A DNA stretch of 64,000 bases from Novacetimonas cocois. GTDB taxonomy: Bacteria; Pseudomonadota; Alphaproteobacteria; Acetobacterales; Acetobacteraceae. Numbering within the stretch: position 1 is the first letter of the stretch; every line of letters begins with the position of its first letter. The DNA lies in the NCBI RefSeq assembly GCF_003311635.1, contig NZ_QEXL01000003.1, forward strand, positions 30,989 to 94,988, read 5' to 3'. The position numbers were made by a program, and so were the translations under genes. The notes beneath the pieces were generated by a model. It did no database searches. It was not told the DNA's origin and worked only from the letters and a program-made list of their open reading frames with translations. This document shows, in pieces, positions 1 to 64,000 of this stretch.

Positions 1-920
1 TTTGCCGATTGTGCAAGGAACTTTGCAAAATCGTCCTGTATCTTGCGTGCCAGTTGCGGATCGGAAACCGGTGCGTCCACCTGCGAGGAATCGACCACCA
101 CAACCTTGTCCCCCGCGAGGGAGGCGGACACATGCCCCGCCCCCAGCAACGCCTGCAGGGCACGCGCCTCATGCCCGTCACGGATCAGGTTATCCAGATC
201 GCGATCGATCAGGCCGTGACGGTCAAGGAATGTATTGAAGCGAGAGGGGATGCGTATGCACCCTTCGGAATCAGAGCGACCCAGCCGTTGTTCCAGCAGG
301 TCCGGATCGGTGGCATGCATTTCCAGCCGCACGACGGCAACCGCGCCTTTCTTGCGCCAGTCCTCGGTCGTCTGCCATCCGAAATCCCATACCCGCATGC
401 CCTTGTCGCCATTGCCCCTGACGCCGAATTCATTTTTCGTGCCCTGCGCGCGATATCCATAAATCTGCCCGTCATTGGTAAAGATACCGACCGGGGTTCG
501 GAAATGCTCCGCACGGCCGGGGCGTCCCGTGCTGACGCGCACGGAGCCAAGGGAGGTCAGGGCATCAAGGTCCCCTCCCCCAACGGTAACCCACAGTCTC
601 TGTACCCGTTCGGAACGGTCCACCACCAGGATGACCTGCGGGCTGTCGGGCCAGAGATGGGCATTGTCCAGAAGCTGTTTCGCCAGCGACAGGCTGTGGC
701 TGGTAATGGCTGGACTGGTCCGTACGATCTGCGTCCCCAGTTCGGCCTTCATGGCCGTCTGGAGGGCGCTTATCTCGTGCGAGACATCAGGCGTTGCAGG
801 CTGGGCCCTGCCCTGTTCCATCGCGCAGCCCAGAATAAGGAATATCCCGGCCGCGCATGAAACCATCCGCATGTGGCTTTTGACATGATGGCCCGATGAT
901 CCTGCGTTATTCCGTTCCAT
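1..920 (-). CDS. Secreted L,D-transpeptidase (YkuD fold), C-terminus off the window
   Basis: Enzymes of this family cross-link peptidoglycan stem peptides (3-3 links) or attach lipoproteins to the wall, in the periplasm. Read on the minus strand the frame stays open to the left edge. The catalytic block has a His in MHATDP (about residue 202) followed 19 residues later by the nucleophile Cys221 in SEGCIRIPS, the YkuD arrangement. The N-terminus has a hydrophobic stretch ending in LILGC, which could be a lipobox; a non-lipidated signal ending near GRAQ is also possible. In-frame ATGs lie at 944, 920 and 872; none has a convincing ribosome-binding site, so the start is uncertain. The gene lies upstream of, and on the same strand as, nothing else visible in the window. 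The family call is firm; which cross-link it makes cannot be told. Confidence 0.8.
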   Translation of the reverse strand, partial: MERNNAGSSGHHVKSHMRMVSCAAGIFLILGCAMEQGRAQPATPDVSHEISALQTAMKAELGTQIVRTSPAITSHSLSLAKQLLDNAHLWPDSPQVILVVDRSERVQRLWVTVGGGDLDALTSLGSVRVSTGRPGRAEHFRTPVGIFTNDGQIYGYRAQGTKNEFGVRGNGDKGMRVWDFGWQTTEDWRKKGAVAVVRLEMHATDPDLLEQRLGRSDSEGCIRIPSRFNTFLDRHGLIDRDLDNLIRDGHEARALQALLGAGHVSASLAGDKVVVVDSSQVDAPVSDPQLARKIQDDFAKFLAQSA

Positions 921-1087
921 CTTGAAAAAATCGTTCAGGGACATGTCTGTATGTTCAATTGTTTATTGATTTTGATGTCCTTGTTATCGGTGCGGAATGG
1001 GACATGGTGGACATGACGCAAGGCGGGATCAGGCTGGCGCGCATCCATGACGGCCAGAGTACGCCATGGATGCGCGATGGGGGCCGG

Positions 1088-2428
1088 TCAGGTGGCCTGC
1101 GGCCGGTCCGTGGCCTCGAAGCGCAGGGGCTCGCCGATGGCCATGCCCGGCAGTTCGCCTTCCCACATGACGGTATGGCCCCGGATGATGGTGCCCACCG
1201 GCCGTCCCGTCAGCGTCCGCCCGACAAAGGGTGACCATCCGCAGCGCGAGGCCAGCCAGTCCTGCCTGACTTCCCATTGGGCATTGAGGTCCACGATGGA
1301 AAAATCAGCGTCATATCCGACAGCGATACGTCCCTTCCGCACCAGTCCAAAAAGGCGCTGCGGACCCGCGGATGTCATGTCCACCACGCGGCGTAGCGTC
1401 AGCCGCCCATGGGCGACATGGTCAAGCATCAGGGGAAGCAGCGTCTGCACCCCCGGCATGCCGGACGGAGACGCGGGATAGGCCCGTTCCTTCGCGGCCC
1501 GAGTATGGGGGGCATGGTCGGAGCCGATGATGTCGGGCACCCCCTGCCCCATCCAGAACCACAGCCCGTCGCGGGCCGCGCGGTTGCGGATGGGCGGGTT
1601 CATCTGGGCCAGCGTGCCCAGTTCGGGATAGGCATCTTCGGCGGCAAGGGTCAGGTGCTGCGGCGTGACCTCACAACTGGCGATATCCTTGTTCGCGGAC
1701 AGGAATTCCAGTTCCGCGGGCGTCGTGACATGCAGGACATGGATGCGACGCCCCGTCCTGCGCGCCAGCCGCACGATGCGCCGGGTCGCGCACATCGCCG
1801 TTTCCTCGTCCCGCCAGACCGGATGCGATGACGGATCCCCCTCCACGCGATGGGAAAGCCGTTCATGGAGGCGTGCCTCATCCTCGGCATGGATCGCCAC
1901 GCGGCGGGAGCCGGAGCGCAGGACCCGCTCCAGAATCCGGTCGTCGGAAACCAGCAGGCTACCGGTCGAGGATCCCATGAAAATCTTGATGCCCGCCGTG
2001 CCTGGCAGCTTTTCCAGTTCGCCGCACCGGTCTGCATTGTCGGTCGTGGCGCCGACATAAAAAGCGTGCTCGCACCACATCCGGCCATGTGCCCGCGCCA
2101 GCTTGTTCCGGACGGCCTCGGGGGTATCGGTGGGGGGCTGGGTGTTGGGCATTTCAAAGACGCCGGTCACACCGCCCAGCACTGCGGCACGGCTGCCGGA
2201 TTCAAGGTCTTCGGCATCGCCGGGACCGGGTTCCCTGAAATGGACCTGCGTGTCGATCACGCCGGGCAGGATGGTCAGGCCCGTGCAGTCAATCGTGCGC
2301 CCGGCCTTCCCCGTGCCGCCAATGCGGGCGATGCGCCCGTCGCGCACGAACAGGTCCGTCGCCACGGTCTGGTCAGGCAGGACAACCGTCCCGTTCTTCA
2401 GAAGCAGGTCGTAAAATGTGCCAGGCAT
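1088..2428 (-). CDS. pyrC: Dihydroorotase (class I)
   Basis: This 446-residue amidohydrolase would close carbamoyl-aspartate to dihydroorotate in cytosolic pyrimidine biosynthesis. It has the beta-sandwich start ILPGVIDTQVHFREPG, the lysine to be carboxylated in GIKIFMG, metal histidines in IHAEDE and LHVTTP, and the dihydroorotase signature SDHAPHT near residue 310. The first His of the usual HxH metal pair is Gln (TQVHF), a variant I associate with alphaproteobacterial dihydroorotases. The ATG at 2428 has GGAAGAG just upstream; a longer frame upstream does not look like protein. Allantoinase is the main alternative, but FREPG and SDHAPH favour dihydroorotase. Confidence 0.88.
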   Translation of the reverse strand: MPGTFYDLLLKNGTVVLPDQTVATDLFVRDGRIARIGGTGKAGRTIDCTGLTILPGVIDTQVHFREPGPGDAEDLESGSRAAVLGGVTGVFEMPNTQPPTDTPEAVRNKLARAHGRMWCEHAFYVGATTDNADRCGELEKLPGTAGIKIFMGSSTGSLLVSDDRILERVLRSGSRRVAIHAEDEARLHERLSHRVEGDPSSHPVWRDEETAMCATRRIVRLARRTGRRIHVLHVTTPAELEFLSANKDIASCEVTPQHLTLAAEDAYPELGTLAQMNPPIRNRAARDGLWFWMGQGVPDIIGSDHAPHTRAAKERAYPASPSGMPGVQTLLPLMLDHVAHGRLTLRRVVDMTSAGPQRLFGLVRKGRIAVGYDADFSIVDLNAQWEVRQDWLASRCGWSPFVGRTLTGRPVGTIIRGHTVMWEGELPGMAIGEPLRFEATDRPQAT

Positions 2429-2588
2429 CAGCTCTTCCGTCTCGTATGCGTTTGTGGAGCAGATGCTCAACCGGCTCCGGCGTGGAACGGAAAATAATCG
2501 ACATGCAGGCGAACGTCCAGAAGCAGGCATTTCGTTTCATGTTCCGATGCGGCATGAGGCCGCCACGGCCTGATGAAGGCGGCCGCCC

Positions 2589-2729
2589 TTATTGCACGAC
2601 GAAAAGCGTGATGACGCACAGGGTGGCCATCACGATGATGACGAGATGCCCGGACCAGTAATCCGGACCCGCATGCCGACCGCCAAGCGGGATGACTGCC
2701 GGGGCGATGTCACGATGCCGCTCTGTCAT
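2589..2729 (-). CDS. 46-residue single-span membrane protein behind mntH
   Basis: A short gene with ATG at 2729 preceded by AAGGAAGG, a strong ribosome-binding site at good spacing. The product has a charged N-terminal half (MTERHRDIAP) and one C-terminal hydrophobic segment (HLVIIVMATLCVITLFVVQ), so it should be an inner-membrane peptide with the N-terminus in the cytoplasm. It follows mntH on the same strand with 41 bases between, so co-transcription is likely. I do not recognise the family. By position it could be an accessory of the metal transporter, but nothing in the sequence proves that. Confidence 0.68.
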   Translation of the reverse strand: MTERHRDIAPAVIPLGGRHAGPDYWSGHLVIIVMATLCVITLFVVQ

Positions 2730-2770
2730 GATCCTTCCTTTGCCCGAATGTTAAATGCCACATGTGCCCT

Positions 2771-4132
2771 TCATGGCTGTCCCGCGAGCGTGTCCCACAA
2801 CAGCCTGAAATTGAGAACGAGGATGGTCGTTGCAACGATCCATGCGAAAATCTTCATCGGGAAGGAAATGGCGAACTCCCCCATTTTTTCCCGATCGGAA
2901 ACGAACATGACCAGCGGTACGACCGCGAATGGCAGCTGCATCGACAGAACGACCTGACTGAACATCAGCAGCTCCCCCACCCCGCGTGTGCCATACAGGG
3001 GTATGACGACAAGGACCGGCAGCACCGCAAGGCCGCGCGTCAGGAGGCGGCGCGCCCAGTGGGGAAGCGTCAGGTGCAGGAACCCCTCCATGGCGATCTG
3101 TCCGGCGAGTGTTCCCGTCACGGTGGAATTGGTGCCCGCCGCCAGCAGTGCCGTCGCGAACAGGGTCGAGGCGATTCCTACGCCAAGAATGGGGGACAGC
3201 AGGCGGTAGGCATCGGAAATTTCCGCCACGTCCTGATGCCCGCTGGCATGGAACGCCGCCGCCGCGACGATCAGGATGGCGGCATTGATGAACAGGGCCA
3301 GCACGAGGGCGATGGTGCTGTCCAGCGTTGCCCACCTGATGGCGTCCCGGCGTCCGGCGGCGGTACGCTGGAAATCACGGGTCTGCACGATGGACGAATG
3401 CAGGTACAGGTTATGCGGCATGACAGTCGCGCCGATGATGCCGATGGCGACATACAGCATGGAACTGTTGGTCAGGATCTGTGGTGACGGCATGAAGCCA
3501 CGCAGGATCGCGGACAGCGATGGAACGGCAGCGACAAGCTGGACCACGAAGCAGCCCGCGATCACCAGCAGCAGTCCGATGACAAATGCTTCCAGATACC
3601 GAAAGCCGCGCCGCATCAGCAAAAGCACGAGGAACGCATCGCCGATGGACAGGATCGCTCCCCCGATCAGGGGAATGCCAAACAGCAGTTGCAGTGCGAC
3701 CGCCGTGCCGATGACCTCCGCCAGGTCACAGGCGATGATCGCGAGCTCGCAGGACAGCCATAATGCAAGGCTGACCACGGGGGGGAAATGGTCGCGGCAG
3801 GCCTGCGCCAGATCGCGCCCGGTCACAATTCCCAGTCGGGCCGCCAGTGCCTGAAGCAGGATCGCCATCAGGTTCGACAGCATGATGACCGACAGCAGCC
3901 GATATCCGAACAGGCTGCCCCCCTGAAGGTCCGTCGCCCAGTTCCCCGGGTCCATGTATCCGACGGAAACCATGTATCCCGGCCCCACGAACGCCGCGAA
4001 GCGCCGCCACCAGGGGGCCGTGCCCTCCGGGACATGAATGCTGCCATGAACATCCGGCAGGCTGGGGCTGTTGCTGGTGCGCCGGGCAAAGCGCCAGCCG
4101 GGGGTGGAGGGCACGGATGGGCTGTCGGACAT
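2771..4132 (-). CDS. mntH: Nramp-family divalent metal transporter (Mn2+/Fe2+)
   Basis: A 453-residue proton-coupled importer of Mn2+ (and possibly Fe2+) in the inner membrane. It carries the two metal-binding signatures of the family: DPGN in the first membrane helix ([10 protein letters not shown], about residue 65) and MPH in helix six ([11 protein letters not shown]). About eleven hydrophobic segments are visible. The ATG at 4132 is chosen because the longer in-frame extension runs through the promoter region; GAGG lies upstream. A perfect 6+6 dyad about 60 bases upstream is a likely metal-regulator operator. A small membrane-protein gene follows downstream. Confidence 0.92.
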
Positions 4133-4190
4133 GGCACGGTGCCTCAAGACGCTGGTCTGTGCCCATTCAACGCGACGGTCCGCAAATATG

Positions 4191-4207
4191 CAACATGCTA
4201 TATGTTG
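4191..4207. promoter_or_regulatory. Dyad operator upstream of mntH (MntR-like)
   Basis: CAACAT-N5-ATGTTG, a perfect inverted repeat with 6-base arms, 59 bases upstream of the mntH start. The AACAT...ATGTT core resembles MntR-type sites known upstream of mntH in other bacteria. The regulator is not in this window. Confidence 0.55.
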
Positions 4208-4219
4208 TGGTAACAACAA

Positions 4220-4519
4220 TTTTTCATGGTACAGGGATGACCGCGCCCCGATCGGAGGAGATCGATCACCGGATCATGAGCTGAAGATGGTCCGGGGCTG
4301 GCGATGTCCGTCCCCTGCCCGTCAGGGGTATTGATCCTGGCGTGATGGAGGGATCATGGTCGCGGCATCGCCATGACGCGTCGACTTCCATTCCGGTCCT
4401 GTGCCGAACCGATGCCGGTCGATGCATCCGATTCCTGCGCGTCGGCATGACGCAGGCGAATGGAATGTCAGGTTGCCGCGTTTATCGCCCTGATGGCGCG
4501 ACAGGGCGCGAGGTCGTCC
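4220..4519. other. Intergenic region without a recognised gene
   Basis: About 300 bases between the upstream end of mntH and the stop of the class II aldolase gene. Open frames here are short and unconvincing. It must hold the mntH promoter at its left end; I see no clear terminator for the aldolase operon. Confidence 0.5.
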
Positions 4520-5275
4520 TCAGTCCTTGTAATCCGGTTGTTCACGGTCCAGCTTGCGGATCAGCGCCTGCCAGATCAGTTGCCCCTGGTCCGTATCGTC
4601 CTCGAATTGCTGTCGTGCCCGTAAAATACTGTCCCGGGACGGGAAATGCAGCGGCATTCCGGTTGATTGCGCCGCGATCTGGATGCGACATGCCTGTTCC
4701 AGATAATACATGCGGTAAAAACATTCCGCCACGCTGCGCCCGACCGTCAGCAGGCCGTGATTTTGCAGGATCAGCCCGTGATGCTGCCCAAGGTCGCGAA
4801 CCAGACGTTCGCGTTCGCTCAGATTGTCGTCGGCAGCAATCCCTTCATAGGCGTGAAAGCCGATCCGGTCATGAAATTCCATGCTGATCTGGTTGACCGG
4901 CAGGATCTTCTGATCCTGTGCCGCCACCGCCATGCCCGCGACCGTATGGGTGTGCATGACACAGGCCGCGTCCGGACGGGCACGGTGGATGGCGGAATGG
5001 ATGACGAAGCCGGCCGGATTGATGGGCCATGCCGTAGGTTGCCGGGGGTGGCCGTCCGCATCCACTGTCACCAGCGAACTTGCGGTGATTTCCTCGAACA
5101 GGAACCCATAGGGATTGACCAGATAGGTATGCTGCGGACCGGGCAGCCGCACCGACAGGTGGGTATAGACGAGATCCGTCATCCCGAAATGGGCTATCAG
5201 CCGGTAGGCTGCGGCGAGTTCCTGCCTGAGCTCCTTTTCCGACGAAGGGTGCGCGGCTGGCATGGCGGTGGACAT
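4520..5275 (-). CDS. Class II aldolase/adducin family protein
   Basis: A 251-residue cytosolic protein of the fuculose-phosphate aldolase/ribulose-phosphate epimerase fold, a zinc-dependent family that cleaves or epimerises small sugar or keto-acid substrates. Zinc histidines are visible in MHTHTVAG (about residues 105-112) and in the later NHGLL block; ELRQELAAAYRLIAHFGMTD is the typical start of the domain. The ATG at 5275 is taken because the upstream in-frame extension overlaps the end of the neighbouring aminotransferase gene. It is the last gene of a minus-strand unit, 34 bases behind that aminotransferase. The substrate is unknown; context suggests a carbon skeleton produced by transamination. 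Confidence 0.8.
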   Translation of the reverse strand: MSTAMPAAHPSSEKELRQELAAAYRLIAHFGMTDLVYTHLSVRLPGPQHTYLVNPYGFLFEEITASSLVTVDADGHPRQPTAWPINPAGFVIHSAIHRARPDAACVMHTHTVAGMAVAAQDQKILPVNQISMEFHDRIGFHAYEGIAADDNLSERERLVRDLGQHHGLILQNHGLLTVGRSVAECFYRMYYLEQACRIQIAAQSTGMPLHFPSRDSILRARQQFEDDTDQGQLIWQALIRKLDREQPDYKD

Positions 5276-5309
5276 GGGCCTGTTGCCCTTCGGTTTCGTG
5301 CGCGTGGGA

Positions 5310-6488
5310 TCAGGCGATGACCGCGTCGACGGCGTTGCAGAAACTGCGCATGTCGCTTTCGGAGCCAACGGTAACGCGCGAGCAGTTCGGCCATATGGAC
5401 CAGTTGCGCCCGATCACGACGCCCTGTTTCGAAATTGCCTCGCGCACCGGCTGCGCGGGGCGTTTCCAGTCCACCATGAACATGTTCGCGGTGCTGGGAA
5501 TATAGGATATGCCCCGCTGACGCAGATGCGCGAGGGTCTTTTCACGGATTTCCGTGGTCTGCGCGCGGCGTTGCGCTATTTCCTGCGCCCGCGTGATGCT
5601 GGCCAGCCCGGTGGCCAGCCCCACCGTCGACAGCATGAAGGACTGTGCAAAGCCATCATAGCGCATCATTTTCTCATGCAGGTCCGGGCGCGCCATGCTC
5701 AGCCCCAGACGCAGACCGGCCATTCCGAACAGTTTTGAGAAGGTGCGCAGTACGACAACATCCTTGCCCGCCGTCACCATCGAGGCCGCGCTGGGCGTGC
5801 CGGCGAAATGGATATAGGCTTCATCCACCAGCACGATCGAACCGGCAGGCTTGTTGGCAACCAGCCACGCGATGTCCTCGATCGGGGGCAGCGTCCCGGT
5901 GGGATTGTTGGGCGAACAGATGTAATAGACCCCGGCCCGGGGATTGGCGGCAAGCATGGCGCGGACATCCGGCCGCCAGTTGTTTTCGGGACGCAGCGGC
6001 ACCTTGGTCAGGGGCACCTTCAGCCATTCCGCCGTTTCCCACGAAGGTTCGTAGGTGGGATTGACGGTCACAAGTCCACGTTGCGGGGAACAGAAGGTCA
6101 CAATCGCACGGCACAGCGGATCGCCCGATCCCGGCCACGGCATGATGTGATCGGCGGGTACTTCGTCAACCGACGCCACCGCGTTGATAAGGTCCTGACG
6201 CAGATGTCCAGGCCAGTAACGATTTCCCCGCGCCACCATGGCGGAACCGGCGCGCACGCCTTCCTCCATCGGGCCGGTCCACCATTCGTTACTGTCAATT
6301 AACACTTTGCCTTCGTTATTGCCTGCCGACGCGACAACACCACGCGCCTGCGCCGCCCTGCCCGGCAGCGACGCCAGTGCCATCCCTGCCCCCAGCAGCG
6401 CGCCGATACGACCGAACTGGCGACGTGAATATCCACGTTCCAACAGGTCGCGTCGGGCATCGGCCGACAAAGTCGCATGTGTATTCAT
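5310..6488 (-). CDS. Tat-exported PLP-dependent aminotransferase (HisC-like)
   Basis: A 392-residue class I/II aminotransferase related to histidinol-phosphate aminotransferase. It has CSPNNPTGT (substrate/cofactor loop), VDEAYIHF, the PLP lysine in RTFSKLFGMAG and SRVTVGS near the end. The N-terminus carries a twin-arginine signal, SRRQFGRIGALLGAG, followed by a hydrophobic stretch and AQARG, so the enzyme is probably folded with PLP and exported to the periplasm. That is unusual for an aminotransferase, though Tat-bearing members are known. It sits between a guanidino-hydrolase gene (252 bases upstream) and an aldolase gene, opposite an amino-acid ABC importer. Histidine biosynthesis is an unlikely role because of the export signal and the neighbours. 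Confidence 0.86.
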   Translation of the reverse strand: MNTHATLSADARRDLLERGYSRRQFGRIGALLGAGMALASLPGRAAQARGVVASAGNNEGKVLIDSNEWWTGPMEEGVRAGSAMVARGNRYWPGHLRQDLINAVASVDEVPADHIMPWPGSGDPLCRAIVTFCSPQRGLVTVNPTYEPSWETAEWLKVPLTKVPLRPENNWRPDVRAMLAANPRAGVYYICSPNNPTGTLPPIEDIAWLVANKPAGSIVLVDEAYIHFAGTPSAASMVTAGKDVVVLRTFSKLFGMAGLRLGLSMARPDLHEKMMRYDGFAQSFMLSTVGLATGLASITRAQEIAQRRAQTTEIREKTLAHLRQRGISYIPSTANMFMVDWKRPAQPVREAISKQGVVIGRNWSIWPNCSRVTVGSESDMRSFCNAVDAVIA

Positions 6489-6740
6489 ATATGCGTTCCT
6501 TGTTATGACAGGACACGGGCAGAAGGTGGCACCGATCCATATACAGGTTCACGCATCATGCAAGGTTATTCGTTACGATCAAGATTCATTGTGAAAACGG
6601 TGTTGTAACAGGTCATGAAACGGTCATTTGCCGACGCCCGGCAATGGCAGGCGTGACATGCCATTTTCTTTTTCATGGTTGCGCCGGATGTGGCGGAGAC
6701 ATTCCATAAATTATGTACTACCATGCAATATGGGTAATGA

Positions 6741-7610
6741 TCATGTCGCAAGGGAGTCCCGACGCAGGGGCATGGTCATGCAGTGCACGCTACCGCCGCC
6801 GCGTGAAAACTGATCCAGATTCGGTGTCAGCACCTCGATTCCTTCGGCCCGCAGCATCCGGTTGATGCGGGTGCAGTGATGCGGACTTATGACCCGCCCC
6901 CTGCCAAGGGCAAGAACATTGCATCCCATGTCATTCATTGCTTCCTTGTAACTTACCGGCAGCAACTGTATGCCCTGTTCGCGCAGCCATTGCAGGTCGG
7001 TATCCGGCAGGACGTCCGTGACGGCGATGGCCGTATCGTCGCTGACCATGGTGAAAATGACATCCAGATGCAGGAAATGCGCCGGAAAACGGATTAGCCG
7101 GCACGTCCAGCCTTCCTGTGTGAACCACTGCGCGAATTCGCGTGCGCCCGCTTCGTCCGTGCGTCCCCCGCTGACGCCGATCACCAGCAGGCCGGGGCGT
7201 ATGAAATGTATGTCGCCGCCCTCGATATGGCCCTGCGTGCAGGTTTTCCAGATTTCGTCCGGGCCATAGAACTGCCTGACCTGCGCCTCTTCGGGGCGGC
7301 GTTCGGGGCGGGCCATGTTGGTGACGACCGTGCCGAACGGCGTGGTCTGGGAACTGTCGCGGGTATAGACCTCGTAGGGCATCCCGCTTCGGGGCGTCAG
7401 GAAATGACAGGCGACATCCGCCATGCGCAGGGCATCCACCAGTTCATCAAACTGTGACAGCATGACCTCATGATTGACGCGCTGTCCCTCGGCCATGGTC
7501 TGGATTGCGATGTCATTACTGGGGATCCACGAATAATGATCCGGTCGGCAGAGAAGGACATCCGACAGGTTTCCGCTTTCGCTGTCAATGAACCAGCGGT
7601 TTGCTCTCAT
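6741..7610 (-). CDS. Guanidino-group-modifying hydrolase (arginine deiminase/DDAH superfamily)
   Basis: A 289-residue single-domain member of the pentein superfamily that hydrolyses guanidino compounds such as arginine or methylarginines through a Cys-His-Glu/Asp centre. Visible: LLCRPDHYSW near the start, YTRDSSQTTPFG, the acidic block HIEGGDIHF, the catalytic His in HLDVIF and the nucleophile Cys in GGGSVHCMTMP close to the C-terminus. It is much shorter than classical arginine deiminase (about 400 residues) and nearer in size to dimethylarginine dimethylaminohydrolase and the arginine-dihydrolase domain. It lacks a signal peptide, so it acts in the cytosol. It is first of a minus-strand arm divergent from a LysR-ABC importer. 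Substrate not determined. Confidence 0.82.
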   Translation of the reverse strand: MRANRWFIDSESGNLSDVLLCRPDHYSWIPSNDIAIQTMAEGQRVNHEVMLSQFDELVDALRMADVACHFLTPRSGMPYEVYTRDSSQTTPFGTVVTNMARPERRPEEAQVRQFYGPDEIWKTCTQGHIEGGDIHFIRPGLLVIGVSGGRTDEAGAREFAQWFTQEGWTCRLIRFPAHFLHLDVIFTMVSDDTAIAVTDVLPDTDLQWLREQGIQLLPVSYKEAMNDMGCNVLALGRGRVISPHHCTRINRMLRAEGIEVLTPNLDQFSRGGGSVHCMTMPLRRDSLAT

Positions 7611-7718
7611 GACATGAAAATCCTCAACAGATACAGCAGACTGCTTTCCGTGCAGGGGGAAACGCTATCAGTGTCCGGAACGTGACGGGATAAAAATGAT
7701 AACGAGTTCACTTTGAAA

Positions 7719-7736
7719 TTCCATTAATTTATGGAA
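7719..7736. promoter_or_regulatory. Inverted repeat, candidate LysR-type box
   Basis: TTCCAT-N6-ATGGAA, perfect 6-base arms containing T-N11-A spacing, in the divergent gap between the guanidino hydrolase and the LysR gene. LysR regulators usually bind such dyads in front of divergent targets. Confidence 0.45.
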
Positions 7737-7752
7737 CCGGAAAACTTGTTTG

Positions 7753-7785
7753 TGTCCAGAAATATATTGTTGCACTCTCTGGACA
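7753..7785. promoter_or_regulatory. Second inverted repeat in the divergent promoter region
   Basis: TGTCCAGA and TCTGGACA, perfect 8-base arms 17 bases apart, in the same intergenic region. Flanking bases (GTTTG and CAAAC) extend the symmetry with a two-base bulge. It may be a second operator half or a hairpin in the leader. Confidence 0.4.
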
Positions 7786-7892
7786 AACGAAGAGGGATAA
7801 GAGACGATTATGGCACCTTTCAGGTAACATAGTTCCGATTGGACCCATTCAGACAGAGCCGCCGCAGGTAACATGGACGGATCCCGACGCAC

Positions 7893-8879
7893 ATGACAGC
7901 CCAACCGACCACTCTTTCTTCCCCACCCCAGCCTTCCGGGCAGCGCCGGGCGTCAAAACGGCGCAGAACCGGGGGATTTCGCGGTCAGGTTGCCGAGGTT
8001 GATCTGCGTCTGCTGCGGGTATTCCGGACCGTGGCGGAGCGCGGGGGATTTTCCGCCGCCGAAATCGCGCTGGGTAAAAGCAAGTCTTCCATCAGTATTG
8101 ACATATCGGCGCTCGAGAACCGCCTGAACATAAAGCTGTGCCAGCGTGGGCGCAGTGGTTTCGCCCTGACGGGCGAAGGACGCATGGTGCTTGAGGCGAC
8201 GGAGGAACTTCTGTCGGACATCGACCGTTTCCAGCAGCGCATCAACAGCGCAAGCGGTGTCCTGTCAGGGCGTTTTTCCTTCTATATGCCTGATAACATC
8301 CTGATTCATGGCGAAACGGCGGTCATCCGCGCGATCAAGATCTTTACCTCGCGCAACCCGTCGGTCTTCATGAACATGTGTTCGGCCTCCCCGCGGGAGG
8401 TGGAACTTGCCGTTCTTGACGGACGCGCCACCGCGGGGATCGTGCTGCATGCTCCCCATCGTCCGGACCTGCAGAGCACGGCGTTGTTTACGGAATCCCT
8501 CGGCCTGTATTGCGGCGCAAGCCATCCGCTTGCCGATGTGCCGGAAGAGGACATCACGCTCGAAACTCTGACGCAGCAGCGCATGATCGAGGTTTCCAGC
8601 GCGGTCTCCTCCCCCGCGTGGGACAGGATCAAGGGACAGATGACGTTCTGCGCCGGCGCGGAAAACGTCGATGCGCGCGCCCTGCTGATCCTGTCGGGAA
8701 ACTATATCGGGTTCCTGCCGGAGGCCTATGCCCGTCCCCTGGTCGAGGACGGGCTGCTGCGTCATATCGGGCCTGAAAGCCTGCGCCTGATGACCAGTTT
8801 CCATTTCTTGGTGCGCCCTTCCCCCGACACCAGCCTGATGATCGAAACCTTCCGTACGATCCTGGAAGAATCGTATTGA
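7893..8879 (+). CDS. LysR-family transcriptional regulator
   Basis: A 328-residue regulator. After a basic, Ser/Pro-rich leader of about 35 residues it has the winged helix-turn-helix (VDLRLLRVFRTVAERGGFSA, then IALGKSKSSISIDISALENRL) and a periplasmic-binding-protein-like effector domain. It is divergent from the guanidino-hydrolase operon and overlaps the start of the ABC importer gene, so it probably controls both in response to the transported compound. The unusual N-terminal extension could be shortened if translation starts later; no better ribosome-binding site is evident. Confidence 0.88.
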   Translation: MTAQPTTLSSPPQPSGQRRASKRRRTGGFRGQVAEVDLRLLRVFRTVAERGGFSAAEIALGKSKSSISIDISALENRLNIKLCQRGRSGFALTGEGRMVLEATEELLSDIDRFQQRINSASGVLSGRFSFYMPDNILIHGETAVIRAIKIFTSRNPSVFMNMCSASPREVELAVLDGRATAGIVLHAPHRPDLQSTALFTESLGLYCGASHPLADVPEEDITLETLTQQRMIEVSSAVSSPAWDRIKGQMTFCAGAENVDARALLILSGNYIGFLPEAYARPLVEDGLLRHIGPESLRLMTSFHFLVRPSPDTSLMIETFRTILEESY

Positions 8880-10429
8880 AATATTCCGTCTGTCGCGTGA
8901 TCACGGACGTCTGCTCGTTCTGCTTTCCTTTCTTCGTGTTCCTGTCCCTGCTTGTGCGTCCTGTCATGGCGCAGCCCGTGGACATGCCGGATTTCATCCA
9001 TGACGGCGTCCTGACGCTGTGTACCAACCCGGTCCTTCCCCCGATGACTTTCATGGATCATGCGGGGGGGGATGTTCCTGCCGGGGTGGATATCGACCTT
9101 GCCCGCGCGCTGGCTACGTACTGGCATGCGCGGCTTGAAATTTCTTCCATGGATTTTACCGGCCTGTTCCCATCGCTGATGGCCGGAAGGTGCTCGCTGG
9201 TTGCCAGCGGGGTCGCGCGTCTGCCCAGTCGGGAAAGAAACTTTGACGCCGTGCCCTATCTCGATACGGCAATGGTGGTTGTCGCGCCTGTCACTGCGGT
9301 CCCGATCGCCGGCATGGCGGATCTTTCGGGGCAGCATGTCGCCGTGCAGGCAGGGACAAGTTACGCCGCGATGCTTGAACGTCAGAATGAAATCCTGATT
9401 GCGCGGCATCGCCTTCCCATTGAAATAGACCAGTATCCGACCGAAGACGCCGTGGTGCAGCAGGTGCTTCTGGAACGGGATTTCGCCTTCATCAGTCAGG
9501 ACGTGGAGGTATCTTTCCGCCAGAAACAGCTGCATGGCAGGGTGCATGTCATCCTGCGCGCGGATGATCCCGATTACCGGCAGTTCGCGTTATATATCCA
9601 CAAGGATCCGCACGACCGCGATGCCCTGCAGCGTGCCGTTGCCAGCCTGTCTGGCGACGGGCAGCTCAATGCAATCACCCGCAGGTGGTCGCTGGTCGCT
9701 GGCGATGCCACAGCCCTGTCGTCCGGCCACGATGCCGTTTTCGCATGGCATGACTTTTTCAGTGCCCTGACGTCGCTGTCGTTCCTGCGTGGCGCGGCGC
9801 TGACCCTTGGGCTGGCGCTGGCGTCGCATGCGACAGCCATCGTAATTTCCGTGCCCATGGCGCTCCGCCTTGATGGGCGGGCGGGGCTGCTGCGCTCGTT
9901 CCTGCATCTTTATGTCTATCTGTTCCGTGCCGTGCCGACATTGCTGCAGCTGCTGTTCGTGTGGAATGCCCTGCCGCAGTTCTGTCCCGTTTTCCGGCAT
10001 GCCTGGTTCACGCCCTTCTTCGCGGCATGGATATCCCTTTCACTTAACGAAAGCGCCTATCAGGTTGAAATCAACCGTTCCGCCCTTGCCTCCGTCGATG
10101 CGGGACAGGTTGCCGCCGCGCGCGCGTTGGGGATGCGTGGGCGGCAGATCTATCGTTATGTGATTTTTCCGCAGGCGCTGCGGATCGCCCTGCCCCCGAC
10201 GGTCAATGATTTCATCACGCTGCTCAAGACCACGTCCCTGGCTTCCGTCATTTCACTGCACGAACTGCTTTCCGTAGCCCAGATGGACGTGGCGCGCAGT
10301 TTTGAATTTACGGAGTATTATGCGGCCGCACTTGTATATTATCTGCTGATGGTCCTGTCCTTCATCATGGTGCAGAGATGGATGGAACGGCGCTTCGGAT
10401 GGAATATGGGGCACGCACATGAAAGATGA
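8876..10429 (+). CDS. Fused substrate-binding protein and permease of a polar amino-acid ABC importer
   Basis: A 517-residue two-domain protein. Residues 1-33 form a signal or anchor ending in VMAQP; about 45-275 are a family 3 solute-binding domain (LTLCTNPVLPPMTF, GVDIDLARALA, GRCSLVASGV); about 300-510 are a HisM/GlnP-type permease with EAA loop (VAAARALGMRGRQIYRYVIFPQALR). The start is TTG at 8876, overlapping the LysR stop, with GGAAG seven bases upstream. In most systems these domains are separate proteins; the fusion tethers the binding protein to the pore. The ATPase gene follows with overlap. Substrate likely a polar or guanidino amino acid, by context only. Confidence 0.88.
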   Translation: MKYSVCRVITDVCSFCFPFFVFLSLLVRPVMAQPVDMPDFIHDGVLTLCTNPVLPPMTFMDHAGGDVPAGVDIDLARALATYWHARLEISSMDFTGLFPSLMAGRCSLVASGVARLPSRERNFDAVPYLDTAMVVVAPVTAVPIAGMADLSGQHVAVQAGTSYAAMLERQNEILIARHRLPIEIDQYPTEDAVVQQVLLERDFAFISQDVEVSFRQKQLHGRVHVILRADDPDYRQFALYIHKDPHDRDALQRAVASLSGDGQLNAITRRWSLVAGDATALSSGHDAVFAWHDFFSALTSLSFLRGAALTLGLALASHATAIVISVPMALRLDGRAGLLRSFLHLYVYLFRAVPTLLQLLFVWNALPQFCPVFRHAWFTPFFAAWISLSLNESAYQVEINRSALASVDAGQVAAARALGMRGRQIYRYVIFPQALRIALPPTVNDFITLLKTTSLASVISLHELLSVAQMDVARSFEFTEYYAAALVYYLLMVLSFIMVQRWMERRFGWNMGHAHER

Positions 10430-11186
10430 CCCGGGCACGTCCGTGATGCCCCGGCCGGTCGCGCTGCAGGCTCGTGCGCTCAGCCGGTATCATGGTGATT
10501 TCACCGTGCTGGATGGTATTGATCTTGAAATCCGCAAAGGCGAGAAAATAGCCATCCTGGGGCCATCGGGGGCCGGCAAGTCCACCCTGATCCGCTGTTT
10601 CAACCGGATCGAGGTCCATGACAGCGGTACCCTGTCAATCAATGGACAGGTGATCGACCGCAATACGGATCTGGTGAAATTGCGGGGAATGGTCGGGCTG
10701 GTCTTTCAGGATTACAACCTGTTTCCGCATCTGAGCGTACTGGACAACTGCACGCTGGCCCCGCGTATCGTGCGCAATGCGGCCCCCGTGGATGCCCGCA
10801 ACCTTGCCCTGGAATTTCTGGAAAAGGTGGGCATTGCCGAACAGGCAGGGAAATATCCCGCGCAACTGTCGGGCGGGCAGCAGCAGCGCGTCGCCATTGC
10901 CCGCGCCCTGTGCATGCAGCCGGAAATCATGCTGTTTGACGAGCCGACCGCGGCACTGGACCCCGAGGCCATCAGCGACGTGAAGAACATCATAAACGAC
11001 CTGTGCGCGGCGGGGATCACGACGGTTTTTGTCACGCACGAAATGGGTTTTGCCCGGCACGTGGCCGATCGCGTCATGTTCATGGACTGCGGGAAGATTC
11101 TTGAAACCGCCCCCGCGACATCCTTTTTTCACTCCCCCGACAGCCCCCGCGCACGGGCCTTTCTTGACCGTATGCTGTGCCTCTGA
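10419..11186 (+). CDS. Amino-acid ABC transporter ATP-binding protein (GlnQ/HisP type)
   Basis: A 255-residue ATPase that powers the preceding fused binding-protein/permease. Walker A is GPSGAGKST, the Q-loop lies in VFQDYNLFPH, the ABC signature is LSGGQQQR, Walker B with the D-loop is MLFDEPTAALDP, and the switch His is in VTHEMGF. Length and motifs fit the polar amino-acid subfamily. The start overlaps the permease gene by 11 bases, indicating translational coupling. The gene ends nine bases before the convergent POT transporter gene. Confidence 0.93.
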   Translation: MKDDPGTSVMPRPVALQARALSRYHGDFTVLDGIDLEIRKGEKIAILGPSGAGKSTLIRCFNRIEVHDSGTLSINGQVIDRNTDLVKLRGMVGLVFQDYNLFPHLSVLDNCTLAPRIVRNAAPVDARNLALEFLEKVGIAEQAGKYPAQLSGGQQQRVAIARALCMQPEIMLFDEPTAALDPEAISDVKNIINDLCAAGITTVFVTHEMGFARHVADRVMFMDCGKILETAPATSFFHSPDSPRARAFLDRMLCL

Positions 11187-11195
11187 CCGGGCTGC

Positions 11196-12716
11196 CTACC
11201 CCTGCTCCGTCACCTGCCGCGCGTGCGCGCTTTCCCATTTCCTGACCAGCGGCAGCAGCAGCGCGAAGATCAGGGTCGCCCCGCCCGCCACATATGCAAG
11301 GTCGCGGAACAGGCTGCCATAGATTACCAGTGTCTGCGCGGGGTCGGCTTCTTTTCCCCCGGCATTGTCAATGGCGGCCATGTTGGCGACCATGCTGCCG
11401 ACATACATCGCAAAGCCGATCATCACGTAAAAGCAGCCCGCCATGAGGGCGCTGATGCGTGCGGGAACATACCGCGCGATGGCAGCGAGGCCGAGGCTGT
11501 TAAGCATGAGTTCCCCGATGGAAAGCGGGCCGTATCCGATCAGCATCCACCACGGCGACACATAGGGGGTGGACGACATGCGCGCGCTGAGCCACCAGAT
11601 CACGAAGGACAGTGTGACACAGGCGAACCCGACCACGAATTTCCCCGCGATGCTCAGATCGGCATCGCGCCGCCTCAGCCAGTTGTAAGTCCCGATCACC
11701 AGCGGGGTGCCCAGCATGATCCATAATGGATTGAACCCCTGGAACTGTCCGGCCGACAGCGAAAACAGGTTCAGCCCGAACAGGGTGAAATCCTTGCCCA
11801 CATTGCGCAGCGTGAACAGGGTCAGCGACGTGACCATCTGCTGATAGAAAACGAAATAGAGGGCTACCTCGAAAATCAGCAGATATATGATCTTCAGGCC
11901 CGGCCGTTCATGGGGCGCCACCCTGAAATAAAGGACGATCCATCCCGCGATGATCAGCAGGCCGGAGGCGATGACCAGCAGGCCCTGGATCGAACTGGAT
12001 TCAAAAATATGCGCGATCACCGCAACGGCCAGCAACATCGTCACGGATATCATCGCCGTACGCCGCATGGGGACGGGCTGGAAATCCGGCGCCGTGCCGA
12101 TGGACGACAGCCGCTTTTGCCGCAGGAAATACCCGCCAATCCCAAGCAGCAGCCCCAGGCCACAGGATATGAAGGCCGTGCCCCAGCCATAGGCCTGCTG
12201 GATCCAGGGGGTCAGGAACAGCGAAAATGTCGATCCGATATTGACGGACATGTAATAGATCGTGAAGGCCACATCGAGTTTCTGTGGCTCGTCACGATAG
12301 ATGATGTTCACTGTATTGCACGAATTGGGCTTGAACAGGCCATTGCCCACCGAAATGGTCGCCATCCCGAGAAAGAGGGAATGGGCGTCCCCACTCATCA
12401 CGCCCAGCAGGAGATAGCCGGTCGCGAGGACCATGGCGCCCACCAGCATCGTCCGGCGCGATCCCAGCACCCGGTCGCCAAGCCATCCCCCCATCACCGG
12501 GGCGGCATAGGTTATGGCGGCGAAGCTGCCCCACAGCATGTTGGCCTGCGTGTCGTGCATGCCCAGTTTCTGGACCATGTAGAGCAGCAGGATCGCCTGC
12601 ATGCCATAGAAGCCAAACCGCTCCCATATCTCGATGGCGAGGACGACACGGAAGGCGGCGGACCTGTCGGTGGCGGACATGGACTTCATGTCCGCCTTGA
12701 CGTCGGGAATCTGCAT
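11196..12716 (-). CDS. Proton-dependent oligopeptide transporter (POT/PTR2 family)
   Basis: A 506-residue inner-membrane symporter importing di- and tripeptides with protons. The first helix has the proton-coupling motif EIWERFGFYG, and the PTR2 signature appears as FTIYYMSVNIGS near residue 150; about 12-14 hydrophobic segments follow. The ATG at 12716 lies ten bases behind the stop of the alpha-amino-acid ester hydrolase gene, so the two form an operon: a secreted hydrolase releases small peptides or amino acids and this protein takes up peptides. Another in-frame ATG lies at about 12689. Confidence 0.9.
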   Translation of the reverse strand: MQIPDVKADMKSMSATDRSAAFRVVLAIEIWERFGFYGMQAILLLYMVQKLGMHDTQANMLWGSFAAITYAAPVMGGWLGDRVLGSRRTMLVGAMVLATGYLLLGVMSGDAHSLFLGMATISVGNGLFKPNSCNTVNIIYRDEPQKLDVAFTIYYMSVNIGSTFSLFLTPWIQQAYGWGTAFISCGLGLLLGIGGYFLRQKRLSSIGTAPDFQPVPMRRTAMISVTMLLAVAVIAHIFESSSIQGLLVIASGLLIIAGWIVLYFRVAPHERPGLKIIYLLIFEVALYFVFYQQMVTSLTLFTLRNVGKDFTLFGLNLFSLSAGQFQGFNPLWIMLGTPLVIGTYNWLRRRDADLSIAGKFVVGFACVTLSFVIWWLSARMSSTPYVSPWWMLIGYGPLSIGELMLNSLGLAAIARYVPARISALMAGCFYVMIGFAMYVGSMVANMAAIDNAGGKEADPAQTLVIYGSLFRDLAYVAGGATLIFALLLPLVRKWESAHARQVTEQG

Positions 12717-12726
12717 CTGGCCGGAC

Positions 12727-14733
12727 TCAGGGCACGACCGGCAGCCATACCGCCGTCGGATGCGCCCGGTCATGATAGATGTCCTGCGTGGCTGCGGTGT
12801 AATCCTCCTTGTGGGCCTTCAGGATATTGGGGACGAACTTCTGCGGGTTGCGATCATACAGCGGGAAGAGGCTGGACTGGATCTGGATCATGATCCGGTG
12901 GCCCGGTTCAAAGACGTGATTGACCGCTGGCAGCGTAAAGCGGTAGCGCGTCACCTGACCGGGCGTGATCGCGGTGGGCTTTGCAAAGTCCTGCCGGTAG
13001 CGGCCCCGGAAGATATCCATGGAAACAGCAAGTTCGTATCCCCCCATTTCCGGGCGGTCGGCCGTGGTCGGCGGGTTGACGTCGATGACCTTGACGACCC
13101 AGTCGGAATCCGTGCCGGTGGTGGCGGCATACAGGTCCGCCACGGGAACGCCGCTGACCTTGACCGGGGTGGTCAGGACCGGCGTTTCATAGGTCAGGAC
13201 ATCCGGGCGGCTTTCAGCCTGGCGCTGGTCCTGCACCAGCCATGTCTTCCATCGATCTGAATCGGAAACGAAGGAGAACGGGCGCGCGATGAAGGGCACG
13301 GGATGCTGCGGATCGGACACATAACGGTCCGATGCCTGTTCCTCATGATCGGGCTGACGGGTGGAAAGGCCATGTTCCGCATGCACGAAGAACGGTTGCA
13401 GCGGATGCGGGCAATGTCCGTCGCACGCCAGCGGCCAGCGATCGAGATAGTCCCAGTGGTTTTTGCCGGTGTTGTAGATGATCGCTTCGGGCAGGTGGAC
13501 CGAGGCCGCGCCGGGACGCAGGTACTGATCAAAAAATGGCCGCAGGACGTCGTGGCGGAACTGTGCGGCGGTGTCGCCATTCCATTGCAGCGGCCCAAGC
13601 GACGAGCCGTTGTAATTCACCTGGCTGTGCCGCCATGGACCCATGATCAGGACATTGGGAACCGCAGGCGTCGTGGCCTGAAGGACCTGCCACGCATGGA
13701 TGGCGCCCCACATGTCTTCCTGATCCCACAGCCCCTGTTCCCACAGGGTCGGAACCGTCGCCTTGCGCTGCGCCAGAAGATGGTCAAGGGCCTGCTGCTG
13801 CCAGAAATTGTCGTACGCGGGATGGGCCAGCATGCGCTGCCACCACGGGAACTGATCCAGTCCGGCATCATGCGCGAACTGCTCGGTCGAACCGGCGGCA
13901 AGGAAATTGGTGTAATCATCATGGTCGATGCGCGGAATGGCCTTCCCCGATCCGCGTTCGGTCATCTGCATGGTGAAATAGTCAAGGCCACCCTGGCGGA
14001 ACGCGCCATAATGATACCAGTCGTCGCCCATCCAGCCATCGACCATCGGGCTTTCGGGGGCCGCGACCTTCAGGGCGGGATGCGGGTCCAGCAGCGCCAT
14101 GACCACCGTATATCCTTCATAGGACGATCCCAGCATGCCGACGCGTCCGTTGCTTTCGGACACGTTATGGGTCAGCCATTCGATCGTATCCCACGCATCC
14201 GTCGTCTCGTCCGTCTTGGTCGGGTTGAGCGGGCCGCGCGGCGGACGGGTCATGACATAATCCCCTTCCGACCCGTATTTGCCGCGGATGTCCTGAAAGA
14301 CGCGGATATAGCCGCCTTCGACGAACGTATCGTCCCCCTGCGGCAGAATCGAACGAATGTCCGGCGCGTCGGGAATGCGGTTCGCCCGGGCCGACGCATG
14401 ATAGGGCGTGCGCGTCAGCAGGATCGGTGCCTGCGTGGCCCCTTTCGGAATGACAATGACCGTATGCAGTTTCACGCCGTCACGCATCGGGATCATGACG
14501 TCGCGCTTGATATAGTTGCGTGCGCTGTCAGGGAAAACCACATGGGCGGGAATGTCGTTGCCGGTCTGTACCGTCAGTGCCGCGGCATCGGGCGACGTTG
14601 CCTTCGACGGCGCGGGAGTTGCATCCGCCGCGTATGACCTGTCGGCCATCGCGCCGGTTGATACGCATGCAATCATGATTGCCAGCGACGGCAGCCGCCG
14701 CCAGGAAAGCCGTGTCACGTCATTCCACTCCAC
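12727..14733 (-). CDS. Secreted alpha-amino-acid ester hydrolase (peptidase S15/CocE family)
   Basis: A 668-residue serine hydrolase that cleaves or transfers alpha-amino acyl groups on esters and amides, the family known for acting on amino-beta-lactams. A signal peptide covers about residues 1-35. The catalytic Ser204 is in GSSYEG, Asp337 in LWDQED and His369 in PWRHSQ. The carboxylate cluster that reads the substrate amino group in this family is present (Asp238 in GDDWYHYG, Glu339, Asp340), and spacing matches the Acetobacter turbidans enzyme almost residue for residue. The GTG at 14733 is the start; a GTG at 14718 with GGAG nine bases upstream is an alternative. It is the first gene of an operon with a POT transporter. 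X-Pro dipeptidyl peptidase is the next-best name. Confidence 0.88.
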   Translation of the reverse strand: MEWNDVTRLSWRRLPSLAIMIACVSTGAMADRSYAADATPAPSKATSPDAAALTVQTGNDIPAHVVFPDSARNYIKRDVMIPMRDGVKLHTVIVIPKGATQAPILLTRTPYHASARANRIPDAPDIRSILPQGDDTFVEGGYIRVFQDIRGKYGSEGDYVMTRPPRGPLNPTKTDETTDAWDTIEWLTHNVSESNGRVGMLGSSYEGYTVVMALLDPHPALKVAAPESPMVDGWMGDDWYHYGAFRQGGLDYFTMQMTERGSGKAIPRIDHDDYTNFLAAGSTEQFAHDAGLDQFPWWQRMLAHPAYDNFWQQQALDHLLAQRKATVPTLWEQGLWDQEDMWGAIHAWQVLQATTPAVPNVLIMGPWRHSQVNYNGSSLGPLQWNGDTAAQFRHDVLRPFFDQYLRPGAASVHLPEAIIYNTGKNHWDYLDRWPLACDGHCPHPLQPFFVHAEHGLSTRQPDHEEQASDRYVSDPQHPVPFIARPFSFVSDSDRWKTWLVQDQRQAESRPDVLTYETPVLTTPVKVSGVPVADLYAATTGTDSDWVVKVIDVNPPTTADRPEMGGYELAVSMDIFRGRYRQDFAKPTAITPGQVTRYRFTLPAVNHVFEPGHRIMIQIQSSLFPLYDRNPQKFVPNILKAHKEDYTAATQDIYHDRAHPTAVWLPVVP

Positions 14734-15025
14734 TGTTGCCCATGGGACGTTGTTGTAGCACTGCCTTTATCATAGCAACCCGTTATTCCGAACGGTCAAA
14801 ACGTCCCCTGTCCACAAGATCGGAAAATGGCGCGCGCCTGCCCTGCTGGCCCCTGAGGAAAACGGGAACACAAGCCTGCGATGAAAGGTCGTGGACGGCC
14901 GGATTTCGCGGAACACGCGGGCGGAGCTGTATTTATTTTAATGAATTTCACATAAAAAAATATGGAACCGTAACGGTTTATGTCTATGACAGGAATGGAA
15001 ATGACATTCCGCAAGGAGAGATATT

Positions 15026-17716
15026 GTGCGTTTCGCAGATGACGACGCGTCAGGTAAATTTTCAATGCGTCATATATTGTCGGTATTTACCCTGGTCGCA
15101 GGGGGGATCGCATGCGTTTCCCCGTCCCAGGCAGCCGCTCCCGCTTCTTCTTCCGATCTGACGCCGGGCGGCCTGCCACGGAGCGTCGTTCCGTCAGCCT
15201 ATCGCATCAGTGTCGATACGGACATGAAGGCCCTCGTGCTGAAGGGGCATGAGGATATCGACCTTACCGTGACAAGCCCGGTGGGACGGATCGTGCTCAA
15301 CCAGGCGGGACTGAAACTGGAGGCTGCCACGGTTGATGGCACCCCGCTGCAGGTCACTCAGGACGAAACCGCGCAGACCGCCACGCTGACCGTTCCGGTG
15401 CCGGGACAGCTTCCGGCTGGAAAGCACGTGCTGTCCATCCGTTACAGCGGGCCGATCCCCCAGACGCCCAATGGCATCTATTACGATGACTACCGCACCG
15501 AAAAGGGCAAGAAGAAGCGGATGCTGGTGACCCAGTTCGAGGTCGCCGACGCCCGTCGCATGTTCCCCAGCTGGGATGAGCCGTCCTTCAAGGCGACCTA
15601 TCAGCTGAGCGTGCGGGTACCGCGTTCCTATACCGCTGTCAGCAACATGCCCGTCACCTCGGTTTCCAAGGAAAAGGGCGACACGAAATACGTCAATTTC
15701 GCGACGACCCCCCGCATGTCCAGCTACCTGCTGGCGGTGGTTGCGGGCGATCTGGGCGCGGTGCATGGCATGGCTGGCGCGACCCCCATCAATGTCTATG
15801 CCCCGTCGGGTGAGGAAAAGAAGGGCGAATACGCGCTGGGTGCGGCAACCGCGATCCTGCCGTACTATAACCAGTATTTCGGTGTCTCATATCCCCTGCC
15901 CAAGCTGGACCTGATCGCCATTCCCGGCAATTACGAAGCCGGCGCGATGGAAAACTGGGGCGCGATGACCTTCATCGACAATGCGGTCCTTTTCGATCCC
16001 AAGCACAGTTCTCCCGAAACCAAGGAATGGGTCTATCTGGTGGTGGCGCATGAAATGGCGCACCAGTGGTCGGGCGACCTTGTGACCATGGGATGGTGGA
16101 ATGACATCTGGCTGAACGAAGGTTTTGCTTCGTGGATGGAAACAAAGGCCACCAATCATTTCAATCCCGGATGGGAAATCTGGCCCCGGCAGCATTCCGA
16201 TCGTGAAGCGGCGATGGCGCTGGATGCGCAGTCGACCACCCATCCGATCCAGCAGACCATTCACGATGTCAGCGAAGCCAGCAGCGCGTTCGACCGCATC
16301 AGCTACCAGAAGGGTGAGCAGGTCATCCGCATGATCGAGAACTGGCTGGGCGAAGACCGGTTCCGCGACGGCATGCGCGAATACATGCAGGCCCATGCCT
16401 ATGGCAACGCCACCAGCGACGACCTGTGGAAGGCGCTGTCGCATGCTTCGGGACAGGATGTCGGCCCCCTTGCCCGCACGTTCGTGGAACAGCCCGGCAT
16501 TCCGCAGGTCAACGTGGCGCGCCGCTGTGTCGGTGGCAACACGGTCCTGACCCTGACGCAGGGGCGGTTCAGCATCCATGACCCGCATGCCGCGCCGCTG
16601 AAGTGGAAGGTCCCCGTTGTCGCCGGTACCGCCACGGACGCGAACGTGCAGAAAATCGTCCTCGGGAAGTCCCCCGTCACGCTGCGCGTCGCGGGATGTG
16701 ACCAGGCGGTAAAGATCAACCTTGGCGAAAACGGGTATTACCGCACGCGCTATGACGCGGCCTCGCTTGCGCTGCTGCAGAAGGATTTCGCCTCTTTCGG
16801 GCCGGCGGACCGCGCCAACATCCTTGGCGACGAATTCGCCCTGTTCCAGTCCGGTCAGGCGTCGCTGAAGGATTATCTGTCGCTGGTGGCCAACCTGCCC
16901 GCCACGCATGAAAACGATATCGCCGTCTGGCAGGATACGATTTCGCACCTGATGGCGCTCGACACCATGATGACCGGCACGCCGGCGCAGGCGCAGTTCC
17001 ATGATTTCGCCCGCTCCGTCCTGCAGGGCCAGATGCAGCGTCTGGGCTGGAACGTACGCGCGGACGAACCCTTTACCGACACGCTGCTGCGGCCGAGCGT
17101 GATTCGGGCACTGGGTCAGTTCGGGGATCGCGACATCATCGCCGAAGCGCAGGTCCGGTTCGAAAAATATCTCAAGAACCAGAACTCCCTGCCGTCCAGC
17201 CTGATTGAGCCGGTTGCCGTTATCGTCGGCAGCGAGGCGACGGAAAAAACGTACGACCAGATCGAGAAGGTCATCCGCAAGGCGCCGGACACCGAACAGA
17301 AACTTCGTTTCTTCGGCGCACTGGCTTCGGCGCATGATCCCGCGCTGATGCAGCGCAGCGTCGCCCTGGCCTATAGTGGCATCATTCCCAACGGGCGCAT
17401 CGTCATGTCCCTGGCCACGGTCGCGCGCAGAAGCGGGCACCCCGATCAGGTGTGGGATATCGTCCTGAAGAATCAGGATGCCATCAGGAAGCTTCTGGCC
17501 CCCTGGTCGCAGGAAAAACTGCTTCCCGCCGTGGCGGGGGAGAGCGTGAATCCTGATATCGCAACCGCCCTTCTGGCAAATCCTTCAAGCAACTCCTCAC
17601 GCGGGAGCCTCGTTGCAGCACGGCAGGCTGCGGACAAGATACGGTCCAACGCCGAGATCTATGGCCGGGCACGTACTGACCTGACGGAGTGGATGCAGTC
17701 CAACAACGTTAAATAA
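15026..17716 (+). CDS. Secreted M1-family aminopeptidase
   Basis: An 896-residue zinc aminopeptidase that trims N-terminal residues from peptides, here exported. The exopeptidase motif GAMEN is at 306-310, the zinc site HEMAHQWSGD at 342, and the third ligand in WLNEGFASW about 20 residues on; the C-terminal half is the ERAP1-like helical domain. The start is GTG at 15026 with AAGGAGAG seven bases upstream. The signal peptide begins only after residue 14 (MRHILSVFTLVAGGIA, ending at SQAAAPA), so the ATG at 15065 is a possible alternative. It lies divergent from the ester hydrolase operon and upstream of a TonB receptor. Confidence 0.93.
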   Translation: MRFADDDASGKFSMRHILSVFTLVAGGIACVSPSQAAAPASSSDLTPGGLPRSVVPSAYRISVDTDMKALVLKGHEDIDLTVTSPVGRIVLNQAGLKLEAATVDGTPLQVTQDETAQTATLTVPVPGQLPAGKHVLSIRYSGPIPQTPNGIYYDDYRTEKGKKKRMLVTQFEVADARRMFPSWDEPSFKATYQLSVRVPRSYTAVSNMPVTSVSKEKGDTKYVNFATTPRMSSYLLAVVAGDLGAVHGMAGATPINVYAPSGEEKKGEYALGAATAILPYYNQYFGVSYPLPKLDLIAIPGNYEAGAMENWGAMTFIDNAVLFDPKHSSPETKEWVYLVVAHEMAHQWSGDLVTMGWWNDIWLNEGFASWMETKATNHFNPGWEIWPRQHSDREAAMALDAQSTTHPIQQTIHDVSEASSAFDRISYQKGEQVIRMIENWLGEDRFRDGMREYMQAHAYGNATSDDLWKALSHASGQDVGPLARTFVEQPGIPQVNVARRCVGGNTVLTLTQGRFSIHDPHAAPLKWKVPVVAGTATDANVQKIVLGKSPVTLRVAGCDQAVKINLGENGYYRTRYDAASLALLQKDFASFGPADRANILGDEFALFQSGQASLKDYLSLVANLPATHENDIAVWQDTISHLMALDTMMTGTPAQAQFHDFARSVLQGQMQRLGWNVRADEPFTDTLLRPSVIRALGQFGDRDIIAEAQVRFEKYLKNQNSLPSSLIEPVAVIVGSEATEKTYDQIEKVIRKAPDTEQKLRFFGALASAHDPALMQRSVALAYSGIIPNGRIVMSLATVARRSGHPDQVWDIVLKNQDAIRKLLAPWSQEKLLPAVAGESVNPDIATALLANPSSNSSRGSLVAARQAADKIRSNAEIYGRARTDLTEWMQSNNVK

Positions 17717-17741
17717 AAACCAATGTAAACTTAAAAGAGTG

Positions 17742-17779
17742 CCCCACATTGTGTTGTCTTTGAGCAACACAATGTGGGG
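17742..17779 (+). terminator. Perfect 15-bp hairpin after the M1 aminopeptidase gene
   Basis: CCCCACATTGTGTTG pairs perfectly with 17765-17779 across an 8-base loop, starting 25 bases after the stop. The following sequence has only a weak T run, so it may be a terminator helped by other factors or an mRNA-stabilising stem. Confidence 0.6.
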
Positions 17780-17805
17780 TAAGGTTACACTTTAGTATAT
17801 TCTTA

Positions 17806-17834
17806 TTGAACGGGATTGTTTTCGACTGTGTAAT
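17806..17834 (+). promoter_or_regulatory. Candidate sigma-70 promoter for the first TonB receptor
   Basis: TTGAAC, a 17-base spacer and TGTAAT, ending about 90 bases before the receptor start and after the hairpin of the preceding gene. Position and spacing are good; the -35 box matches the consensus at four of six positions and the -10 box at five of six. Confidence 0.42.
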
Positions 17835-17923
17835 GAGAACACCGATAATTCGCCCATCGGCGCATCGCAAATTGTATGCATGTGTTAGCTGTCGACTGGA
17901 TGTCGTAGGGAGTAGAATTGCTA

Positions 17924-20900
17924 ATGTTCAAATCATCACGCAGGCTGTCGATAGATTCTAGATATTCACGTTTCTTGCTGGCCTACGTTTCTCTGGGGGT
18001 CCTGATGTGGCCGCAGGCCTATGCCCAGGCCCAGACGGTTGCGTCGAAAACCACCGACAACAAGGTGACTGTCAAAAAAAGCAAAAAGAAGGCAACTACG
18101 AACGCGGGCTCGACGAGCACCACCGCGACCTCCACCGGTGCGGCCGCGGTTTCGCAGGCACAGGCGGATGCTTCCGGCAACCCTGCTCCGCGTTCCGAAA
18201 ACATCGTCGTGACCGGTTCGCTGCTGCATGATCCCAACCTGCAGAGCGCATCGCCGATTACCCACATCACTGCTGGCGACATGCAGAAGCGTGGTATCAA
18301 GACGGTTACCGACGCCCTGCAGCTTCTGGCTTCCAACGGCTCGGGCAACCTGACGAACGCCTTCTCGGCCAACGGCGCGTTCGCCGGTGGCGCGTCGGCC
18401 CCGTCGCTGCGTGGACTGAGTACTGACTCCACCCTGGTCCTGATGGACGGGCAGCGTCTTTCCTACTACCCGCTGTCGGATGACGGCGAACGTAACTTCG
18501 TCGACACCAACTGGATGCCATCCTCGATCATGCAGACGATCGACGTGATGAACGACGGTGGTTCCGCGACATACGGTGCTGACGCCGTCGCGGGTGTGAT
18601 CAACTTCATTACCCGTAAGGAAATCCAGGGTTTTGAAGGAAATGCCGAAGGCGGCGTGAGCCAGCGCGGGGACGCGGGGCATCAGCGTCTTTACGCGACC
18701 TATGGTCATGGCGACCTTGAGCGCGATGGTTACAACTTCTACATCAACTCCGAATATCAGCAGGATGACGCGCTGTATAACCGTCAGGTCGGTTATCCCT
18801 ATAGCTCGAGCAACCTGACCGGTATCGGCGGCACCAACGGTGACACCAACGCCCTTGGGTCCGATGGCTCGATCCAGAACTTCGGTGCGACCACGACCCC
18901 GGTTGTCCGTCCCAGCGATGGCGGCAACAGCGGAACGGGCCCATGGCAGCTGCTGAACCCGTCAGCGGGTTGCGCAAGGGGCAAGCAGGTTTCGGGCTAT
19001 GTCACGGGCACGCCGGCTGGTTCCACCAGCACGACCTGTACTGTGGACAGCGTCCATGATTACAGCCAGATCGCCCCGTCGCTCCGCCGTATCGAAGCCA
19101 CGGCGCATTTCACCGCCAACGTAACCTCGCATTCCCAGCTGACTGCGATGTTCACCTACTCGCAGGCCCTGTCGCAGTATTCCGGCGATCCGCTGAGCTA
19201 TGACACCGTGCGTAACTACACCCAGTCGAAACTGGCGAATACGCTGAGCGTGCCCATTCCGGCGTACCTGCCCAATGGTCAGCTCAACCCCAACGATCCG
19301 TATGCCTCCCAGGGCAAGGCGGCGGAAATGGAATATGCCTTTGCCGGCATGGTTCCCAGAACCAGCCAGTACAGCCAGAACTTCCGTGGGTCCGTGCGTT
19401 ATAACGGCACCGCGCATTCCAACTGGGGTTCGGACTGGAAATATGATGCCAACTTTGTTGGCATGAACACCGATCTGGAACAGACCATCACCGGCGTTCC
19501 GACGATCAATGGCATCGAAGATGCGATCATAAACGGCACCTATAACTTCATGGATCCGTCCGCGAATTCGAAGTCGGTCCTGAATTCGATCGCGCCCAAG
19601 AACGTGATGCATGCCCAGACGCAGGAATATTCGGGCGAAGTTTCGCTCAGCAAGGGCCTGTTCCGTCTGCCGGGTGGTATGGTTGACCTCGCGATCGGGG
19701 CCAACGTCCGTTATGAATCCCTGAACGATCCCAGCGCGAACGAATCAAACCCGTCCGATCCCGGGGCGCAGTACGCGGGCTATATCAACCCGTTCTATGC
19801 TTACGGCAGCCGTTGGGTTGAATCCGGCTTCTTCGAAGTTGGCATTCCCATCGTGAAGATGCTGAACGTCGACGTGTCTGGTCGTTATGACCATTACTCG
19901 GAAGGCTACAGCCACTTCTCGCCAAAGGTTGGCGTGAACTTCAAGCCGGTCAAGCAGTTCACCCTGCGCGGCACGTTCTCCCGCGGCTTCCGCGTGCCCA
20001 GCTTCGCGGAAACGGGCGGTGCGAACGTTGGTTACGTGAACTACACCATTCAGGATCCTGCGTGGCATAACCAGCATCTGAACGCCAACGGGACGGCTGA
20101 CTCGTATGCACAGTCCTACAGCATGGGGCTGAACACGTCGGGCAACCCTGACCTCAAGCCTGAAATCTCCACCAACTTCACGGGTGGCGCGGTTATCCGT
20201 CCCCTCCCCTGGTTGAGCCTGACGGCGGACTACTACTACATCCAGAAGTCTAACTACATCGCCCCCAACCCCGTGTCGTATGATACGGTTGCGGAAGATT
20301 ACGTGACGGGCAAGGCGCTGCCGGCCGGTGTTACGGTCACGCCTGACGTGGTTGATACGCTGCACCCGAATGCTCCGGTCCGTCCGGGCATCATCAACAT
20401 GGGTTATGTCAACACCAACAAGCTCACGACCGATGGTGTTGACCTGCATATCGACGCCAGCCGTCGTCTGCCGGGCTTCCTGCATAACATCCGTTGGTAC
20501 AGCCGTGGTGAAGCGACGTATGTCCGCAGCTTTAACCTGACCCTGCCCAATGGCCAGGTTGAACACTTCGCGGGAACTGAAGGTCCGTGGGAAATCACCT
20601 CGGGTTCGGGAACGCCGCGCTGGCGTGCGAACTGGCAGAACACCTTCAGCTGGAGGAACCTGTCCGTAACGCCGACCGTGTACTACACCAGTGGCTACAA
20701 GACCGTTGCTGAAGATGCGACGGGGCCTGGAACCCGTGGGTCGTGCGCCAACTCGGTCGTGCCGTCCGCTAACTCCTTCTCACCGCAGGGCCAGTGCCAT
20801 GTCAAGAACTACTGGGATGTGGATCTGACGGTTAACTACAACATCAACCGTCGCTGGTCGGTTTATGCCAACGTGTATAACCTGCTTGGCTTCCGCTCTC

Positions 20901-21004
20901 CGTATGACTTCGGAACCTATGGTTCCTACCTCTACAACTCTTCCTGGTCGCAGAAGGGTGTCATCTACCGCTCGTTCCAGTTCGGCGTTAACGTAAAACT
21001 CTGA
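17924..21004 (+). CDS. TonB-dependent outer-membrane receptor, 1026 residues
   Basis: An outer-membrane beta-barrel that imports a large substrate using TonB energy. A signal peptide ends near YAQAQ (about 38). It is followed by a Lys/Thr/Ala/Ser-rich linker (KVTVKKSKKKATT onward) and a TonB-box-like segment ENIVVTGS. The plug domain has ITHITAGDMQKRG, the PSLRG box, DGQRLSYYP and DAVAGVINFITR; the long barrel runs to a C-terminal FQFGVNVKL. ATG at 17924 or TTG at 17918, both behind AGGGAG. Its codons lean to GGT, CGT and AAC, suggesting high expression. It is embedded among secreted peptidase genes, so a peptide or peptide-chelate substrate is a reasonable inference. Confidence 0.92.
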   Translation: MFKSSRRLSIDSRYSRFLLAYVSLGVLMWPQAYAQAQTVASKTTDNKVTVKKSKKKATTNAGSTSTTATSTGAAAVSQAQADASGNPAPRSENIVVTGSLLHDPNLQSASPITHITAGDMQKRGIKTVTDALQLLASNGSGNLTNAFSANGAFAGGASAPSLRGLSTDSTLVLMDGQRLSYYPLSDDGERNFVDTNWMPSSIMQTIDVMNDGGSATYGADAVAGVINFITRKEIQGFEGNAEGGVSQRGDAGHQRLYATYGHGDLERDGYNFYINSEYQQDDALYNRQVGYPYSSSNLTGIGGTNGDTNALGSDGSIQNFGATTTPVVRPSDGGNSGTGPWQLLNPSAGCARGKQVSGYVTGTPAGSTSTTCTVDSVHDYSQIAPSLRRIEATAHFTANVTSHSQLTAMFTYSQALSQYSGDPLSYDTVRNYTQSKLANTLSVPIPAYLPNGQLNPNDPYASQGKAAEMEYAFAGMVPRTSQYSQNFRGSVRYNGTAHSNWGSDWKYDANFVGMNTDLEQTITGVPTINGIEDAIINGTYNFMDPSANSKSVLNSIAPKNVMHAQTQEYSGEVSLSKGLFRLPGGMVDLAIGANVRYESLNDPSANESNPSDPGAQYAGYINPFYAYGSRWVESGFFEVGIPIVKMLNVDVSGRYDHYSEGYSHFSPKVGVNFKPVKQFTLRGTFSRGFRVPSFAETGGANVGYVNYTIQDPAWHNQHLNANGTADSYAQSYSMGLNTSGNPDLKPEISTNFTGGAVIRPLPWLSLTADYYYIQKSNYIAPNPVSYDTVAEDYVTGKALPAGVTVTPDVVDTLHPNAPVRPGIINMGYVNTNKLTTDGVDLHIDASRRLPGFLHNIRWYSRGEATYVRSFNLTLPNGQVEHFAGTEGPWEITSGSGTPRWRANWQNTFSWRNLSVTPTVYYTSGYKTVAEDATGPGTRGSCANSVVPSANSFSPQGQCHVKNYWDVDLTVNYNINRRWSVYANVYNLLGFRSPYDFGTYGSYLYNSSWSQKGVIYRSFQFGVNVKL

Positions 21005-21021
21005 TCGGAATGTGTTGAAAT

Positions 21022-21070
21022 ATCCCGGGTTTTCGAGCGATCGAAAGCCCGGGATTATTTTTGTTTTCTT
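21022..21070 (+). terminator. Intrinsic terminator of the first TonB receptor gene
   Basis: A 15-bp stem (ATCCCGGGTTTTCGA against 21041-21055, one G-U pair), four-base loop, then a T-rich tail. It begins 18 bases after the stop codon. Confidence 0.88.
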
Positions 21071-22084
21071 TCATGCCCCGTTGAAACGCGGGATCGACCG
21101 GGTCGTTCATATGAAGGTCCGGCCGCCTGCCCAGCGACGAGTTGGATGGGTGGAAACAACAGACAGAAACCTGGCGCGACAGACCCGGCATTGCGACGGG
21201 CGATCCCGGGATCGAGATAAGCAAAGATACTTTTTCTCTCCTGTCAGGGACTTCCTTTCCCTTCCCTCTGGCAACTGAACAATCTGAAAGCTGTGCTCGG
21301 CTATTTTTCGAGCATCGAGGAAGCAAATTGTTCATTCGATATTTTTGCCAAGACGTGCGTATTAAATCGAAATTCAAATGAATCGAGCACGGGCAAAAGT
21401 GCGCCGCCTCGCTAAGTTTGCAATATCATTAACTTCAAAACATATTTTTCATATTTTATGTTCGTGGAAATTTCATAAGATGTTCAGGATATTACTTTTT
21501 CCCTGTTGGCTAGCCCTGTTCGGGCGCAGGACGTCACAAAACAAAGCTTTTGTGAATTTTTTGTGGCAGGAAGGATATTGGTTTAACGGAAAAAACGTTG
21601 TTTTTTCAAAACGGTAAGCCGATGCATCGTTTTGATGCGATTGTGGAATAAGAATTTATCTTTCTTTTTGATTTGGTTCTCTGATATGATTGAAAAATAT
21701 AAAAGGCATATTTTGGAAGGGATAAAAATAACAGCCGGATAACAGGTTATTTTCTCGCGCCAGCATGGTGCGGAAAAATCCATGAAAATTGCATCTGATA
21801 TTTTGCAAGATAGACTGACGGATGTTGCTTTTTGAACACAAAAGGCGCGTTTGGTTGGTGCTGTCTTTTTTCTGCGTTGAATCTTCCCTCTTCTGACCCT
21901 GTAATGATTTTCATCGTGAAATCATGCTGCGGTGGCCGGCAATGCCGTACGAGGGGGGATAATGAGTAAGACGTTCCGTACTTTTTCCTCACGCCGTGGC
22001 GTGAATATCAACAATATGACGGTGCAGGACACGGAGTGATCCGATGCGGCATCACGTCATGGCTGTGATTGGAAAAAGTCCTCT
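21071..22084. other. One-kilobase gene-free, partly AT-rich region between the two TonB receptors
   Basis: No open frame here has a plausible start, composition or family. From about 21400 to 21850 the sequence is clearly richer in A and T than the surroundings. A hairpin, TCACAAAA-N6-TTTTGTGA followed by a run of T (21534-21561), looks like a terminator with no gene before it, so a small RNA between about 21300 and 21560 is possible. The right end must hold the promoter of the second receptor. Confidence 0.45.
21534..21561 (+). terminator. Orphan terminator-like hairpin
   Basis: TCACAAAA and TTTTGTGA form a perfect 8-bp stem with a 6-base loop, followed by ATTTTTTG. No gene precedes it on this strand for 500 bases. 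Confidence 0.4.
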
Positions 22085-24532
22085 ATGCCAAATATAGCGA
22101 GGCGGGAAAAAATTCGTCTGTCCTGTCGGCCAGTGCTGGCAGGCTCTGCATTTTTATGGCTGCTGTCGGTTGGGTCTGCCGCCATGGCTGCGACGCAGGC
22201 AGGAAAGACCACATCCACTGCTGCAACAGCCCATCGTCTTCATCGGCCGGCTGGAGGACAGGCGGTGCATGGCCGCCCTGCCCGTAGCCAGAGTACGGCT
22301 ACTCCCCATTCAGCCCCCGAGACCCTGAAGGTCAGCGTGTCGCGCATCCGCTCCCACGGGGCGGTGCAGGCGGTAACGCGTCAGCAGATGGACCATTTCG
22401 TCGAAGGCACGAGCCCCAATCAGGTCCTTGCCATGACAACGCCCGGCGTCAGCTTCGCTTCCGATGATGCCTTTGGTCTCGATACCGTGGCGAATACCCT
22501 TTATATCCGTGGGTTCAGCCGTAATCAGGTCGGCGCGTCCCTTGATGGCATTCCCATGGGCGAACAGGGGTTCGGAAACATCAACGGCCTGACCGTTGAT
22601 GAAGCCGTCATTCAGGAAAACCTCTCAGGCATGACGGTCTCTCAGGGGGCTGGCGCCGTGGATACGCCATCCGCGCAAAATCTTGGCGGGGCGCTGACCT
22701 ACACCACATCCGATCCGTTGAGCAAGGCGGGCGGACGTGTGGGACAGACGTTCGGCAGCTATAACGCCTTCCGCACGTTCGGCCGCGTTGACAGTGGCGT
22801 CCTGAATTCGACCGGCACGAAATTCTATGCGTCCTATGCCCGGACCGATCAGGATCTGTGGAAAGGCTTTGGCTATCAGTTGGAACAGCAGGCCAATTTC
22901 AAGCTGGTCCAGCCTGTCGGGGATCGGGGCAAGATAACGGCGATTTTCGATTATTCCAATTTTGAACAGTACAACTACATGGGCCTGACAAAGGGTCTTT
23001 GGGAAACACAGGGCCGGAACACGACTTTCCTGAAACCCAATTACGCCCTGGCCAAGGAATACGCCTATTATGCCCAGAATGGTGGCGTTCCGGCCAATCT
23101 TCAGGGCATCCTGACGAATGACGAAATCGGCGATTATGCCTATGACGGCACGCAGACGCAGCGTAATTACCTGTCGGCTGTCACGGCGGATTTCCAGCTG
23201 TTCCCGAATGTGACGTCCAAGACCGTGGCCTATGCCCATGTGTCCAGCGGCGACTATAGTGGCACAAACCCGTACCTCGTCTCGCCAACCTCTGGCGTCG
23301 ATATGGCGATGGAAACGGGCCACATGAGCACGCAACGCATCGGCTTTACCCAGAGTTTTGATATCAAGGTCCACGATAACGATATCCAGACCGGCATATG
23401 GTATGAAAACGTTGATTATTCGTACCCGATGCGCCTGTATGAAGACGGCGTGGACCAGGCCCATAATTCGGTTGGCGATTTCCGGGCAAGTCAGGCATCT
23501 ACCTGGTATTCGGATGCCTTTAATACCAATACATTCCAGTTTTACCTGCAGGATACCTATCATATCATTCCCGGCATGACCATCAACGCCGGTTTCCGGT
23601 CGTTGCTGCAGACGACGCATGGCGGCACGAAGATGGATGATACGGCCGGCCTTGCGGACTGGAACACCTATTACAGTCATCCGGCGAATGGCAGCATGAC
23701 CGCAGCGAACGCGTTCCTGCCGCATTTCAACTGGGATTATCATTTCAAGCAGAATCACGAAATCTATTTCGATATCGCCGAAAACATGCGTGCGTATGAC
23801 TATTCCACCCAGCAGAGCAGCGGGACCGTCTGGGGTGGTCTGGGAAGTGCATCCAACCCGGCCCAGTCGGTTTTCAATGCGAACAAGAAAACGCTGCGTC
23901 CGGAACGGACCTGGAACTATGTCGTGGGGTATCGCTACAATTCAAAGATGCTGACCGCCAGCGTCGATTTTTACCACACGGATTATTACAACCGTCTGGC
24001 AACCATTACATCTGGCCCGACCACCAATCAGTATAGTGAGGTCGGAAACGTTGGCCGTGAATCAATGAATGGCGCTGACGTGCTGGCGGCCGTGCGTCCG
24101 GTAAAGGGGCTGGAGATCACGAACAGCTTCAGCTGGAACGATGCGACCTACGAGGGCAGCATTGATGGCACCAGCCTGAAGGGAAAGCATCAGGTCTTTT
24201 ATCCCAAGTTCATGTACAAGGCGAACCTGAGCTATACTTGGCGTCGCGCCATGTTCAACTTCAACGCGACCTATACGGGCGGGCGTCCCCTCACCTATCT
24301 GAATGACCAGTATATCCCGGCTTACTGGACGTCAAACCTCAACGGCAGCTACAATTTTGGCAAGGTCGGGTTTGCCCGCAACATCAAGGCGACGTTCGGG
24401 ATTACCAATCTTTTCAACAAGAATTACATCGGCGGCGTGTATGGGGCCGCGAGCCTCAAGGGGGATGACAATCCCATCCTTTACGTGGCGGCGCCACGAG
24501 AATTCTTCGGATCTGTCTCCGCGCAGTTCTGA
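22085..24532 (+). CDS. TonB-dependent outer-membrane receptor, 815 residues
   Basis: A second TonB-energised barrel. The signal peptide (hydrophobic LAGSAFLWLLSVGSAAMA) is followed by a His/Pro/Ala-rich linker to about residue 75. The plug has VTRQQMDHF, SPNQVLAMTTPGVSF, LYIRGFSRNQVGASLDGIP and QNLGGALTYTTSDP; the barrel ends in FFGSVSAQF, the C-terminal Phe expected for barrel assembly. The ATG at 22085 is used. The plug differs clearly from that of the first receptor, so this is a different subfamily rather than a recent duplicate. Substrate unknown; peptidase genes follow directly. Confidence 0.92.
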   Translation: MPNIARREKIRLSCRPVLAGSAFLWLLSVGSAAMAATQAGKTTSTAATAHRLHRPAGGQAVHGRPARSQSTATPHSAPETLKVSVSRIRSHGAVQAVTRQQMDHFVEGTSPNQVLAMTTPGVSFASDDAFGLDTVANTLYIRGFSRNQVGASLDGIPMGEQGFGNINGLTVDEAVIQENLSGMTVSQGAGAVDTPSAQNLGGALTYTTSDPLSKAGGRVGQTFGSYNAFRTFGRVDSGVLNSTGTKFYASYARTDQDLWKGFGYQLEQQANFKLVQPVGDRGKITAIFDYSNFEQYNYMGLTKGLWETQGRNTTFLKPNYALAKEYAYYAQNGGVPANLQGILTNDEIGDYAYDGTQTQRNYLSAVTADFQLFPNVTSKTVAYAHVSSGDYSGTNPYLVSPTSGVDMAMETGHMSTQRIGFTQSFDIKVHDNDIQTGIWYENVDYSYPMRLYEDGVDQAHNSVGDFRASQASTWYSDAFNTNTFQFYLQDTYHIIPGMTINAGFRSLLQTTHGGTKMDDTAGLADWNTYYSHPANGSMTAANAFLPHFNWDYHFKQNHEIYFDIAENMRAYDYSTQQSSGTVWGGLGSASNPAQSVFNANKKTLRPERTWNYVVGYRYNSKMLTASVDFYHTDYYNRLATITSGPTTNQYSEVGNVGRESMNGADVLAAVRPVKGLEITNSFSWNDATYEGSIDGTSLKGKHQVFYPKFMYKANLSYTWRRAMFNFNATYTGGRPLTYLNDQYIPAYWTSNLNGSYNFGKVGFARNIKATFGITNLFNKNYIGGVYGAASLKGDDNPILYVAAPREFFGSVSAQF

Positions 24533-24537
24533 TCATG

Positions 24538-24569
24538 GCGCGATCCGGGAACGGGTCGCGCTTTTTTTT
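24538..24569 (+). terminator. Intrinsic terminator of the second TonB receptor gene
   Basis: A 9-bp GC-rich stem (GCGCGATCC against GGGTCGCGC, one G-U pair), 6-base loop and eight consecutive T, six bases after the stop codon. Confidence 0.9.
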
Positions 24570-24787
24570 GTGATTATCGATACGAATCAACAACGGATAA
24601 TGATGATCGTGGAATCCTCACGCCGGGTGGAAAGTCTGTTGTTTGAATATGATACGTCCCATTTTCAGATATGCGTTTCCCGATGTGAACTTCAGGTTTC
24701 TTATATGTGTGGGCGTATTGTCGTGATTCCATTTTGAGGTCAAAATGTCGCGGCTCAATCATGCTCTCGCAACAGGGAAGAGATATA

Positions 24788-26863
24788 ATGGCAGGTAAGA
24801 CAGGACGTACGATACGCGCCGGATTGATGGGGGCCACGTTGCTGGCGACCTGCGGCGCGGGGACATCCTTTGCCGCTTCGGACAGCAACGTGGCCGAAAA
24901 TTTCGGAAGCTGGGGCTTTGACCTTGCCGGTCGTGACGCGGCCGTCGCACCCGGAAACGACTTTTTCGAATATGCGGATGGCACGGCGGTCCGCAATATC
25001 GTCATTCCCCCTGACATGACGTCGTACGGGCCGTTCAACGAACTGGCGGAACTGTCGCGCACGCGGGTGAAAACCATTCTGGAGGAACTGTCGGCCCATC
25101 CCGTGCAGGATCCCCAGACCATCGAACAGAAGCTGGGAACGTTTTACGCAACTTTCCTTGATGAAAAGACCATAGAGGCGCGGGGCATCCGTCCCCTTTC
25201 CGACGACCTGTCGAAAATCCGCGCGATCGGAAGTGCCGCCGATTTTGCCACCCTGTCGGGCACGGCGCAGTACGGATACCAGTTCACGCCTTTCGCGCTG
25301 AGCATCCAGCCCGATGCCCGTACGCCCACGAAATACGCCCTGACGCTGGATCAGGCTGGCCTGGGCATGCCGGACCGGGATTATTACCTCAAGCCTGAGA
25401 TGCAGGCCAAGAAGACCGCCTACCAGAACTATGTGTCGCAGGTTCTGAACCTGATCCACTGGCCGGATGCGCGCGGCGCGTCAAGCGCGATCGTAAAGCT
25501 CGAGACCTCGCTGGCGCAGGCGCACTGGGCGCGCCAGGACATGCGCGATCCCGACAAGATCTATAACCCCATGACGCTGGCCGCCCTGCAGGAAAAGGCG
25601 CCTGGTTTCGACTGGCTGGCCTATCTGCAGGCCGCAGGCGTTCCCGATGCCGTCATTCATTCGGACAACATCATTGTCGGCGAACCCTCAGCCATCACGG
25701 CCGAGGCGCATATCCTTGCCCAGACGGACATGAAGACGCTGAAGGCATGGCTGGCTTTCCACCTTGCCGACAATGCGGCGCAGGTCCTGCCCCGCGCGTT
25801 CGTCAATGCGTCGTTCAATTTCCATGGCCGCGTCCTGTCGGGACAGCCCCAGCTGACCGCGCGGTGGAAGCGTGCCGGACATGCGACCAGCGAAGCCATG
25901 GGCATGGCGCTGGGCAAGGTCTATGTCAGCCGGTATTTCCCGGCACCCTATCACGACAAGATGGTGGGCCTGACACAGGAACTCAAGGCTGCGTTCCGGA
26001 TCCGTCTCAAGCACAATGGATGGATGGAAAAGGCAACCCGCAAGGCCGCCATCCGCAAGCTGGAAAGTTCCGCGATCCAGATCGGCTATCCCAACAAGTG
26101 GCGTGATTACAGTGGTCTGAGCGTCCACAAGGACGATGCCTATGGCAATTCGGCGCGGGGCGTGGCGTTTGAGTGGAATTACTGGCTGAACCATCTTGGC
26201 AAGCCGGTGGATCGTGACGAATGGGACATGACGCCGCAGACGGTCAATGCCTACAACAATCCGGTCTTTAACGAAGTCGTCTTCCCGGCCGCCATTCTCC
26301 AGCCGCCTTTCTTCAACCCGTCGGCGGACATGGCGGTCAATTACGGGGCGATCGGTGGCGTGATCGGCCACGAAATGACCCACTCCTTTGACGATGAAGG
26401 ACGCAAGTTCGACGAAAAGGGGCAACTGCGTGACTGGTGGACCAAAAAGGACGAGGAACGCTTCAACCAGCTTGCCGCGCGTTTCGGGGCCCAGTACGAC
26501 GCGTTCGAGGTCCTGCCGGGCGTGCATGTGAATGGCAAGCTGACGATGGGCGAAAACATTGCCGACCTTGGCGGGCTGACGCTTGCGCTGGATGCCTATC
26601 ATGCCTCCCTCAAGGGCAAGAAGGCACCGGTCATCGATGGCATGACCGGCGAACAGCGGGTCTTCCTCGGCTGGGCGCAGGTATGGCGTGAAAAGCTGCG
26701 TGATGACACGATCCGCCAGCGCGTCATCACCGATCCGCATTCCCCGCCGCGCGCGCGCGTGAACATGCCGATGCATAACATTGATGCGTGGTACAAGGCA
26801 TGGAATGTCCAGCCGGGACAGTCGCTGTACATCAAGCCGGAATCCCGTGTGAAAATCTGGTAA
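24788..26863 (+). CDS. Secreted M13-family (neprilysin-like) metallopeptidase
   Basis: A 691-residue zinc endopeptidase that cuts oligopeptides. The signal peptide (GLMGATLLATCGAGTSFA) directs it to the periplasm or outside. The substrate-binding motif is VNAYNNP, the zinc site HEMTH is at 528-532 within GHEMTHSFDDEGRKFD, and the third ligand Glu589 is in GENIADLGG, all canonical for M13. The ATG at 24788 is preferred over an upstream in-frame start because the signal peptide begins there and GGGAAGAG precedes it. It is flanked by a TonB receptor upstream and an M61 peptidase downstream. Confidence 0.93.
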   Translation: MAGKTGRTIRAGLMGATLLATCGAGTSFAASDSNVAENFGSWGFDLAGRDAAVAPGNDFFEYADGTAVRNIVIPPDMTSYGPFNELAELSRTRVKTILEELSAHPVQDPQTIEQKLGTFYATFLDEKTIEARGIRPLSDDLSKIRAIGSAADFATLSGTAQYGYQFTPFALSIQPDARTPTKYALTLDQAGLGMPDRDYYLKPEMQAKKTAYQNYVSQVLNLIHWPDARGASSAIVKLETSLAQAHWARQDMRDPDKIYNPMTLAALQEKAPGFDWLAYLQAAGVPDAVIHSDNIIVGEPSAITAEAHILAQTDMKTLKAWLAFHLADNAAQVLPRAFVNASFNFHGRVLSGQPQLTARWKRAGHATSEAMGMALGKVYVSRYFPAPYHDKMVGLTQELKAAFRIRLKHNGWMEKATRKAAIRKLESSAIQIGYPNKWRDYSGLSVHKDDAYGNSARGVAFEWNYWLNHLGKPVDRDEWDMTPQTVNAYNNPVFNEVVFPAAILQPPFFNPSADMAVNYGAIGGVIGHEMTHSFDDEGRKFDEKGQLRDWWTKKDEERFNQLAARFGAQYDAFEVLPGVHVNGKLTMGENIADLGGLTLALDAYHASLKGKKAPVIDGMTGEQRVFLGWAQVWREKLRDDTIRQRVITDPHSPPRARVNMPMHNIDAWYKAWNVQPGQSLYIKPESRVKIW

Positions 26864-26880
26864 TTACCCGAATGTGATGG

Positions 26881-26935
26881 CCGCCCCTTCCTGATGGAAG
26901 CAGGAATGTTTCCCCTGTTCCGTCAGGGAGGGCGG
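26881..26935 (+). terminator. Long imperfect hairpin between the M13 and M61 genes
   Basis: CCGCCCCTTCCTGATGGAA pairs with 26918-26935 with two G-U pairs and one bulge; the loop itself can pair further. It starts 17 bases after the M13 stop and is followed by only TTT. It may end the M13 transcript or act as an RNA-processing or stability element. Confidence 0.52.
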
Positions 26936-26982
26936 TTTCTGATGTTCGGAATGACCTGTGCAATATTTCTGGAGTATGCGTT

Positions 26983-28956
26983 TTGCGGTCTATTCTTTTG
27001 ACAGGCCTGTCAGGACTGGCGGTTTTCGTGGCAATGAATGCAGCCGCTGCGGAGGTCCGCGCGGCCGCTCCGCAGCAGCTCGCCCTGCCCCCGGCGGTTC
27101 CCCCCGCCCGTGACGTGCATATGCCGGGCACCATCACGCTGAAGGTGGACGGAACCGACCTTGCCCGCCACATCTATAATGTTCATGAAACGGTTCCGGT
27201 CCCGTCCGAACTTTCCGCCCATGGCGGGGATCTGGTGGTCCGTTACCCGATGTGGCTGCCCGGCGATCATTCCCCCACCGGCCCGATCACGCAGCTTGGC
27301 GGCCTGTCCGTCCATGCGGGCAGCCAGACGGTCGCATGGCTTCGCGATACGGTTGACGTCAGTGCCTTTCATATTCCGGTATCCGCCGGCACGAGCAGCG
27401 TAACGCTGGATTTCCAGATCCTGACCCCCGTGTCGCCAGAGGTCGGACGCGTGGTGATGACGCCCGATATGCTCAATGTGCAGTGGAACGCGGTCGCCCT
27501 GTATCCGGCGGGATATTATACCCGCGACATAACGGTGTCCCCCACCTTGGTCCTGCCCCATGGGTGGCAGTATGGCACCGCGCTGCGCCCGCGCGCGGGT
27601 GCTGCCGCCGGGGACAGCGTCACGTTTCAGGATACGTCGTTTGACCGTCTGGTTGATTCGCCCGTTTTCGCCGGGCATTACTTCCGTCGTTTCGACCTGA
27701 CGCCCGCCCATGGCGCGCCGGTGGCCCTTAACGTCATAGCTGATCGCCCCGAGGAACTGGAGGCAACGCCGGACCAGATCCAGGCGCACCGTAACCTGGT
27801 CCTGCAGGCCAATGCGGTCTTTGGTTCCCACCATTACGAACATTATGACTTCCTGCTCGCCCTGACGGAAGAACTGGGCCGTATCGGGCTTGAACACCAT
27901 CAGTCCAGCGAAAACAGCGGTCCGCGTGGCTACTTCACGAAGTGGGACAAGACCTTCCCCTTCCGCGATCTGCTGCCGCATGAGTTCACCCATTCGTGGA
28001 ACGGCAAATTCCGTCGCCCCGAGGATCTGTGGGCGGCCGATTTCAATACTCCGCATCGCGGCTCCCTGCTGTGGATTTACGAAGGGCAGACCCAGTACTG
28101 GGGATATGTCCTCGCCGCGCGCAGTGGCCTGATGACCCAGCCGCAGGTGCTTGATGCGATTGCGCTGGTGGCGGCGACCTATGACGGGCGTGCCGGCCGG
28201 CTGTGGCGTCCGCTGGTCGATACGACCAATGATCCCGTGATCGCGCGGCGTACCTCCCTGTCATGGCGCAGCTGGCAGCGGAGCGAGGATTACTATTCCG
28301 AAGGGCAGCTGCTGTGGCTGGAGGCCGATACTCTCCTGCGTCAGCTTTCGCACGGGCAGCATTCGCTGGATGACGTGGCGCGGCAGTTCTTTGGCGTTGA
28401 TGACGGCAGCGTCGTGACGCATACCTACCGCCGCGAGGACATGATTGCCGCGCTCAACGCGGTGCAGCCGTACGACTGGGCCAAATTCCTGCATGACCGC
28501 GTGGATGTGGTGACCCAGCACGCGCCGCTTGAGGGGCTGGCGCGCGGTGGCTACAGGCTGGTTTACGCGAAGGAGCCCTCCGCCTACCAGTCGGCGCGTC
28601 AGGCGCTGCTGAAAATGAACGATTACACCTTCTCCCTCGGCTTCGCCATCAACCAGAAGGGCAAGCTGCTGAACGTCGAATGGAACAGCCCGGCATGGCA
28701 GGCTGGCCTGACGATGGATGAGGAAATCGTGGCCGTTAACGATCTGGCATATGATGGGGATACCCTGTCGGATGCGATCACCGCGGCGACCGCGGCAGGA
28801 AGTGCGCCGATCCGCCTGCTGATCCGCGCGGGTGACCGTTACAAGACGGTTTCCATCCCCTATCACGGAGGCCTGCGTTATCCCCGTCTGGAACGTATCG
28901 CCAATACGCCAGACATGCTGGCCGATATCCTCAAGCCCCGGACGATTGCACAATGA
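26983..28956 (+). CDS. Secreted M61-family peptidase with PDZ domain
   Basis: A 657-residue metallopeptidase of the glycyl-aminopeptidase family. The signal peptide ends near AAAAEV (about 24). The zinc motif HEFTH is at 333-337 in LLPHEFTHSWNGKFRRP, with the third ligand in WIYEGQTQYWG about 40 residues later. A PDZ-like domain occupies roughly 540-630 (LGFAINQKGKLLNV, SPAWQAGL). The start is TTG at 26983 with GGAG eight bases upstream; an out-of-frame ATG lies just before it. It overlaps the DPP IV gene by four bases (ATGA), so the two peptidases are translated together. Confidence 0.9.
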   Translation: MRSILLTGLSGLAVFVAMNAAAAEVRAAAPQQLALPPAVPPARDVHMPGTITLKVDGTDLARHIYNVHETVPVPSELSAHGGDLVVRYPMWLPGDHSPTGPITQLGGLSVHAGSQTVAWLRDTVDVSAFHIPVSAGTSSVTLDFQILTPVSPEVGRVVMTPDMLNVQWNAVALYPAGYYTRDITVSPTLVLPHGWQYGTALRPRAGAAAGDSVTFQDTSFDRLVDSPVFAGHYFRRFDLTPAHGAPVALNVIADRPEELEATPDQIQAHRNLVLQANAVFGSHHYEHYDFLLALTEELGRIGLEHHQSSENSGPRGYFTKWDKTFPFRDLLPHEFTHSWNGKFRRPEDLWAADFNTPHRGSLLWIYEGQTQYWGYVLAARSGLMTQPQVLDAIALVAATYDGRAGRLWRPLVDTTNDPVIARRTSLSWRSWQRSEDYYSEGQLLWLEADTLLRQLSHGQHSLDDVARQFFGVDDGSVVTHTYRREDMIAALNAVQPYDWAKFLHDRVDVVTQHAPLEGLARGGYRLVYAKEPSAYQSARQALLKMNDYTFSLGFAINQKGKLLNVEWNSPAWQAGLTMDEEIVAVNDLAYDGDTLSDAITAATAAGSAPIRLLIRAGDRYKTVSIPYHGGLRYPRLERIANTPDMLADILKPRTIAQ

Positions 28957-31172
28957 GGCAGTCGGCACGCAACCTGCTGATGGGAAGCCTGCTGCTGGCG
29001 ACATGGCATGGCGGGGCGCGGGCGGCCGATACCTCGCTCGACTGTTTTGCGCAGAGTGCCGCCACGCAGGGATATTCGCTGGGTCTGCCACGTAACGCGA
29101 CGCTCACGCCCGACGGGCGTGGCGCGCTGTTCCTGCGCAGTGGACCACGCGATACCGCCCTGCAGCTGTGGCTTTATGACATCGCAAGCGGTCAGGAAAC
29201 GGCCCTGACGCATGTGGCGTCAAAGGACGAACACCTGTCGGTGGAGGAAAAGGCCCGGCGCGAACGCGCACGCCTGACGATGACTGGCGTGACCGCGTTC
29301 GAAGTGGCCGACAACGGCAGGTCCGCCATCGCCAGTCAGGCGGGGCGGCTGCTGAAGGTGAACCTGACCGATCACGGCGTTACGGCGCTGCCGGGTGATC
29401 AGTGGGGCGCGCCGCGTCTGTCGCCGGATGGACGCTATATCGCCGCGGTCAAGGATAATGATGTCCATGTCATAGCGCTTGACAGCGGGAAGTCCCATCG
29501 GGTCACGCACGGCGGCAAGCCGGACCTGACGCATGGCGTGGCGGAATTCGCGGCGGCCGAGGAACTGGATCGTCACGACGGCATGTGGTGGTCGCCCGAC
29601 AGCCGTTCCCTCGTCTATGAGGAAGCGGACCTTTCGGGGGTGGAGGAGCATTACATTGCGGACCCTGAAAATCCCGCGACGGCGCCGGTTGCCTTTCGCT
29701 ATCCCAAGGCAGGCACGCCGAACGCCAGGGTACGTCTGGGCATCATAAAGCGGCATGGTGGCCATACCCGCTGGATACGCTGGGACAACAACGCCTATCC
29801 CTATGTCGTGCGCGTGGTCTGGTCGAAGGAGACCGGGCGGCTGTCGCTGGTGGTGATGAACCGCGCGCAGAGCGAGGAACGCGTGCTGGATGTCAATCCG
29901 CGCACGGGGCGGACGACCGAACTGCTGGCGGAACATGATCCGGCATGGGTGAATATCGCGCCCACTGCCCGGACCTCGGGCCTGTCCCTGCCCCACTGGC
30001 TCAAGGACGGACAGCATTTCCTGTGGGCATCGGAACGCAGCGGGAAATGGCAGCTGGAGATGCGGCATGCGGACGGTACGCTCGACCATGTGCTGACGCC
30101 TGCGAACCTGCCGTTTGCCTCGCTGGATGATGTTGACGAGGCGCATCATGCGATCACCTTTACGGCGACGCCGGATCGTATGGGAACGGCCGTCTATCGG
30201 CAGGATCTGGATACCGGGGCGATAACGCCGCTGGCGACGGATGCCGGGCTGCATCAGGTGCATTTCGCATCGGACCGCCATGACGCATTTATCGACCGGT
30301 TCAATGCCGCCGATGGAAGCGTGCATGTCGCGCTGCGGGACCATGACGGCCGGATAACGGCGACATTGCCCGACGTGGCGCAGGCCCTTCCGGCATTCAA
30401 CATGCAGTTCCTGACGGTCGGGGCGCAGGGATATGACGCGATGGTCGTCAGGCCCGTCAATTTCCGCCGCGGGCAGCGCCTGCCGGTCATCCTGTCGGTC
30501 TATGCCGGGCCGGGATACAAGGAAGTCCTGCGCGCGCCGCGCATGCATGCGGAAAAACAGTGCCTGGCCAATCAGGGCTTCATTGTCGTCAGTCTGGATG
30601 GCCGAGGCACGCCGGGTCGTGATCGGGACTGGGAACGCGCGATCAGGAATGACCTGATCGATGCGCCGCTGGAGGATCAGGTCGCCGGGGTGAAGGCCCT
30701 CGGGCAGAAGTTCCCCGAGATGGATATGAACCGTGTTGGTGTCTATGGCTGGTCATTCGGTGGATATTTCACCGCCATGGCGGTCATGCGGCATCCCGAA
30801 CTGTTCCGCGCGGGCGTGGCCGGCGCGCCGCCGGTCGATTTTTCCGATTACGATACCGCCTATACCGAACGCTATCTCGGTCTGCCGGATCAGGATGTCG
30901 CGGGCTACCGGACCAGTAATGTTCTGACATATGCGGCAAACCTGTCCCGTCCCCTGATGCTGATCCACGGGGTGACGGACGATAACGTCTATTTCATCAA
31001 TACCCTGAAACTGACGCGTGCCCTGATCACGGCGGGACGTCCGTATGACCTGATGCTGCTGCCGGGGACGCATATGCTTTCGGATCCGATATTGCGCGCC
31101 AATGTTTCGATCGCCCGCATGCGTTATCTGAAAGATCACCTGCCGCCAGTACGTTCCGGCAAATCCGGATAA
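28953..31172 (+). CDS. Secreted dipeptidyl peptidase IV (S9B)
   Basis: A 739-residue serine exopeptidase releasing N-terminal dipeptides, usually after Pro or Ala. A signal peptide (LLMGSLLLATWHGGARA) is followed by a beta-propeller domain with the N-terminus-binding Glu pair in FAAAEELDRHDGMWWSPD (about 190-207). The alpha/beta-hydrolase domain has nucleophile Ser601 in GWSFGG, Asp near 676 in HGVTDDNV and His707 in LPGTHML. Its dipeptide products fit the POT transporter encoded 16 kb away. Start overlaps the M61 stop. Confidence 0.93.
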   Translation: MRQSARNLLMGSLLLATWHGGARAADTSLDCFAQSAATQGYSLGLPRNATLTPDGRGALFLRSGPRDTALQLWLYDIASGQETALTHVASKDEHLSVEEKARRERARLTMTGVTAFEVADNGRSAIASQAGRLLKVNLTDHGVTALPGDQWGAPRLSPDGRYIAAVKDNDVHVIALDSGKSHRVTHGGKPDLTHGVAEFAAAEELDRHDGMWWSPDSRSLVYEEADLSGVEEHYIADPENPATAPVAFRYPKAGTPNARVRLGIIKRHGGHTRWIRWDNNAYPYVVRVVWSKETGRLSLVVMNRAQSEERVLDVNPRTGRTTELLAEHDPAWVNIAPTARTSGLSLPHWLKDGQHFLWASERSGKWQLEMRHADGTLDHVLTPANLPFASLDDVDEAHHAITFTATPDRMGTAVYRQDLDTGAITPLATDAGLHQVHFASDRHDAFIDRFNAADGSVHVALRDHDGRITATLPDVAQALPAFNMQFLTVGAQGYDAMVVRPVNFRRGQRLPVILSVYAGPGYKEVLRAPRMHAEKQCLANQGFIVVSLDGRGTPGRDRDWERAIRNDLIDAPLEDQVAGVKALGQKFPEMDMNRVGVYGWSFGGYFTAMAVMRHPELFRAGVAGAPPVDFSDYDTAYTERYLGLPDQDVAGYRTSNVLTYAANLSRPLMLIHGVTDDNVYFINTLKLTRALITAGRPYDLMLLPGTHMLSDPILRANVSIARMRYLKDHLPPVRSGKSG

Positions 31173-31217
31173 GGGGCTGTCTGGAAACAACCTGCTAAAA
31201 AATAACAAAAGTTTTTG

Positions 31218-31248
31218 GATGCCGCCTTTTTTCGCAAAAGGCGGCATC
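31218..31248 (+). terminator. Perfect 13-bp hairpin after the DPP IV gene
   Basis: GATGCCGCCTTTT pairs perfectly with 31236-31248 over a 5-base loop, 45 bases after the stop. The A/T-rich stem base can supply part of the terminator function, but no separate T run follows. Confidence 0.6.
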
Positions 31249-31355
31249 TCTGTATTGTCGGGCTTGCCTTTTCACCCAGTCCCTAAGGGAAAGGACATCG
31301 ATACAGGGTTTCCATGATCCTTGTATTTCCCGAAAAAAAGGCAGTCAGACCGATC

Positions 31356-31393
31356 CCGCTGACGATCTTTTGCGATCGTCAGCGGTTTTTTTT
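31356..31393 (+). terminator. Strong intrinsic terminator with no obvious gene before it
   Basis: CCGCTGACGATC pairs perfectly with 31374-31385 across TTTTGC, followed by eight T. It lies 108 bases beyond the DPP IV hairpin, so it may be a back-up terminator or end a short RNA. Confidence 0.85.
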
Positions 31394-31434
31394 ATCTGCC
31401 GCATCCATGAAACAGGATGACGGACGTCCCCTCC

Positions 31435-32934
31435 CTATCCTTTCTTCCTGTCAGAAGATCCGGGGGATGCCGTGGCGGTCTGTTGTACCGTCTTTTCAGT
31501 CCATCCGCCCCCCAGCGCACGATAAAGCGTGACCAGGTTCTGGTATTTCGAAACCAGCACGAAGATCTGCCATTGCTGGGCCTGAAACAGGGAGCGCTGT
31601 GATTCAAGGGTGGTCAGATAGGAATCCGTCCCGGCCTCGTACCGCATCTTCGCCAGCCGGTAAGCATCGGCCGAGGACGTGACAAGCTGGTCAACCTGCT
31701 CGCCTTCATAATGATAGGCCGAACGCCCTGCCAGCGCATCGGCCACCTCCCGGAATGCCGACTGGATCGTCTTTTCATAGGCCGCGACCTTGACGTTCCG
31801 TTCCGCGCGCGACGCCTTGAGGTTACCGCTGTTCTGTCCCCAGCTCAGCAGTGGGACCTGCAGCTGCGGGGAAACCCCCCATGTGGTCCCGGCCGCCGTA
31901 AACAGGCGATGTGGCTGCAGGCTGCTGATGCCGTCCGATGCCGTCAGGGTGATGCGTGGATAAAACGCCGCCTTTGCCGCGCCGATGTCGGCATTGGCCG
32001 CCTTCAGGTCATGTTCCGCCGCGATGACGTCCGGGCGGTGTTCCAGCACGTCGGACGGCAGGCCGGGTGGCAGGTCCTGCATCAGGGTCTGCTGACCGAA
32101 TGGACGCGGCGGCGGCAGGTTGTCCGGAATTGGCGCGCCGATCAGAAGCGTGAGGAGGTTCGTATCCTGCTCCACCCGGCGCTGTGAATCCGCCATGAAG
32201 GCAGCACTCTGTTCCACCTGCGTTTCGGTCTGCCGCAGGGTGAGCTGGTCTGCCTCCCCATGCTCGAACCTGGCCCGGACCATGTCGAGGGTGGCTTTCT
32301 GCGAATTCATGGTGGCTTCCGACAGCTTGAGGGCCTCCTGATCCCCCAGCCACGAGATATAGGCGTTCGCAACCTGCGCAATGATGCTGATGAGCATGGC
32401 GCGCGCATTCTCGCGCTGCATCAGTGCATGTTCGGCCGCCTCCCGGGAGAGGCTGCGGATACGTCCGAACAGGTCGATTTCATAGGACGAAAAACCGATG
32501 CCCATGTTGAAATATTTGAACATGGGCGGGTTGGACCCGGCGTCCAGACCCGGCGCGAAGCTCAGACCCGCAGCGCGGGACGGTCCCTGGAACATCGCGC
32601 CCCCATTGCCGCCGATCTGGGGGAACAGTCCGGCATGCTGGATGTCGAACTGCCCCTGCGCGCGGCGGACGTTGGCCGCGGCCTGCCGCAGGTCGCGATT
32701 GTCACGGATGGCAATGGCGATCAGCGCCTTCAGTCGCGGATCGGTAAAGAATTCCGACCAGCCTAGGTCGGCGGCCAGCGTGTTTTCCATGACCGACTGG
32801 CTTGTGGTCGCATAGGAAGGCCAGCTTTTGGAAACCGGGGCCACGGGCCGCTTGTAATGCGGGATCATGGTGCACCCCGTGACAAGCGCCGTTATGGCGC
32901 CGAGCGCCACACCACGAAGGGAAGACTTGTTCAT
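31435..32934 (-). CDS. Outer-membrane channel lipoprotein of an RND efflux system (NodT/OprM family)
   Basis: A 499-residue outer-membrane factor forming the exit duct of the tripartite pump. The N-terminus is a lipoprotein signal with lipobox LVTGC (Cys21). Two outer-membrane efflux repeats are visible, with GWSEFFTDPRLKALI at the start of the first and SYEIDLFGRIRS and SPQLQVPLLSWGQNSGN marking the paired beta-strand and helical segments. The ATG overlaps the stop of the RND pump gene (TGATG), so it is the last gene of a coupled three-gene operon. Confidence 0.93.
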   Translation of the reverse strand: MNKSSLRGVALGAITALVTGCTMIPHYKRPVAPVSKSWPSYATTSQSVMENTLAADLGWSEFFTDPRLKALIAIAIRDNRDLRQAAANVRRAQGQFDIQHAGLFPQIGGNGGAMFQGPSRAAGLSFAPGLDAGSNPPMFKYFNMGIGFSSYEIDLFGRIRSLSREAAEHALMQRENARAMLISIIAQVANAYISWLGDQEALKLSEATMNSQKATLDMVRARFEHGEADQLTLRQTETQVEQSAAFMADSQRRVEQDTNLLTLLIGAPIPDNLPPPRPFGQQTLMQDLPPGLPSDVLEHRPDVIAAEHDLKAANADIGAAKAAFYPRITLTASDGISSLQPHRLFTAAGTTWGVSPQLQVPLLSWGQNSGNLKASRAERNVKVAAYEKTIQSAFREVADALAGRSAYHYEGEQVDQLVTSSADAYRLAKMRYEAGTDSYLTTLESQRSLFQAQQWQIFVLVSKYQNLVTLYRALGGGWTEKTVQQTATASPGSSDRKKG

Positions 32935-35900
32935 CAGTGTTCTCCCCCCGGGATTTCAGGGGCTGTGGTAGGTTGCGCGCGTTTGCTCAGGCGGCGCACC
33001 TTGAACAGGCGCAGGACCACGACAAAGAACAGCGGCACGAAATAGACAGCCAGCAGCGTCGCCGTCAGCATGCCCCCCACCACGGCGGTGCCGATGGCCA
33101 CACGCGCGGCCGAACCCGCGCCCGTTGCGATCGCCAGCGGAAACACGCCGACCACGAACGCGATGGAGGTCATGAGGATGGGCCGCAGGCGTTCACGCCC
33201 GGCTTCGAGCACGGATTCTTCCAGCGTGGCGCCATTTTCGAAAAACGCCTTGGCGAATTCCACGATAAGAATAGCGTTCTTGACCGCCAGCCCCACCGTG
33301 GTCAGCAGGCCGACCTGGAAATAGACGTCATTTGCCATGCCACGCAGCAGGGTCGCGACAATCGCCCCCAGCACGCCCAGCGGAACAACCAGCAGCACGG
33401 CGAACGGGATGGCCCAGCTTTCATACAGGGCGGCAAGGCAGAGCAGGATGACAACCAGCGCCAGCGCATAGAGCGGCCCGGTGGAGGACCCCGATGCCAT
33501 CTGTTCGAACGACAGACCGGTCCATTCGTAACCGATGCCGGGGGGCAGCTTGGCAAGGATTTCCTTCATGGCCTCGATCGAGTCACCCGAACTGTAGCCA
33601 TATGCGGGCTGGCCGAGGATTTCAAAGGCGTTGAGGCCATTATAATCCTCGACCTTCTGCGGCCCCACGATCCACTGTCCTGAAACGAAGGCATTGAATG
33701 GTACCATGCCGCCCGTGGCGTTGCGGATATACCATTTGTTCAGGTCGTCGGGGATCATGCGGGAATCCGCTTCGCCCTGGATATAGACCTGCTTCACACG
33801 GTCATCGCGCATGAACTGGTTGACATAGATCGAACCCAGTGCGCCCTCGATGGTGGTATTGATGTCGGCGATACTGATTCCCAGCGCGTTCGCCTTTTCG
33901 CGGTCGATATCCAGATGGAACTGTGGCGCGTCCTCCATGCCGTTGGGGCGCACCGCCGCCAGCCGGCGGTCTTTTGACGCCAGCCCCAGCACCATGTTGC
34001 GCGCCGCCAGCAGCTGGGCATGGCTGACGTGGCCACGGTCCTCCAGCTCCAGGTCAAAGCCGGTGGCATTGCCCAGTTCCAGAACCGCAGGCGGGTTGAT
34101 GGCAAAGATCTGCGCCACCGGGTCGCCCCAGAAATGCTGCATGATGCGCCCGGCAATCGCCGTCGATGTCTGCGACGCCGCCGGGCGTTCGTCCCAGTCC
34201 TTGAGCCGGATGAAGAAGGCGCCGGCACTCTGGCCCTGCCCGGCAAAGTTGAACCCGTTCATGGCATAGACGGATTCGACATTCCGGCCTTCGGTCTTGA
34301 GGATGTAATCGCTGACCTTGGTGTTGACGGCCGCCGTTTCCTCCAGCGTGGAGCCGGGCGGCATGGTGATCTGACCAAAGATCAGGCCCTGGTCCTCATC
34401 AGGCAGGAAGCCGCCCGGCAGCTTCATGAACAGCCAGCCCACGCCCGCCGTGATCACCACGAACACCAGCATGGAAAGGCCCGTATGTCCCAGCACGCGG
34501 CGCACGCCGTTCTGGTATCCATTGGTCAGGCGCGTGAAATGCCGGTTGAACCAGCCCGCGGCCCCCGTCGTCTTTTCATGTGTACCGGGCTTGAGCATGG
34601 TGGCGCACAGGGCGGGCGTCATGATCATGGCCACCACGACCGAAAGCCACATGGCCGCGACAATGGTGATGGAGAACTGCCGGTAAATCACGCCCGTCGA
34701 ACCACCAAAGGCGGCCATGGGCAGAAACACCGCCGTCAGCACCAGCACGATGCCGACCAGCGCCCCCGAGATTTCATCCATCGACTGGCGCGCCGCTTCG
34801 GCGGGGGAGAGTTTCTTTTCCGTCATCACGCGCTCGACATTCTCGACCACGACAATGGCGTCATCCACCAGCAGGCCCACCGCCAGCACCATCGCCAGCA
34901 TGGTCAGGGTATTGATGGAAAAACCCAGCGCGGCAAGGATGCCGAACGTCCCCAGCAGGACCACCGGAACCGCGATCGTGGGGATCAGGGTCGCGCGGAA
35001 GTTCTGCAGGAACACCAGCATCACCAGGAACACCAGTGCGATCGCCTCGGCCAGGGTGATGACCACTTCCTGGATCGACAGGACGATGAACGGCTTGGTA
35101 TCAAGCGGATAGACGGTCTTCAGCCCCGGCGGAAAGAACTGCTCCAGCTCATGGATCTGCGCGCGCACCGCCGTTTCGGTCTGGAGCTGGTTCGCCCCGG
35201 GGGCAAGCTTCAGCGCCATGCCGGATGCCGGCATGTTGTTATAGGCGGAATAGGTATTATAGGTCTGCGGCCCCAGTTCCACATGCGCCACGTCACGGAT
35301 GCGCACCTGTGATCCGTCCTGCTGCACCCGCAGCAGGATCCTGCCGAATTCCTCGGGCGAGCTCAGGCGCGTCGGACCGATGATGGTCGCGTCCAGACGT
35401 GCGCCATTGACCGCAGGCACCCCGCCGAGTTCACCCGACGAAACCTGGATGTTCTGGGTCTGGATCGCGGTCTGCACGTCCCCTACCGTCAGGCCGTACT
35501 TGTACAGCTTGTTCGGGTCCAGCCAGATGCGCATGGCATATTCGGAGCCGAACTGCGTATGGTCGCCCACGCCCGTGACACGGCTGAGCGGGTCGGAGAT
35601 ATTGGACGATACGTAATCGGCAATATCGGCGCCGCTCATGCTGTGGTCGGTGGAAATGAAGGCGATCACCATCATGAAGTTCTTGACGGCCTTCGTAATG
35701 CTCAGCCCCTGGGCGGTGACCTCCTGCGGCAGGCGTGGCTGGGCCAGCTGCAGCTTGTTCTGCACCTGCACCTGCGCGATATCGGGGTTGGTGCCCTGCG
35801 CGAAGGTCAGGTCGATTTCCATCTGACCCGATGCGTAGGACTGCGCGGAGATGTATTCCAGATGGTCCAGACCGAACATCTGCTGCAGGATCGGGCGCAC

Positions 35901-36089
35901 CACCGTATCGTTCACCGTGTTGGCGGACGCGCCGGGATAGGTCACCGATATGGCGATCTGTGGCGGGGCGATGCTGGGATACTGCGCGATGGGCAGCCGG
36001 AAGATCGAGACCCCGCCGACAAGCATGATGATCAGGCCGATCACCCATGCGAAGACGGGCCGGTCGATAAAAAAGCGCGACAGCGACAT
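32934..36089 (-). CDS. RND multidrug efflux pump, inner-membrane subunit (AcrB/MexB family)
   Basis: A 1051-residue proton-driven exporter, the full family length. The first helix FIDRPVFAWVIGLIIMLVGG, the proton-relay pair in GLLVDDAIVVVENVERVM (near residue 405), and two large periplasmic loops are all present; the second half repeats the architecture. Six bases separate it from the adaptor gene and it overlaps the channel gene downstream. Closest to hydrophobe/amphiphile exporters of the AcrB type rather than metal exporters, since the motif is DD and the neighbours are AcrA- and OprM-like. Confidence 0.95.
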   Translation of the reverse strand: MSLSRFFIDRPVFAWVIGLIIMLVGGVSIFRLPIAQYPSIAPPQIAISVTYPGASANTVNDTVVRPILQQMFGLDHLEYISAQSYASGQMEIDLTFAQGTNPDIAQVQVQNKLQLAQPRLPQEVTAQGLSITKAVKNFMMVIAFISTDHSMSGADIADYVSSNISDPLSRVTGVGDHTQFGSEYAMRIWLDPNKLYKYGLTVGDVQTAIQTQNIQVSSGELGGVPAVNGARLDATIIGPTRLSSPEEFGRILLRVQQDGSQVRIRDVAHVELGPQTYNTYSAYNNMPASGMALKLAPGANQLQTETAVRAQIHELEQFFPPGLKTVYPLDTKPFIVLSIQEVVITLAEAIALVFLVMLVFLQNFRATLIPTIAVPVVLLGTFGILAALGFSINTLTMLAMVLAVGLLVDDAIVVVENVERVMTEKKLSPAEAARQSMDEISGALVGIVLVLTAVFLPMAAFGGSTGVIYRQFSITIVAAMWLSVVVAMIMTPALCATMLKPGTHEKTTGAAGWFNRHFTRLTNGYQNGVRRVLGHTGLSMLVFVVITAGVGWLFMKLPGGFLPDEDQGLIFGQITMPPGSTLEETAAVNTKVSDYILKTEGRNVESVYAMNGFNFAGQGQSAGAFFIRLKDWDERPAASQTSTAIAGRIMQHFWGDPVAQIFAINPPAVLELGNATGFDLELEDRGHVSHAQLLAARNMVLGLASKDRRLAAVRPNGMEDAPQFHLDIDREKANALGISIADINTTIEGALGSIYVNQFMRDDRVKQVYIQGEADSRMIPDDLNKWYIRNATGGMVPFNAFVSGQWIVGPQKVEDYNGLNAFEILGQPAYGYSSGDSIEAMKEILAKLPPGIGYEWTGLSFEQMASGSSTGPLYALALVVILLCLAALYESWAIPFAVLLVVPLGVLGAIVATLLRGMANDVYFQVGLLTTVGLAVKNAILIVEFAKAFFENGATLEESVLEAGRERLRPILMTSIAFVVGVFPLAIATGAGSAARVAIGTAVVGGMLTATLLAVYFVPLFFVVVLRLFKVRRLSKRAQPTTAPEIPGGEH

Positions 36090-36095
36090 GGGGCG

Positions 36096-37283
36096 TTATC
36101 CTGCCTTGGCCGGGGCGGCCGCATCGAGCGGCGTGACGGTGTCGCCCGGGTGGATTTTCTGCAGTCCTTCGACCACCACGCGCTCGTCCCCTTTCAGCCC
36201 GTCGGTCACGAGCCAGTCCGTGCCAATGGCCTGCCCGACCGTGATCGGGCGCAGGCTGACCTTGTTGGCGGCATCAATGACCCAGACCTGCGGGTCGCCA
36301 TGCGAATTGCGCTGCACCGCCTGCTGCGGCACCAGCAGCGCCCTGGGGTCGGTGCCTTCCTTAAGCTGCGCATGGACATACATGCCCGGCAGAAGCAGCT
36401 TGTCCGGGTTGGGCATGATTGCCCGCACGATCACCGTGGCGGTCGATTCATCGACGTTGACTTCGGAAAATTCCATGCTGCCGGGATGTTCGTATTTCGT
36501 CCCGTCCTCCAGCTGGATCGACACGCTTGCCGTGTTGTTCCCGTTGCGCTGCAGTCGTCCCTGTGCCAGTTCGCGGCGGAAACGCAGCAGTTCGGTGGCC
36601 GGCAGGTTGACGTCCACATAGATGGGATCCAGCCGCGTCACGATTGCCACGTTACTGTTCTGGTTCGCAATTGCCAGCGCACCGACCGTCAGAAGCGATC
36701 GCCCGATCCGTCCGGTGATGGGGGCATACATCTTGGTATAGCCCAGATCGACGGCCGCGCGTTCGACCTGCCCCTGCGCGGTCAGGATCTCGCCCTGCGC
36801 TTCCTTTTCGGCGGCAAGGGCATCGTCGTAATCCTGCTGGCTGACGGCATGGGCGCGCACCAGCGGTCCGTAGCGGTTGAGTTTCGCGCGCGCCGTCATC
36901 TCCGCCGCCTGCGCGCGCACCAGCTGCCCCTTTGCCGAATCATAGGAGGCTTGGTACGGGGCGGCATATATCTGGTACAGCTGCTGTCCGGCGGTGACGT
37001 CCGAACCTTCGGTAAACAGGCGCTGTTCGATCACGCCGCTGACCTGCGGGCGGACCTGCGCGATTTCAAAGGCCTCCGTACGACCGGGCAGCGTGGTGGT
37101 GATTTCAACGGGTTGCGCCTTGAGCGTAACAAAGGTGACCTGCTGCGGGGGCGGCGCAGGGGGGGCTCCCCTGCGGTTACAGCCCGCAAGGGCAAGCAGG
37201 ACAGCGGCCGGGGCGATGGCCTGAAAATAACGCTGGCTTTTCAAAGTTTTGACCTTGCCTTTGCAGTCTGTCTGCCACGACAT
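36096..37283 (-). CDS. RND efflux periplasmic adaptor (AcrA/MexA family)
   Basis: A 395-residue membrane-fusion protein linking pump and channel. It has a long basic N-region, a hydrophobic segment and the lipobox LALAGC, then the lipoyl and hairpin domains (SGVIEQRLFTEGSDVTAGQ, paired with MYAPITGRIGRSLL) and the beta-barrel and membrane-proximal domains (VVVEGLQKIHPGDTV). It is first in the efflux operon and divergent from a TetR gene 158 bases away, the usual arrangement of acrAB-oprM with its repressor. Confidence 0.93.
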   Translation of the reverse strand: MSWQTDCKGKVKTLKSQRYFQAIAPAAVLLALAGCNRRGAPPAPPPQQVTFVTLKAQPVEITTTLPGRTEAFEIAQVRPQVSGVIEQRLFTEGSDVTAGQQLYQIYAAPYQASYDSAKGQLVRAQAAEMTARAKLNRYGPLVRAHAVSQQDYDDALAAEKEAQGEILTAQGQVERAAVDLGYTKMYAPITGRIGRSLLTVGALAIANQNSNVAIVTRLDPIYVDVNLPATELLRFRRELAQGRLQRNGNNTASVSIQLEDGTKYEHPGSMEFSEVNVDESTATVIVRAIMPNPDKLLLPGMYVHAQLKEGTDPRALLVPQQAVQRNSHGDPQVWVIDAANKVSLRPITVGQAIGTDWLVTDGLKGDERVVVEGLQKIHPGDTVTPLDAAAPAKAG

Positions 37284-37356
37284 CGGAAAAATCCTGTTTC
37301 AGAATGCAGCATGCACGACGTGCCCGAGGGAGACGGAAGGAAAAAGAAACCACTTG

Positions 37357-37376
37357 GTTTTCTAGGGAATGAAAAC
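37357..37376. promoter_or_regulatory. Candidate TetR operator between efflux operon and regulator
   Basis: GTTTTC-N8-GAAAAC, perfect 6-base arms, lying between the divergent adaptor and TetR genes where an AcrR-type repressor would bind. Confidence 0.45.
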
Positions 37377-37441
37377 TATATCGTCTTCATAAGGCGGTCA
37401 AGCCGTCTGTGGTGACAGGGCGTACGCAACTGGGCGAGGTG

Positions 37442-38125
37442 ATGGAAAACAGCAACAGCCATAAATTGCAGGATGCAGTCTGCTCCCCTGCCGAGGAAAA
37501 GCCGCGTTGCGGCCGCCCCCCGGAGATGGAGGAATGCGTCAGGCGTGAACGTATCCTGGAGGCTGCGTGTAAAGTCCTGCAAAAGCACGGATATCATGGT
37601 GCATCGATGGACAAGGTGGCCGAATGTTCGGGCATGTCCAAGCGTACGCTGTACAAGATGTTTCCGTCCAAGCTGGAACTGTTCCAGATCCTGATCCGTG
37701 ATCGCCTGTTCGATGTAAGGCCACAGGTGGCGCCCGAGGCCACGACGGCGGAAGAGGAACTGACCAGCCTGCTGATCGATCTGGCGCGCACGATCCTGCG
37801 CCCGGACCGTATTTCCCTGATCCGGGCGATCATCACGGAAAGTTCTGAGTCGGAGGATGTGCGCGAAATCATCGCGACGCTGGAAACCGGCGGTGACGAC
37901 AATGCGCTGGAGACGTGGCTGCAGGCCTATTGCAGGCAGCACGGATATGCCCGCACCAACGTCCGGTCATGGGGAAAAATGCTGTTCGGGATGACAGTGG
38001 GCGATTTCATTTTCGAAACGCTGGGCTGTGCGCAAAAGCCCCTTACCTGCGATGCCATCCAGCAGCGGACAGGCATGGCCGTCCGGATTTTCCTGTCGGG
38101 CCTGAAAAGCATTCACCCCGCCTGA
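37442..38125 (+). CDS. TetR/AcrR-family transcriptional regulator
   Basis: A 227-residue regulator with an N-terminal helix-turn-helix (RERILEAACKVLQKHGYHG, then MDKVAECSGMSKRTLYKMFP) and a variable helical ligand domain ending in a TetR_C-like segment. Divergent from the RND operon, so it most likely represses it and is released by an exported compound. The ATG at 37442 lies right after GAGG; a GTG at 37409 is a possible earlier start. Confidence 0.88.
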   Translation: MENSNSHKLQDAVCSPAEEKPRCGRPPEMEECVRRERILEAACKVLQKHGYHGASMDKVAECSGMSKRTLYKMFPSKLELFQILIRDRLFDVRPQVAPEATTAEEELTSLLIDLARTILRPDRISLIRAIITESSESEDVREIIATLETGGDDNALETWLQAYCRQHGYARTNVRSWGKMLFGMTVGDFIFETLGCAQKPLTCDAIQQRTGMAVRIFLSGLKSIHPA

Positions 38126-38181
38126 CCCACGGGGGCCGCGTGCATGACGCGGCGATGGCGGCGGGGTGTCATGTCACACGA

Positions 38182-38207
38182 AACCGGGCCACGATCGTGG
38201 CCCGGTT
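38182..38207. terminator. 26-base perfect palindrome between convergent genes
   Basis: AACCGGGCCACGA and its exact complement form a continuous palindrome between the TetR stop and the pgm stop. It can form a GC-rich hairpin in either transcript, so it is probably a shared bidirectional terminator; T runs are missing on both sides. Confidence 0.65.
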
Positions 38208-38213
38208 GTATAA

Positions 38214-39875
38214 TCAGGCTTTCGCCTTTTCAAATAGGGTCGAGACGACCTGCTGTGCTTCCTGCTGGATCTGTTTGAGGTGATCCGCGCTAATGAAGCT
38301 TTCGGCATAGATCTTGTAAACGTTTTCCGTTCCGGACGGACGGACCGCGAACCAGCCATCTTCCGCCGTGACCTTGATGCCGCCAAAGGCAACATTGTTT
38401 CCCGGCGCCTTTGTCAGCCTGGCGCGCACGGGCTGTCCCCCCAGTTCGGTCAGATAGGCAAGCTGATCGGCCGAAACCTTCTTGAGCAGCGCCTTCTGTT
38501 CGGGATCGGCCGCGACATCGATGCGGGCATAGAACGGGGTGCCCAGCTTCTGGGTCAGCTGCGTATAGATCTGGCTGGGGTCAAGCTTTGTCTTGGCCGT
38601 GATTTCCGCCGCCAGAAGGCCGAGGATGATCCCGTCCTTGTCCGTGGACCATGCGCCCGCGTCGTTGCGCAGGAAGGACGCGCCCGCGCTTTCCTCTCCA
38701 CAGAAGCCCAGGGAGCCGTTGCTCAGCCCGTCGACGAACCATTTGAACCCGACCGGCATTTCCACGAACTTGCGGCCCAGCATGTTGGCGACGCGTTCGA
38801 TCATCGCGCTGCTGACGAGGGTGATGCCAACGCCGGCATCCTTGCCCCACCCGGCCCGGTGGTTGAACAGGTAGGAGATTGCCGCCGAGAGGTAATGGTT
38901 GGGATTCATCAGCCCGGATGTACGGGTGACAATTCCATGACGGTCCGCATCGGTGTCGTTGGCGAACGCGACGTCAAATTTATCGCGCAGGTCGATCAGG
39001 CGCGCCATCGCATAGGGTGATGAGCAGTCCATGCGGATCTTGCCATCCCAGTCGGCGGTCATGAAACGGAAGGTGGGATCGACTTCCTCGCTGACGACCG
39101 TTGCATTGATGCCGTAACGCTCGATGATCGGCTTCCAGTAATGAACCGCGGCACCGCCCAGCGGGTCGATTCCGATCTTCACGCCCGATTCACGGATGGC
39201 CGCCATATCGACGACATTTTCCAGATCAGCGACATAGGGCGTGATGTAATCATACTTGTGGACATGCGGGGAACCGAGGGCCTGCGCATACGCGATGCGG
39301 TGCACGCCTTCCATCCGGGCCTCAAGGAACTCGTTGGCCTTGTTCTGGATCCAGGTGGTGACATCGGTATCTGCAGGGCCGCCATTGGGCGGGTTGTATT
39401 TGAAGCCGCCATCCTCAGGCGGGTTGTGCGACGGGGTGATGACCACGCCATCCGCCAGATCGGTCTTGCGGCCGTGGTTATAGGTCAGGATCGCGTGTGA
39501 GATGACGGGCGTCGGGGTATAGCCGCCATCCTGATCGATCATCACCTGCACCTTATTGGCGGCGAACACTTCCAGCGCACTGGCCAGCGCCGCTTCGGAC
39601 AGGGCATGCGTGTCGATGCCGATGAACAGCGGGCCGGTGATGCCCGCCTTGGCGCGGTAAAGGCAGATGGCCTGGCTGATGGCAAGGATGTGGTGTTCGT
39701 TGAAGCTGTTGCTCAGCGAGGAGCCGCGATGTCCCGATGTGCCGAACGAAACCCGCTGGGTCGGGATCTTCGGATCAGGCTTGCCCGTGAAATAAGCGGT
39801 CATCAGGCGTGGAATATTGACCAGAATGGATGCCGGTGCGGGTTTCCCGGCCAGGGGACTGATATTGGTGGACAT
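38214..39875 (-). CDS. pgm: Phosphoglucomutase (alpha-D-glucose-specific)
   Basis: A 553-residue cytosolic enzyme interconverting glucose 6-phosphate and glucose 1-phosphate, supplying glucan and nucleotide-sugar synthesis. The phosphorylated Ser is in [12 protein letters not shown] (near residue 145), the metal loop in [11 protein letters not shown], the sugar-binding loop in GEESAGASF, and the phosphate-binding loop in [11 protein letters not shown]. The ATG at 39875 follows GGAGA at good spacing. It is divergent from the glycogen/trehalose operon, which needs glucose 1-phosphate. Confidence 0.95.
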
Positions 39876-40485
39876 TAGGTGTCTCCGTGAAAGGATTCTG
39901 GGTATGTGGGGTGTCCGCCTGGACGATCACGGGAATATCTCATTCATTCAATGACGATCTGTACATGATGAAATGTGCCTGCGTCGAGACGGGAAATGGC
40001 AGTTCATGTATTTTTTCGCGGACCTGCGGGAATGGCCATGGGTGGAAGCGATGGACCGCGTGCAGGCGATGTTGAAATACAACGATGTGTCTGTTTCGCA
40101 ACAGTCGCCAGAATGACAAGTTTAAATATGCATGCTCATATCCACATTTCCATAAAATTGGTCATACCCTGTGTTTATACTTTTTCTGTCCTGCGTGGTA
40201 ATTGACGCAGATCATCGGGAATTACTGCCATAATCATGCAGATGTCAGCCGGTTTCCATTATTCCGGCATGTGGCCCAAAATTTCAGGAGAAGACCTTTT
40301 TTCAAGTATTAATTAATATGACTTTTAATAAATTAATCTGAAGGCAAAATAAAATTCAGGAAATATTATGTAAATATCCCCATCCCCTATCCATCACTTA
40401 ACCGTGATTGCCGCACCGCAGCAGTCAGCCTGCGTTGCACGAAGACAGACTGTTCCACGGTTTTTGCAATGGGGGCCTTCCGCGG
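39876..40485. other. 610-base divergent intergenic region, AT-rich at the glgA side
   Basis: No convincing gene. From about 40270 to 40380 the sequence is strongly AT-rich and includes the palindrome TATTAATTAATA at 40307-40318. It must carry promoters for pgm (minus) and the glgA operon (plus). Confidence 0.5.
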
Positions 40486-42069
40486 ATGAATTTTGCCAGT
40501 ACGCATCCAGCCTGTCCGTTGGAACTGCTGTCCGTAGCATCGGAAATGTTTCCTTTTGTAAAAACGGGGGGACTTGGCGACATTGTCGGCACCCTTCCCC
40601 ATGCGCTGGCCCGCCACGGGATCAGGACACGCACGCTGGTGCCGGGATATCCCGCGCTTCTGTCGGCCATGGGAAGCCCTCGATGCGCTGCGCGCTTTTC
40701 GGACGTGCTGGGACATTCCGGGACGATATGGGAAAGTTACTTATGCGGAAATGATATTTTCATACTCGACGTGCCCGCCCTGTATGACCGTCCCGGCGAT
40801 CCCTATATGGGGCCGGATGGAAATGACTGGCCCGACAACGATATCCGTTTCGCCGTTCTGGCGCGCGTGGCCGCACACATCGCGCAGGGCATGATTGACG
40901 GATATCGTCCCGATCTGGTGCAGGCCCATGATTGGCAGGCCGGGCTGACGGCGGCATACCTGCATTATGATGGCTCTGTCGCGCCGCCTGTCATCCAGAC
41001 GATCCATAACCTTTCCTTTCAGGGCTGTTTTCCGCCTTCCGCCCTGTCCCGCCTTGGCCTGCCGGATCGGGCCATGTGTGTCGACGGAGTGGAATATTAC
41101 GGCAATATCGGTTTCCTGAAGGCCGGGCTTCATTTTTCCGCCTGGATTACGACCGTATCGCCCACCTATGCGCGTGAAATCCAGACGCCCGAGGGGGGGA
41201 TGGGGCTTGGCGGGTTGCTGCGGACACGCGCGCGTGTCCTGACGGGCATCCTGAACGGGATCGATACCGACATATGGGACCCGGAACATGATCCCGACGT
41301 CCATTTTCCCTATCGCCTGCGCGATCTTGCGGGACGCAGGCCGAACAAACGGGCGCTGCAGGCGGAATTCGGCCTGCCGCAGGATCCGGATGCGTTCCTT
41401 CTGGGGATTGTCAGCCGCCTGACGATGCAAAAGGGCATCGATCTGCTGTCACAGGCCGCTGACGAAATCCTGCAGGACAATACGCAGCTTGTCGTGGTCG
41501 GCAGCGGGTCCCTGCCGATCCAGCGCGAACTGTCCGCCCTGCAGCGCCGTTTTCCCCGGCGGTTTGCCTGCCATCTGGGATATAGCGAGGCGCTGGGCCA
41601 TCGCATGCCGGCCTCGGCCGATGCCATGCTGATGCCTTCGCGTTTCGAACCGTGCGGCCTGACACAGATGAGCGCGTGCCATTATGGCAGCGTGCCGATC
41701 GCATCCCGCGTGGGCGGGCTGGCGGATACCATCGTCGATGCCAATGCGGCGGCGATCGCGGGCAATGCAGCGACGGGTTTCCTGTTTTCCCCTGTCGATG
41801 CGCAGTCCCTTGTCGCGGAAGTACGGCGCGCGCGCACGGTTTTTCGCGACCCGGCCGCCTGGTCCGTCCTGCAACGCAACGCCATCGCCTATGACGTTTC
41901 GTGGTGTGGCAAGGCGGCGCAATATGCCAACCTGTTCCGTGCGGTTGTCGCGCACGCCCGACCACAAGTGCGCGGCGATGACAACGTGGTTCCCCTGCGT
42001 CGTGACGGTCAGTCCACGCGGCGCGCGATTGCCCGCCAGCCCAGACCACGCACCAGAATCCCGCATTGA
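40486..42069 (+). CDS. glgA: Glycogen synthase (ADP-glucose dependent, GT5)
   Basis: A 527-residue glucosyltransferase extending alpha-1,4-glucan from ADP-glucose. The substrate-binding KTGGLGD lies near residue 25, TIHNLSFQG and SPTYAREI mark the first Rossmann domain, and SRFEPCGLTQ in the second holds the conserved catalytic-site Glu. The ATG at 40486 begins just before the conserved LELLSVASEMFPFVKTGG; longer in-frame starts add unconserved sequence. It leads an operon with glgB, glgX, treZ, malQ and treY. No glgC for ADP-glucose supply is in the window. Confidence 0.92.
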   Translation: MNFASTHPACPLELLSVASEMFPFVKTGGLGDIVGTLPHALARHGIRTRTLVPGYPALLSAMGSPRCAARFSDVLGHSGTIWESYLCGNDIFILDVPALYDRPGDPYMGPDGNDWPDNDIRFAVLARVAAHIAQGMIDGYRPDLVQAHDWQAGLTAAYLHYDGSVAPPVIQTIHNLSFQGCFPPSALSRLGLPDRAMCVDGVEYYGNIGFLKAGLHFSAWITTVSPTYAREIQTPEGGMGLGGLLRTRARVLTGILNGIDTDIWDPEHDPDVHFPYRLRDLAGRRPNKRALQAEFGLPQDPDAFLLGIVSRLTMQKGIDLLSQAADEILQDNTQLVVVGSGSLPIQRELSALQRRFPRRFACHLGYSEALGHRMPASADAMLMPSRFEPCGLTQMSACHYGSVPIASRVGGLADTIVDANAAAIAGNAATGFLFSPVDAQSLVAEVRRARTVFRDPAAWSVLQRNAIAYDVSWCGKAAQYANLFRAVVAHARPQVRGDDNVVPLRRDGQSTRRAIARQPRPRTRIPH

Positions 42070-42108
42070 GTTCGCGATATTCCTTTCTTTTACGCGACTG
42101 TTTTCGAA

Positions 42109-44298
42109 ATGGCGGCGGATTGCAAAGTAATGCCCAGACCGGATGACAAAATCCTTTATGCCATTCCCGATGGAACCGGCGCGCTGTTTGATGGCACCTG
42201 TGGCGATCCGTTTTCCATCCTGGGACGGCATAATGCCGGGTCTGTTGATATCATCCGCGTTTTTTATCGCGATGCGCGCCGGGTGCGTCTGGTTGTCGCG
42301 CGACGCAATGGCGGGTGGGCTGAACGCCCGATGCGCCGCGTTGATGATGGCGGCCTTTACATAGGGCATATTTCCGCAGGGGCGGCCTACCGGCTGAAGG
42401 TGACATGGGCCGACGGGGTGGAGGAAACGGCGGATCCCTATTCCTTTCCCCTGTTGCTCAGTGAACGTGAAATGGACCTCTTCCTGTCTGGCCGGCCGGG
42501 CAGGCTGGATCAGGTCATGGGCGCACGTCCCATGCGGGTCGAGGACGTCGCGGGGGTGCGTTTCGCGGTATGGGCCCCGCATGCGCGACGTGTATCGGTC
42601 GTGGGGGATTTCAATATCTGGGACGGGCGCCGCCATCCGATGCGACTGCGGCATGAGGCGGGCATATGGGAAATATTCATCCCCGGAATTGGCGCGGGGG
42701 AGCGGTACAAATACGAAATACTGGACCATAACGGACGCATTGGCCCGCACAAGTCGGATCCTTTTGCCCTGTGCGCCGAAATCCCGCCCGCCACCGCGTC
42801 GATCATTGTCGCCCCCTCCCCTTTTTCATGGACCGACGGGGAGTGGATGCGCGATCGTGGCTGCAGGCAGTCCGATGATGCCCCCATCGCGATATACGAG
42901 GTTCATGCCCCATCGTGGCGGCGTCCCACGGGCGATCCCGCCCTTACCATGTCATGGGATGATCTGGCGCGTGAACTGCTGCCACATGCGCGGGACGGGG
43001 GCTTCAGCCATATCGGCCTCATGCCCGTCATGGAACATCCGTCCGGCTGGGTATGGGGCTGTCCCCCGCTGGGACTGTTCTGTCCTTCGGCGCGGCACGG
43101 GGCGCCCGAAGGCTTCGCGCGTTTCGTGGATGCATGTCACGGCATGCAGACGGGGGTGATCCTTGACTGGATGCCTGATCGCCTTCCCCCCGACATGCAT
43201 GGGAATGCCTGTTTCGATGGAACGGCATTATATGAACATCCGCATCCCCCCGCCGGTCCCCTGACGGAAGGAAGGCCGCTGTTTTATGATCTGGGCCGTC
43301 GCGAAGTCCGCGGCTTCCTGATCTCCAGCGCCCTGATGTGGCTGGAGCGTTACCACCTTGACGGGCTGCGCGTGGATACGCAGCCTGTTTCGGCGGACCG
43401 GCAGGAAGAAATGGCCGTTTTCCTGCGTGAACTCAACGAAGCCATTGCCGGGCGCGTGCCGGGCGCTGCTGTCATCGCGTCCGATACCCTGTCCACATCC
43501 GGCGTCACAGTGCCCGTGACGCAGGGGGGCATGGGATTTTCCTTTCAGTGTAATACCGCCCTGCCGCGGGTGCTGTCGGCCTATATGGAGCGCGACCCGT
43601 TATGGCGCGGGGGATTTCACGGGGACATCATTGCCGGATCCGATACGGCATTTTCCGAAAAGTTCATCCTCTGTCATGCACATTCCTTCGGCATGCGCGA
43701 CGGGCGGTCGCTGCTGTCGCGTCTGGCCGGGGATGCGTGGCAGAAACAGGCGTGCCTGCGGACCTACCTGTCCTTCATGTGGGGATGGCCCGGCAAGAAA
43801 CTGCTCTTCATGGGGCTGGAACTGGCGCAGGAAAGCGTATGGAATCCCGAAGGGCAGCTGGACTGGGATTCGTCGCGCCTGCCCGCGCCGGTCGGAATGC
43901 GGCGCATGGTGGGGGACCTGAACCGCCTTTATCGTGGTTATCCCGCCCTTCATCGTGGCGACTGCGCGCCTGACGGGTTTTCATGGGTGATTCGCGACGA
44001 TACGCAGAACAGCGTCTTCGCGTGGCTGCGGCATACGGTCGGCAGCGCCCCCGTGCTGGTCATCTGCAACATGACGCCCGTGGTCCGGCATGATTACCGT
44101 GTCGGCGTGCCCTATCGGGGGTACTGGCGTGAAATCCTCAACAGCGACGCGGTTGAATATGGGGGCGCCGGCGTGGGGAACGCGGGCGGGGTGCATGCGC
44201 ACGATCATGGGGCGCACGGGTTTGAACATTCCTGCGTCCTGACCTTGCCGCCCCTGGGCGTACTGTATCTCAGCATGGCGGAGGCCGACCTGTCATGA
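42109..44298 (+). CDS. glgB: GlgB-like 1,4-alpha-glucan branching enzyme homologue with degenerate active site
   Basis: A 729-residue protein with the full GlgB layout: N-terminal domain (GDPFSILGRHNAG), CBM48 (FAVWAPHARRVSVVGDFNIWD), GH13_9 barrel and C-terminal beta domain. The nucleophile is kept (Asp423 in DGLRVDT), but the acid/base Glu of AEEST is Ser458 (IASDTLST) and the third Asp of SHDEVVHGK is Ser526 (CHAHSFGMRDG). The region I His is Arg (DWMPDRLP), and about 18 residues after region II are missing. Flanking sequence (AFSEKFILC, RSLLSRLAGDAWQK, WPGKKLLFMG) aligns without gaps, so this is not a frameshift. It may be inactive as a branching enzyme and serve another role. ATG at 42109; 42130 is an alternative. 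It overlaps glgX by four bases. Confidence 0.82.
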   Translation: MAADCKVMPRPDDKILYAIPDGTGALFDGTCGDPFSILGRHNAGSVDIIRVFYRDARRVRLVVARRNGGWAERPMRRVDDGGLYIGHISAGAAYRLKVTWADGVEETADPYSFPLLLSEREMDLFLSGRPGRLDQVMGARPMRVEDVAGVRFAVWAPHARRVSVVGDFNIWDGRRHPMRLRHEAGIWEIFIPGIGAGERYKYEILDHNGRIGPHKSDPFALCAEIPPATASIIVAPSPFSWTDGEWMRDRGCRQSDDAPIAIYEVHAPSWRRPTGDPALTMSWDDLARELLPHARDGGFSHIGLMPVMEHPSGWVWGCPPLGLFCPSARHGAPEGFARFVDACHGMQTGVILDWMPDRLPPDMHGNACFDGTALYEHPHPPAGPLTEGRPLFYDLGRREVRGFLISSALMWLERYHLDGLRVDTQPVSADRQEEMAVFLRELNEAIAGRVPGAAVIASDTLSTSGVTVPVTQGGMGFSFQCNTALPRVLSAYMERDPLWRGGFHGDIIAGSDTAFSEKFILCHAHSFGMRDGRSLLSRLAGDAWQKQACLRTYLSFMWGWPGKKLLFMGLELAQESVWNPEGQLDWDSSRLPAPVGMRRMVGDLNRLYRGYPALHRGDCAPDGFSWVIRDDTQNSVFAWLRHTVGSAPVLVICNMTPVVRHDYRVGVPYRGYWREILNSDAVEYGGAGVGNAGGVHAHDHGAHGFEHSCVLTLPPLGVLYLSMAEADLS

Positions 44299-46421
44299 CG
44301 ACATGGCCCACCCGGCTGGAGGCAGGCAGTCCCTATCCGCTGGGGGCGACGTGGGACGGGCTGGGGGTCAATTTCGCCGTGTTTTCCGCCCATGCGCAGC
44401 GCATGGACCTGTGCATTTTCGACAAGGCGGGCCGCCGGGAGGTCGCACGTTTCTGCCTGCCGGAATATACTGACGAGGTCTGGCACGGATATCTGCCCGA
44501 AGGGCGCCCGGGACTGCTGTACGGGTTTCGCGCCTTCGGGCCTTATGATCCCGTACGCGGGCACCGCTTCAATCCGCACAAGCTGCTGCTTGATCCCTAT
44601 GCAAAGGGGCTGCACGGTTCGCTGGTCTGGTCCGATGCGCTGTTTGGATACCGTATCGGCGGGCCGCGTGGCGACCTGTCCTTTGACCGTCGCGACAGTG
44701 GACAGGCCATGCCCAAATGCGTGGTAAGCGGCGGCGGATTTGAATGGGGAAAGGACCGCCTGCCCGCCGTGCCGTGGGGACATACCGTCATCATGGAGGC
44801 CCATGTCCGTGGCATGTCGATCCTGCGCGATGACATCCCGCCGGCCGAACGCGGCACGTTCCGCGCCCTGTCGCATCCCGCCACGATCGAATACCTGACA
44901 AAGCTGGGGGTGACGACGCTGGAACTGATGCCCGTGCAGGCATTCGCGCGCGACCGTTTCCTGCTGGAACGCGGGCTGACCAATTACTGGGGCTACAGCA
45001 CGCTGGGGTTCTTTGCCCCGCATCCGGCCTATCTTTCGGATGGGTCGATGCATGAAATGCAGGCCGCGATCCGGCGCCTGCATGCCGCAGGGATCGAGGT
45101 CATCATGGATGTGGTCTATAACCACACCTGCGAAGGAAACGAACTGGGGCCGACGCTGTCATGGCGGGGGCTGGACAATGCCACGTATTACCGGCTGGTC
45201 CCCGCTGACGAACGGCATTTCATCAACGATACGGGGTGTGGGAACACGCTGAACCTTTCGCACCCGCGCGTGTTGCAGATGGTGATGGACTCCCTGCGCT
45301 ACTGGGCGGTGAATTTCCATATCGACGGTTTCCGCTTTGATCTTGGCACCACGCTGGGGCGTGAAGCCTATGGCTTTGATCCATGTTCGGGGTTCTTCGA
45401 CGCCCTGCGGCAGGATCCGGTGCTTTGCCGGCTAAAGCTGATCATGGAACCGTGGGATCCGGGGCCGGGTGGCTATCAGCTGGGCAATTTTCCGCCCGGG
45501 CTGGCGGAATGGAACAACCGTTTCCGCGATACCACGCGCCGGTTCTGGCGCGGCGACGAACTGCAGCGTGGCGACATGGCCGTGCGGCTGTCCGGATCCG
45601 GGGACCTGTTCGACCGTCGCGGCCGACGTCCGTGTGCCTCCATCAATTTCGTGACGGCGCATGACGGGTTCACCCTGATGGATCAGGTCAGCTACGTCGA
45701 ACGCCATAACGCGGCGAACGGCGAAGACGGGCGGGACGGGCATGCCGACAACCTGAGCGCGAACTGGGGCGTCGAAGGGCTATCGGACGATCCGGGAATC
45801 AGCCGGACCCGGACACTCGTGCGCCGTGGCATGCTGGCGACGCTTCTTCTGGCGCAGGGAACACCCATGCTGCTGGCGGGTGACGAATTCGGACAGACCC
45901 AGCAGGGCAACAACAATGCCTACTGTCAGGATAACGCGACAAGCTGGCTTGACTGGTCGCGGGCCGACGAACCACAGGGCCGCGAAATGCAGGCCTATGT
46001 CGCGAAACTGACCGCCCTGCGTCAGGAGCATCCATCGGTCCGGGGCGACACGTTCTGGCACGACCGGCACTGCCCCTCCCCCGATATCACGGACATTTCG
46101 TGGCATGCCGCCGATGGCACGGCCATGACGCCGGAAAAATGGAACGATCCCAATGATCGCGTGCTGGGCCTGCGTCGTGCCTGCCGTCGTCCTGCTGGCG
46201 CGCCGGATGTCACGTTCCTGCTGCTTAATCCCGGTTTTCAGGATGCCACGTGCACGCTGCCCGATCCGGATGATGGGGAGTGGCGCCTGCTGCTTGACAG
46301 CGCGGAGCCATCCGGCCCCCAGACGGGCGAAAGGATGGCGCGCACGGTGCGTGTCGCGGCCCATTCCATCCTGTTCCTGTCTTTCACGCCACAAGGCGTA
46401 GCGAAAGAAATGCCATCATGA
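44295..46421 (+). CDS. glgX: Glycogen debranching enzyme (isoamylase type)
   Basis: A 708-residue GH13_11 enzyme hydrolysing alpha-1,6 branches of limit dextrins. It has an N-terminal CBM48 (GVNFAVFSAHAQRMDLCIFD), then the four GH13 regions: DVVYNHTCEGN, FRFDLGTTLGRE (nucleophile), MEPWDPGPGGYQLGNFP (acid/base) and VTAHDGFTL. All catalytic acids are present, in contrast to its upstream neighbour. ATGA overlaps on both sides (with glgB and treZ) show tight translational coupling. Confidence 0.93.
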   Translation: MTTWPTRLEAGSPYPLGATWDGLGVNFAVFSAHAQRMDLCIFDKAGRREVARFCLPEYTDEVWHGYLPEGRPGLLYGFRAFGPYDPVRGHRFNPHKLLLDPYAKGLHGSLVWSDALFGYRIGGPRGDLSFDRRDSGQAMPKCVVSGGGFEWGKDRLPAVPWGHTVIMEAHVRGMSILRDDIPPAERGTFRALSHPATIEYLTKLGVTTLELMPVQAFARDRFLLERGLTNYWGYSTLGFFAPHPAYLSDGSMHEMQAAIRRLHAAGIEVIMDVVYNHTCEGNELGPTLSWRGLDNATYYRLVPADERHFINDTGCGNTLNLSHPRVLQMVMDSLRYWAVNFHIDGFRFDLGTTLGREAYGFDPCSGFFDALRQDPVLCRLKLIMEPWDPGPGGYQLGNFPPGLAEWNNRFRDTTRRFWRGDELQRGDMAVRLSGSGDLFDRRGRRPCASINFVTAHDGFTLMDQVSYVERHNAANGEDGRDGHADNLSANWGVEGLSDDPGISRTRTLVRRGMLATLLLAQGTPMLLAGDEFGQTQQGNNNAYCQDNATSWLDWSRADEPQGREMQAYVAKLTALRQEHPSVRGDTFWHDRHCPSPDITDISWHAADGTAMTPEKWNDPNDRVLGLRRACRRPAGAPDVTFLLLNPGFQDATCTLPDPDDGEWRLLLDSAEPSGPQTGERMARTVRVAAHSILFLSFTPQGVAKEMPS

Positions 46422-48196
46422 GCACACGTCACGCCTTTCGCACCACGATGGGGGCGACCATGCTGGATCCGTCGCGCACGCTGTTCCGGCTGTGGGCCCC
46501 GTCATGCGATGACGTCTCCCTCCAGATCGAGGACGGGCAGCCACCGCTTCCGATGCGCAAGGATGCCGAAGGGTTCTTTGAATGTATCGCCCCGGTGGGC
46601 GCGGGCACGCGCTATCGCTATCGCATTGGCCCGGACCTTCTGGTGCCGGACCCGGCGTCACGGGCGCAGCCGGATGACGTGCACGGCCCCAGCATGGTGG
46701 TCGATCCCAACGCCCATGAATGGCGCAGCACGCAGTGGACCGGACGCAGATGGGAAGAAACGGTCATATACGAGGTGCATGTCGGACTTGCCGGTGGCTT
46801 TCGGGCCCTGTGCGATGATCTGCCTCGCCTTGCGGCGCTGGGGGTAAGTGCGGTCGAACTGATGCCGCTGTCGGAATTTCCGGGCGGGCGCAACTGGGGG
46901 TACGATGGCGTGCTGCCTTACGCGCCGGAATCTTCGTATGGCACGCCCGACGATCTGAAGACCCTGATTGATACCGCCCACCGGATCGGGCTGATGGTCT
47001 TCCTTGATGTCGTCTATAACCACTTTGGCCCTGACGGAAATTATCTGGCGCAGTACGCGGCCCCCGTGTTCCGCGCCGGGTCACATACCGCATGGGGGCA
47101 GGCCATTGATTTCAGCGTGCCGCAGGTGCGGACCTATTTTCTGGATAATGCGCTGTACTGGCTGATGGAATACCGTTTCGACGGGCTTCGCCTCGATGCG
47201 GTGGACGCGATCACGGAACGCGACTGGCTGGTGGAACTGCTGATGCGCGTGCGCAGTACGGTTGAACCGGGGCGACGCGTTCACCTGATGCTGGAAAACC
47301 GCAACAATGACGCGGACCTGCTGCGATGCGGGTTCGATGCGCAGTGGAATGACGATGGCCATAACGTCCTGCATGTCCTGCTGACCGGGGAAACCGAGGG
47401 ATATTACGGCAACTTTGAAACCGGCACGGCGCGGGAACTGGCAACCGTGCTGCGTGATGGCTTTCTGTTCCAGGGGCAGGTCGAACCCGTGACCGGCGCG
47501 CCGCGTGGCAGCCCCAGCGGCGACCTGCCCGCCACCAGCTTCATCCTGTTCCTGCAGAACCATGATCAGACCGGCAACCGCGCCTTTGGCGAACGCCTCG
47601 ATGTTCTGGCGGACCCACGTGCCCTGCGGGCGGCCTATGTCCTGCTGCTGCTGTCGCCGCAGATCCCGATGCTGTTCATGGGCGAGGAATGGGGCAGCAC
47701 GCGCCCCTTCCTGTTCTTTACCAGCCATAATGAGGCGCTTGGACATATCGTGCGTGATGGCCGGCGCAGGGAACTGTCGGCGTTTTCATATTTTTCCGAT
47801 CCACGGAAATGCGAAACCATTCCCGACCCCAATGATCCCGCGACGTTCGAGGCCTCGCGCCTGTTGCAGTCGGATCGTCTTTCGACCGCGGCCCAGGACC
47901 GTATCAACCTGACCACGCGCCTGCTTGCCCTGCGGGCGCAATGGATCATCCCGCGCCTGCGTGGCGCGCACGCGCTTGATGCGCAGGCGGTGGGACCCGC
48001 GGCGGTCATGGCGCGCTGGCGCATGAACGATGACGCGATCCTGACGATCCTGCTCAATCTGGGTGCCGCGCCCGTAACGGATATCCCGCCCTGTGCGGAC
48101 CGGCTGCTGTGCGCCATTCCTCCCCGCGAAGTGGCGGAGGAACACCTGCCCGCGTACGGCGTCAGGGTTTTCATGACGGAGGGCGCGCATGGATGA
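46418..48196 (+). CDS. treZ: Malto-oligosyltrehalose trehalohydrolase
   Basis: A 592-residue GH13_10 enzyme that releases trehalose from maltooligosyl trehalose made by TreY. N-terminal CBM48-like domain (LFRLWAPSCDDVSLQIEDG), then barrel motifs LDVVYNHFGPDGNY, FDGLRLDAVDAI, LMLENRNNDADL and LQNHDQTGNRAFG, the last two being diagnostic of TreZ. PMLFMGEEWGSTRPF is also typical. It overlaps glgX by four bases and malQ by eight. Confidence 0.94.
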   Translation: MSTRHAFRTTMGATMLDPSRTLFRLWAPSCDDVSLQIEDGQPPLPMRKDAEGFFECIAPVGAGTRYRYRIGPDLLVPDPASRAQPDDVHGPSMVVDPNAHEWRSTQWTGRRWEETVIYEVHVGLAGGFRALCDDLPRLAALGVSAVELMPLSEFPGGRNWGYDGVLPYAPESSYGTPDDLKTLIDTAHRIGLMVFLDVVYNHFGPDGNYLAQYAAPVFRAGSHTAWGQAIDFSVPQVRTYFLDNALYWLMEYRFDGLRLDAVDAITERDWLVELLMRVRSTVEPGRRVHLMLENRNNDADLLRCGFDAQWNDDGHNVLHVLLTGETEGYYGNFETGTARELATVLRDGFLFQGQVEPVTGAPRGSPSGDLPATSFILFLQNHDQTGNRAFGERLDVLADPRALRAAYVLLLLSPQIPMLFMGEEWGSTRPFLFFTSHNEALGHIVRDGRRRELSAFSYFSDPRKCETIPDPNDPATFEASRLLQSDRLSTAAQDRINLTTRLLALRAQWIIPRLRGAHALDAQAVGPAAVMARWRMNDDAILTILLNLGAAPVTDIPPCADRLLCAIPPREVAEEHLPAYGVRVFMTEGAHG

Positions 48197-50243
48197 ACGT
48201 GTGCTGGTCGCGCGGCTGCGCGCCCTGGGGCTGAGTTCACGCTGGCAGGATGCGGCGGGGCACAGGCATCACGTCAGTACGGATAACCTGCGCCATCTTC
48301 TGCGGGTGCTGGAAAAGGAAGAGGCGACCCTTGAGGAAACGCCCGTCCTGCCTCCGCTTGTCGTGACCGAGGTTGATCGTCCCACCCCCCTGCCCGGTGA
48401 TGTGCTGCGCGGAAGCGGGACATTCCATCTGGAGCTGGAGGATGGCGGATCGCTGGAGGGATTCCTGCGCGCGCAGGCGGATGGCACCTGCAGGCTGCCT
48501 GCCGTGCCGCAGCCCGGATATCACCGGCTGCATGTCGCCGATGCCGTGACGACGCTTGCCGCGGCGCCCGCGCGCTGCTGCAACGTCGCGATGCGGGCGG
48601 GCAGCGATCGTCCGCGCCTGTGGGGACTGGCGGCGCAGATATACGGCCTGCGCACCACGCATGATGGCGGGATCGGGAATTTCAGCGCGGTTGAATCGCT
48701 TGCCCGCCAGGCTGTGGCGCATGGGGCCGATGCGCTGGCGGTAAGTCCGGTCCATGCGATGTTCGCGGCCGTTCCACAGCAGTACAGCCCCTATTCCCCG
48801 TCCAGCCGCCTGTTCCTCAACGTGCTGCTTGCCGATCCGCGCTGTGTTTTCAGCGGCCATGACATCACCATGGCGATGCATGCGCAAAAGGACATGGGCG
48901 ACGACCTGGCGCGTCTGGAAAGTGCGACGTTGATCGACTGGCCACAGGCCGCCCGCCTGCGCATGGCGTTGCTGCGCAGGCTGTATGATGACGTCATCGC
49001 CCCTGTACCACCCGTCGCCATGACCGATTTCGTGGCGCGTGGTGGTGATCCCCTGCGACGTCATGCCATTTTCGAGGCCCTGCACGCGCATGAAATCGGG
49101 AAAGGATCGAAAGGCGGGGACTGGCGCATGTGGCCATCCCCCCTGCACCGTCCCGACAGCGAGGAAGTGGAAGAATTCGCGCGTTCCAATCCGTCCGAGG
49201 TAGGATTTCATGAATTCCTGCAATGGATGGCGGCCACCAGCCTGCGTCGCGCGTGCGAAGGCGCACGTAGCGCGGGAATGAAAATCGGCCTTATCATGGA
49301 TATGGCAATTGGCGTCGATCCGACAGGAAGCCAGTGCTGGGCGCAGCAGGATCAGTTCCTGACCGGCCTGTCGATCGGGGCACCGCCCGATATCCTCAGC
49401 CCGATGGGACAGAACTGGGGGCTGACCGGTTTTTCCCCCATCGGGCTGCGTCGGCATGGATATGCGGCTTTCATCCAGACGTTGCGCGCGGGTTTCGCGC
49501 ATGGCGGCGGCCTGCGGATCGATCATGTGATGGGATTGCAGCGCCTGTGGATCATTCCCGAGGGCGGTGCGCCGACCGACGGGGCGTATCTGGCCTTTCC
49601 GGGGCAGGACCTGATGCGCCTGATCGCGCTGGAATCCCTGCGTCACGAGGCCATCGTGGTGGGCGAGGATCTGGGCACGGTCGCCCCTGCCTTCCGGCGT
49701 GAGGCACGGCGGCATTCCATCATGGGGATGAGCGTCCTGTGGTTCCAGCGCCACAGGGACGGGACGTTCATGGATGCCGGGGAATGGTCCCCCGGCTCTG
49801 TCGGGATGACGGGCACGCATGACCTGCCGACCGTGGCCGGATGGTGGCTGGGAACCGATATCGACTGGCGCGAGCGGCTGAAGCAGGTTGGCCTGCGCCG
49901 GAGCCTGCGTACGATGCGGGCGGAACGTGAGGCGGAGCGCATCGGACTGTGGCGCGCGTTGCATGCGGAGGGGCCATCGGTCCCCGTCCCGTCCATCACG
50001 CCCGAGGGGGCGCAGGAAGTCGTGGATGCCGCCGCCCGGTTTCTGGGAATGACGGCGGCGCAGCTGGTGATCCTGCCTCTGGAAGATGCACTTGGCCTGA
50101 TCGAGCAGCCCAACCTGCCAGGCACGGTTGACGGGCATCCCAACTGGCGACGTCGCTATCCCGCTTCCTCCCGTCCCATCCTGTCGGATGCGGAGGTCGC
50201 GGCCAGGCTGGCGCTGGTGCGTAAAGGGCGCGAGATGTCATGA
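48189..50243 (+). CDS. malQ: 4-alpha-glucanotransferase (amylomaltase, GH77)
   Basis: A 684-residue disproportionating enzyme that moves maltodextrin segments between chains. Conserved blocks are LRTTHDGGIGNFSAVE, NWGLTGFSP, LRIDHVMGLQRLW (nucleophile), VVGEDLGTV (acid/base) and GTHDLPTVAGWW. About 130 residues precede the GH77 core, as in the long bacterial form. In this operon it would rebuild maltodextrins long enough for TreY. It overlaps treZ and treY. Confidence 0.93.
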   Translation: MDERVLVARLRALGLSSRWQDAAGHRHHVSTDNLRHLLRVLEKEEATLEETPVLPPLVVTEVDRPTPLPGDVLRGSGTFHLELEDGGSLEGFLRAQADGTCRLPAVPQPGYHRLHVADAVTTLAAAPARCCNVAMRAGSDRPRLWGLAAQIYGLRTTHDGGIGNFSAVESLARQAVAHGADALAVSPVHAMFAAVPQQYSPYSPSSRLFLNVLLADPRCVFSGHDITMAMHAQKDMGDDLARLESATLIDWPQAARLRMALLRRLYDDVIAPVPPVAMTDFVARGGDPLRRHAIFEALHAHEIGKGSKGGDWRMWPSPLHRPDSEEVEEFARSNPSEVGFHEFLQWMAATSLRRACEGARSAGMKIGLIMDMAIGVDPTGSQCWAQQDQFLTGLSIGAPPDILSPMGQNWGLTGFSPIGLRRHGYAAFIQTLRAGFAHGGGLRIDHVMGLQRLWIIPEGGAPTDGAYLAFPGQDLMRLIALESLRHEAIVVGEDLGTVAPAFRREARRHSIMGMSVLWFQRHRDGTFMDAGEWSPGSVGMTGTHDLPTVAGWWLGTDIDWRERLKQVGLRRSLRTMRAEREAERIGLWRALHAEGPSVPVPSITPEGAQEVVDAAARFLGMTAAQLVILPLEDALGLIEQPNLPGTVDGHPNWRRRYPASSRPILSDAEVAARLALVRKGREMS

Positions 50244-52990
50244 ACGACCTGCGCGCGACCATCCGGCTGCAACTGCATGCAGGTTTTACCCTTGACGACG
50301 CGGCGGCGCGGGTTCCCTATTTCGCGCGTCTGGGGCTGAGCCATGTCTATGCCTCCCCTATCCTGAAGGCACGTCCCGGTTCCACCCATGGGTACGACAC
50401 GCTGGATTATGGCTGCGTCAATCCGGAACTGGGGGGGGAGGACGCGCTGCGTCGTCTGGTCGCATGCCTGCGTGCGCACGGAATGGGACTGATTGCCGAC
50501 ATCGTGCCCAACCACATGGCCGTGGGCGGTTCGGGCAACCGGTGGTGGGAAGATGTGCTGGCATGGGGGCGCGACAGTCGTCATGCCCATTTCTTCGACA
50601 TCGACTGGCATGCTTTCGCGCCGTGGCTGCATGGGCGCATCCTTGTCCCGTTTCTTGACCGTCCATACGGGAAGGCGCTGAAGGACGGGATGCTGCGCCT
50701 TGGCCTTGATGCGCCGACGGGGATGTTCTTCATCCACCATCACGAACATCGTTTCCCGCTCTGCCCGCGCGATTACGGCGCCATGCTGTCTGGCGTGCAG
50801 GCGCCGTCCGGGCTGTGCGAGGAGCTTTCTGCCCTGAGCGCCGACGACACCCGCACGCAGGCATGCTGTCGCGTGCTGTCGCGGCTGGTGGCGTGGAGCC
50901 GGTCGGAGACGGGACAGGCCGCGATCGCGGCACTTCTTGACCAGTACGATCCGGCTGGCGCCTGCGGACAGACCCGCCTGCATGAACTTCTGGAACGACA
51001 GTCCTATCGGCTGGCATGGTGGCGGACGACGCCGGACCTCATCAACTGGCGACGTTTTTTCGATATCACCGGGCTGGCGGCCCTGAGTGTCGAACATGAC
51101 GACGTGTTCGATGCCGTGCATCGTCATGTCATCGACCTGTATGCGGACGGGCTGATCGATGGCGTGCGGGTCGATCATATCGATGGGCTGACGCGTCCGG
51201 CCTCCTATTGCCATCGCCTGCGTCAATGCCTGTCGGCCGTGCGGCACCTGCGTCCGCCGACCGCGCCTGACAGCCTGTCCATCCATGTCGAGAAGATACT
51301 GCATGAACGCGAACATCTTCCTTCATCGTGGAATGTCGACGGGACGACGGGATACGACTTCATGGATCAGGTTTCCGCCGTGCTGCATGACGCGGCGGGG
51401 ACGGCGGTGCTTGACGGGCTGTGGCGCGACCATGTGAGTGACAGCCCCACCTTTGCCATGACGGAACACAACGCCCGTTTCCTGATCCTGCGCAATACAT
51501 TCCCGGCAGAGATGGTCGGCCTGCAGACCCGGCTAGCCATGATCGCGGCGGCGGATATCGATACCCGCGATCATGGCATGGAGCGGATCGGGATCGCCCT
51601 GCAGGCCCTGTTGATGAACTTCCATTACTATCGAACATATTTTTCAGAAAACGGTCATGAACGCCATCATGCGGATCATGTGACGCTCAACATCGCGGCA
51701 AAAGCCGCCCGTTCCGATCTTCTGACGTCATATCATGATGTTCTGGAATGGGTTGCGACCATCCTTGGCAGGACTGGCGGGCAGGATGCCGCGGTATGTA
51801 ATGCGCAGGAACGTTTTGAGCATCTGACGGCGCCCCTTGCCGCAAAATCCGTTGAAGACACGGCCTTTTACAGATACGGGCGATTGCTGTCACGTAATGA
51901 GGTCGGTTCCGACCCGGGGCGGATCTGCCTGTCGCTGGCGCGGTTCCATGATGAAAACCTGCGTCGCCACAGGATGTTTCCGGATACGCTTCTGGCGACG
52001 GCGACACATGACCATAAACGCGGCGAAGATGCGCGCATGCGTATCGCCGTGCTGAGCGGGATTGCCGGACAGTGGCATGCGCTGGTCAATCAGTGGATCG
52101 TGGGGAATGCCCATTGCCGCGAGCATCGGATGATGCCGGACCGCGCGGACGAACTGATCCTGTATCAGGCGATGCTGGGGGCATGGCCGCTGGAACCGTG
52201 GCCGGACGCGGCGGCCCGACAGGATTTTCAGGAGCGCATGGCCGCATGGCAGGTCAAGGCATTGCGCGAGGCAAAGCGCCATACCAGCTGGACGGATCCT
52301 GATACGGAATACGAAAATGCATGCCACGCGTTTCTTGACCATCTGCTGGATCCGGCGATCTCAGGGACTTTCCTGATCGACATGCAGACGCTGGTTGGCA
52401 CGATTTCACCTGCCGCCGCGCTAAATGCGCTGGCGCAGGTCGTGCTGCGCTATACCCTGCCGGGCGTGCCCGATCTGTATCAGGGAACGGAATTATGGGA
52501 TTTCACGCTTGTGGATCCAGATAACCGGCGGCCGGTTGATTATGACCTTCGTGAAAAATCCCTGCGGGACGCGACATCCCTGCAGCAGTTGGCGGCACGA
52601 TGGCGGACGGGGGAAATCAAGCTTCATCTCATCCACCGCCTTCTGAAATTCCGGGCGGAATATCCCCTTTTATTTCAGGCGGGATCCTATGAACAGGTCG
52701 AGGTATCGGGACCGGCGAGGAAACATGTCATTGCCTTTGTGCGGCGATACGAACAGCGATCCCTGCTGACGGTTGTCATGCGTCATTCATGGGGGCTGGT
52801 TCCCTCCCCCCATGATCTGAGGCTTGATACCGACATGCTGGCGCAGACGCATCTGATCCTGCCGCTGACGGGACGCGGGGCGTGGCGGAGCATACTGCAT
52901 GAAAACAGGAGTCATGAAGAAAACAGCAATCTTTCACTATCGTTTCTTCATGGAATCGTCCCGGTGGAGTGTCTGTTTCAGGATGGATGA
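50240..52990 (+). CDS. treY: Malto-oligosyltrehalose synthase
   Basis: A 916-residue GH13_26 enzyme that isomerises the reducing-end alpha-1,4 bond of a maltodextrin to alpha-1,1. Blocks are TIRLQLHAGFTLDDAA, YFARLGLSHVYASPIL, ADIVPNHMA, DGVRVDHIDGL (nucleophile), HVEKILHERE (acid/base) and, near the end, PDLYQGTELWDFTLVDPDN, a TreY hallmark. It is last in the operon; with TreZ it turns the non-phosphorylated glucan pool into trehalose. It overlaps malQ by four bases. Confidence 0.95.
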   Translation: MNDLRATIRLQLHAGFTLDDAAARVPYFARLGLSHVYASPILKARPGSTHGYDTLDYGCVNPELGGEDALRRLVACLRAHGMGLIADIVPNHMAVGGSGNRWWEDVLAWGRDSRHAHFFDIDWHAFAPWLHGRILVPFLDRPYGKALKDGMLRLGLDAPTGMFFIHHHEHRFPLCPRDYGAMLSGVQAPSGLCEELSALSADDTRTQACCRVLSRLVAWSRSETGQAAIAALLDQYDPAGACGQTRLHELLERQSYRLAWWRTTPDLINWRRFFDITGLAALSVEHDDVFDAVHRHVIDLYADGLIDGVRVDHIDGLTRPASYCHRLRQCLSAVRHLRPPTAPDSLSIHVEKILHEREHLPSSWNVDGTTGYDFMDQVSAVLHDAAGTAVLDGLWRDHVSDSPTFAMTEHNARFLILRNTFPAEMVGLQTRLAMIAAADIDTRDHGMERIGIALQALLMNFHYYRTYFSENGHERHHADHVTLNIAAKAARSDLLTSYHDVLEWVATILGRTGGQDAAVCNAQERFEHLTAPLAAKSVEDTAFYRYGRLLSRNEVGSDPGRICLSLARFHDENLRRHRMFPDTLLATATHDHKRGEDARMRIAVLSGIAGQWHALVNQWIVGNAHCREHRMMPDRADELILYQAMLGAWPLEPWPDAAARQDFQERMAAWQVKALREAKRHTSWTDPDTEYENACHAFLDHLLDPAISGTFLIDMQTLVGTISPAAALNALAQVVLRYTLPGVPDLYQGTELWDFTLVDPDNRRPVDYDLREKSLRDATSLQQLAARWRTGEIKLHLIHRLLKFRAEYPLLFQAGSYEQVEVSGPARKHVIAFVRRYEQRSLLTVVMRHSWGLVPSPHDLRLDTDMLAQTHLILPLTGRGAWRSILHENRSHEENSNLSLSFLHGIVPVECLFQDG

Positions 52991-52996
52991 ATACTG

Positions 52997-53028
52997 AAGA
53001 GAGATGTCGGATACAGGATTCTCTTTTA
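52997..53028 (+). terminator. Weak terminator candidate after treY
   Basis: AAGAGA and TCTCTT arms around a 17-base loop, followed by TTATAAAA, starting seven bases after the treY stop. The stem is short. Confidence 0.3.
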
Positions 53029-53340
53029 TAAAAACGATATCGAAACAAATAAAATGGCAATTAAAATGATACGGATTCTTGTTGCCATTTCGTAAAAATA
53101 AACGTGTGTCAGCAGAAACGCAAATAAAGTGGTTTTTCGCTGAATATGGAATTATGTTTTTTTTGTGGCACCGAGTCCGCGTGGAAACACGGGACATGGC
53201 ATGGGCGATTGAAAATCGTCATGACATGTAAACTGCCTTCATCAGGACATCTGACCACACCGATTCCACAAATAATATTCATGAAAATCAGAAGTAATGT
53301 CGCGTTTTTTGTGACCAAACCCATCAATATGGAGGAAAAC
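53029..53340. other. AT-rich gene-free stretch upstream of the acyltransferase gene
   Basis: About 310 bases with long A/T runs and no supported gene. An in-frame extension of the downstream acyltransferase enters it but does not look like coding sequence. An imperfect inverted repeat lies around 53200-53224. Confidence 0.45.
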
Positions 53341-54519
53341 GTGCGTCGTGAAACGGAGCTTGATGCTGTGCGCGGCATCGCCGCCCTGATCGTGGTATTC
53401 TTTCATTTCTGGTTGATCATGCCAGATGAATGGAAAACGCAGGCGGTAAGGTTTCCCATGCTTATGGGACATTCTTTCAACCTTGAAACCCTGTTCCACT
53501 TTACGCCCCTGCGGCTTCTGATTTCCGGATCGGGAGCAGTGGGGCTTTTTTTTGTCCTGAGTGGATATGTCCTGTCCCTGTCCATATCGCGGCACGGAAT
53601 GGCGTCTTACGAACGTTTTGTCGTGCGCAGGATATGCCGGATATATCTTCCCTTTGTCGCCATCATCCTGTTTGCGGCCCTTATGCTGGTCCTGGTAAAA
53701 AAGGCCCCCCTGACGGGAGTGAGCGAATGGTTCTCGAACGGCCCGTGGTCTGTCTATCCCACGGAGCAGGTCATCATGGGGCATCTGCTGATGACGGGCA
53801 CCGTTCCCCTGCTCAGCCTTGACAACCCGGCATGGTCGCTGGTCATCGAAATGCGGGTTTCGCTGATTTTCCCGGTCCTTTTCGTCCTGATGGAAAAATA
53901 CCGGGCGCAGACGCTTGCCGCTGTCATGATCCTGTATTTTGCCGCCAGCATGTTTCTGAACAGCGTGGGGCAGAATCCGCCCACAACTTTCACGAACAGC
54001 CTCATATTCACCTTTGAATATCTTCCGCTTTTTGTCGTGGGGATTCTTTTTTTTCAGTTCAGGGAAAATATCAGGACTTTTTATGGATCAAGATCTTCGA
54101 TGGTCCGTAATGCCGTCCTTCCCCTGGCGATAATCCTTCTTGGCGTGCCGGCAATCGGACCGGAAAATGCCGTTGGCGTCATAAGGAATCTGATCTGGCT
54201 TGTCTGTACCACAATCGGTTCCGTGGCCACGATCTGTGTGGCGCTGCATAATGAAAGGATATGCGGGTATCTGCAGAAATCCCATATGCAGGGGCTGGGA
54301 CATATTTCATACAGCCTGTACCTCAGCCATCTGGTCATTGTCCTGTCCATGGCGTACGCGCTGAATGCCATCATGCCGGTATGGGCATGGCTGGTGCTTG
54401 CACTGCCGGTTTCCATAGCAGGGGCGACGGCATGTTTCTGGCTGGTCGAATATCCATGCATGCAGGCCGGTTACTGGCTGACGCGGCGGCCGGTGCTCAA
54501 ACCGGAACTGGTGGGGTGA
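53341..54519 (+). CDS. Acyltransferase 3 family membrane protein (OafA/YrhL type)
   Basis: A 392-residue inner-membrane protein of about ten helices that would O-acylate a sugar or surface polysaccharide. The conserved start is ELDAVRGIAALIVVFFHFW, with the catalytic His of the family in VFFHF; LFFVLSGYVLSLSISR and LGHISYSLYLSHLVIV are the other signature segments. The start is taken as GTG at 53341 because GGAGG lies five bases upstream; the ATG at 53329 has none. No soluble SGNH domain is attached. The substrate is unknown and no polysaccharide genes adjoin it. Confidence 0.85.
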   Translation: MRRETELDAVRGIAALIVVFFHFWLIMPDEWKTQAVRFPMLMGHSFNLETLFHFTPLRLLISGSGAVGLFFVLSGYVLSLSISRHGMASYERFVVRRICRIYLPFVAIILFAALMLVLVKKAPLTGVSEWFSNGPWSVYPTEQVIMGHLLMTGTVPLLSLDNPAWSLVIEMRVSLIFPVLFVLMEKYRAQTLAAVMILYFAASMFLNSVGQNPPTTFTNSLIFTFEYLPLFVVGILFFQFRENIRTFYGSRSSMVRNAVLPLAIILLGVPAIGPENAVGVIRNLIWLVCTTIGSVATICVALHNERICGYLQKSHMQGLGHISYSLYLSHLVIVLSMAYALNAIMPVWAWLVLALPVSIAGATACFWLVEYPCMQAGYWLTRRPVLKPELVG

Positions 54520-54621
54520 AATGGCGATGAAAAACGGATGATTAAATTTCGCGTTATGACAAAATAAATAAAACTTTTGACCTTTCAAAGGCTTTTTACA
54601 TGACACACCGGAGGAATAGTC

Positions 54622-55149
54622 ATGAAAAAAGCCTTGTTTTTTTGCGCCGCGCTATTGTGCTCATCTTCCGCGCTGGCACAGTCGGTCCCGGAAAAGACGG
54701 GCATGAATTCCCTTCTGGGAATGGCGCCCAATACGGCGGATTTCATAAAGGAAGTCGCGATCAGCGACCAGTTTGAAATCCAGTCGAGCCAGCTTGCCCA
54801 GACCGAGCATGTCCCGGCGCTGGAATCATTCGCGGCGCGGATGATTTCCGACCATCAGGAAACATCGGGACAACTGAAGGAAATGGTGCATAGCGGCAAC
54901 CTTCAGGCGGACCTGCCCACAACGCTGGACAGTTCGCACATGTCCATGCTTGACAAGCTCAGGAAACTGCATGGAAACAGTTTCGAGGAGCATTACCGGG
55001 AAGATCAGATCAGCGCCCACCAGACGGCCATTTCGCTTTTCCAGCGTTATGCCGATAATGGAGAAAATACGGAGCTGAAAAACTGGGCCGCCAAGACGCT
55101 GCCGACGCTGAAATCCCATCTGGAAATGGCGCGTAACCTGCCCCACTGA
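54622..55149 (+). CDS. Exported DUF4142 protein
   Basis: A 175-residue protein with a signal peptide (MKKALFFCAALLCSSSALAQ). The helical DUF4142 domain is ferritin-like in pattern (ADFIKEVAISDQFEIQSSQL, FAARMISDHQETSGQLKEM, NWAAKTLPTLKSHLEMARNL). A strong CGGAGGA site precedes the ATG. DUF4142 proteins often occur in stress-related clusters of alphaproteobacteria; no biochemical role can be assigned from sequence. Transcribed alone or with the following small membrane protein (37 bases apart). Confidence 0.85.
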   Translation: MKKALFFCAALLCSSSALAQSVPEKTGMNSLLGMAPNTADFIKEVAISDQFEIQSSQLAQTEHVPALESFAARMISDHQETSGQLKEMVHSGNLQADLPTTLDSSHMSMLDKLRKLHGNSFEEHYREDQISAHQTAISLFQRYADNGENTELKNWAAKTLPTLKSHLEMARNLPH

Positions 55150-55186
55150 ACCGTTTTGATACAGGATTGAAAGGCATGAAGACCAT

Positions 55187-55534
55187 ATGAGGCAGCCCGG
55201 GCCCGGACGCGCGTCATCCGGTGAAACCTTTCATCAGGATTATGAACGGCGGATGGACCTTCTTGTCCGTCGTCTTCCGTCGCGGCTTCAGGCTGTCGTC
55301 CACAGGCTGCGTCGCCCGTCGGCGCGCTGGATACGCATGCCGGTGGGCATCATTCTTGTACCGGCGGGATTCCTTGCCATCCTGCCGGTCTTTGGCCTGT
55401 GGATGACCCCGCTGGGCCTCATGCTGCTGGCGGAGGACGTTCCCCTTCTGCGTCGGGGAATGGCGCGCATTCTGGAATGGATCGAACGGCGCCATCCCGG
55501 CTGGATGGGGCTGCACGAAACGCATCCGGATTAG
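55187..55534 (+). CDS. Small two-helix membrane protein (115 residues)
   Basis: A basic N-terminal half rich in Arg is followed by MPVGIILVPAGFLAILPVFG and LWMTPLGLMLLAEDVPLLRR, a pattern I recognise from small conserved proteobacterial proteins without known function. The C-terminal WIERRHPGW tail is hydrophilic. It lies between the DUF4142 gene and the Kef-type antiporter gene, all on the same strand with short gaps, so it may belong to one unit. The start could be slightly later; there is no strong ribosome-binding site. Confidence 0.68.
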   Translation: MRQPGPGRASSGETFHQDYERRMDLLVRRLPSRLQAVVHRLRRPSARWIRMPVGIILVPAGFLAILPVFGLWMTPLGLMLLAEDVPLLRRGMARILEWIERRHPGWMGLHETHPD

Positions 55535-55579
55535 TCCTGAGGCAGTCTGACATAACCGGTTTCAAGGGATCAGCAGGTC

Positions 55580-57277
55580 ATGCCGCACGGAAGTCCCCTT
55601 GTCACGATCCTTGTCATCGGTCTGGGTCTTGCGTTCATACTGGGGACGATCGCCCACCGGATCGGATGTTCGCTGCTGGTGGCGTATCTGCTGGCCGGGA
55701 TCATCATCGGTCCTTTCACCCCCGGTTTCGTGGCTGATCAGGAACTGGTGCCGCAACTGGCGGAAATTGGCGTCATCCTGCTGATGTTCGGGGTGGGGCT
55801 GCATTTTTCCATCAATGATCTGGTATCCGTGCGCGCGATTGCCATTCCGGGCGCGCTTACGCAGGTGATCCTTTCGACGATATGCGGGATTCTGCTGGCG
55901 CGGGCGCTGGGGTGGTCATGGGGCGGCGGGCTGGTCTTTGGCCTGACGGTCGCGATCGCCAGTACGGTGGTCCTGCTGCGCACCCTGCAGGAACAGAGAC
56001 TGATGGAAAGCCAGCGCGGGCATATCGCCGTGGGCTGGCTGGTCATACAGGACCTGCTGACCGTCATGGTGCTGGTGCTGCTGCCGGTTCTGGCGCCGCT
56101 GCTCAGGCCGGATGCGCCGGCCGGCATGGTCGATCCATGGCGGGTGGCGCTGGCGATCGGGGTGACGATCGGCAAGGTCGTGGCGTTCATCGCGCTCATG
56201 CTGCTGGTGGGGCGGCGGCTGATTCCGATGATGCTGCATTCCGTCGCCCATACCGGATCGCGGGAACTGTTTCGCCTGTGTGTGCTTGCGATTGCGCTGG
56301 GCGTCGCGATGACGGCGACCGAGGTCTTTGGCGTTTCTTTCGCGCTGGGGGCGTTTGTTGCAGGCATGGTCCTGAGTGAATCGCCACTTTCGCAGCACGC
56401 GGCCGCGGAAACGCTGCCGCTGCGCGATGCGTTCGCGGTGCTGTTCTTCATTTCCGTGGGCATGCTGTTCAATCCGGGGATCATGCTGCACGACCCCCTG
56501 CCCCTGCTGGCGACGCTTGGGGTCATCATGATCGCCACCCCGGCGATCACGGTCATCATCCTGCGCTGCCTGCGCCAGTCGTGGCAGACTGCTCTTGGCG
56601 TTGGCGCGGGACTGGCCCAGATCGGGGAGTTTTCCTTTATCTTGGCCGCCCTTGGGGTGCAGTCCGGGCTGCTGGCGCAGCGCGCGCACGATCTGGTGCT
56701 GGGGGCGTCGATCGTATCGATCCTGCTCAACCCTGTCGTCATTGCGATCGTCAACCAGATCAATGCCATGCTCGACCGGCGCGAATGGCTGCGGATGGGA
56801 CAGGAAGGCCGCGACGGAAGCATGGCGATGCTGCATGACCATGCCGTGCTGATCGGGTACGGGCGTGTCGGCTCCCTCGTGGCGGAAGGACTGCGCGCGC
56901 GTCATGTCCCGCTGCTGGTGATCGAGGCGGGGGATACCCGTGTCCATGCGCTGAATGAGCGGGGGATCTCGGTGCTGCTGGGCAATGCGGCCGATCCGGG
57001 GCTTCTTCCCCTCGCCGGGCTGGATCGCGCGCGCATCCTGATCGTCGCCATTCCCGATGCGTTCGAGGCCGGGGAAATCATACAGCAGGCGCGAGGCCTC
57101 AGCCCCCAGCTTGATATCGTCGCCCGGGCGCATTTCGACAGCGCCGCCGACTACCTTTCCGAATATGGCGCCAGCCTGGTCATCATGGGCGAACGTGAAA
57201 TCGCCCGCGCCATGCTGGATTACGCCACCCGTGACGAGGCCGCAGCGCCCGTGCGCGACGCGTCTCCATCCAGCTGA
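55580..57277 (+). CDS. Kef/YbaL-type CPA2 cation:proton antiporter with TrkA-N domain
   Basis: A 565-residue inner-membrane antiporter or ligand-gated K+ efflux protein. About 12 helices occupy residues 1-395 (LLVAYLLAGIIIGPFTPGF, FGVSFALGAFVAGMVLSES), then a cytosolic NAD-binding TrkA-N domain (VLIGYGRVGSLVAEGL, near 425-540). The soluble domain lacks the TrkA-C part. It would control K+ or pH during osmotic or electrophile stress. The GH15 gene starts ten bases downstream. Confidence 0.9.
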   Translation: MPHGSPLVTILVIGLGLAFILGTIAHRIGCSLLVAYLLAGIIIGPFTPGFVADQELVPQLAEIGVILLMFGVGLHFSINDLVSVRAIAIPGALTQVILSTICGILLARALGWSWGGGLVFGLTVAIASTVVLLRTLQEQRLMESQRGHIAVGWLVIQDLLTVMVLVLLPVLAPLLRPDAPAGMVDPWRVALAIGVTIGKVVAFIALMLLVGRRLIPMMLHSVAHTGSRELFRLCVLAIALGVAMTATEVFGVSFALGAFVAGMVLSESPLSQHAAAETLPLRDAFAVLFFISVGMLFNPGIMLHDPLPLLATLGVIMIATPAITVIILRCLRQSWQTALGVGAGLAQIGEFSFILAALGVQSGLLAQRAHDLVLGASIVSILLNPVVIAIVNQINAMLDRREWLRMGQEGRDGSMAMLHDHAVLIGYGRVGSLVAEGLRARHVPLLVIEAGDTRVHALNERGISVLLGNAADPGLLPLAGLDRARILIVAIPDAFEAGEIIQQARGLSPQLDIVARAHFDSAADYLSEYGASLVIMGEREIARAMLDYATRDEAAAPVRDASPSS

Positions 57278-57286
57278 GGGCCATGC

Positions 57287-59182
57287 ATGTCGCCTGTTTC
57301 AGTCACCTCGCGCCGGATTGAGGATTATGCGATGATCGGCTCCACCCACAGCGCAGCACTGGTGCATCGCAACGGCACGATCGAGTGGCTGTGCATGCCG
57401 CGTTTCGATTCCGAGGCGATATTTGCCTCCCTTCTGGGGACCCCGGAAAATGGCGAATGGGTCCTGCGCGCAACCGACCCGACGGCCCGCATTTCCCGCC
57501 GTTACGTGCCGGACACGATGATTCTGGAAACCACGATCGAAACGCCGCAGGGGCGTGCCGTGGTGCAGGATTTCATGCCCACGCCGGTCGATGGCGACCT
57601 GCATGAGCTGATCCGCATCATTCGGGGGATCGAGGGAACGGTAAGTTTTTCGGCCGAGCTGCGCCTGCGCTTCAATTACGGGGAATGGATCCCCTGGGTA
57701 GAACGGCGCGAGGGGGCGATATTCGCTTTCGCGGGGCCGGACGCGATCCGCCTGAGCAGCAGCGTGGACCTGAGCAACGCCAATTTCTCCACCACTTCGG
57801 ATTTCACCATCGTCGCGGGGCAGAGCGTTGCGACGACGCTGGAGTGGTTTCCATCCCACAAGATCCCGCCCATGCCGCGCGATCCCTATGCCCTGCTGCG
57901 CCATACCGAGGCACAGGGACGGCTATGGGCCTCGCAATGCACGTATGAAGGCCCCTATGCGGAAAACGTGCGCCGGTCGCTCATGACGCTCAAGGCGCTT
58001 ACCTATCATCCGACGGGGGGCATTGTCGCCGCCCCGACCACTTCCCTGCCCGAAGATCCAGGGGGCAGCCGCAACTGGGATTATCGGTACTGCTGGCTGC
58101 GCGATGCGGTCTGGACGCTGCATGCCCTGACCGTTTCCGGATACATGGAGGAAGCAAGCGCGTGGCGCTGGTGGCTGATGCGGGCGACGGCGGGGGCGCC
58201 GGACGGGTTGCAGATAATGTACGGGCTGCATGGGGAACGCCGCCTGACGGAAACGACGCTGGACCATCTGGCGGGATATGAAAACAGCCGTCCGGTGCGC
58301 ATTGGCAATGCCGCCCACGGACAGCTGCAGCTGGATGTCTATGGATCGCTGCTGGGGGCGTTCGACGCGGCGCGGCGTGACGGGCTGCCCGACATGGACG
58401 CGATATGGCCGCTCCAGCGTTCCATCGCCGATCGCCTGCTGGTGTTGTGGCGGGAACCGGATTCCAGCCTGTGGGAAATTCGCGGCCCCAAGCAGCATTT
58501 CGTCTATTCCAAGATGATGTGCTGGTTCGCATTCGACCGGACCATCGCCAGCGCCGTGGATTTCGGGCTGGAAGGTCCGATCGACACATGGCGGCAGGCG
58601 CGCGAGGAAATCCATGCCCAGGTCTGTGAAAAAGGATTCGACAGAGAAAGCAACAGTTTCGTGCAGTATTACGGGGCGGATCGCGTCGATGCTTCCCTGC
58701 TGCAGATTCCGCTGCTTGGCTTCCTGCCCGCCGATGACCCGCGCGTGCAGGGCACGGTCGCGCGGATCGAACGCGAACTGCTGCATAACAACGTCGTCTA
58801 CCGCTACCTTCCCGAAGGGGTGCGCGCCGACGGGCTGGAAGGCCGAGAGGGCGCCTTCCTTGCCTGCAGTTTCTGGCTGTGTGACGCCTATATCATGTCC
58901 CGCCGCATGGATGAGGCCCGTGCCCTGTTCGAGCGCCTGCTGACCTATGGCAATGATCTGGGCCTGTTTTCCGAGGAATATGATCCCGTCGCGCGGCGGC
59001 AGCTGGGCAATTTTCCGCAGGCGTTCAGTCATTTCGCCCTTGTCCACACCGCCCACATGCTGGCCGGGGGCGTCATAGACGCCAGTGGTGCAGGAAAAAA
59101 CAGGGCGCGCACGCAGGCCCTGCCTGCCGGGCCGGACCAACGCCGCCTGTTTTCGGTTGGGGGTTCGCGCGACGGCCGATAG
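57287..59182 (+). CDS. Glycoside hydrolase family 15 (glucoamylase or trehalase)
   Basis: A 631-residue GH15 enzyme without signal peptide, so cytosolic. The N-terminal beta domain begins with RIEDYAMIGSTHSAALV and IEWLCMPRFDS; the (alpha/alpha)6 barrel has GGSRNWDYRYCWLRDAVWTLHAL (first catalytic region) and EGREGAFLACSFWLCDAYI (catalytic Glu region). Bacterial proteins of this form include both glucoamylases acting on maltodextrin and trehalases; the sequence does not let me decide. Either activity fits the glucan/trehalose operon 4 kb upstream. It follows the antiporter gene by nine bases. Confidence 0.88.
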   Translation: MSPVSVTSRRIEDYAMIGSTHSAALVHRNGTIEWLCMPRFDSEAIFASLLGTPENGEWVLRATDPTARISRRYVPDTMILETTIETPQGRAVVQDFMPTPVDGDLHELIRIIRGIEGTVSFSAELRLRFNYGEWIPWVERREGAIFAFAGPDAIRLSSSVDLSNANFSTTSDFTIVAGQSVATTLEWFPSHKIPPMPRDPYALLRHTEAQGRLWASQCTYEGPYAENVRRSLMTLKALTYHPTGGIVAAPTTSLPEDPGGSRNWDYRYCWLRDAVWTLHALTVSGYMEEASAWRWWLMRATAGAPDGLQIMYGLHGERRLTETTLDHLAGYENSRPVRIGNAAHGQLQLDVYGSLLGAFDAARRDGLPDMDAIWPLQRSIADRLLVLWREPDSSLWEIRGPKQHFVYSKMMCWFAFDRTIASAVDFGLEGPIDTWRQAREEIHAQVCEKGFDRESNSFVQYYGADRVDASLLQIPLLGFLPADDPRVQGTVARIERELLHNNVVYRYLPEGVRADGLEGREGAFLACSFWLCDAYIMSRRMDEARALFERLLTYGNDLGLFSEEYDPVARRQLGNFPQAFSHFALVHTAHMLAGGVIDASGAGKNRARTQALPAGPDQRRLFSVGGSRDGR

Positions 59183-59192
59183 GATCGTGACC

Positions 59193-60020
59193 ATGCCCCA
59201 TGTCCATTCCCTTTACATATATCCTGTCAAAAGCCTGCATCGTTGCGCCGTGCAATCGTTCAGGGTGGACCCGTGGGGACCATGCGGGGATCGCCGCTGG
59301 GTCGTGACGGATGCAACCGGGAAGTTCCTGACGCAGCGCCATCATCCCCGCATGGCCACGCTGATGGTGCAGCCCATGGAGGGCGGACTTGTCATCAGCA
59401 ATGGACGGATGGAGGATCTTCGCATCACGTTCCCATCGCCGGATGCCCCCGTCCTCAACGTCGAGGTCTGGGGCGACAGGGTGCAGGCCCATGATGCGGG
59501 AGAGGATGCTGCCGGGTGGCTGTCGCAGGCGCTGGGGCACGGGTGCCGGCTGGCGTTCATGCGCGATCCCCGGTCCGCGCGGCTGAAGGATGCGGTGGGT
59601 ATCTATCCCGTATCGTTCGCGGATGGCTTTCCCCTGCTGCTGGCGGCGACATCCTCCCTTGCCGATCTGAACGCAAGGATGAACCATCCGGTGCCGATGG
59701 AACGCTTTCGCCCCAACATCGTGATTGCCGGGTCGGAGCCCTGGGAAGAGGATACATGGCGGCGTATCCGGATCGGCGCGGTGGAACTTTCCGTCGCAAA
59801 GGCCTGTAGCCGGTGCAAGGTGACGACCGTGGATCAGGAAACGGGCGAGATCCCCGAAAAGGGAGAACCGTTACGCACGCTTGCAGGGTTTCGCCACGTG
59901 GCGGATGGCATCATGTTCGGACAGAATGCCCTCGTCCGGCAGGAGGGCGTCATTGCGGTAGGCGATGAGGTCGTTATTGTGGAACGGGGATCCTCCAATC
60001 TCGGACCTCCGGCGTCCTGA
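59193..60020 (+). CDS. MOSC domain protein (YcbX-like)
   Basis: A 275-residue protein with the N-terminal MOSC barrel (LYIYPVKSLHRCAV, DRRWVVTDATGKFLTQR) and the C-terminal MOSC domain, whose conserved Cys lies in ACSRCKVTTVDQETGE. Such proteins bind molybdenum cofactor and reduce N-hydroxylated compounds such as base analogues with a flavoreductase partner. The usual C-terminal ferredoxin domain of E. coli YcbX is missing. The ATG at 59193 follows AGGA, just after the GH15 stop. Confidence 0.86.
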   Translation: MPHVHSLYIYPVKSLHRCAVQSFRVDPWGPCGDRRWVVTDATGKFLTQRHHPRMATLMVQPMEGGLVISNGRMEDLRITFPSPDAPVLNVEVWGDRVQAHDAGEDAAGWLSQALGHGCRLAFMRDPRSARLKDAVGIYPVSFADGFPLLLAATSSLADLNARMNHPVPMERFRPNIVIAGSEPWEEDTWRRIRIGAVELSVAKACSRCKVTTVDQETGEIPEKGEPLRTLAGFRHVADGIMFGQNALVRQEGVIAVGDEVVIVERGSSNLGPPAS

Positions 60021-60063
60021 CTTTCGCTGATGCCGCCTTTCCCCAATATGGACGGAGATGCCC

Positions 60064-61065
60064 ATGACTTCCCTTTCTGTCCTTGACCTGTCCCTGATTA
60101 CCCGTGGCGGCAGCGTGGCTGGCGCGCTTGCCAACAGTGTCGATCTGGCGCGCCTTGCGGAACGGCTGGGGTATCATCGCTACTGGCTGGCGGAACATCA
60201 TGCCATGCCCGGCATCGCTTCGACCGCGACGGCGGTGGTGATCGGCCATATTGCTGGCGCCACACGGCATATCCGTGTCGGCGCGGGCGGGATCATGCTG
60301 CCCAATCATTCCCCGCTGGCCGTGGCGGAGGCCTTTGGCACGCTGGAAAGCCTTTATCCGGGGCGCATAGACCTCGGGCTGGGTCGTGCGCCGGGATCGG
60401 ACCAGGCCACGATGCGCGCCCTGCGTCGCGATCCGGCTGCGGCGGACCGCTTTCCCGCGGATGTTCAGGAGGTCCTGCGTTATCTCGGCCCGGTGGAGAC
60501 AGGACAGCGCGTGGTCGCCATTCCCGGCGCAGGGCTGGACGTGCCGGTCTGGCTGCTGGGATCATCGCTGTTTTCCGCGCACCTTGCGGCCCAGCTGGGG
60601 TTGCCATTCGCGTTTGCCGCCCATTTCGCCCCCGCGATGATGGAGGAAGCTGTCGCCCTTTACAGGCACGCCTTTGTCCCGTCGCGATACCTGCAGGCAC
60701 CCCATGTCATGTTGTGCGTCAACGTCATTGCCGCCGATGACGATGCGACGGCCGCGCTGCTGTTCACCTCGCTTGAACAGTATTTCGTGGCGCTGCGTTC
60801 CGGCCGGCCCACGGCATTCCCGCCGCCGGACGCGCACCTGCAATATGATCCCGCCCAACGGGCCATGCTGGAACAGGTCCTGCGTTACACGTTTCATGGC
60901 GGGATGGAACGCGTAAGCCAGTCCCTGACGGATTTCATGCGGCGCCATCGCCCCGACGAACTGATGGTGGCGATGCCGATATACGATCATGCCGCCCGAC
61001 GCCACTCACTGTCCCTGCTGAAGGGGCTGTGGGATGGGGTGGAAACGGACGCCATGACGGGTTAG
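60064..61065 (+). CDS. Luciferase-like (LLM class) flavin-dependent oxidoreductase
   Basis: A 333-residue TIM-barrel flavoprotein of the YhbW-like subgroup. [41 protein letters not shown] and [14 protein letters not shown] are the conserved segments. It would use reduced flavin to oxidise an unknown organic substrate. Two ATGs lie at 60058 and 60064; the second has GGAG at proper spacing, so I start there. It is 43 bases behind the MOSC gene. Confidence 0.9.
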
Positions 61066-61145
61066 CTGGATTTCCTGTCATGAAACCCTGCTTTCGTTCA
61101 CACGCTTCATGAAACAGGTCTCAGGAGAAAGAAGGAGGGAGTGTC

Positions 61146-61313
61146 ATGGATTTCCCCCTCTGCGTGCATGCAGAAAACATGTCACTGTTTCATTGGGTAA
61201 GGCGTGAACTGCATGCCTGCTTCGATTTCATCATACATGAACCGCCACCCCGCGAGATGCTGATGCTGATCGACGGTCTGGAACAGACGCATGGCGTCCA
61301 GAATATGCTGTAG
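61146..61313 (+). CDS. NepR-like small anti-sigma factor candidate (55 residues)
   Basis: A short gene with an excellent ribosome-binding site (AAGGAGGGAG, 61131-61140). The core, VRRELHACFDFIIHEPPP then REMLMLIDGLEQTHG, matches the NepR pattern LRxxYDxxxxEPxPxxxLxLLxxL: two amphipathic helices joined by the EPxP turn. NepR sequesters the general-stress sigma factor EcfG until phosphorylated PhyR displaces it. Here no phyR or ecfG adjoins it, so it would be an orphan copy. A hairpin with a T run follows it. The call rests on pattern only and the sequence is short. Confidence 0.58.
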   Translation: MDFPLCVHAENMSLFHWVRRELHACFDFIIHEPPPREMLMLIDGLEQTHGVQNML

Positions 61314-61378
61314 AAGGGAACCTCCGGACACGGCCGCGCCGCATGGTGCGCCTGGAGGATTCCGGAAAATCCGTATTG

Positions 61379-61419
61379 GAAAATTCCTGTAATTATAAGG
61401 AATTTTCATGAATATTTTT
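61379..61419 (+). terminator. Terminator candidate after the NepR-like gene
   Basis: GAAAATTCCT pairs perfectly with 61398-61407 over a 9-base loop, followed by ATTTTTT, 66 bases after the stop. Confidence 0.5.
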
Positions 61420-61575
61420 TCATAAATTTCGGAAATGTTGCCTTCCCGGAAAAAGCGGTATCCGAAAACTTTTTTTATTTTTCATTCGTGTAATTGTTTT
61501 CAGACAATCCCATGACGGATCATTTTCCCCATTTTTCTTCATCAAGATGTGCCAGCAGGTCAACGCCCAGCGTTG

Positions 61576-62340
61576 TCAGCCGATCAAGCAGTTTTTCCCT
61601 GTTTGCGGGGAACATAGTCGCGGGTCGGCATTCGCGACGCCCCTGACGGCAATTTCATTGATCTCAAGGGGAAAATTGATGCTGGCACCGTCAAATTTCA
61701 CCGTTGCAAAACCATTGACCGGCATCCCCATGAACGGGGGCGGAACAGCAGGGCCGGGGACCAGATCCTGACGGACAAGGTCGGGAAACAGCGCCATGGC
61801 AATACTTGCCAGCGGATTACCCCCATGACCGGCGGAGCGTTTCGCCGTATCGGCGTCTTCCATCACATCGGGCAACATCCCTGCTGCGATGCTCCACAGA
61901 TATACGCACGGGATCACGACCCCATGTTGTTGCCGCAGGGCCAGCGTGACATCATGAATGGCCTGCGCATTTCCGCCATGACCATTGAAGATCACGATAC
62001 GTGTCAGTCCCTGCCGCACAAGACAGGACATCATGTCCGTCAGGACGGCGCGCAGGGTGGATTGCCGCAACGCGATGCCGCCAATCATGCTCCCGAAAAA
62101 ATCCGCCCCGCCATATGGCAGCACGGGCGCGACATAGGTGGCGATGCCACGGTCCGTCGCCGCCGTTGCCACGCGCCACGCCACGGCGTCCGCGCACATG
62201 TAATCGCCCATCGGCGCGAAGGGGCCCTGATCCTCATGACTGCCAAGGGGCAGGATGATGACAGGATTGCGCGACAGCACGTCGCGTGCCTCTTCTCCGG
62301 TCAGTTCGCCAAGACACGTCTTTGTGGGCATTTCATTCAT
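61576..62340 (-). CDS. Creatininase-family amidohydrolase with probable C-terminal frameshift
   Basis: A 254-residue open frame of the creatininase/MftE family, metal-dependent hydrolases of cyclic or linear amides. Conserved: PVIILPLGSHEDQGPFAPMGDY, FNGHGGNAQAIHD and INFPLEINEIAVRGVANADP. The usual EQHGPHLP metal block reads EDQGPFAP, so a metal His is replaced by Gln. At about 61621 the frame changes character: it ends after an unrelated tail (LCSPQTGKNCLIG). The adjacent frame instead gives FPANREKLLDRLTTLGVDLL and continues to a stop at 61520, a typical family C-terminus. One missing base would explain this. Either a recent frameshift or a sequencing error. ATG at 62340. Confidence 0.72.
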   Translation of the reverse strand: MNEMPTKTCLGELTGEEARDVLSRNPVIILPLGSHEDQGPFAPMGDYMCADAVAWRVATAATDRGIATYVAPVLPYGGADFFGSMIGGIALRQSTLRAVLTDMMSCLVRQGLTRIVIFNGHGGNAQAIHDVTLALRQQHGVVIPCVYLWSIAAGMLPDVMEDADTAKRSAGHGGNPLASIAMALFPDLVRQDLVPGPAVPPPFMGMPVNGFATVKFDGASINFPLEINEIAVRGVANADPRLCSPQTGKNCLIG

Positions 62341-62684
62341 TGTGCGTGGATCCTGATGATGTAATCGTTCTGGAAATACTTCTGATGGAATCCTGTTTTC
62401 AGGAAAAATAACGGATGTTCTGATGATATCCTGTAACATGTGCATGGAAAAACTGATCCCCACATTTACACGGATTTCCGGAAGATTGCCATATGCGCCG
62501 TGATTTTCCGCTTCTTCCGTGATCTGAGGGATGGTCAATGTTGTCCCGTAATGTGGAGGGTCTGAGGGATGAAAGATCCTGCACATGAATAACCATGAAA
62601 CATAGTTATTTTAAGAATATCGTTTGTGAAGTAATTGTCATGAAAACCAGATATTACCCATGTAACCATTGCAGGTGATCCCTC
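62341..62684. other. Divergent intergenic region
   Basis: About 340 bases between the creatininase-family and nitroreductase starts. AT-rich from 62590 to 62660. No supported gene or clear dyad; it must hold both promoters. Confidence 0.45.
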
Positions 62685-63290
62685 ATGACCGAAGCCCCCG
62701 AACGCCATTCTGATACCGACGTCGATCGCCTTATCCTCGATCGCTGGTCCCCCCGCGCCTTTACGCCCGCCCCCATCACGGAAGCCGAGCTTCTTTCCTT
62801 TCTGGATGCAGGCCGGTGGGCGCCTTCGGCCTATAATTCCCAGCCATGGCGCTTCATATACGCACGTCGCGATACCCCGGACTGGGAACGGTTCCTGTCA
62901 TGGCTGATCCCGTTCAACCATGCCTGGGCGCAGAATGCGTCGGCGCTGGTCTATGTCGCGTCGCATACGGTCATGGGCGGAGGCAGGGCGGAGCCCGTTC
63001 CCTCCCCCACCCACGCGTTTGACGCGGGTGCCGCGACCGTGCTGGTGCAACTGCAACTGAGCCGGGCAGGATGGGCCGGCCATCCCATCAGCGGGTTTGA
63101 CCATGACCTTGCGCGTTCGGGCCTTGAGCTTCCCGAAGACCATGCCCTCAACGCCGCCCTTGTCATAGGCCGGCAGGGCGAGGCGGAGATATTGCCCGAC
63201 TCCCTGCGGGCGCGTGAGGCCCCCTCCACCCGCCGTCCTCTTTCAGAACTTGTCTTCGCGGGACGGTTCCGCGTTCGGGACCCGGACTGA
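62685..63290 (+). CDS. Nitroreductase-family protein
   Basis: A 201-residue FMN-dependent NAD(P)H oxidoreductase. The family start is ILDRWSPRAFTPAPI, followed by DAGRWAPSAYNSQPWRFIY, the FMN-binding block, and GAATVLVQLQLSRAGWAGHPI in the dimer interface. Substrates of such proteins range from nitroaromatics to quinones; the exact one is open. Start at the ATG 62685 with AGGTGA upstream. It converges on rarA, with only four bases between the two genes. Confidence 0.9.
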   Translation: MTEAPERHSDTDVDRLILDRWSPRAFTPAPITEAELLSFLDAGRWAPSAYNSQPWRFIYARRDTPDWERFLSWLIPFNHAWAQNASALVYVASHTVMGGGRAEPVPSPTHAFDAGAATVLVQLQLSRAGWAGHPISGFDHDLARSGLELPEDHALNAALVIGRQGEAEILPDSLRAREAPSTRRPLSELVFAGRFRVRDPD

Positions 63291-63294
63291 ATGG

Positions 63295-64000
63295 TCATGA
63301 CTGGCGGCGCTGATCCCACCATGAAAGCCGCTTTATGATATCGCGTTCATATCCCCTTTCATTGGGACGATAGAGATCCGGCCTGTTGGGGCCGGTCAGC
63401 GCGTCGGGGAAAAACTGCTGTCCGCTGAAGGCATGCGGGAAATCATGGTCATAGCGGTATCCATCCTTGAAACCCTGCGCCTTCATCAGGGCCGTCGGGG
63501 CATTGATCAGATGTTTGGGCGGCAGGATGGAACCATGGGTTTCCGCAAGGTCCATCGCTGCGTAAAAGGCCTTGTAAATCGCGTTCGACTTGATTGCGGT
63601 CGCCAGATACCCCACGCATTGCGCAAGGGCCGGCAGCCCTTCGGGTTCTCCCACCCGTTCGAATGCCGCAGCACAGGCGGCGGCCTGTTCTATGGCGCGC
63701 GGGTCGGCAAGTCCCACCTCCTCCGTCGCCATGACCATCAGGCGGCGCAGGATGGCGCGTGGTGGCTCCCCGCTTTTCAGCAGGCGCGCCAGCCAGTACA
63801 GTGCCGCCTGCACATCCGACCCGCGAATTGATTTCTGGAATGCGGACAGCAGGGCATGGTGGATGTCCGATCCCTTGTCCCCGGCATGGGCCTTGCGCTG
63901 GACAAGGGTATGAAGCTGTTCCGCGGTGACGGGAGAGTCCGGCGCAAGATCCGCCAGCGCCTCCACCATCACCAGCAGGTAACGCCCGTCCCCGTCGGCC
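63295..64000 (-). CDS. rarA: Replication-associated recombination protein A, C-terminal part
   Basis: The frame is open to the right edge and gives the C-terminal 234 residues of RarA (MgsA), a clamp-loader-like AAA+ ATPase acting at stalled replication forks. The visible part is the sensor and tetramerisation region: ADGDGRYLLVMVEALADL, KGSDIHHALLSAFQKSIRGSD, ALYWLARLLKSGEPPRAILRR, AIYKAFYAAMD and PKHLINAPTALMK, highly conserved in the family. The Walker motifs lie outside the window. Confidence 0.93.
   Translation of the reverse strand, partial: ADGDGRYLLVMVEALADLAPDSPVTAEQLHTLVQRKAHAGDKGSDIHHALLSAFQKSIRGSDVQAALYWLARLLKSGEPPRAILRRLMVMATEEVGLADPRAIEQAAACAAAFERVGEPEGLPALAQCVGYLATAIKSNAIYKAFYAAMDLAETHGSILPPKHLINAPTALMKAQGFKDGYRYDHDFPHAFSGQQFFPDALTGPNRPDLYRPNERGYERDIIKRLSWWDQRRQS

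Follow-up and report, generated by a model that had tools for sequence, protein, structure and literature searches.

A branching-enzyme homologue in the trehalose operon of Novacetimonas that is maintained by selection and is very likely non-catalytic

The glgB gene in the trehalose operon of Novacetimonas cocois encodes a protein, here termed psGlgB, that has lost two of the three catalytic acids of glycogen branching enzymes and that, to judge from its sequence, is very likely a genus-wide, non-catalytic pseudoenzyme of the GlgB family. It is nevertheless kept by selection as a protein. The catalytic core has been released from constraint while the GlgB_N and CBM48 domains stay conserved, and the reverse pattern is seen in the intact paralogue, GlgB2, to which a transfer of branching is well supported.

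Results

Within the window (the whole stretch of 64,000 nucleotides that we analysed, from contig NZ_QEXL01000003.1), psGlgB (P0001) occupies 42109..44298 of the forward strand as a listed open reading frame of 729 aa, and the frame is open along that entire length. Translation probably begins at the second ATG (position 42130, giving 722 aa), which opens a leader motif, MPRxDDKxLY, common to all four copies of psGlgB in the genus; this start is favoured because a stop lies two codons 5′ of that ATG in two of the three other species, and the third is compatible with it. Pfam places a GlgB_N domain at residues 25–111 (42181..42441), a CBM48 at residues 137–220 (42517..42768) and a C-terminal all-beta (amylase C-terminal) domain at residues 626–722 (43984..44274), all on the forward strand. 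The scan detected no domain beyond these three, and the Pfam alpha-amylase catalytic model, which matches GlgB2, has no match in psGlgB at E 0.001. By its domains and fold (GlgB_N, CBM48 and amylase C-terminal domain on a GlgB fold), the protein belongs to the GlgB family: it scores 584.8 bits on the NCBIfam GlgB model TIGR01515 (573.9 bits in the genome search) against a cut-off of 463.95, although it passes that model alone and falls below the cut-offs of the other GlgB profile models listed.

Alignment to the E. coli branching enzyme (PDB: 1m7x; phmmer E 3.1e-152) pairs D335, H340, R403, D405, E458, H525 and D526 of that enzyme with D353, R358, R421, D423, S458, H525 and S526 of psGlgB, respectively; that the numbers 458 and 526 are the same in both proteins is a coincidence. 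Of the catalytic triad of Asp, Glu and Asp, the nucleophile position is kept (D423; 43375..43377), whereas Ser replaces both the acid/base Glu (S458; 43480..43482) and the third Asp (S526; 43684..43686), the latter position being S, A, A and A across the four species. The region I His has become Arg (R358; 43180..43182) in all four copies from the genus, and is His in 171 of 171 others. Furthermore, the segment after region II is shortened by 18 residues at the junction V427/S428 (43387..43392; like the three substitutions, on the forward strand); the 18 columns hold a residue in 12 or more of the 15 intact relatives and a gap in each of the four genus copies. On the other hand, D353, R421 and D423 are retained in all four copies and H525 in three of them; region IV differs among the four species. 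The same substitutions and the shortened segment had been described, from alignment by eye, in an earlier note on this DNA, and the structure-anchored pairing bears that description out. Its further proposal, that the protein is unable to branch, is very probably correct, given the loss of residues that are canonical in all 171 of the other proteins.

We also obtained an AlphaFold2 model of psGlgB (mean pLDDT 79.1, pTM 0.83; built on 23 sequences, among which P0001 is the sole member of the genus). In this predicted structure S458 lies right behind strand 454–457, and H525/S526 lie just behind strand 519–523. Because the two serines sit where the strands place the acids, we can rule out a slip in the alignment: the 1m7x alignment, the MAFFT alignments and the strands of the model all agree. 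A fold search, by ranges only, matched the model to 8zqa (Z 47.7, rmsd 2.4, 567 residues aligned), 3k1d (Z 47.3, rmsd 2.6, 667 aligned) and 1m7x (Z 46.3, rmsd 2.6, 552 aligned). Stretches with pLDDT below 50 are residues 1–11, 169–174, 213–225, 308–321, 361–390 and 527–530; those at 308–321, 361–390 and 527–530 come after barrel strands 2, 3 and 7, and 169–174 contains a CBM48 tryptophan, W171.

None of the acids near the vacated positions clearly restores the site, an outcome that the earlier note had named as one that would overturn its reading. In the other three species D459 is replaced by Gly, position 527 varies among F, D, E and G, and D357, which is new and invariant in the four, lies in region I beside R358 and not after strand 5 or 7. 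Chance or sequencing error is likewise rejected, in that the His-to-Arg and Glu-to-Ser changes, the loss of D526 and the same deletion are common to four genomes.

The distribution of these changes is narrow. All four genomes by which we sampled the host genus carry psGlgB, with the Arg, the Ser, the lost D526 and the deletion, so the substitutions are, as the earlier note had suggested might be checked, shared by relatives with the same operon; as the species are related, we count this loss as one event and not four. A residue census took in 175 distinct GlgB-like proteins from 191 matches, many of them from Pseudomonas, and the other 171 keep the His, Glu and Asp, in a sample where 60 loci came from the best matches listed and weak or broken GlgBs are therefore under-represented. 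Among the TIGR01515 matches listed for 200 genomes of the family (138 of which match at E 1e-100), those covering at least 600 profile positions score 807–958 bits, with the exception of the operon copies of the genus (584, 581, 574 and 533 bits); partial matches in G041, G078 and G178 were set aside, and G026, G105, G108 and G114, with a weaker best E, fall outside this judgement. Two matches occur in 19 of the 138 genomes and, outside the genus, 14 of 15 such genomes have both listed copies above 800 bits; two copies alone therefore bring no decay.

In a tree of 54 proteins, the four psGlgB copies form one group with support of 100/100, whose stem measures 0.55 changes per column, although the tree program flagged one of the four, L011, for unusual letter composition. 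This group stands beside the canonical GlgBs of genus g61, G386 and G079 (99/95), which are carriers of the same operon, and the second GlgB of the host genus is placed elsewhere. In other words, psGlgB is an orthologue of canonical enzymes in which catalytic residues have been lost.

Another key observation is that psGlgB evolves under purifying selection. Its dN/dS is 0.158–0.200 in all six species pairs, to be compared with 0.150–0.208 for treY of the same operon, 0.133–0.154 for GlgB2 and, for canonical GlgB of the operon type, 0.114–0.200 (15 pairs) in one other genus and 0.101–0.219 (10 pairs) in another; these are simple Nei–Gojobori estimates, with dS up to 1.4, and are thus rough. We also ran a simple neutral simulation, with 500 runs at each of four distances. 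One run at 0.1 substitutions per site kept the frame, none did at 0.2, 0.4 or 0.6, and the runs at 0.2 accumulated about 10 stops. The low dN/dS and the simulation together rule out a decaying gene; psGlgB is upheld by selection, as the intact frame had led the earlier note to suppose. Even the barrel, with a regional dN/dS of 0.06–0.28, is still partly constrained.

Where that constraint falls has shifted. We compared psGlgB with 15 intact GlgBs (4 second copies, 6 from g61 and 5 from g43) and asked how many of the columns invariant in those 15 are kept by all four copies: GlgB_N keeps 20 of 20 and CBM48 40 of 46, followed by 28 of 46 at 257–348, 38 of 71 at 349–465, 9 of 42 at 466–540, 22 of 29 at 541–625 and 30 of 37 in the C-terminal domain. 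Within psGlgB itself, 133 of 196 columns are invariant at residues 25–220 versus 91 of 192 at 349–540 (odds ratio 2.3, p 6e-5), whereas the corresponding counts for GlgB2 are 134 of 196 and 172 of 192 (odds ratio 0.25, p 2e-7); the same contrast makes no difference in two other genera (p 0.90 and 0.62). The species behind all these counts and p values are related, and the tests are accordingly not independent. By region, the invariant fraction among the four copies is highest in CBM48 (0.76) and GlgB_N (0.67) and lowest at 466–540 (0.32); in GlgB2 of the same species it is highest at 466–540 (0.91) and lowest in GlgB_N (0.54). Bearing in mind that CBM48 of GlgB2 reaches 0.79, the conservation of this domain alone is nothing special.

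The same shift is seen across genera, where identity between psGlgB and g61 can be set against that between g61 and g43: 0.63 versus 0.59 for GlgB_N, 0.74 versus 0.75 for CBM48, and 0.40 versus 0.74 for residues 466–540. It is also peculiar to this member of the operon. The four genus copies of glgB keep 171 of 284 columns that are invariant in operon GlgBs from outside the genus, whereas the other operon proteins keep 88–94% (GlgA 158/170, GlgX 293/325, TreZ 140/149, MalQ 182/206, TreY 207/229; the out-of-genus sets hold 4 to 10 sequences each). Finally, several residues are fixed in the four copies and absent from all 15 intact GlgBs (D357-R358-L359, P378-H379, G388, P390, W70 and W560), which hints that a surface may have been gained and that the changes are not mere loss.

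The conserved domains are those that bind glucan in other GlgBs, from which we infer that psGlgB may bind it too. Twelve oligosaccharide sites, with one residue considered for each, are described for the E. coli branching enzyme in PMC10254366. The tryptophans of sites I (W586), IV (W159, in CBM48), V (W544) and VI (W628) are Trp in all four psGlgB copies and in 15 of 15 intact GlgBs, site IV pairing with W171 (42619–42621, forward strand, by alignment) and site VI with W626. Residue W171 falls in the 169–174 stretch of the model, where pLDDT is below 50. At site VIII, where E. coli has a Tyr, Trp is found in g61 and g43 as well as in all four copies. At sites II, III, VII, IX, X and XI most intact relatives also differ from E. 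coli, and overall only 4 of the 12 E. coli residues are identical in psGlgB. Every one of the 15 intact proteins has Phe at site XII (F294), assigned by PMC10254366 to the region of the donor chain, whereas the psGlgB copies have Ser, Ser, Thr and Ser. The intact set has 21 comparable invariant Trp columns, and the four copies all retain Trp in 18 of these; columns 388 and 485 have lost it in every copy, 481 retains it in two, and a 22nd column lies in the deleted segment. This pattern fits a protein that has lost its cleft and kept its outer surface, although tryptophans retained for folding would look alike. Nor do the kept tryptophans prove that glucan binding matters, because in the plant pseudo-branching enzyme MKIP1 changes to the CBM48 Trp residues left the new function unabolished, according to PMC13172542.

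The gene order around psGlgB is glgA-glgB-glgX-treZ-malQ-treY, with psGlgB second and with the same neighbours in all four genomes of the genus. Profile searches assign glgA to 40408..42069 (the only glycogen synthase of the genome over the family cut-off), glgX to 44295..46421, treZ to 46418..48196, malQ to 48189..50243 and treY to 50240..52990, all on the forward strand; a divergent phosphoglucomutase gene, pgm, is upstream on the reverse strand (38214..39875), at the same position in all four species. The glgX start overlaps the glgB stop (ATGA), again in all four.

The genome holds one other GlgB over the cut-off. GlgB2, on another contig (C74), has canonical residues and scores 912.9 bits on TIGR01515, 339 bits above psGlgB in the same genome search; it adjoins a TreS-maltokinase fusion, a GlgE-type protein and another GlgX. 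All four genomes of the genus have two GlgBs over the cut-off, and each of the six relatives compared, which span four other genera, has a single one; extra GlgB matches in these relatives are far below the cut-off, and thus, among the ten genomes, a second GlgB is found only in the four of the genus. The single GlgB of the six relatives is canonical and is followed on the same strand by GlgX-, TreZ- and mostly TreY-type matches, in an operon-like arrangement. GlgE domain N/S and the TreS C-terminal maltokinase are present in three of the four genus genomes; in the fourth, G189, neither was found in a draft of 470 contigs in which TreS was sought by its C-terminal maltokinase model only, and the 6.2 kb upstream of its GlgB2 contain no TreS or GlgE. 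No GlgE was found in the four of the six relatives in which it was sought.

We looked, as the earlier note had advised, for another branching enzyme: the GH13 search succeeded, with GlgB2, and the GH57 search did not, the genome having no match to PF09210 (the control for this search was positive in 3 of 14 known genomes). Neither glycogen phosphorylase nor a GlgC over the cut-off was found in the genome. The genome also encodes two proteins resembling OtsA, whose scores (553 and 508 bits) stay below the cut-off of 565.

Discussion

The reading that we favour, to which we would give no better than an even chance, is that branching has passed to GlgB2 and that psGlgB now serves the GlgA-TreY/TreZ route as a partner protein that is not catalytic and probably binds glucan. 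In the sequence of events that we propose, whose order is inferred, an ancestor of the genus would have come to carry a second, intact GlgB in a cluster with GlgE, TreS-maltokinase and GlgX, and branching would have moved to this GlgB2. Before the four species split, the operon copy would have been stripped of two catalytic acids, of the His in region I and of the loop that follows region II, and the protein would have been retained for parts that are not involved in catalysis and remain important. If the argument made for Chlamydiae in PMC7935935 is carried over, GlgB2 is likely retained in turn since the other copy cannot branch. Most likely psGlgB would bind the alpha-glucan made by GlgA through CBM48 and its N- and C-terminal surfaces and, without branching it, tether or organise GlgA, GlgX, MalQ, TreZ and TreY on unbranched chains; its retention may thus be owed to a role in holding or arranging linear glucan for the enzymes that make trehalose, with a presumed benefit to trehalose production. 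GlgB2 could, against this, still branch the glucan that GlgA makes.

The earlier note had imagined a pseudoenzyme that leaves linear maltodextrins for TreY/TreZ. The loss of the catalytic acids agrees with the first half of that idea; the second half needs amendment, in that the cell is not without branching, and with an intact GlgB2 present linear chains would need separate pools or kinetics and not the mere absence of branching. One such arrangement, in which psGlgB would work solely as a non-catalytic subunit within the trehalose pathway, holding the linear glucan from GlgA and assembling GlgX, MalQ, TreZ and TreY on it, with one glucan pool directed to trehalose and GlgB2 serving a storage pool, is a more tentative proposal, and we lean slightly against it.

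Several other roles have to be weighed. It is possible, if rather unlikely, that psGlgB regulates another enzyme, by competing with GlgB2 or GlgX for glucan or by forming a heteromer with GlgA or GlgB2 and so changing their activity. Non-catalytic subunits are known among plant isoamylases. Retention of the gene beside glgA and glgX with an overlapping start would suit such a regulator, as would D357-R358-L359, W70 and W560, which, being fixed in the four copies and absent from the 15 intact GlgBs, suggest a gained contact surface. Recruitment outside glucan metabolism, by analogy with the plant class III branching enzymes, which evolved into MKIP1, a partner of a maturase, has a precedent among branching enzymes (PMC13172542), and the common MPRxDDKxLY leader could be read in its favour; we consider it improbable, since psGlgB stays in a glucan/trehalose operon in all four genomes and has no extra Pfam domain.

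As D353, R421 and D423 are retained in all four copies, and H525 in three, a different chemistry that uses the remaining nucleophile has some footing; it is nonetheless very improbable, for the acid/base and third-acid positions carry no acid and have no conserved neighbouring substitute, only 9 of 42 invariant columns survive at 466–540, and region IV varies by species. Least credible of all is a relic whose frame is preserved merely through coupling to glgX translation. The ATGA overlap in all four species is what such a relic would show; however, coupling might hold a frame open but not preserve amino acids, and so it cannot explain a dN/dS of 0.16–0.20, and the identity of the N-domain to that of g61 (0.63) is not below that between two intact genera (0.59).

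Comparison with known systems places the favoured role, that of a glucan-binding partner, in context. Bacterial GlgBs of GH13 (E. coli 1m7x, M. tuberculosis 3k1d) have the same fold and domain order, and psGlgB differs from them by its lost acid/base, third acid, region I His and region II loop. Dead branching enzymes are already known from plants: as described in PMC13172542, the class III enzyme MKIP1 (Arabidopsis BE1) keeps its CBM48 and amylase domains with two triad Asp residues replaced, and enzymes of this type lack activity in several species and work in plastid intron splicing. Like psGlgB, MKIP1 is a dead branching enzyme that retains CBM48; unlike it, MKIP1 has a new MSR domain and a maturase partner, whereas psGlgB has no added Pfam domain and sits in a glucan operon. 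The nearest bacterial case that we found in the open-licence literature is the GlgA-GlgB fusion of Waddliaceae/Criblamydiaceae, whose branching part was inactive in an assay of the W. chondrophila protein while GlgB2 of the GlgE operon is kept; PMC7935935 ascribes the inactivity to the GlgA part, and its authors consider that the pathway is maybe disappearing. A very probably inactive branching protein together with a GlgB2 in a GlgE cluster is also the situation in this genus, but psGlgB is a separate protein, has lost residues and is under purifying selection.

For Pseudomonas aeruginosa, PMC8084333 describes a GlgA that makes linear glucan from UDP-glucose, TreY/TreZ that convert it to trehalose, MalQ and GlgX that reshape it, and an overexpressed GlgB that can branch GlgA-made glucan. 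The same two clusters that it lists (glgA/treZ/malQ/treY/glgX; and glgE, treS/pep2, glgB) are found in the present genome, with the difference that glgB is there listed with the glgE cluster only, and here a dead GlgB is also inside the glgA operon. The mode of action that we propose for psGlgB would resemble that of PTST1/PTST2 and FLO6, non-catalytic CBM48 proteins for which PMC6243121 describes interactions both with glucan and with a starch synthase or isoamylase; they are not described there as derived from branching enzymes. Our search of the open-licence literature yielded no bacterial pseudoenzyme of the GlgB family that selection maintains; as far as that literature goes, and as judged from sequence comparison, the present case appears to be new.

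These findings have a practical side, in that psGlgB passes the TIGR01515 cut-off and automatic annotation would consequently assign to the operon a branching step that is very likely absent. They also supply a natural before-and-after series, from a single intact GlgB in related genera to a dead copy alongside GlgB2 in the host genus, including one species (G189) in which both GlgBs are present and GlgE and TreS-maltokinase were not found. The series bears on how linear glucan for trehalose is separated from branched glucan in cells that have both GlgA and GlgE, a question raised in PMC8084333, and on a possible independent role for those surfaces of branching enzymes that take no part in catalysis. 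Should psGlgB prove to be a dedicated subunit for trehalose synthesis, bacteria would have their own equivalent of the proteins that, in starch synthesis, target glucan without being catalytic.

Glycogen genes in the genus genomes

The genome of N. cocois itself (G000) carries glgA together with two copies each of glgX and glgB, yet searches of this same genome turned up neither a glycogen phosphorylase nor a GlgC scoring above the cut-off. In G189 (L121, L126), a draft genome that is another of the four genus genomes compared, the second, intact branching enzyme (GlgB2) and its adjoining GlgX are present, although searches of that draft for GlgE domain N/S and for a TreS C-terminal maltokinase gave no match.

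Other parts of the window

An acyltransferase_3 family protein (window 53146-54519) comes after treY in all four genus genomes. Elsewhere, at ~11217-24000, lie pieces similar to a Komagataeibacter saccharivorans plasmid region (78% identity over 22% of a 24 kb query), a segment encoding a hydrolase of the CocE/NonD type, a TonB receptor and an oligopeptide symporter.

Residues shared by the genus genomes in the operon proteins

All four copies of the dead GlgB, the operon's branching enzyme that lacks two catalytic acids, keep an MPRxDDKxLY leader motif (residues 8-17; window 42130-42159), five residues of which were not seen at the corresponding alignment positions in any of the 15 intact GlgBs used for comparison. 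Neighboring proteins also depart from their outside sets, drawn from other genera: residue 368 of GlgA (40408-42069) is Ser or Asn in 4/4 genus genomes and residue 408 of GlgX (44295-46421) is Asn in 4/4, whereas each is an invariant Asp outside. In TreZ (46418-48196), alignment places Arg at residue 295 in every genus genome, LENR replacing LENE; this position, two after the LEN Glu, is Glu in 10/10 TreZ proteins outside the genus. The LENE to LENR change is possibly co-adapted with the dead GlgB.
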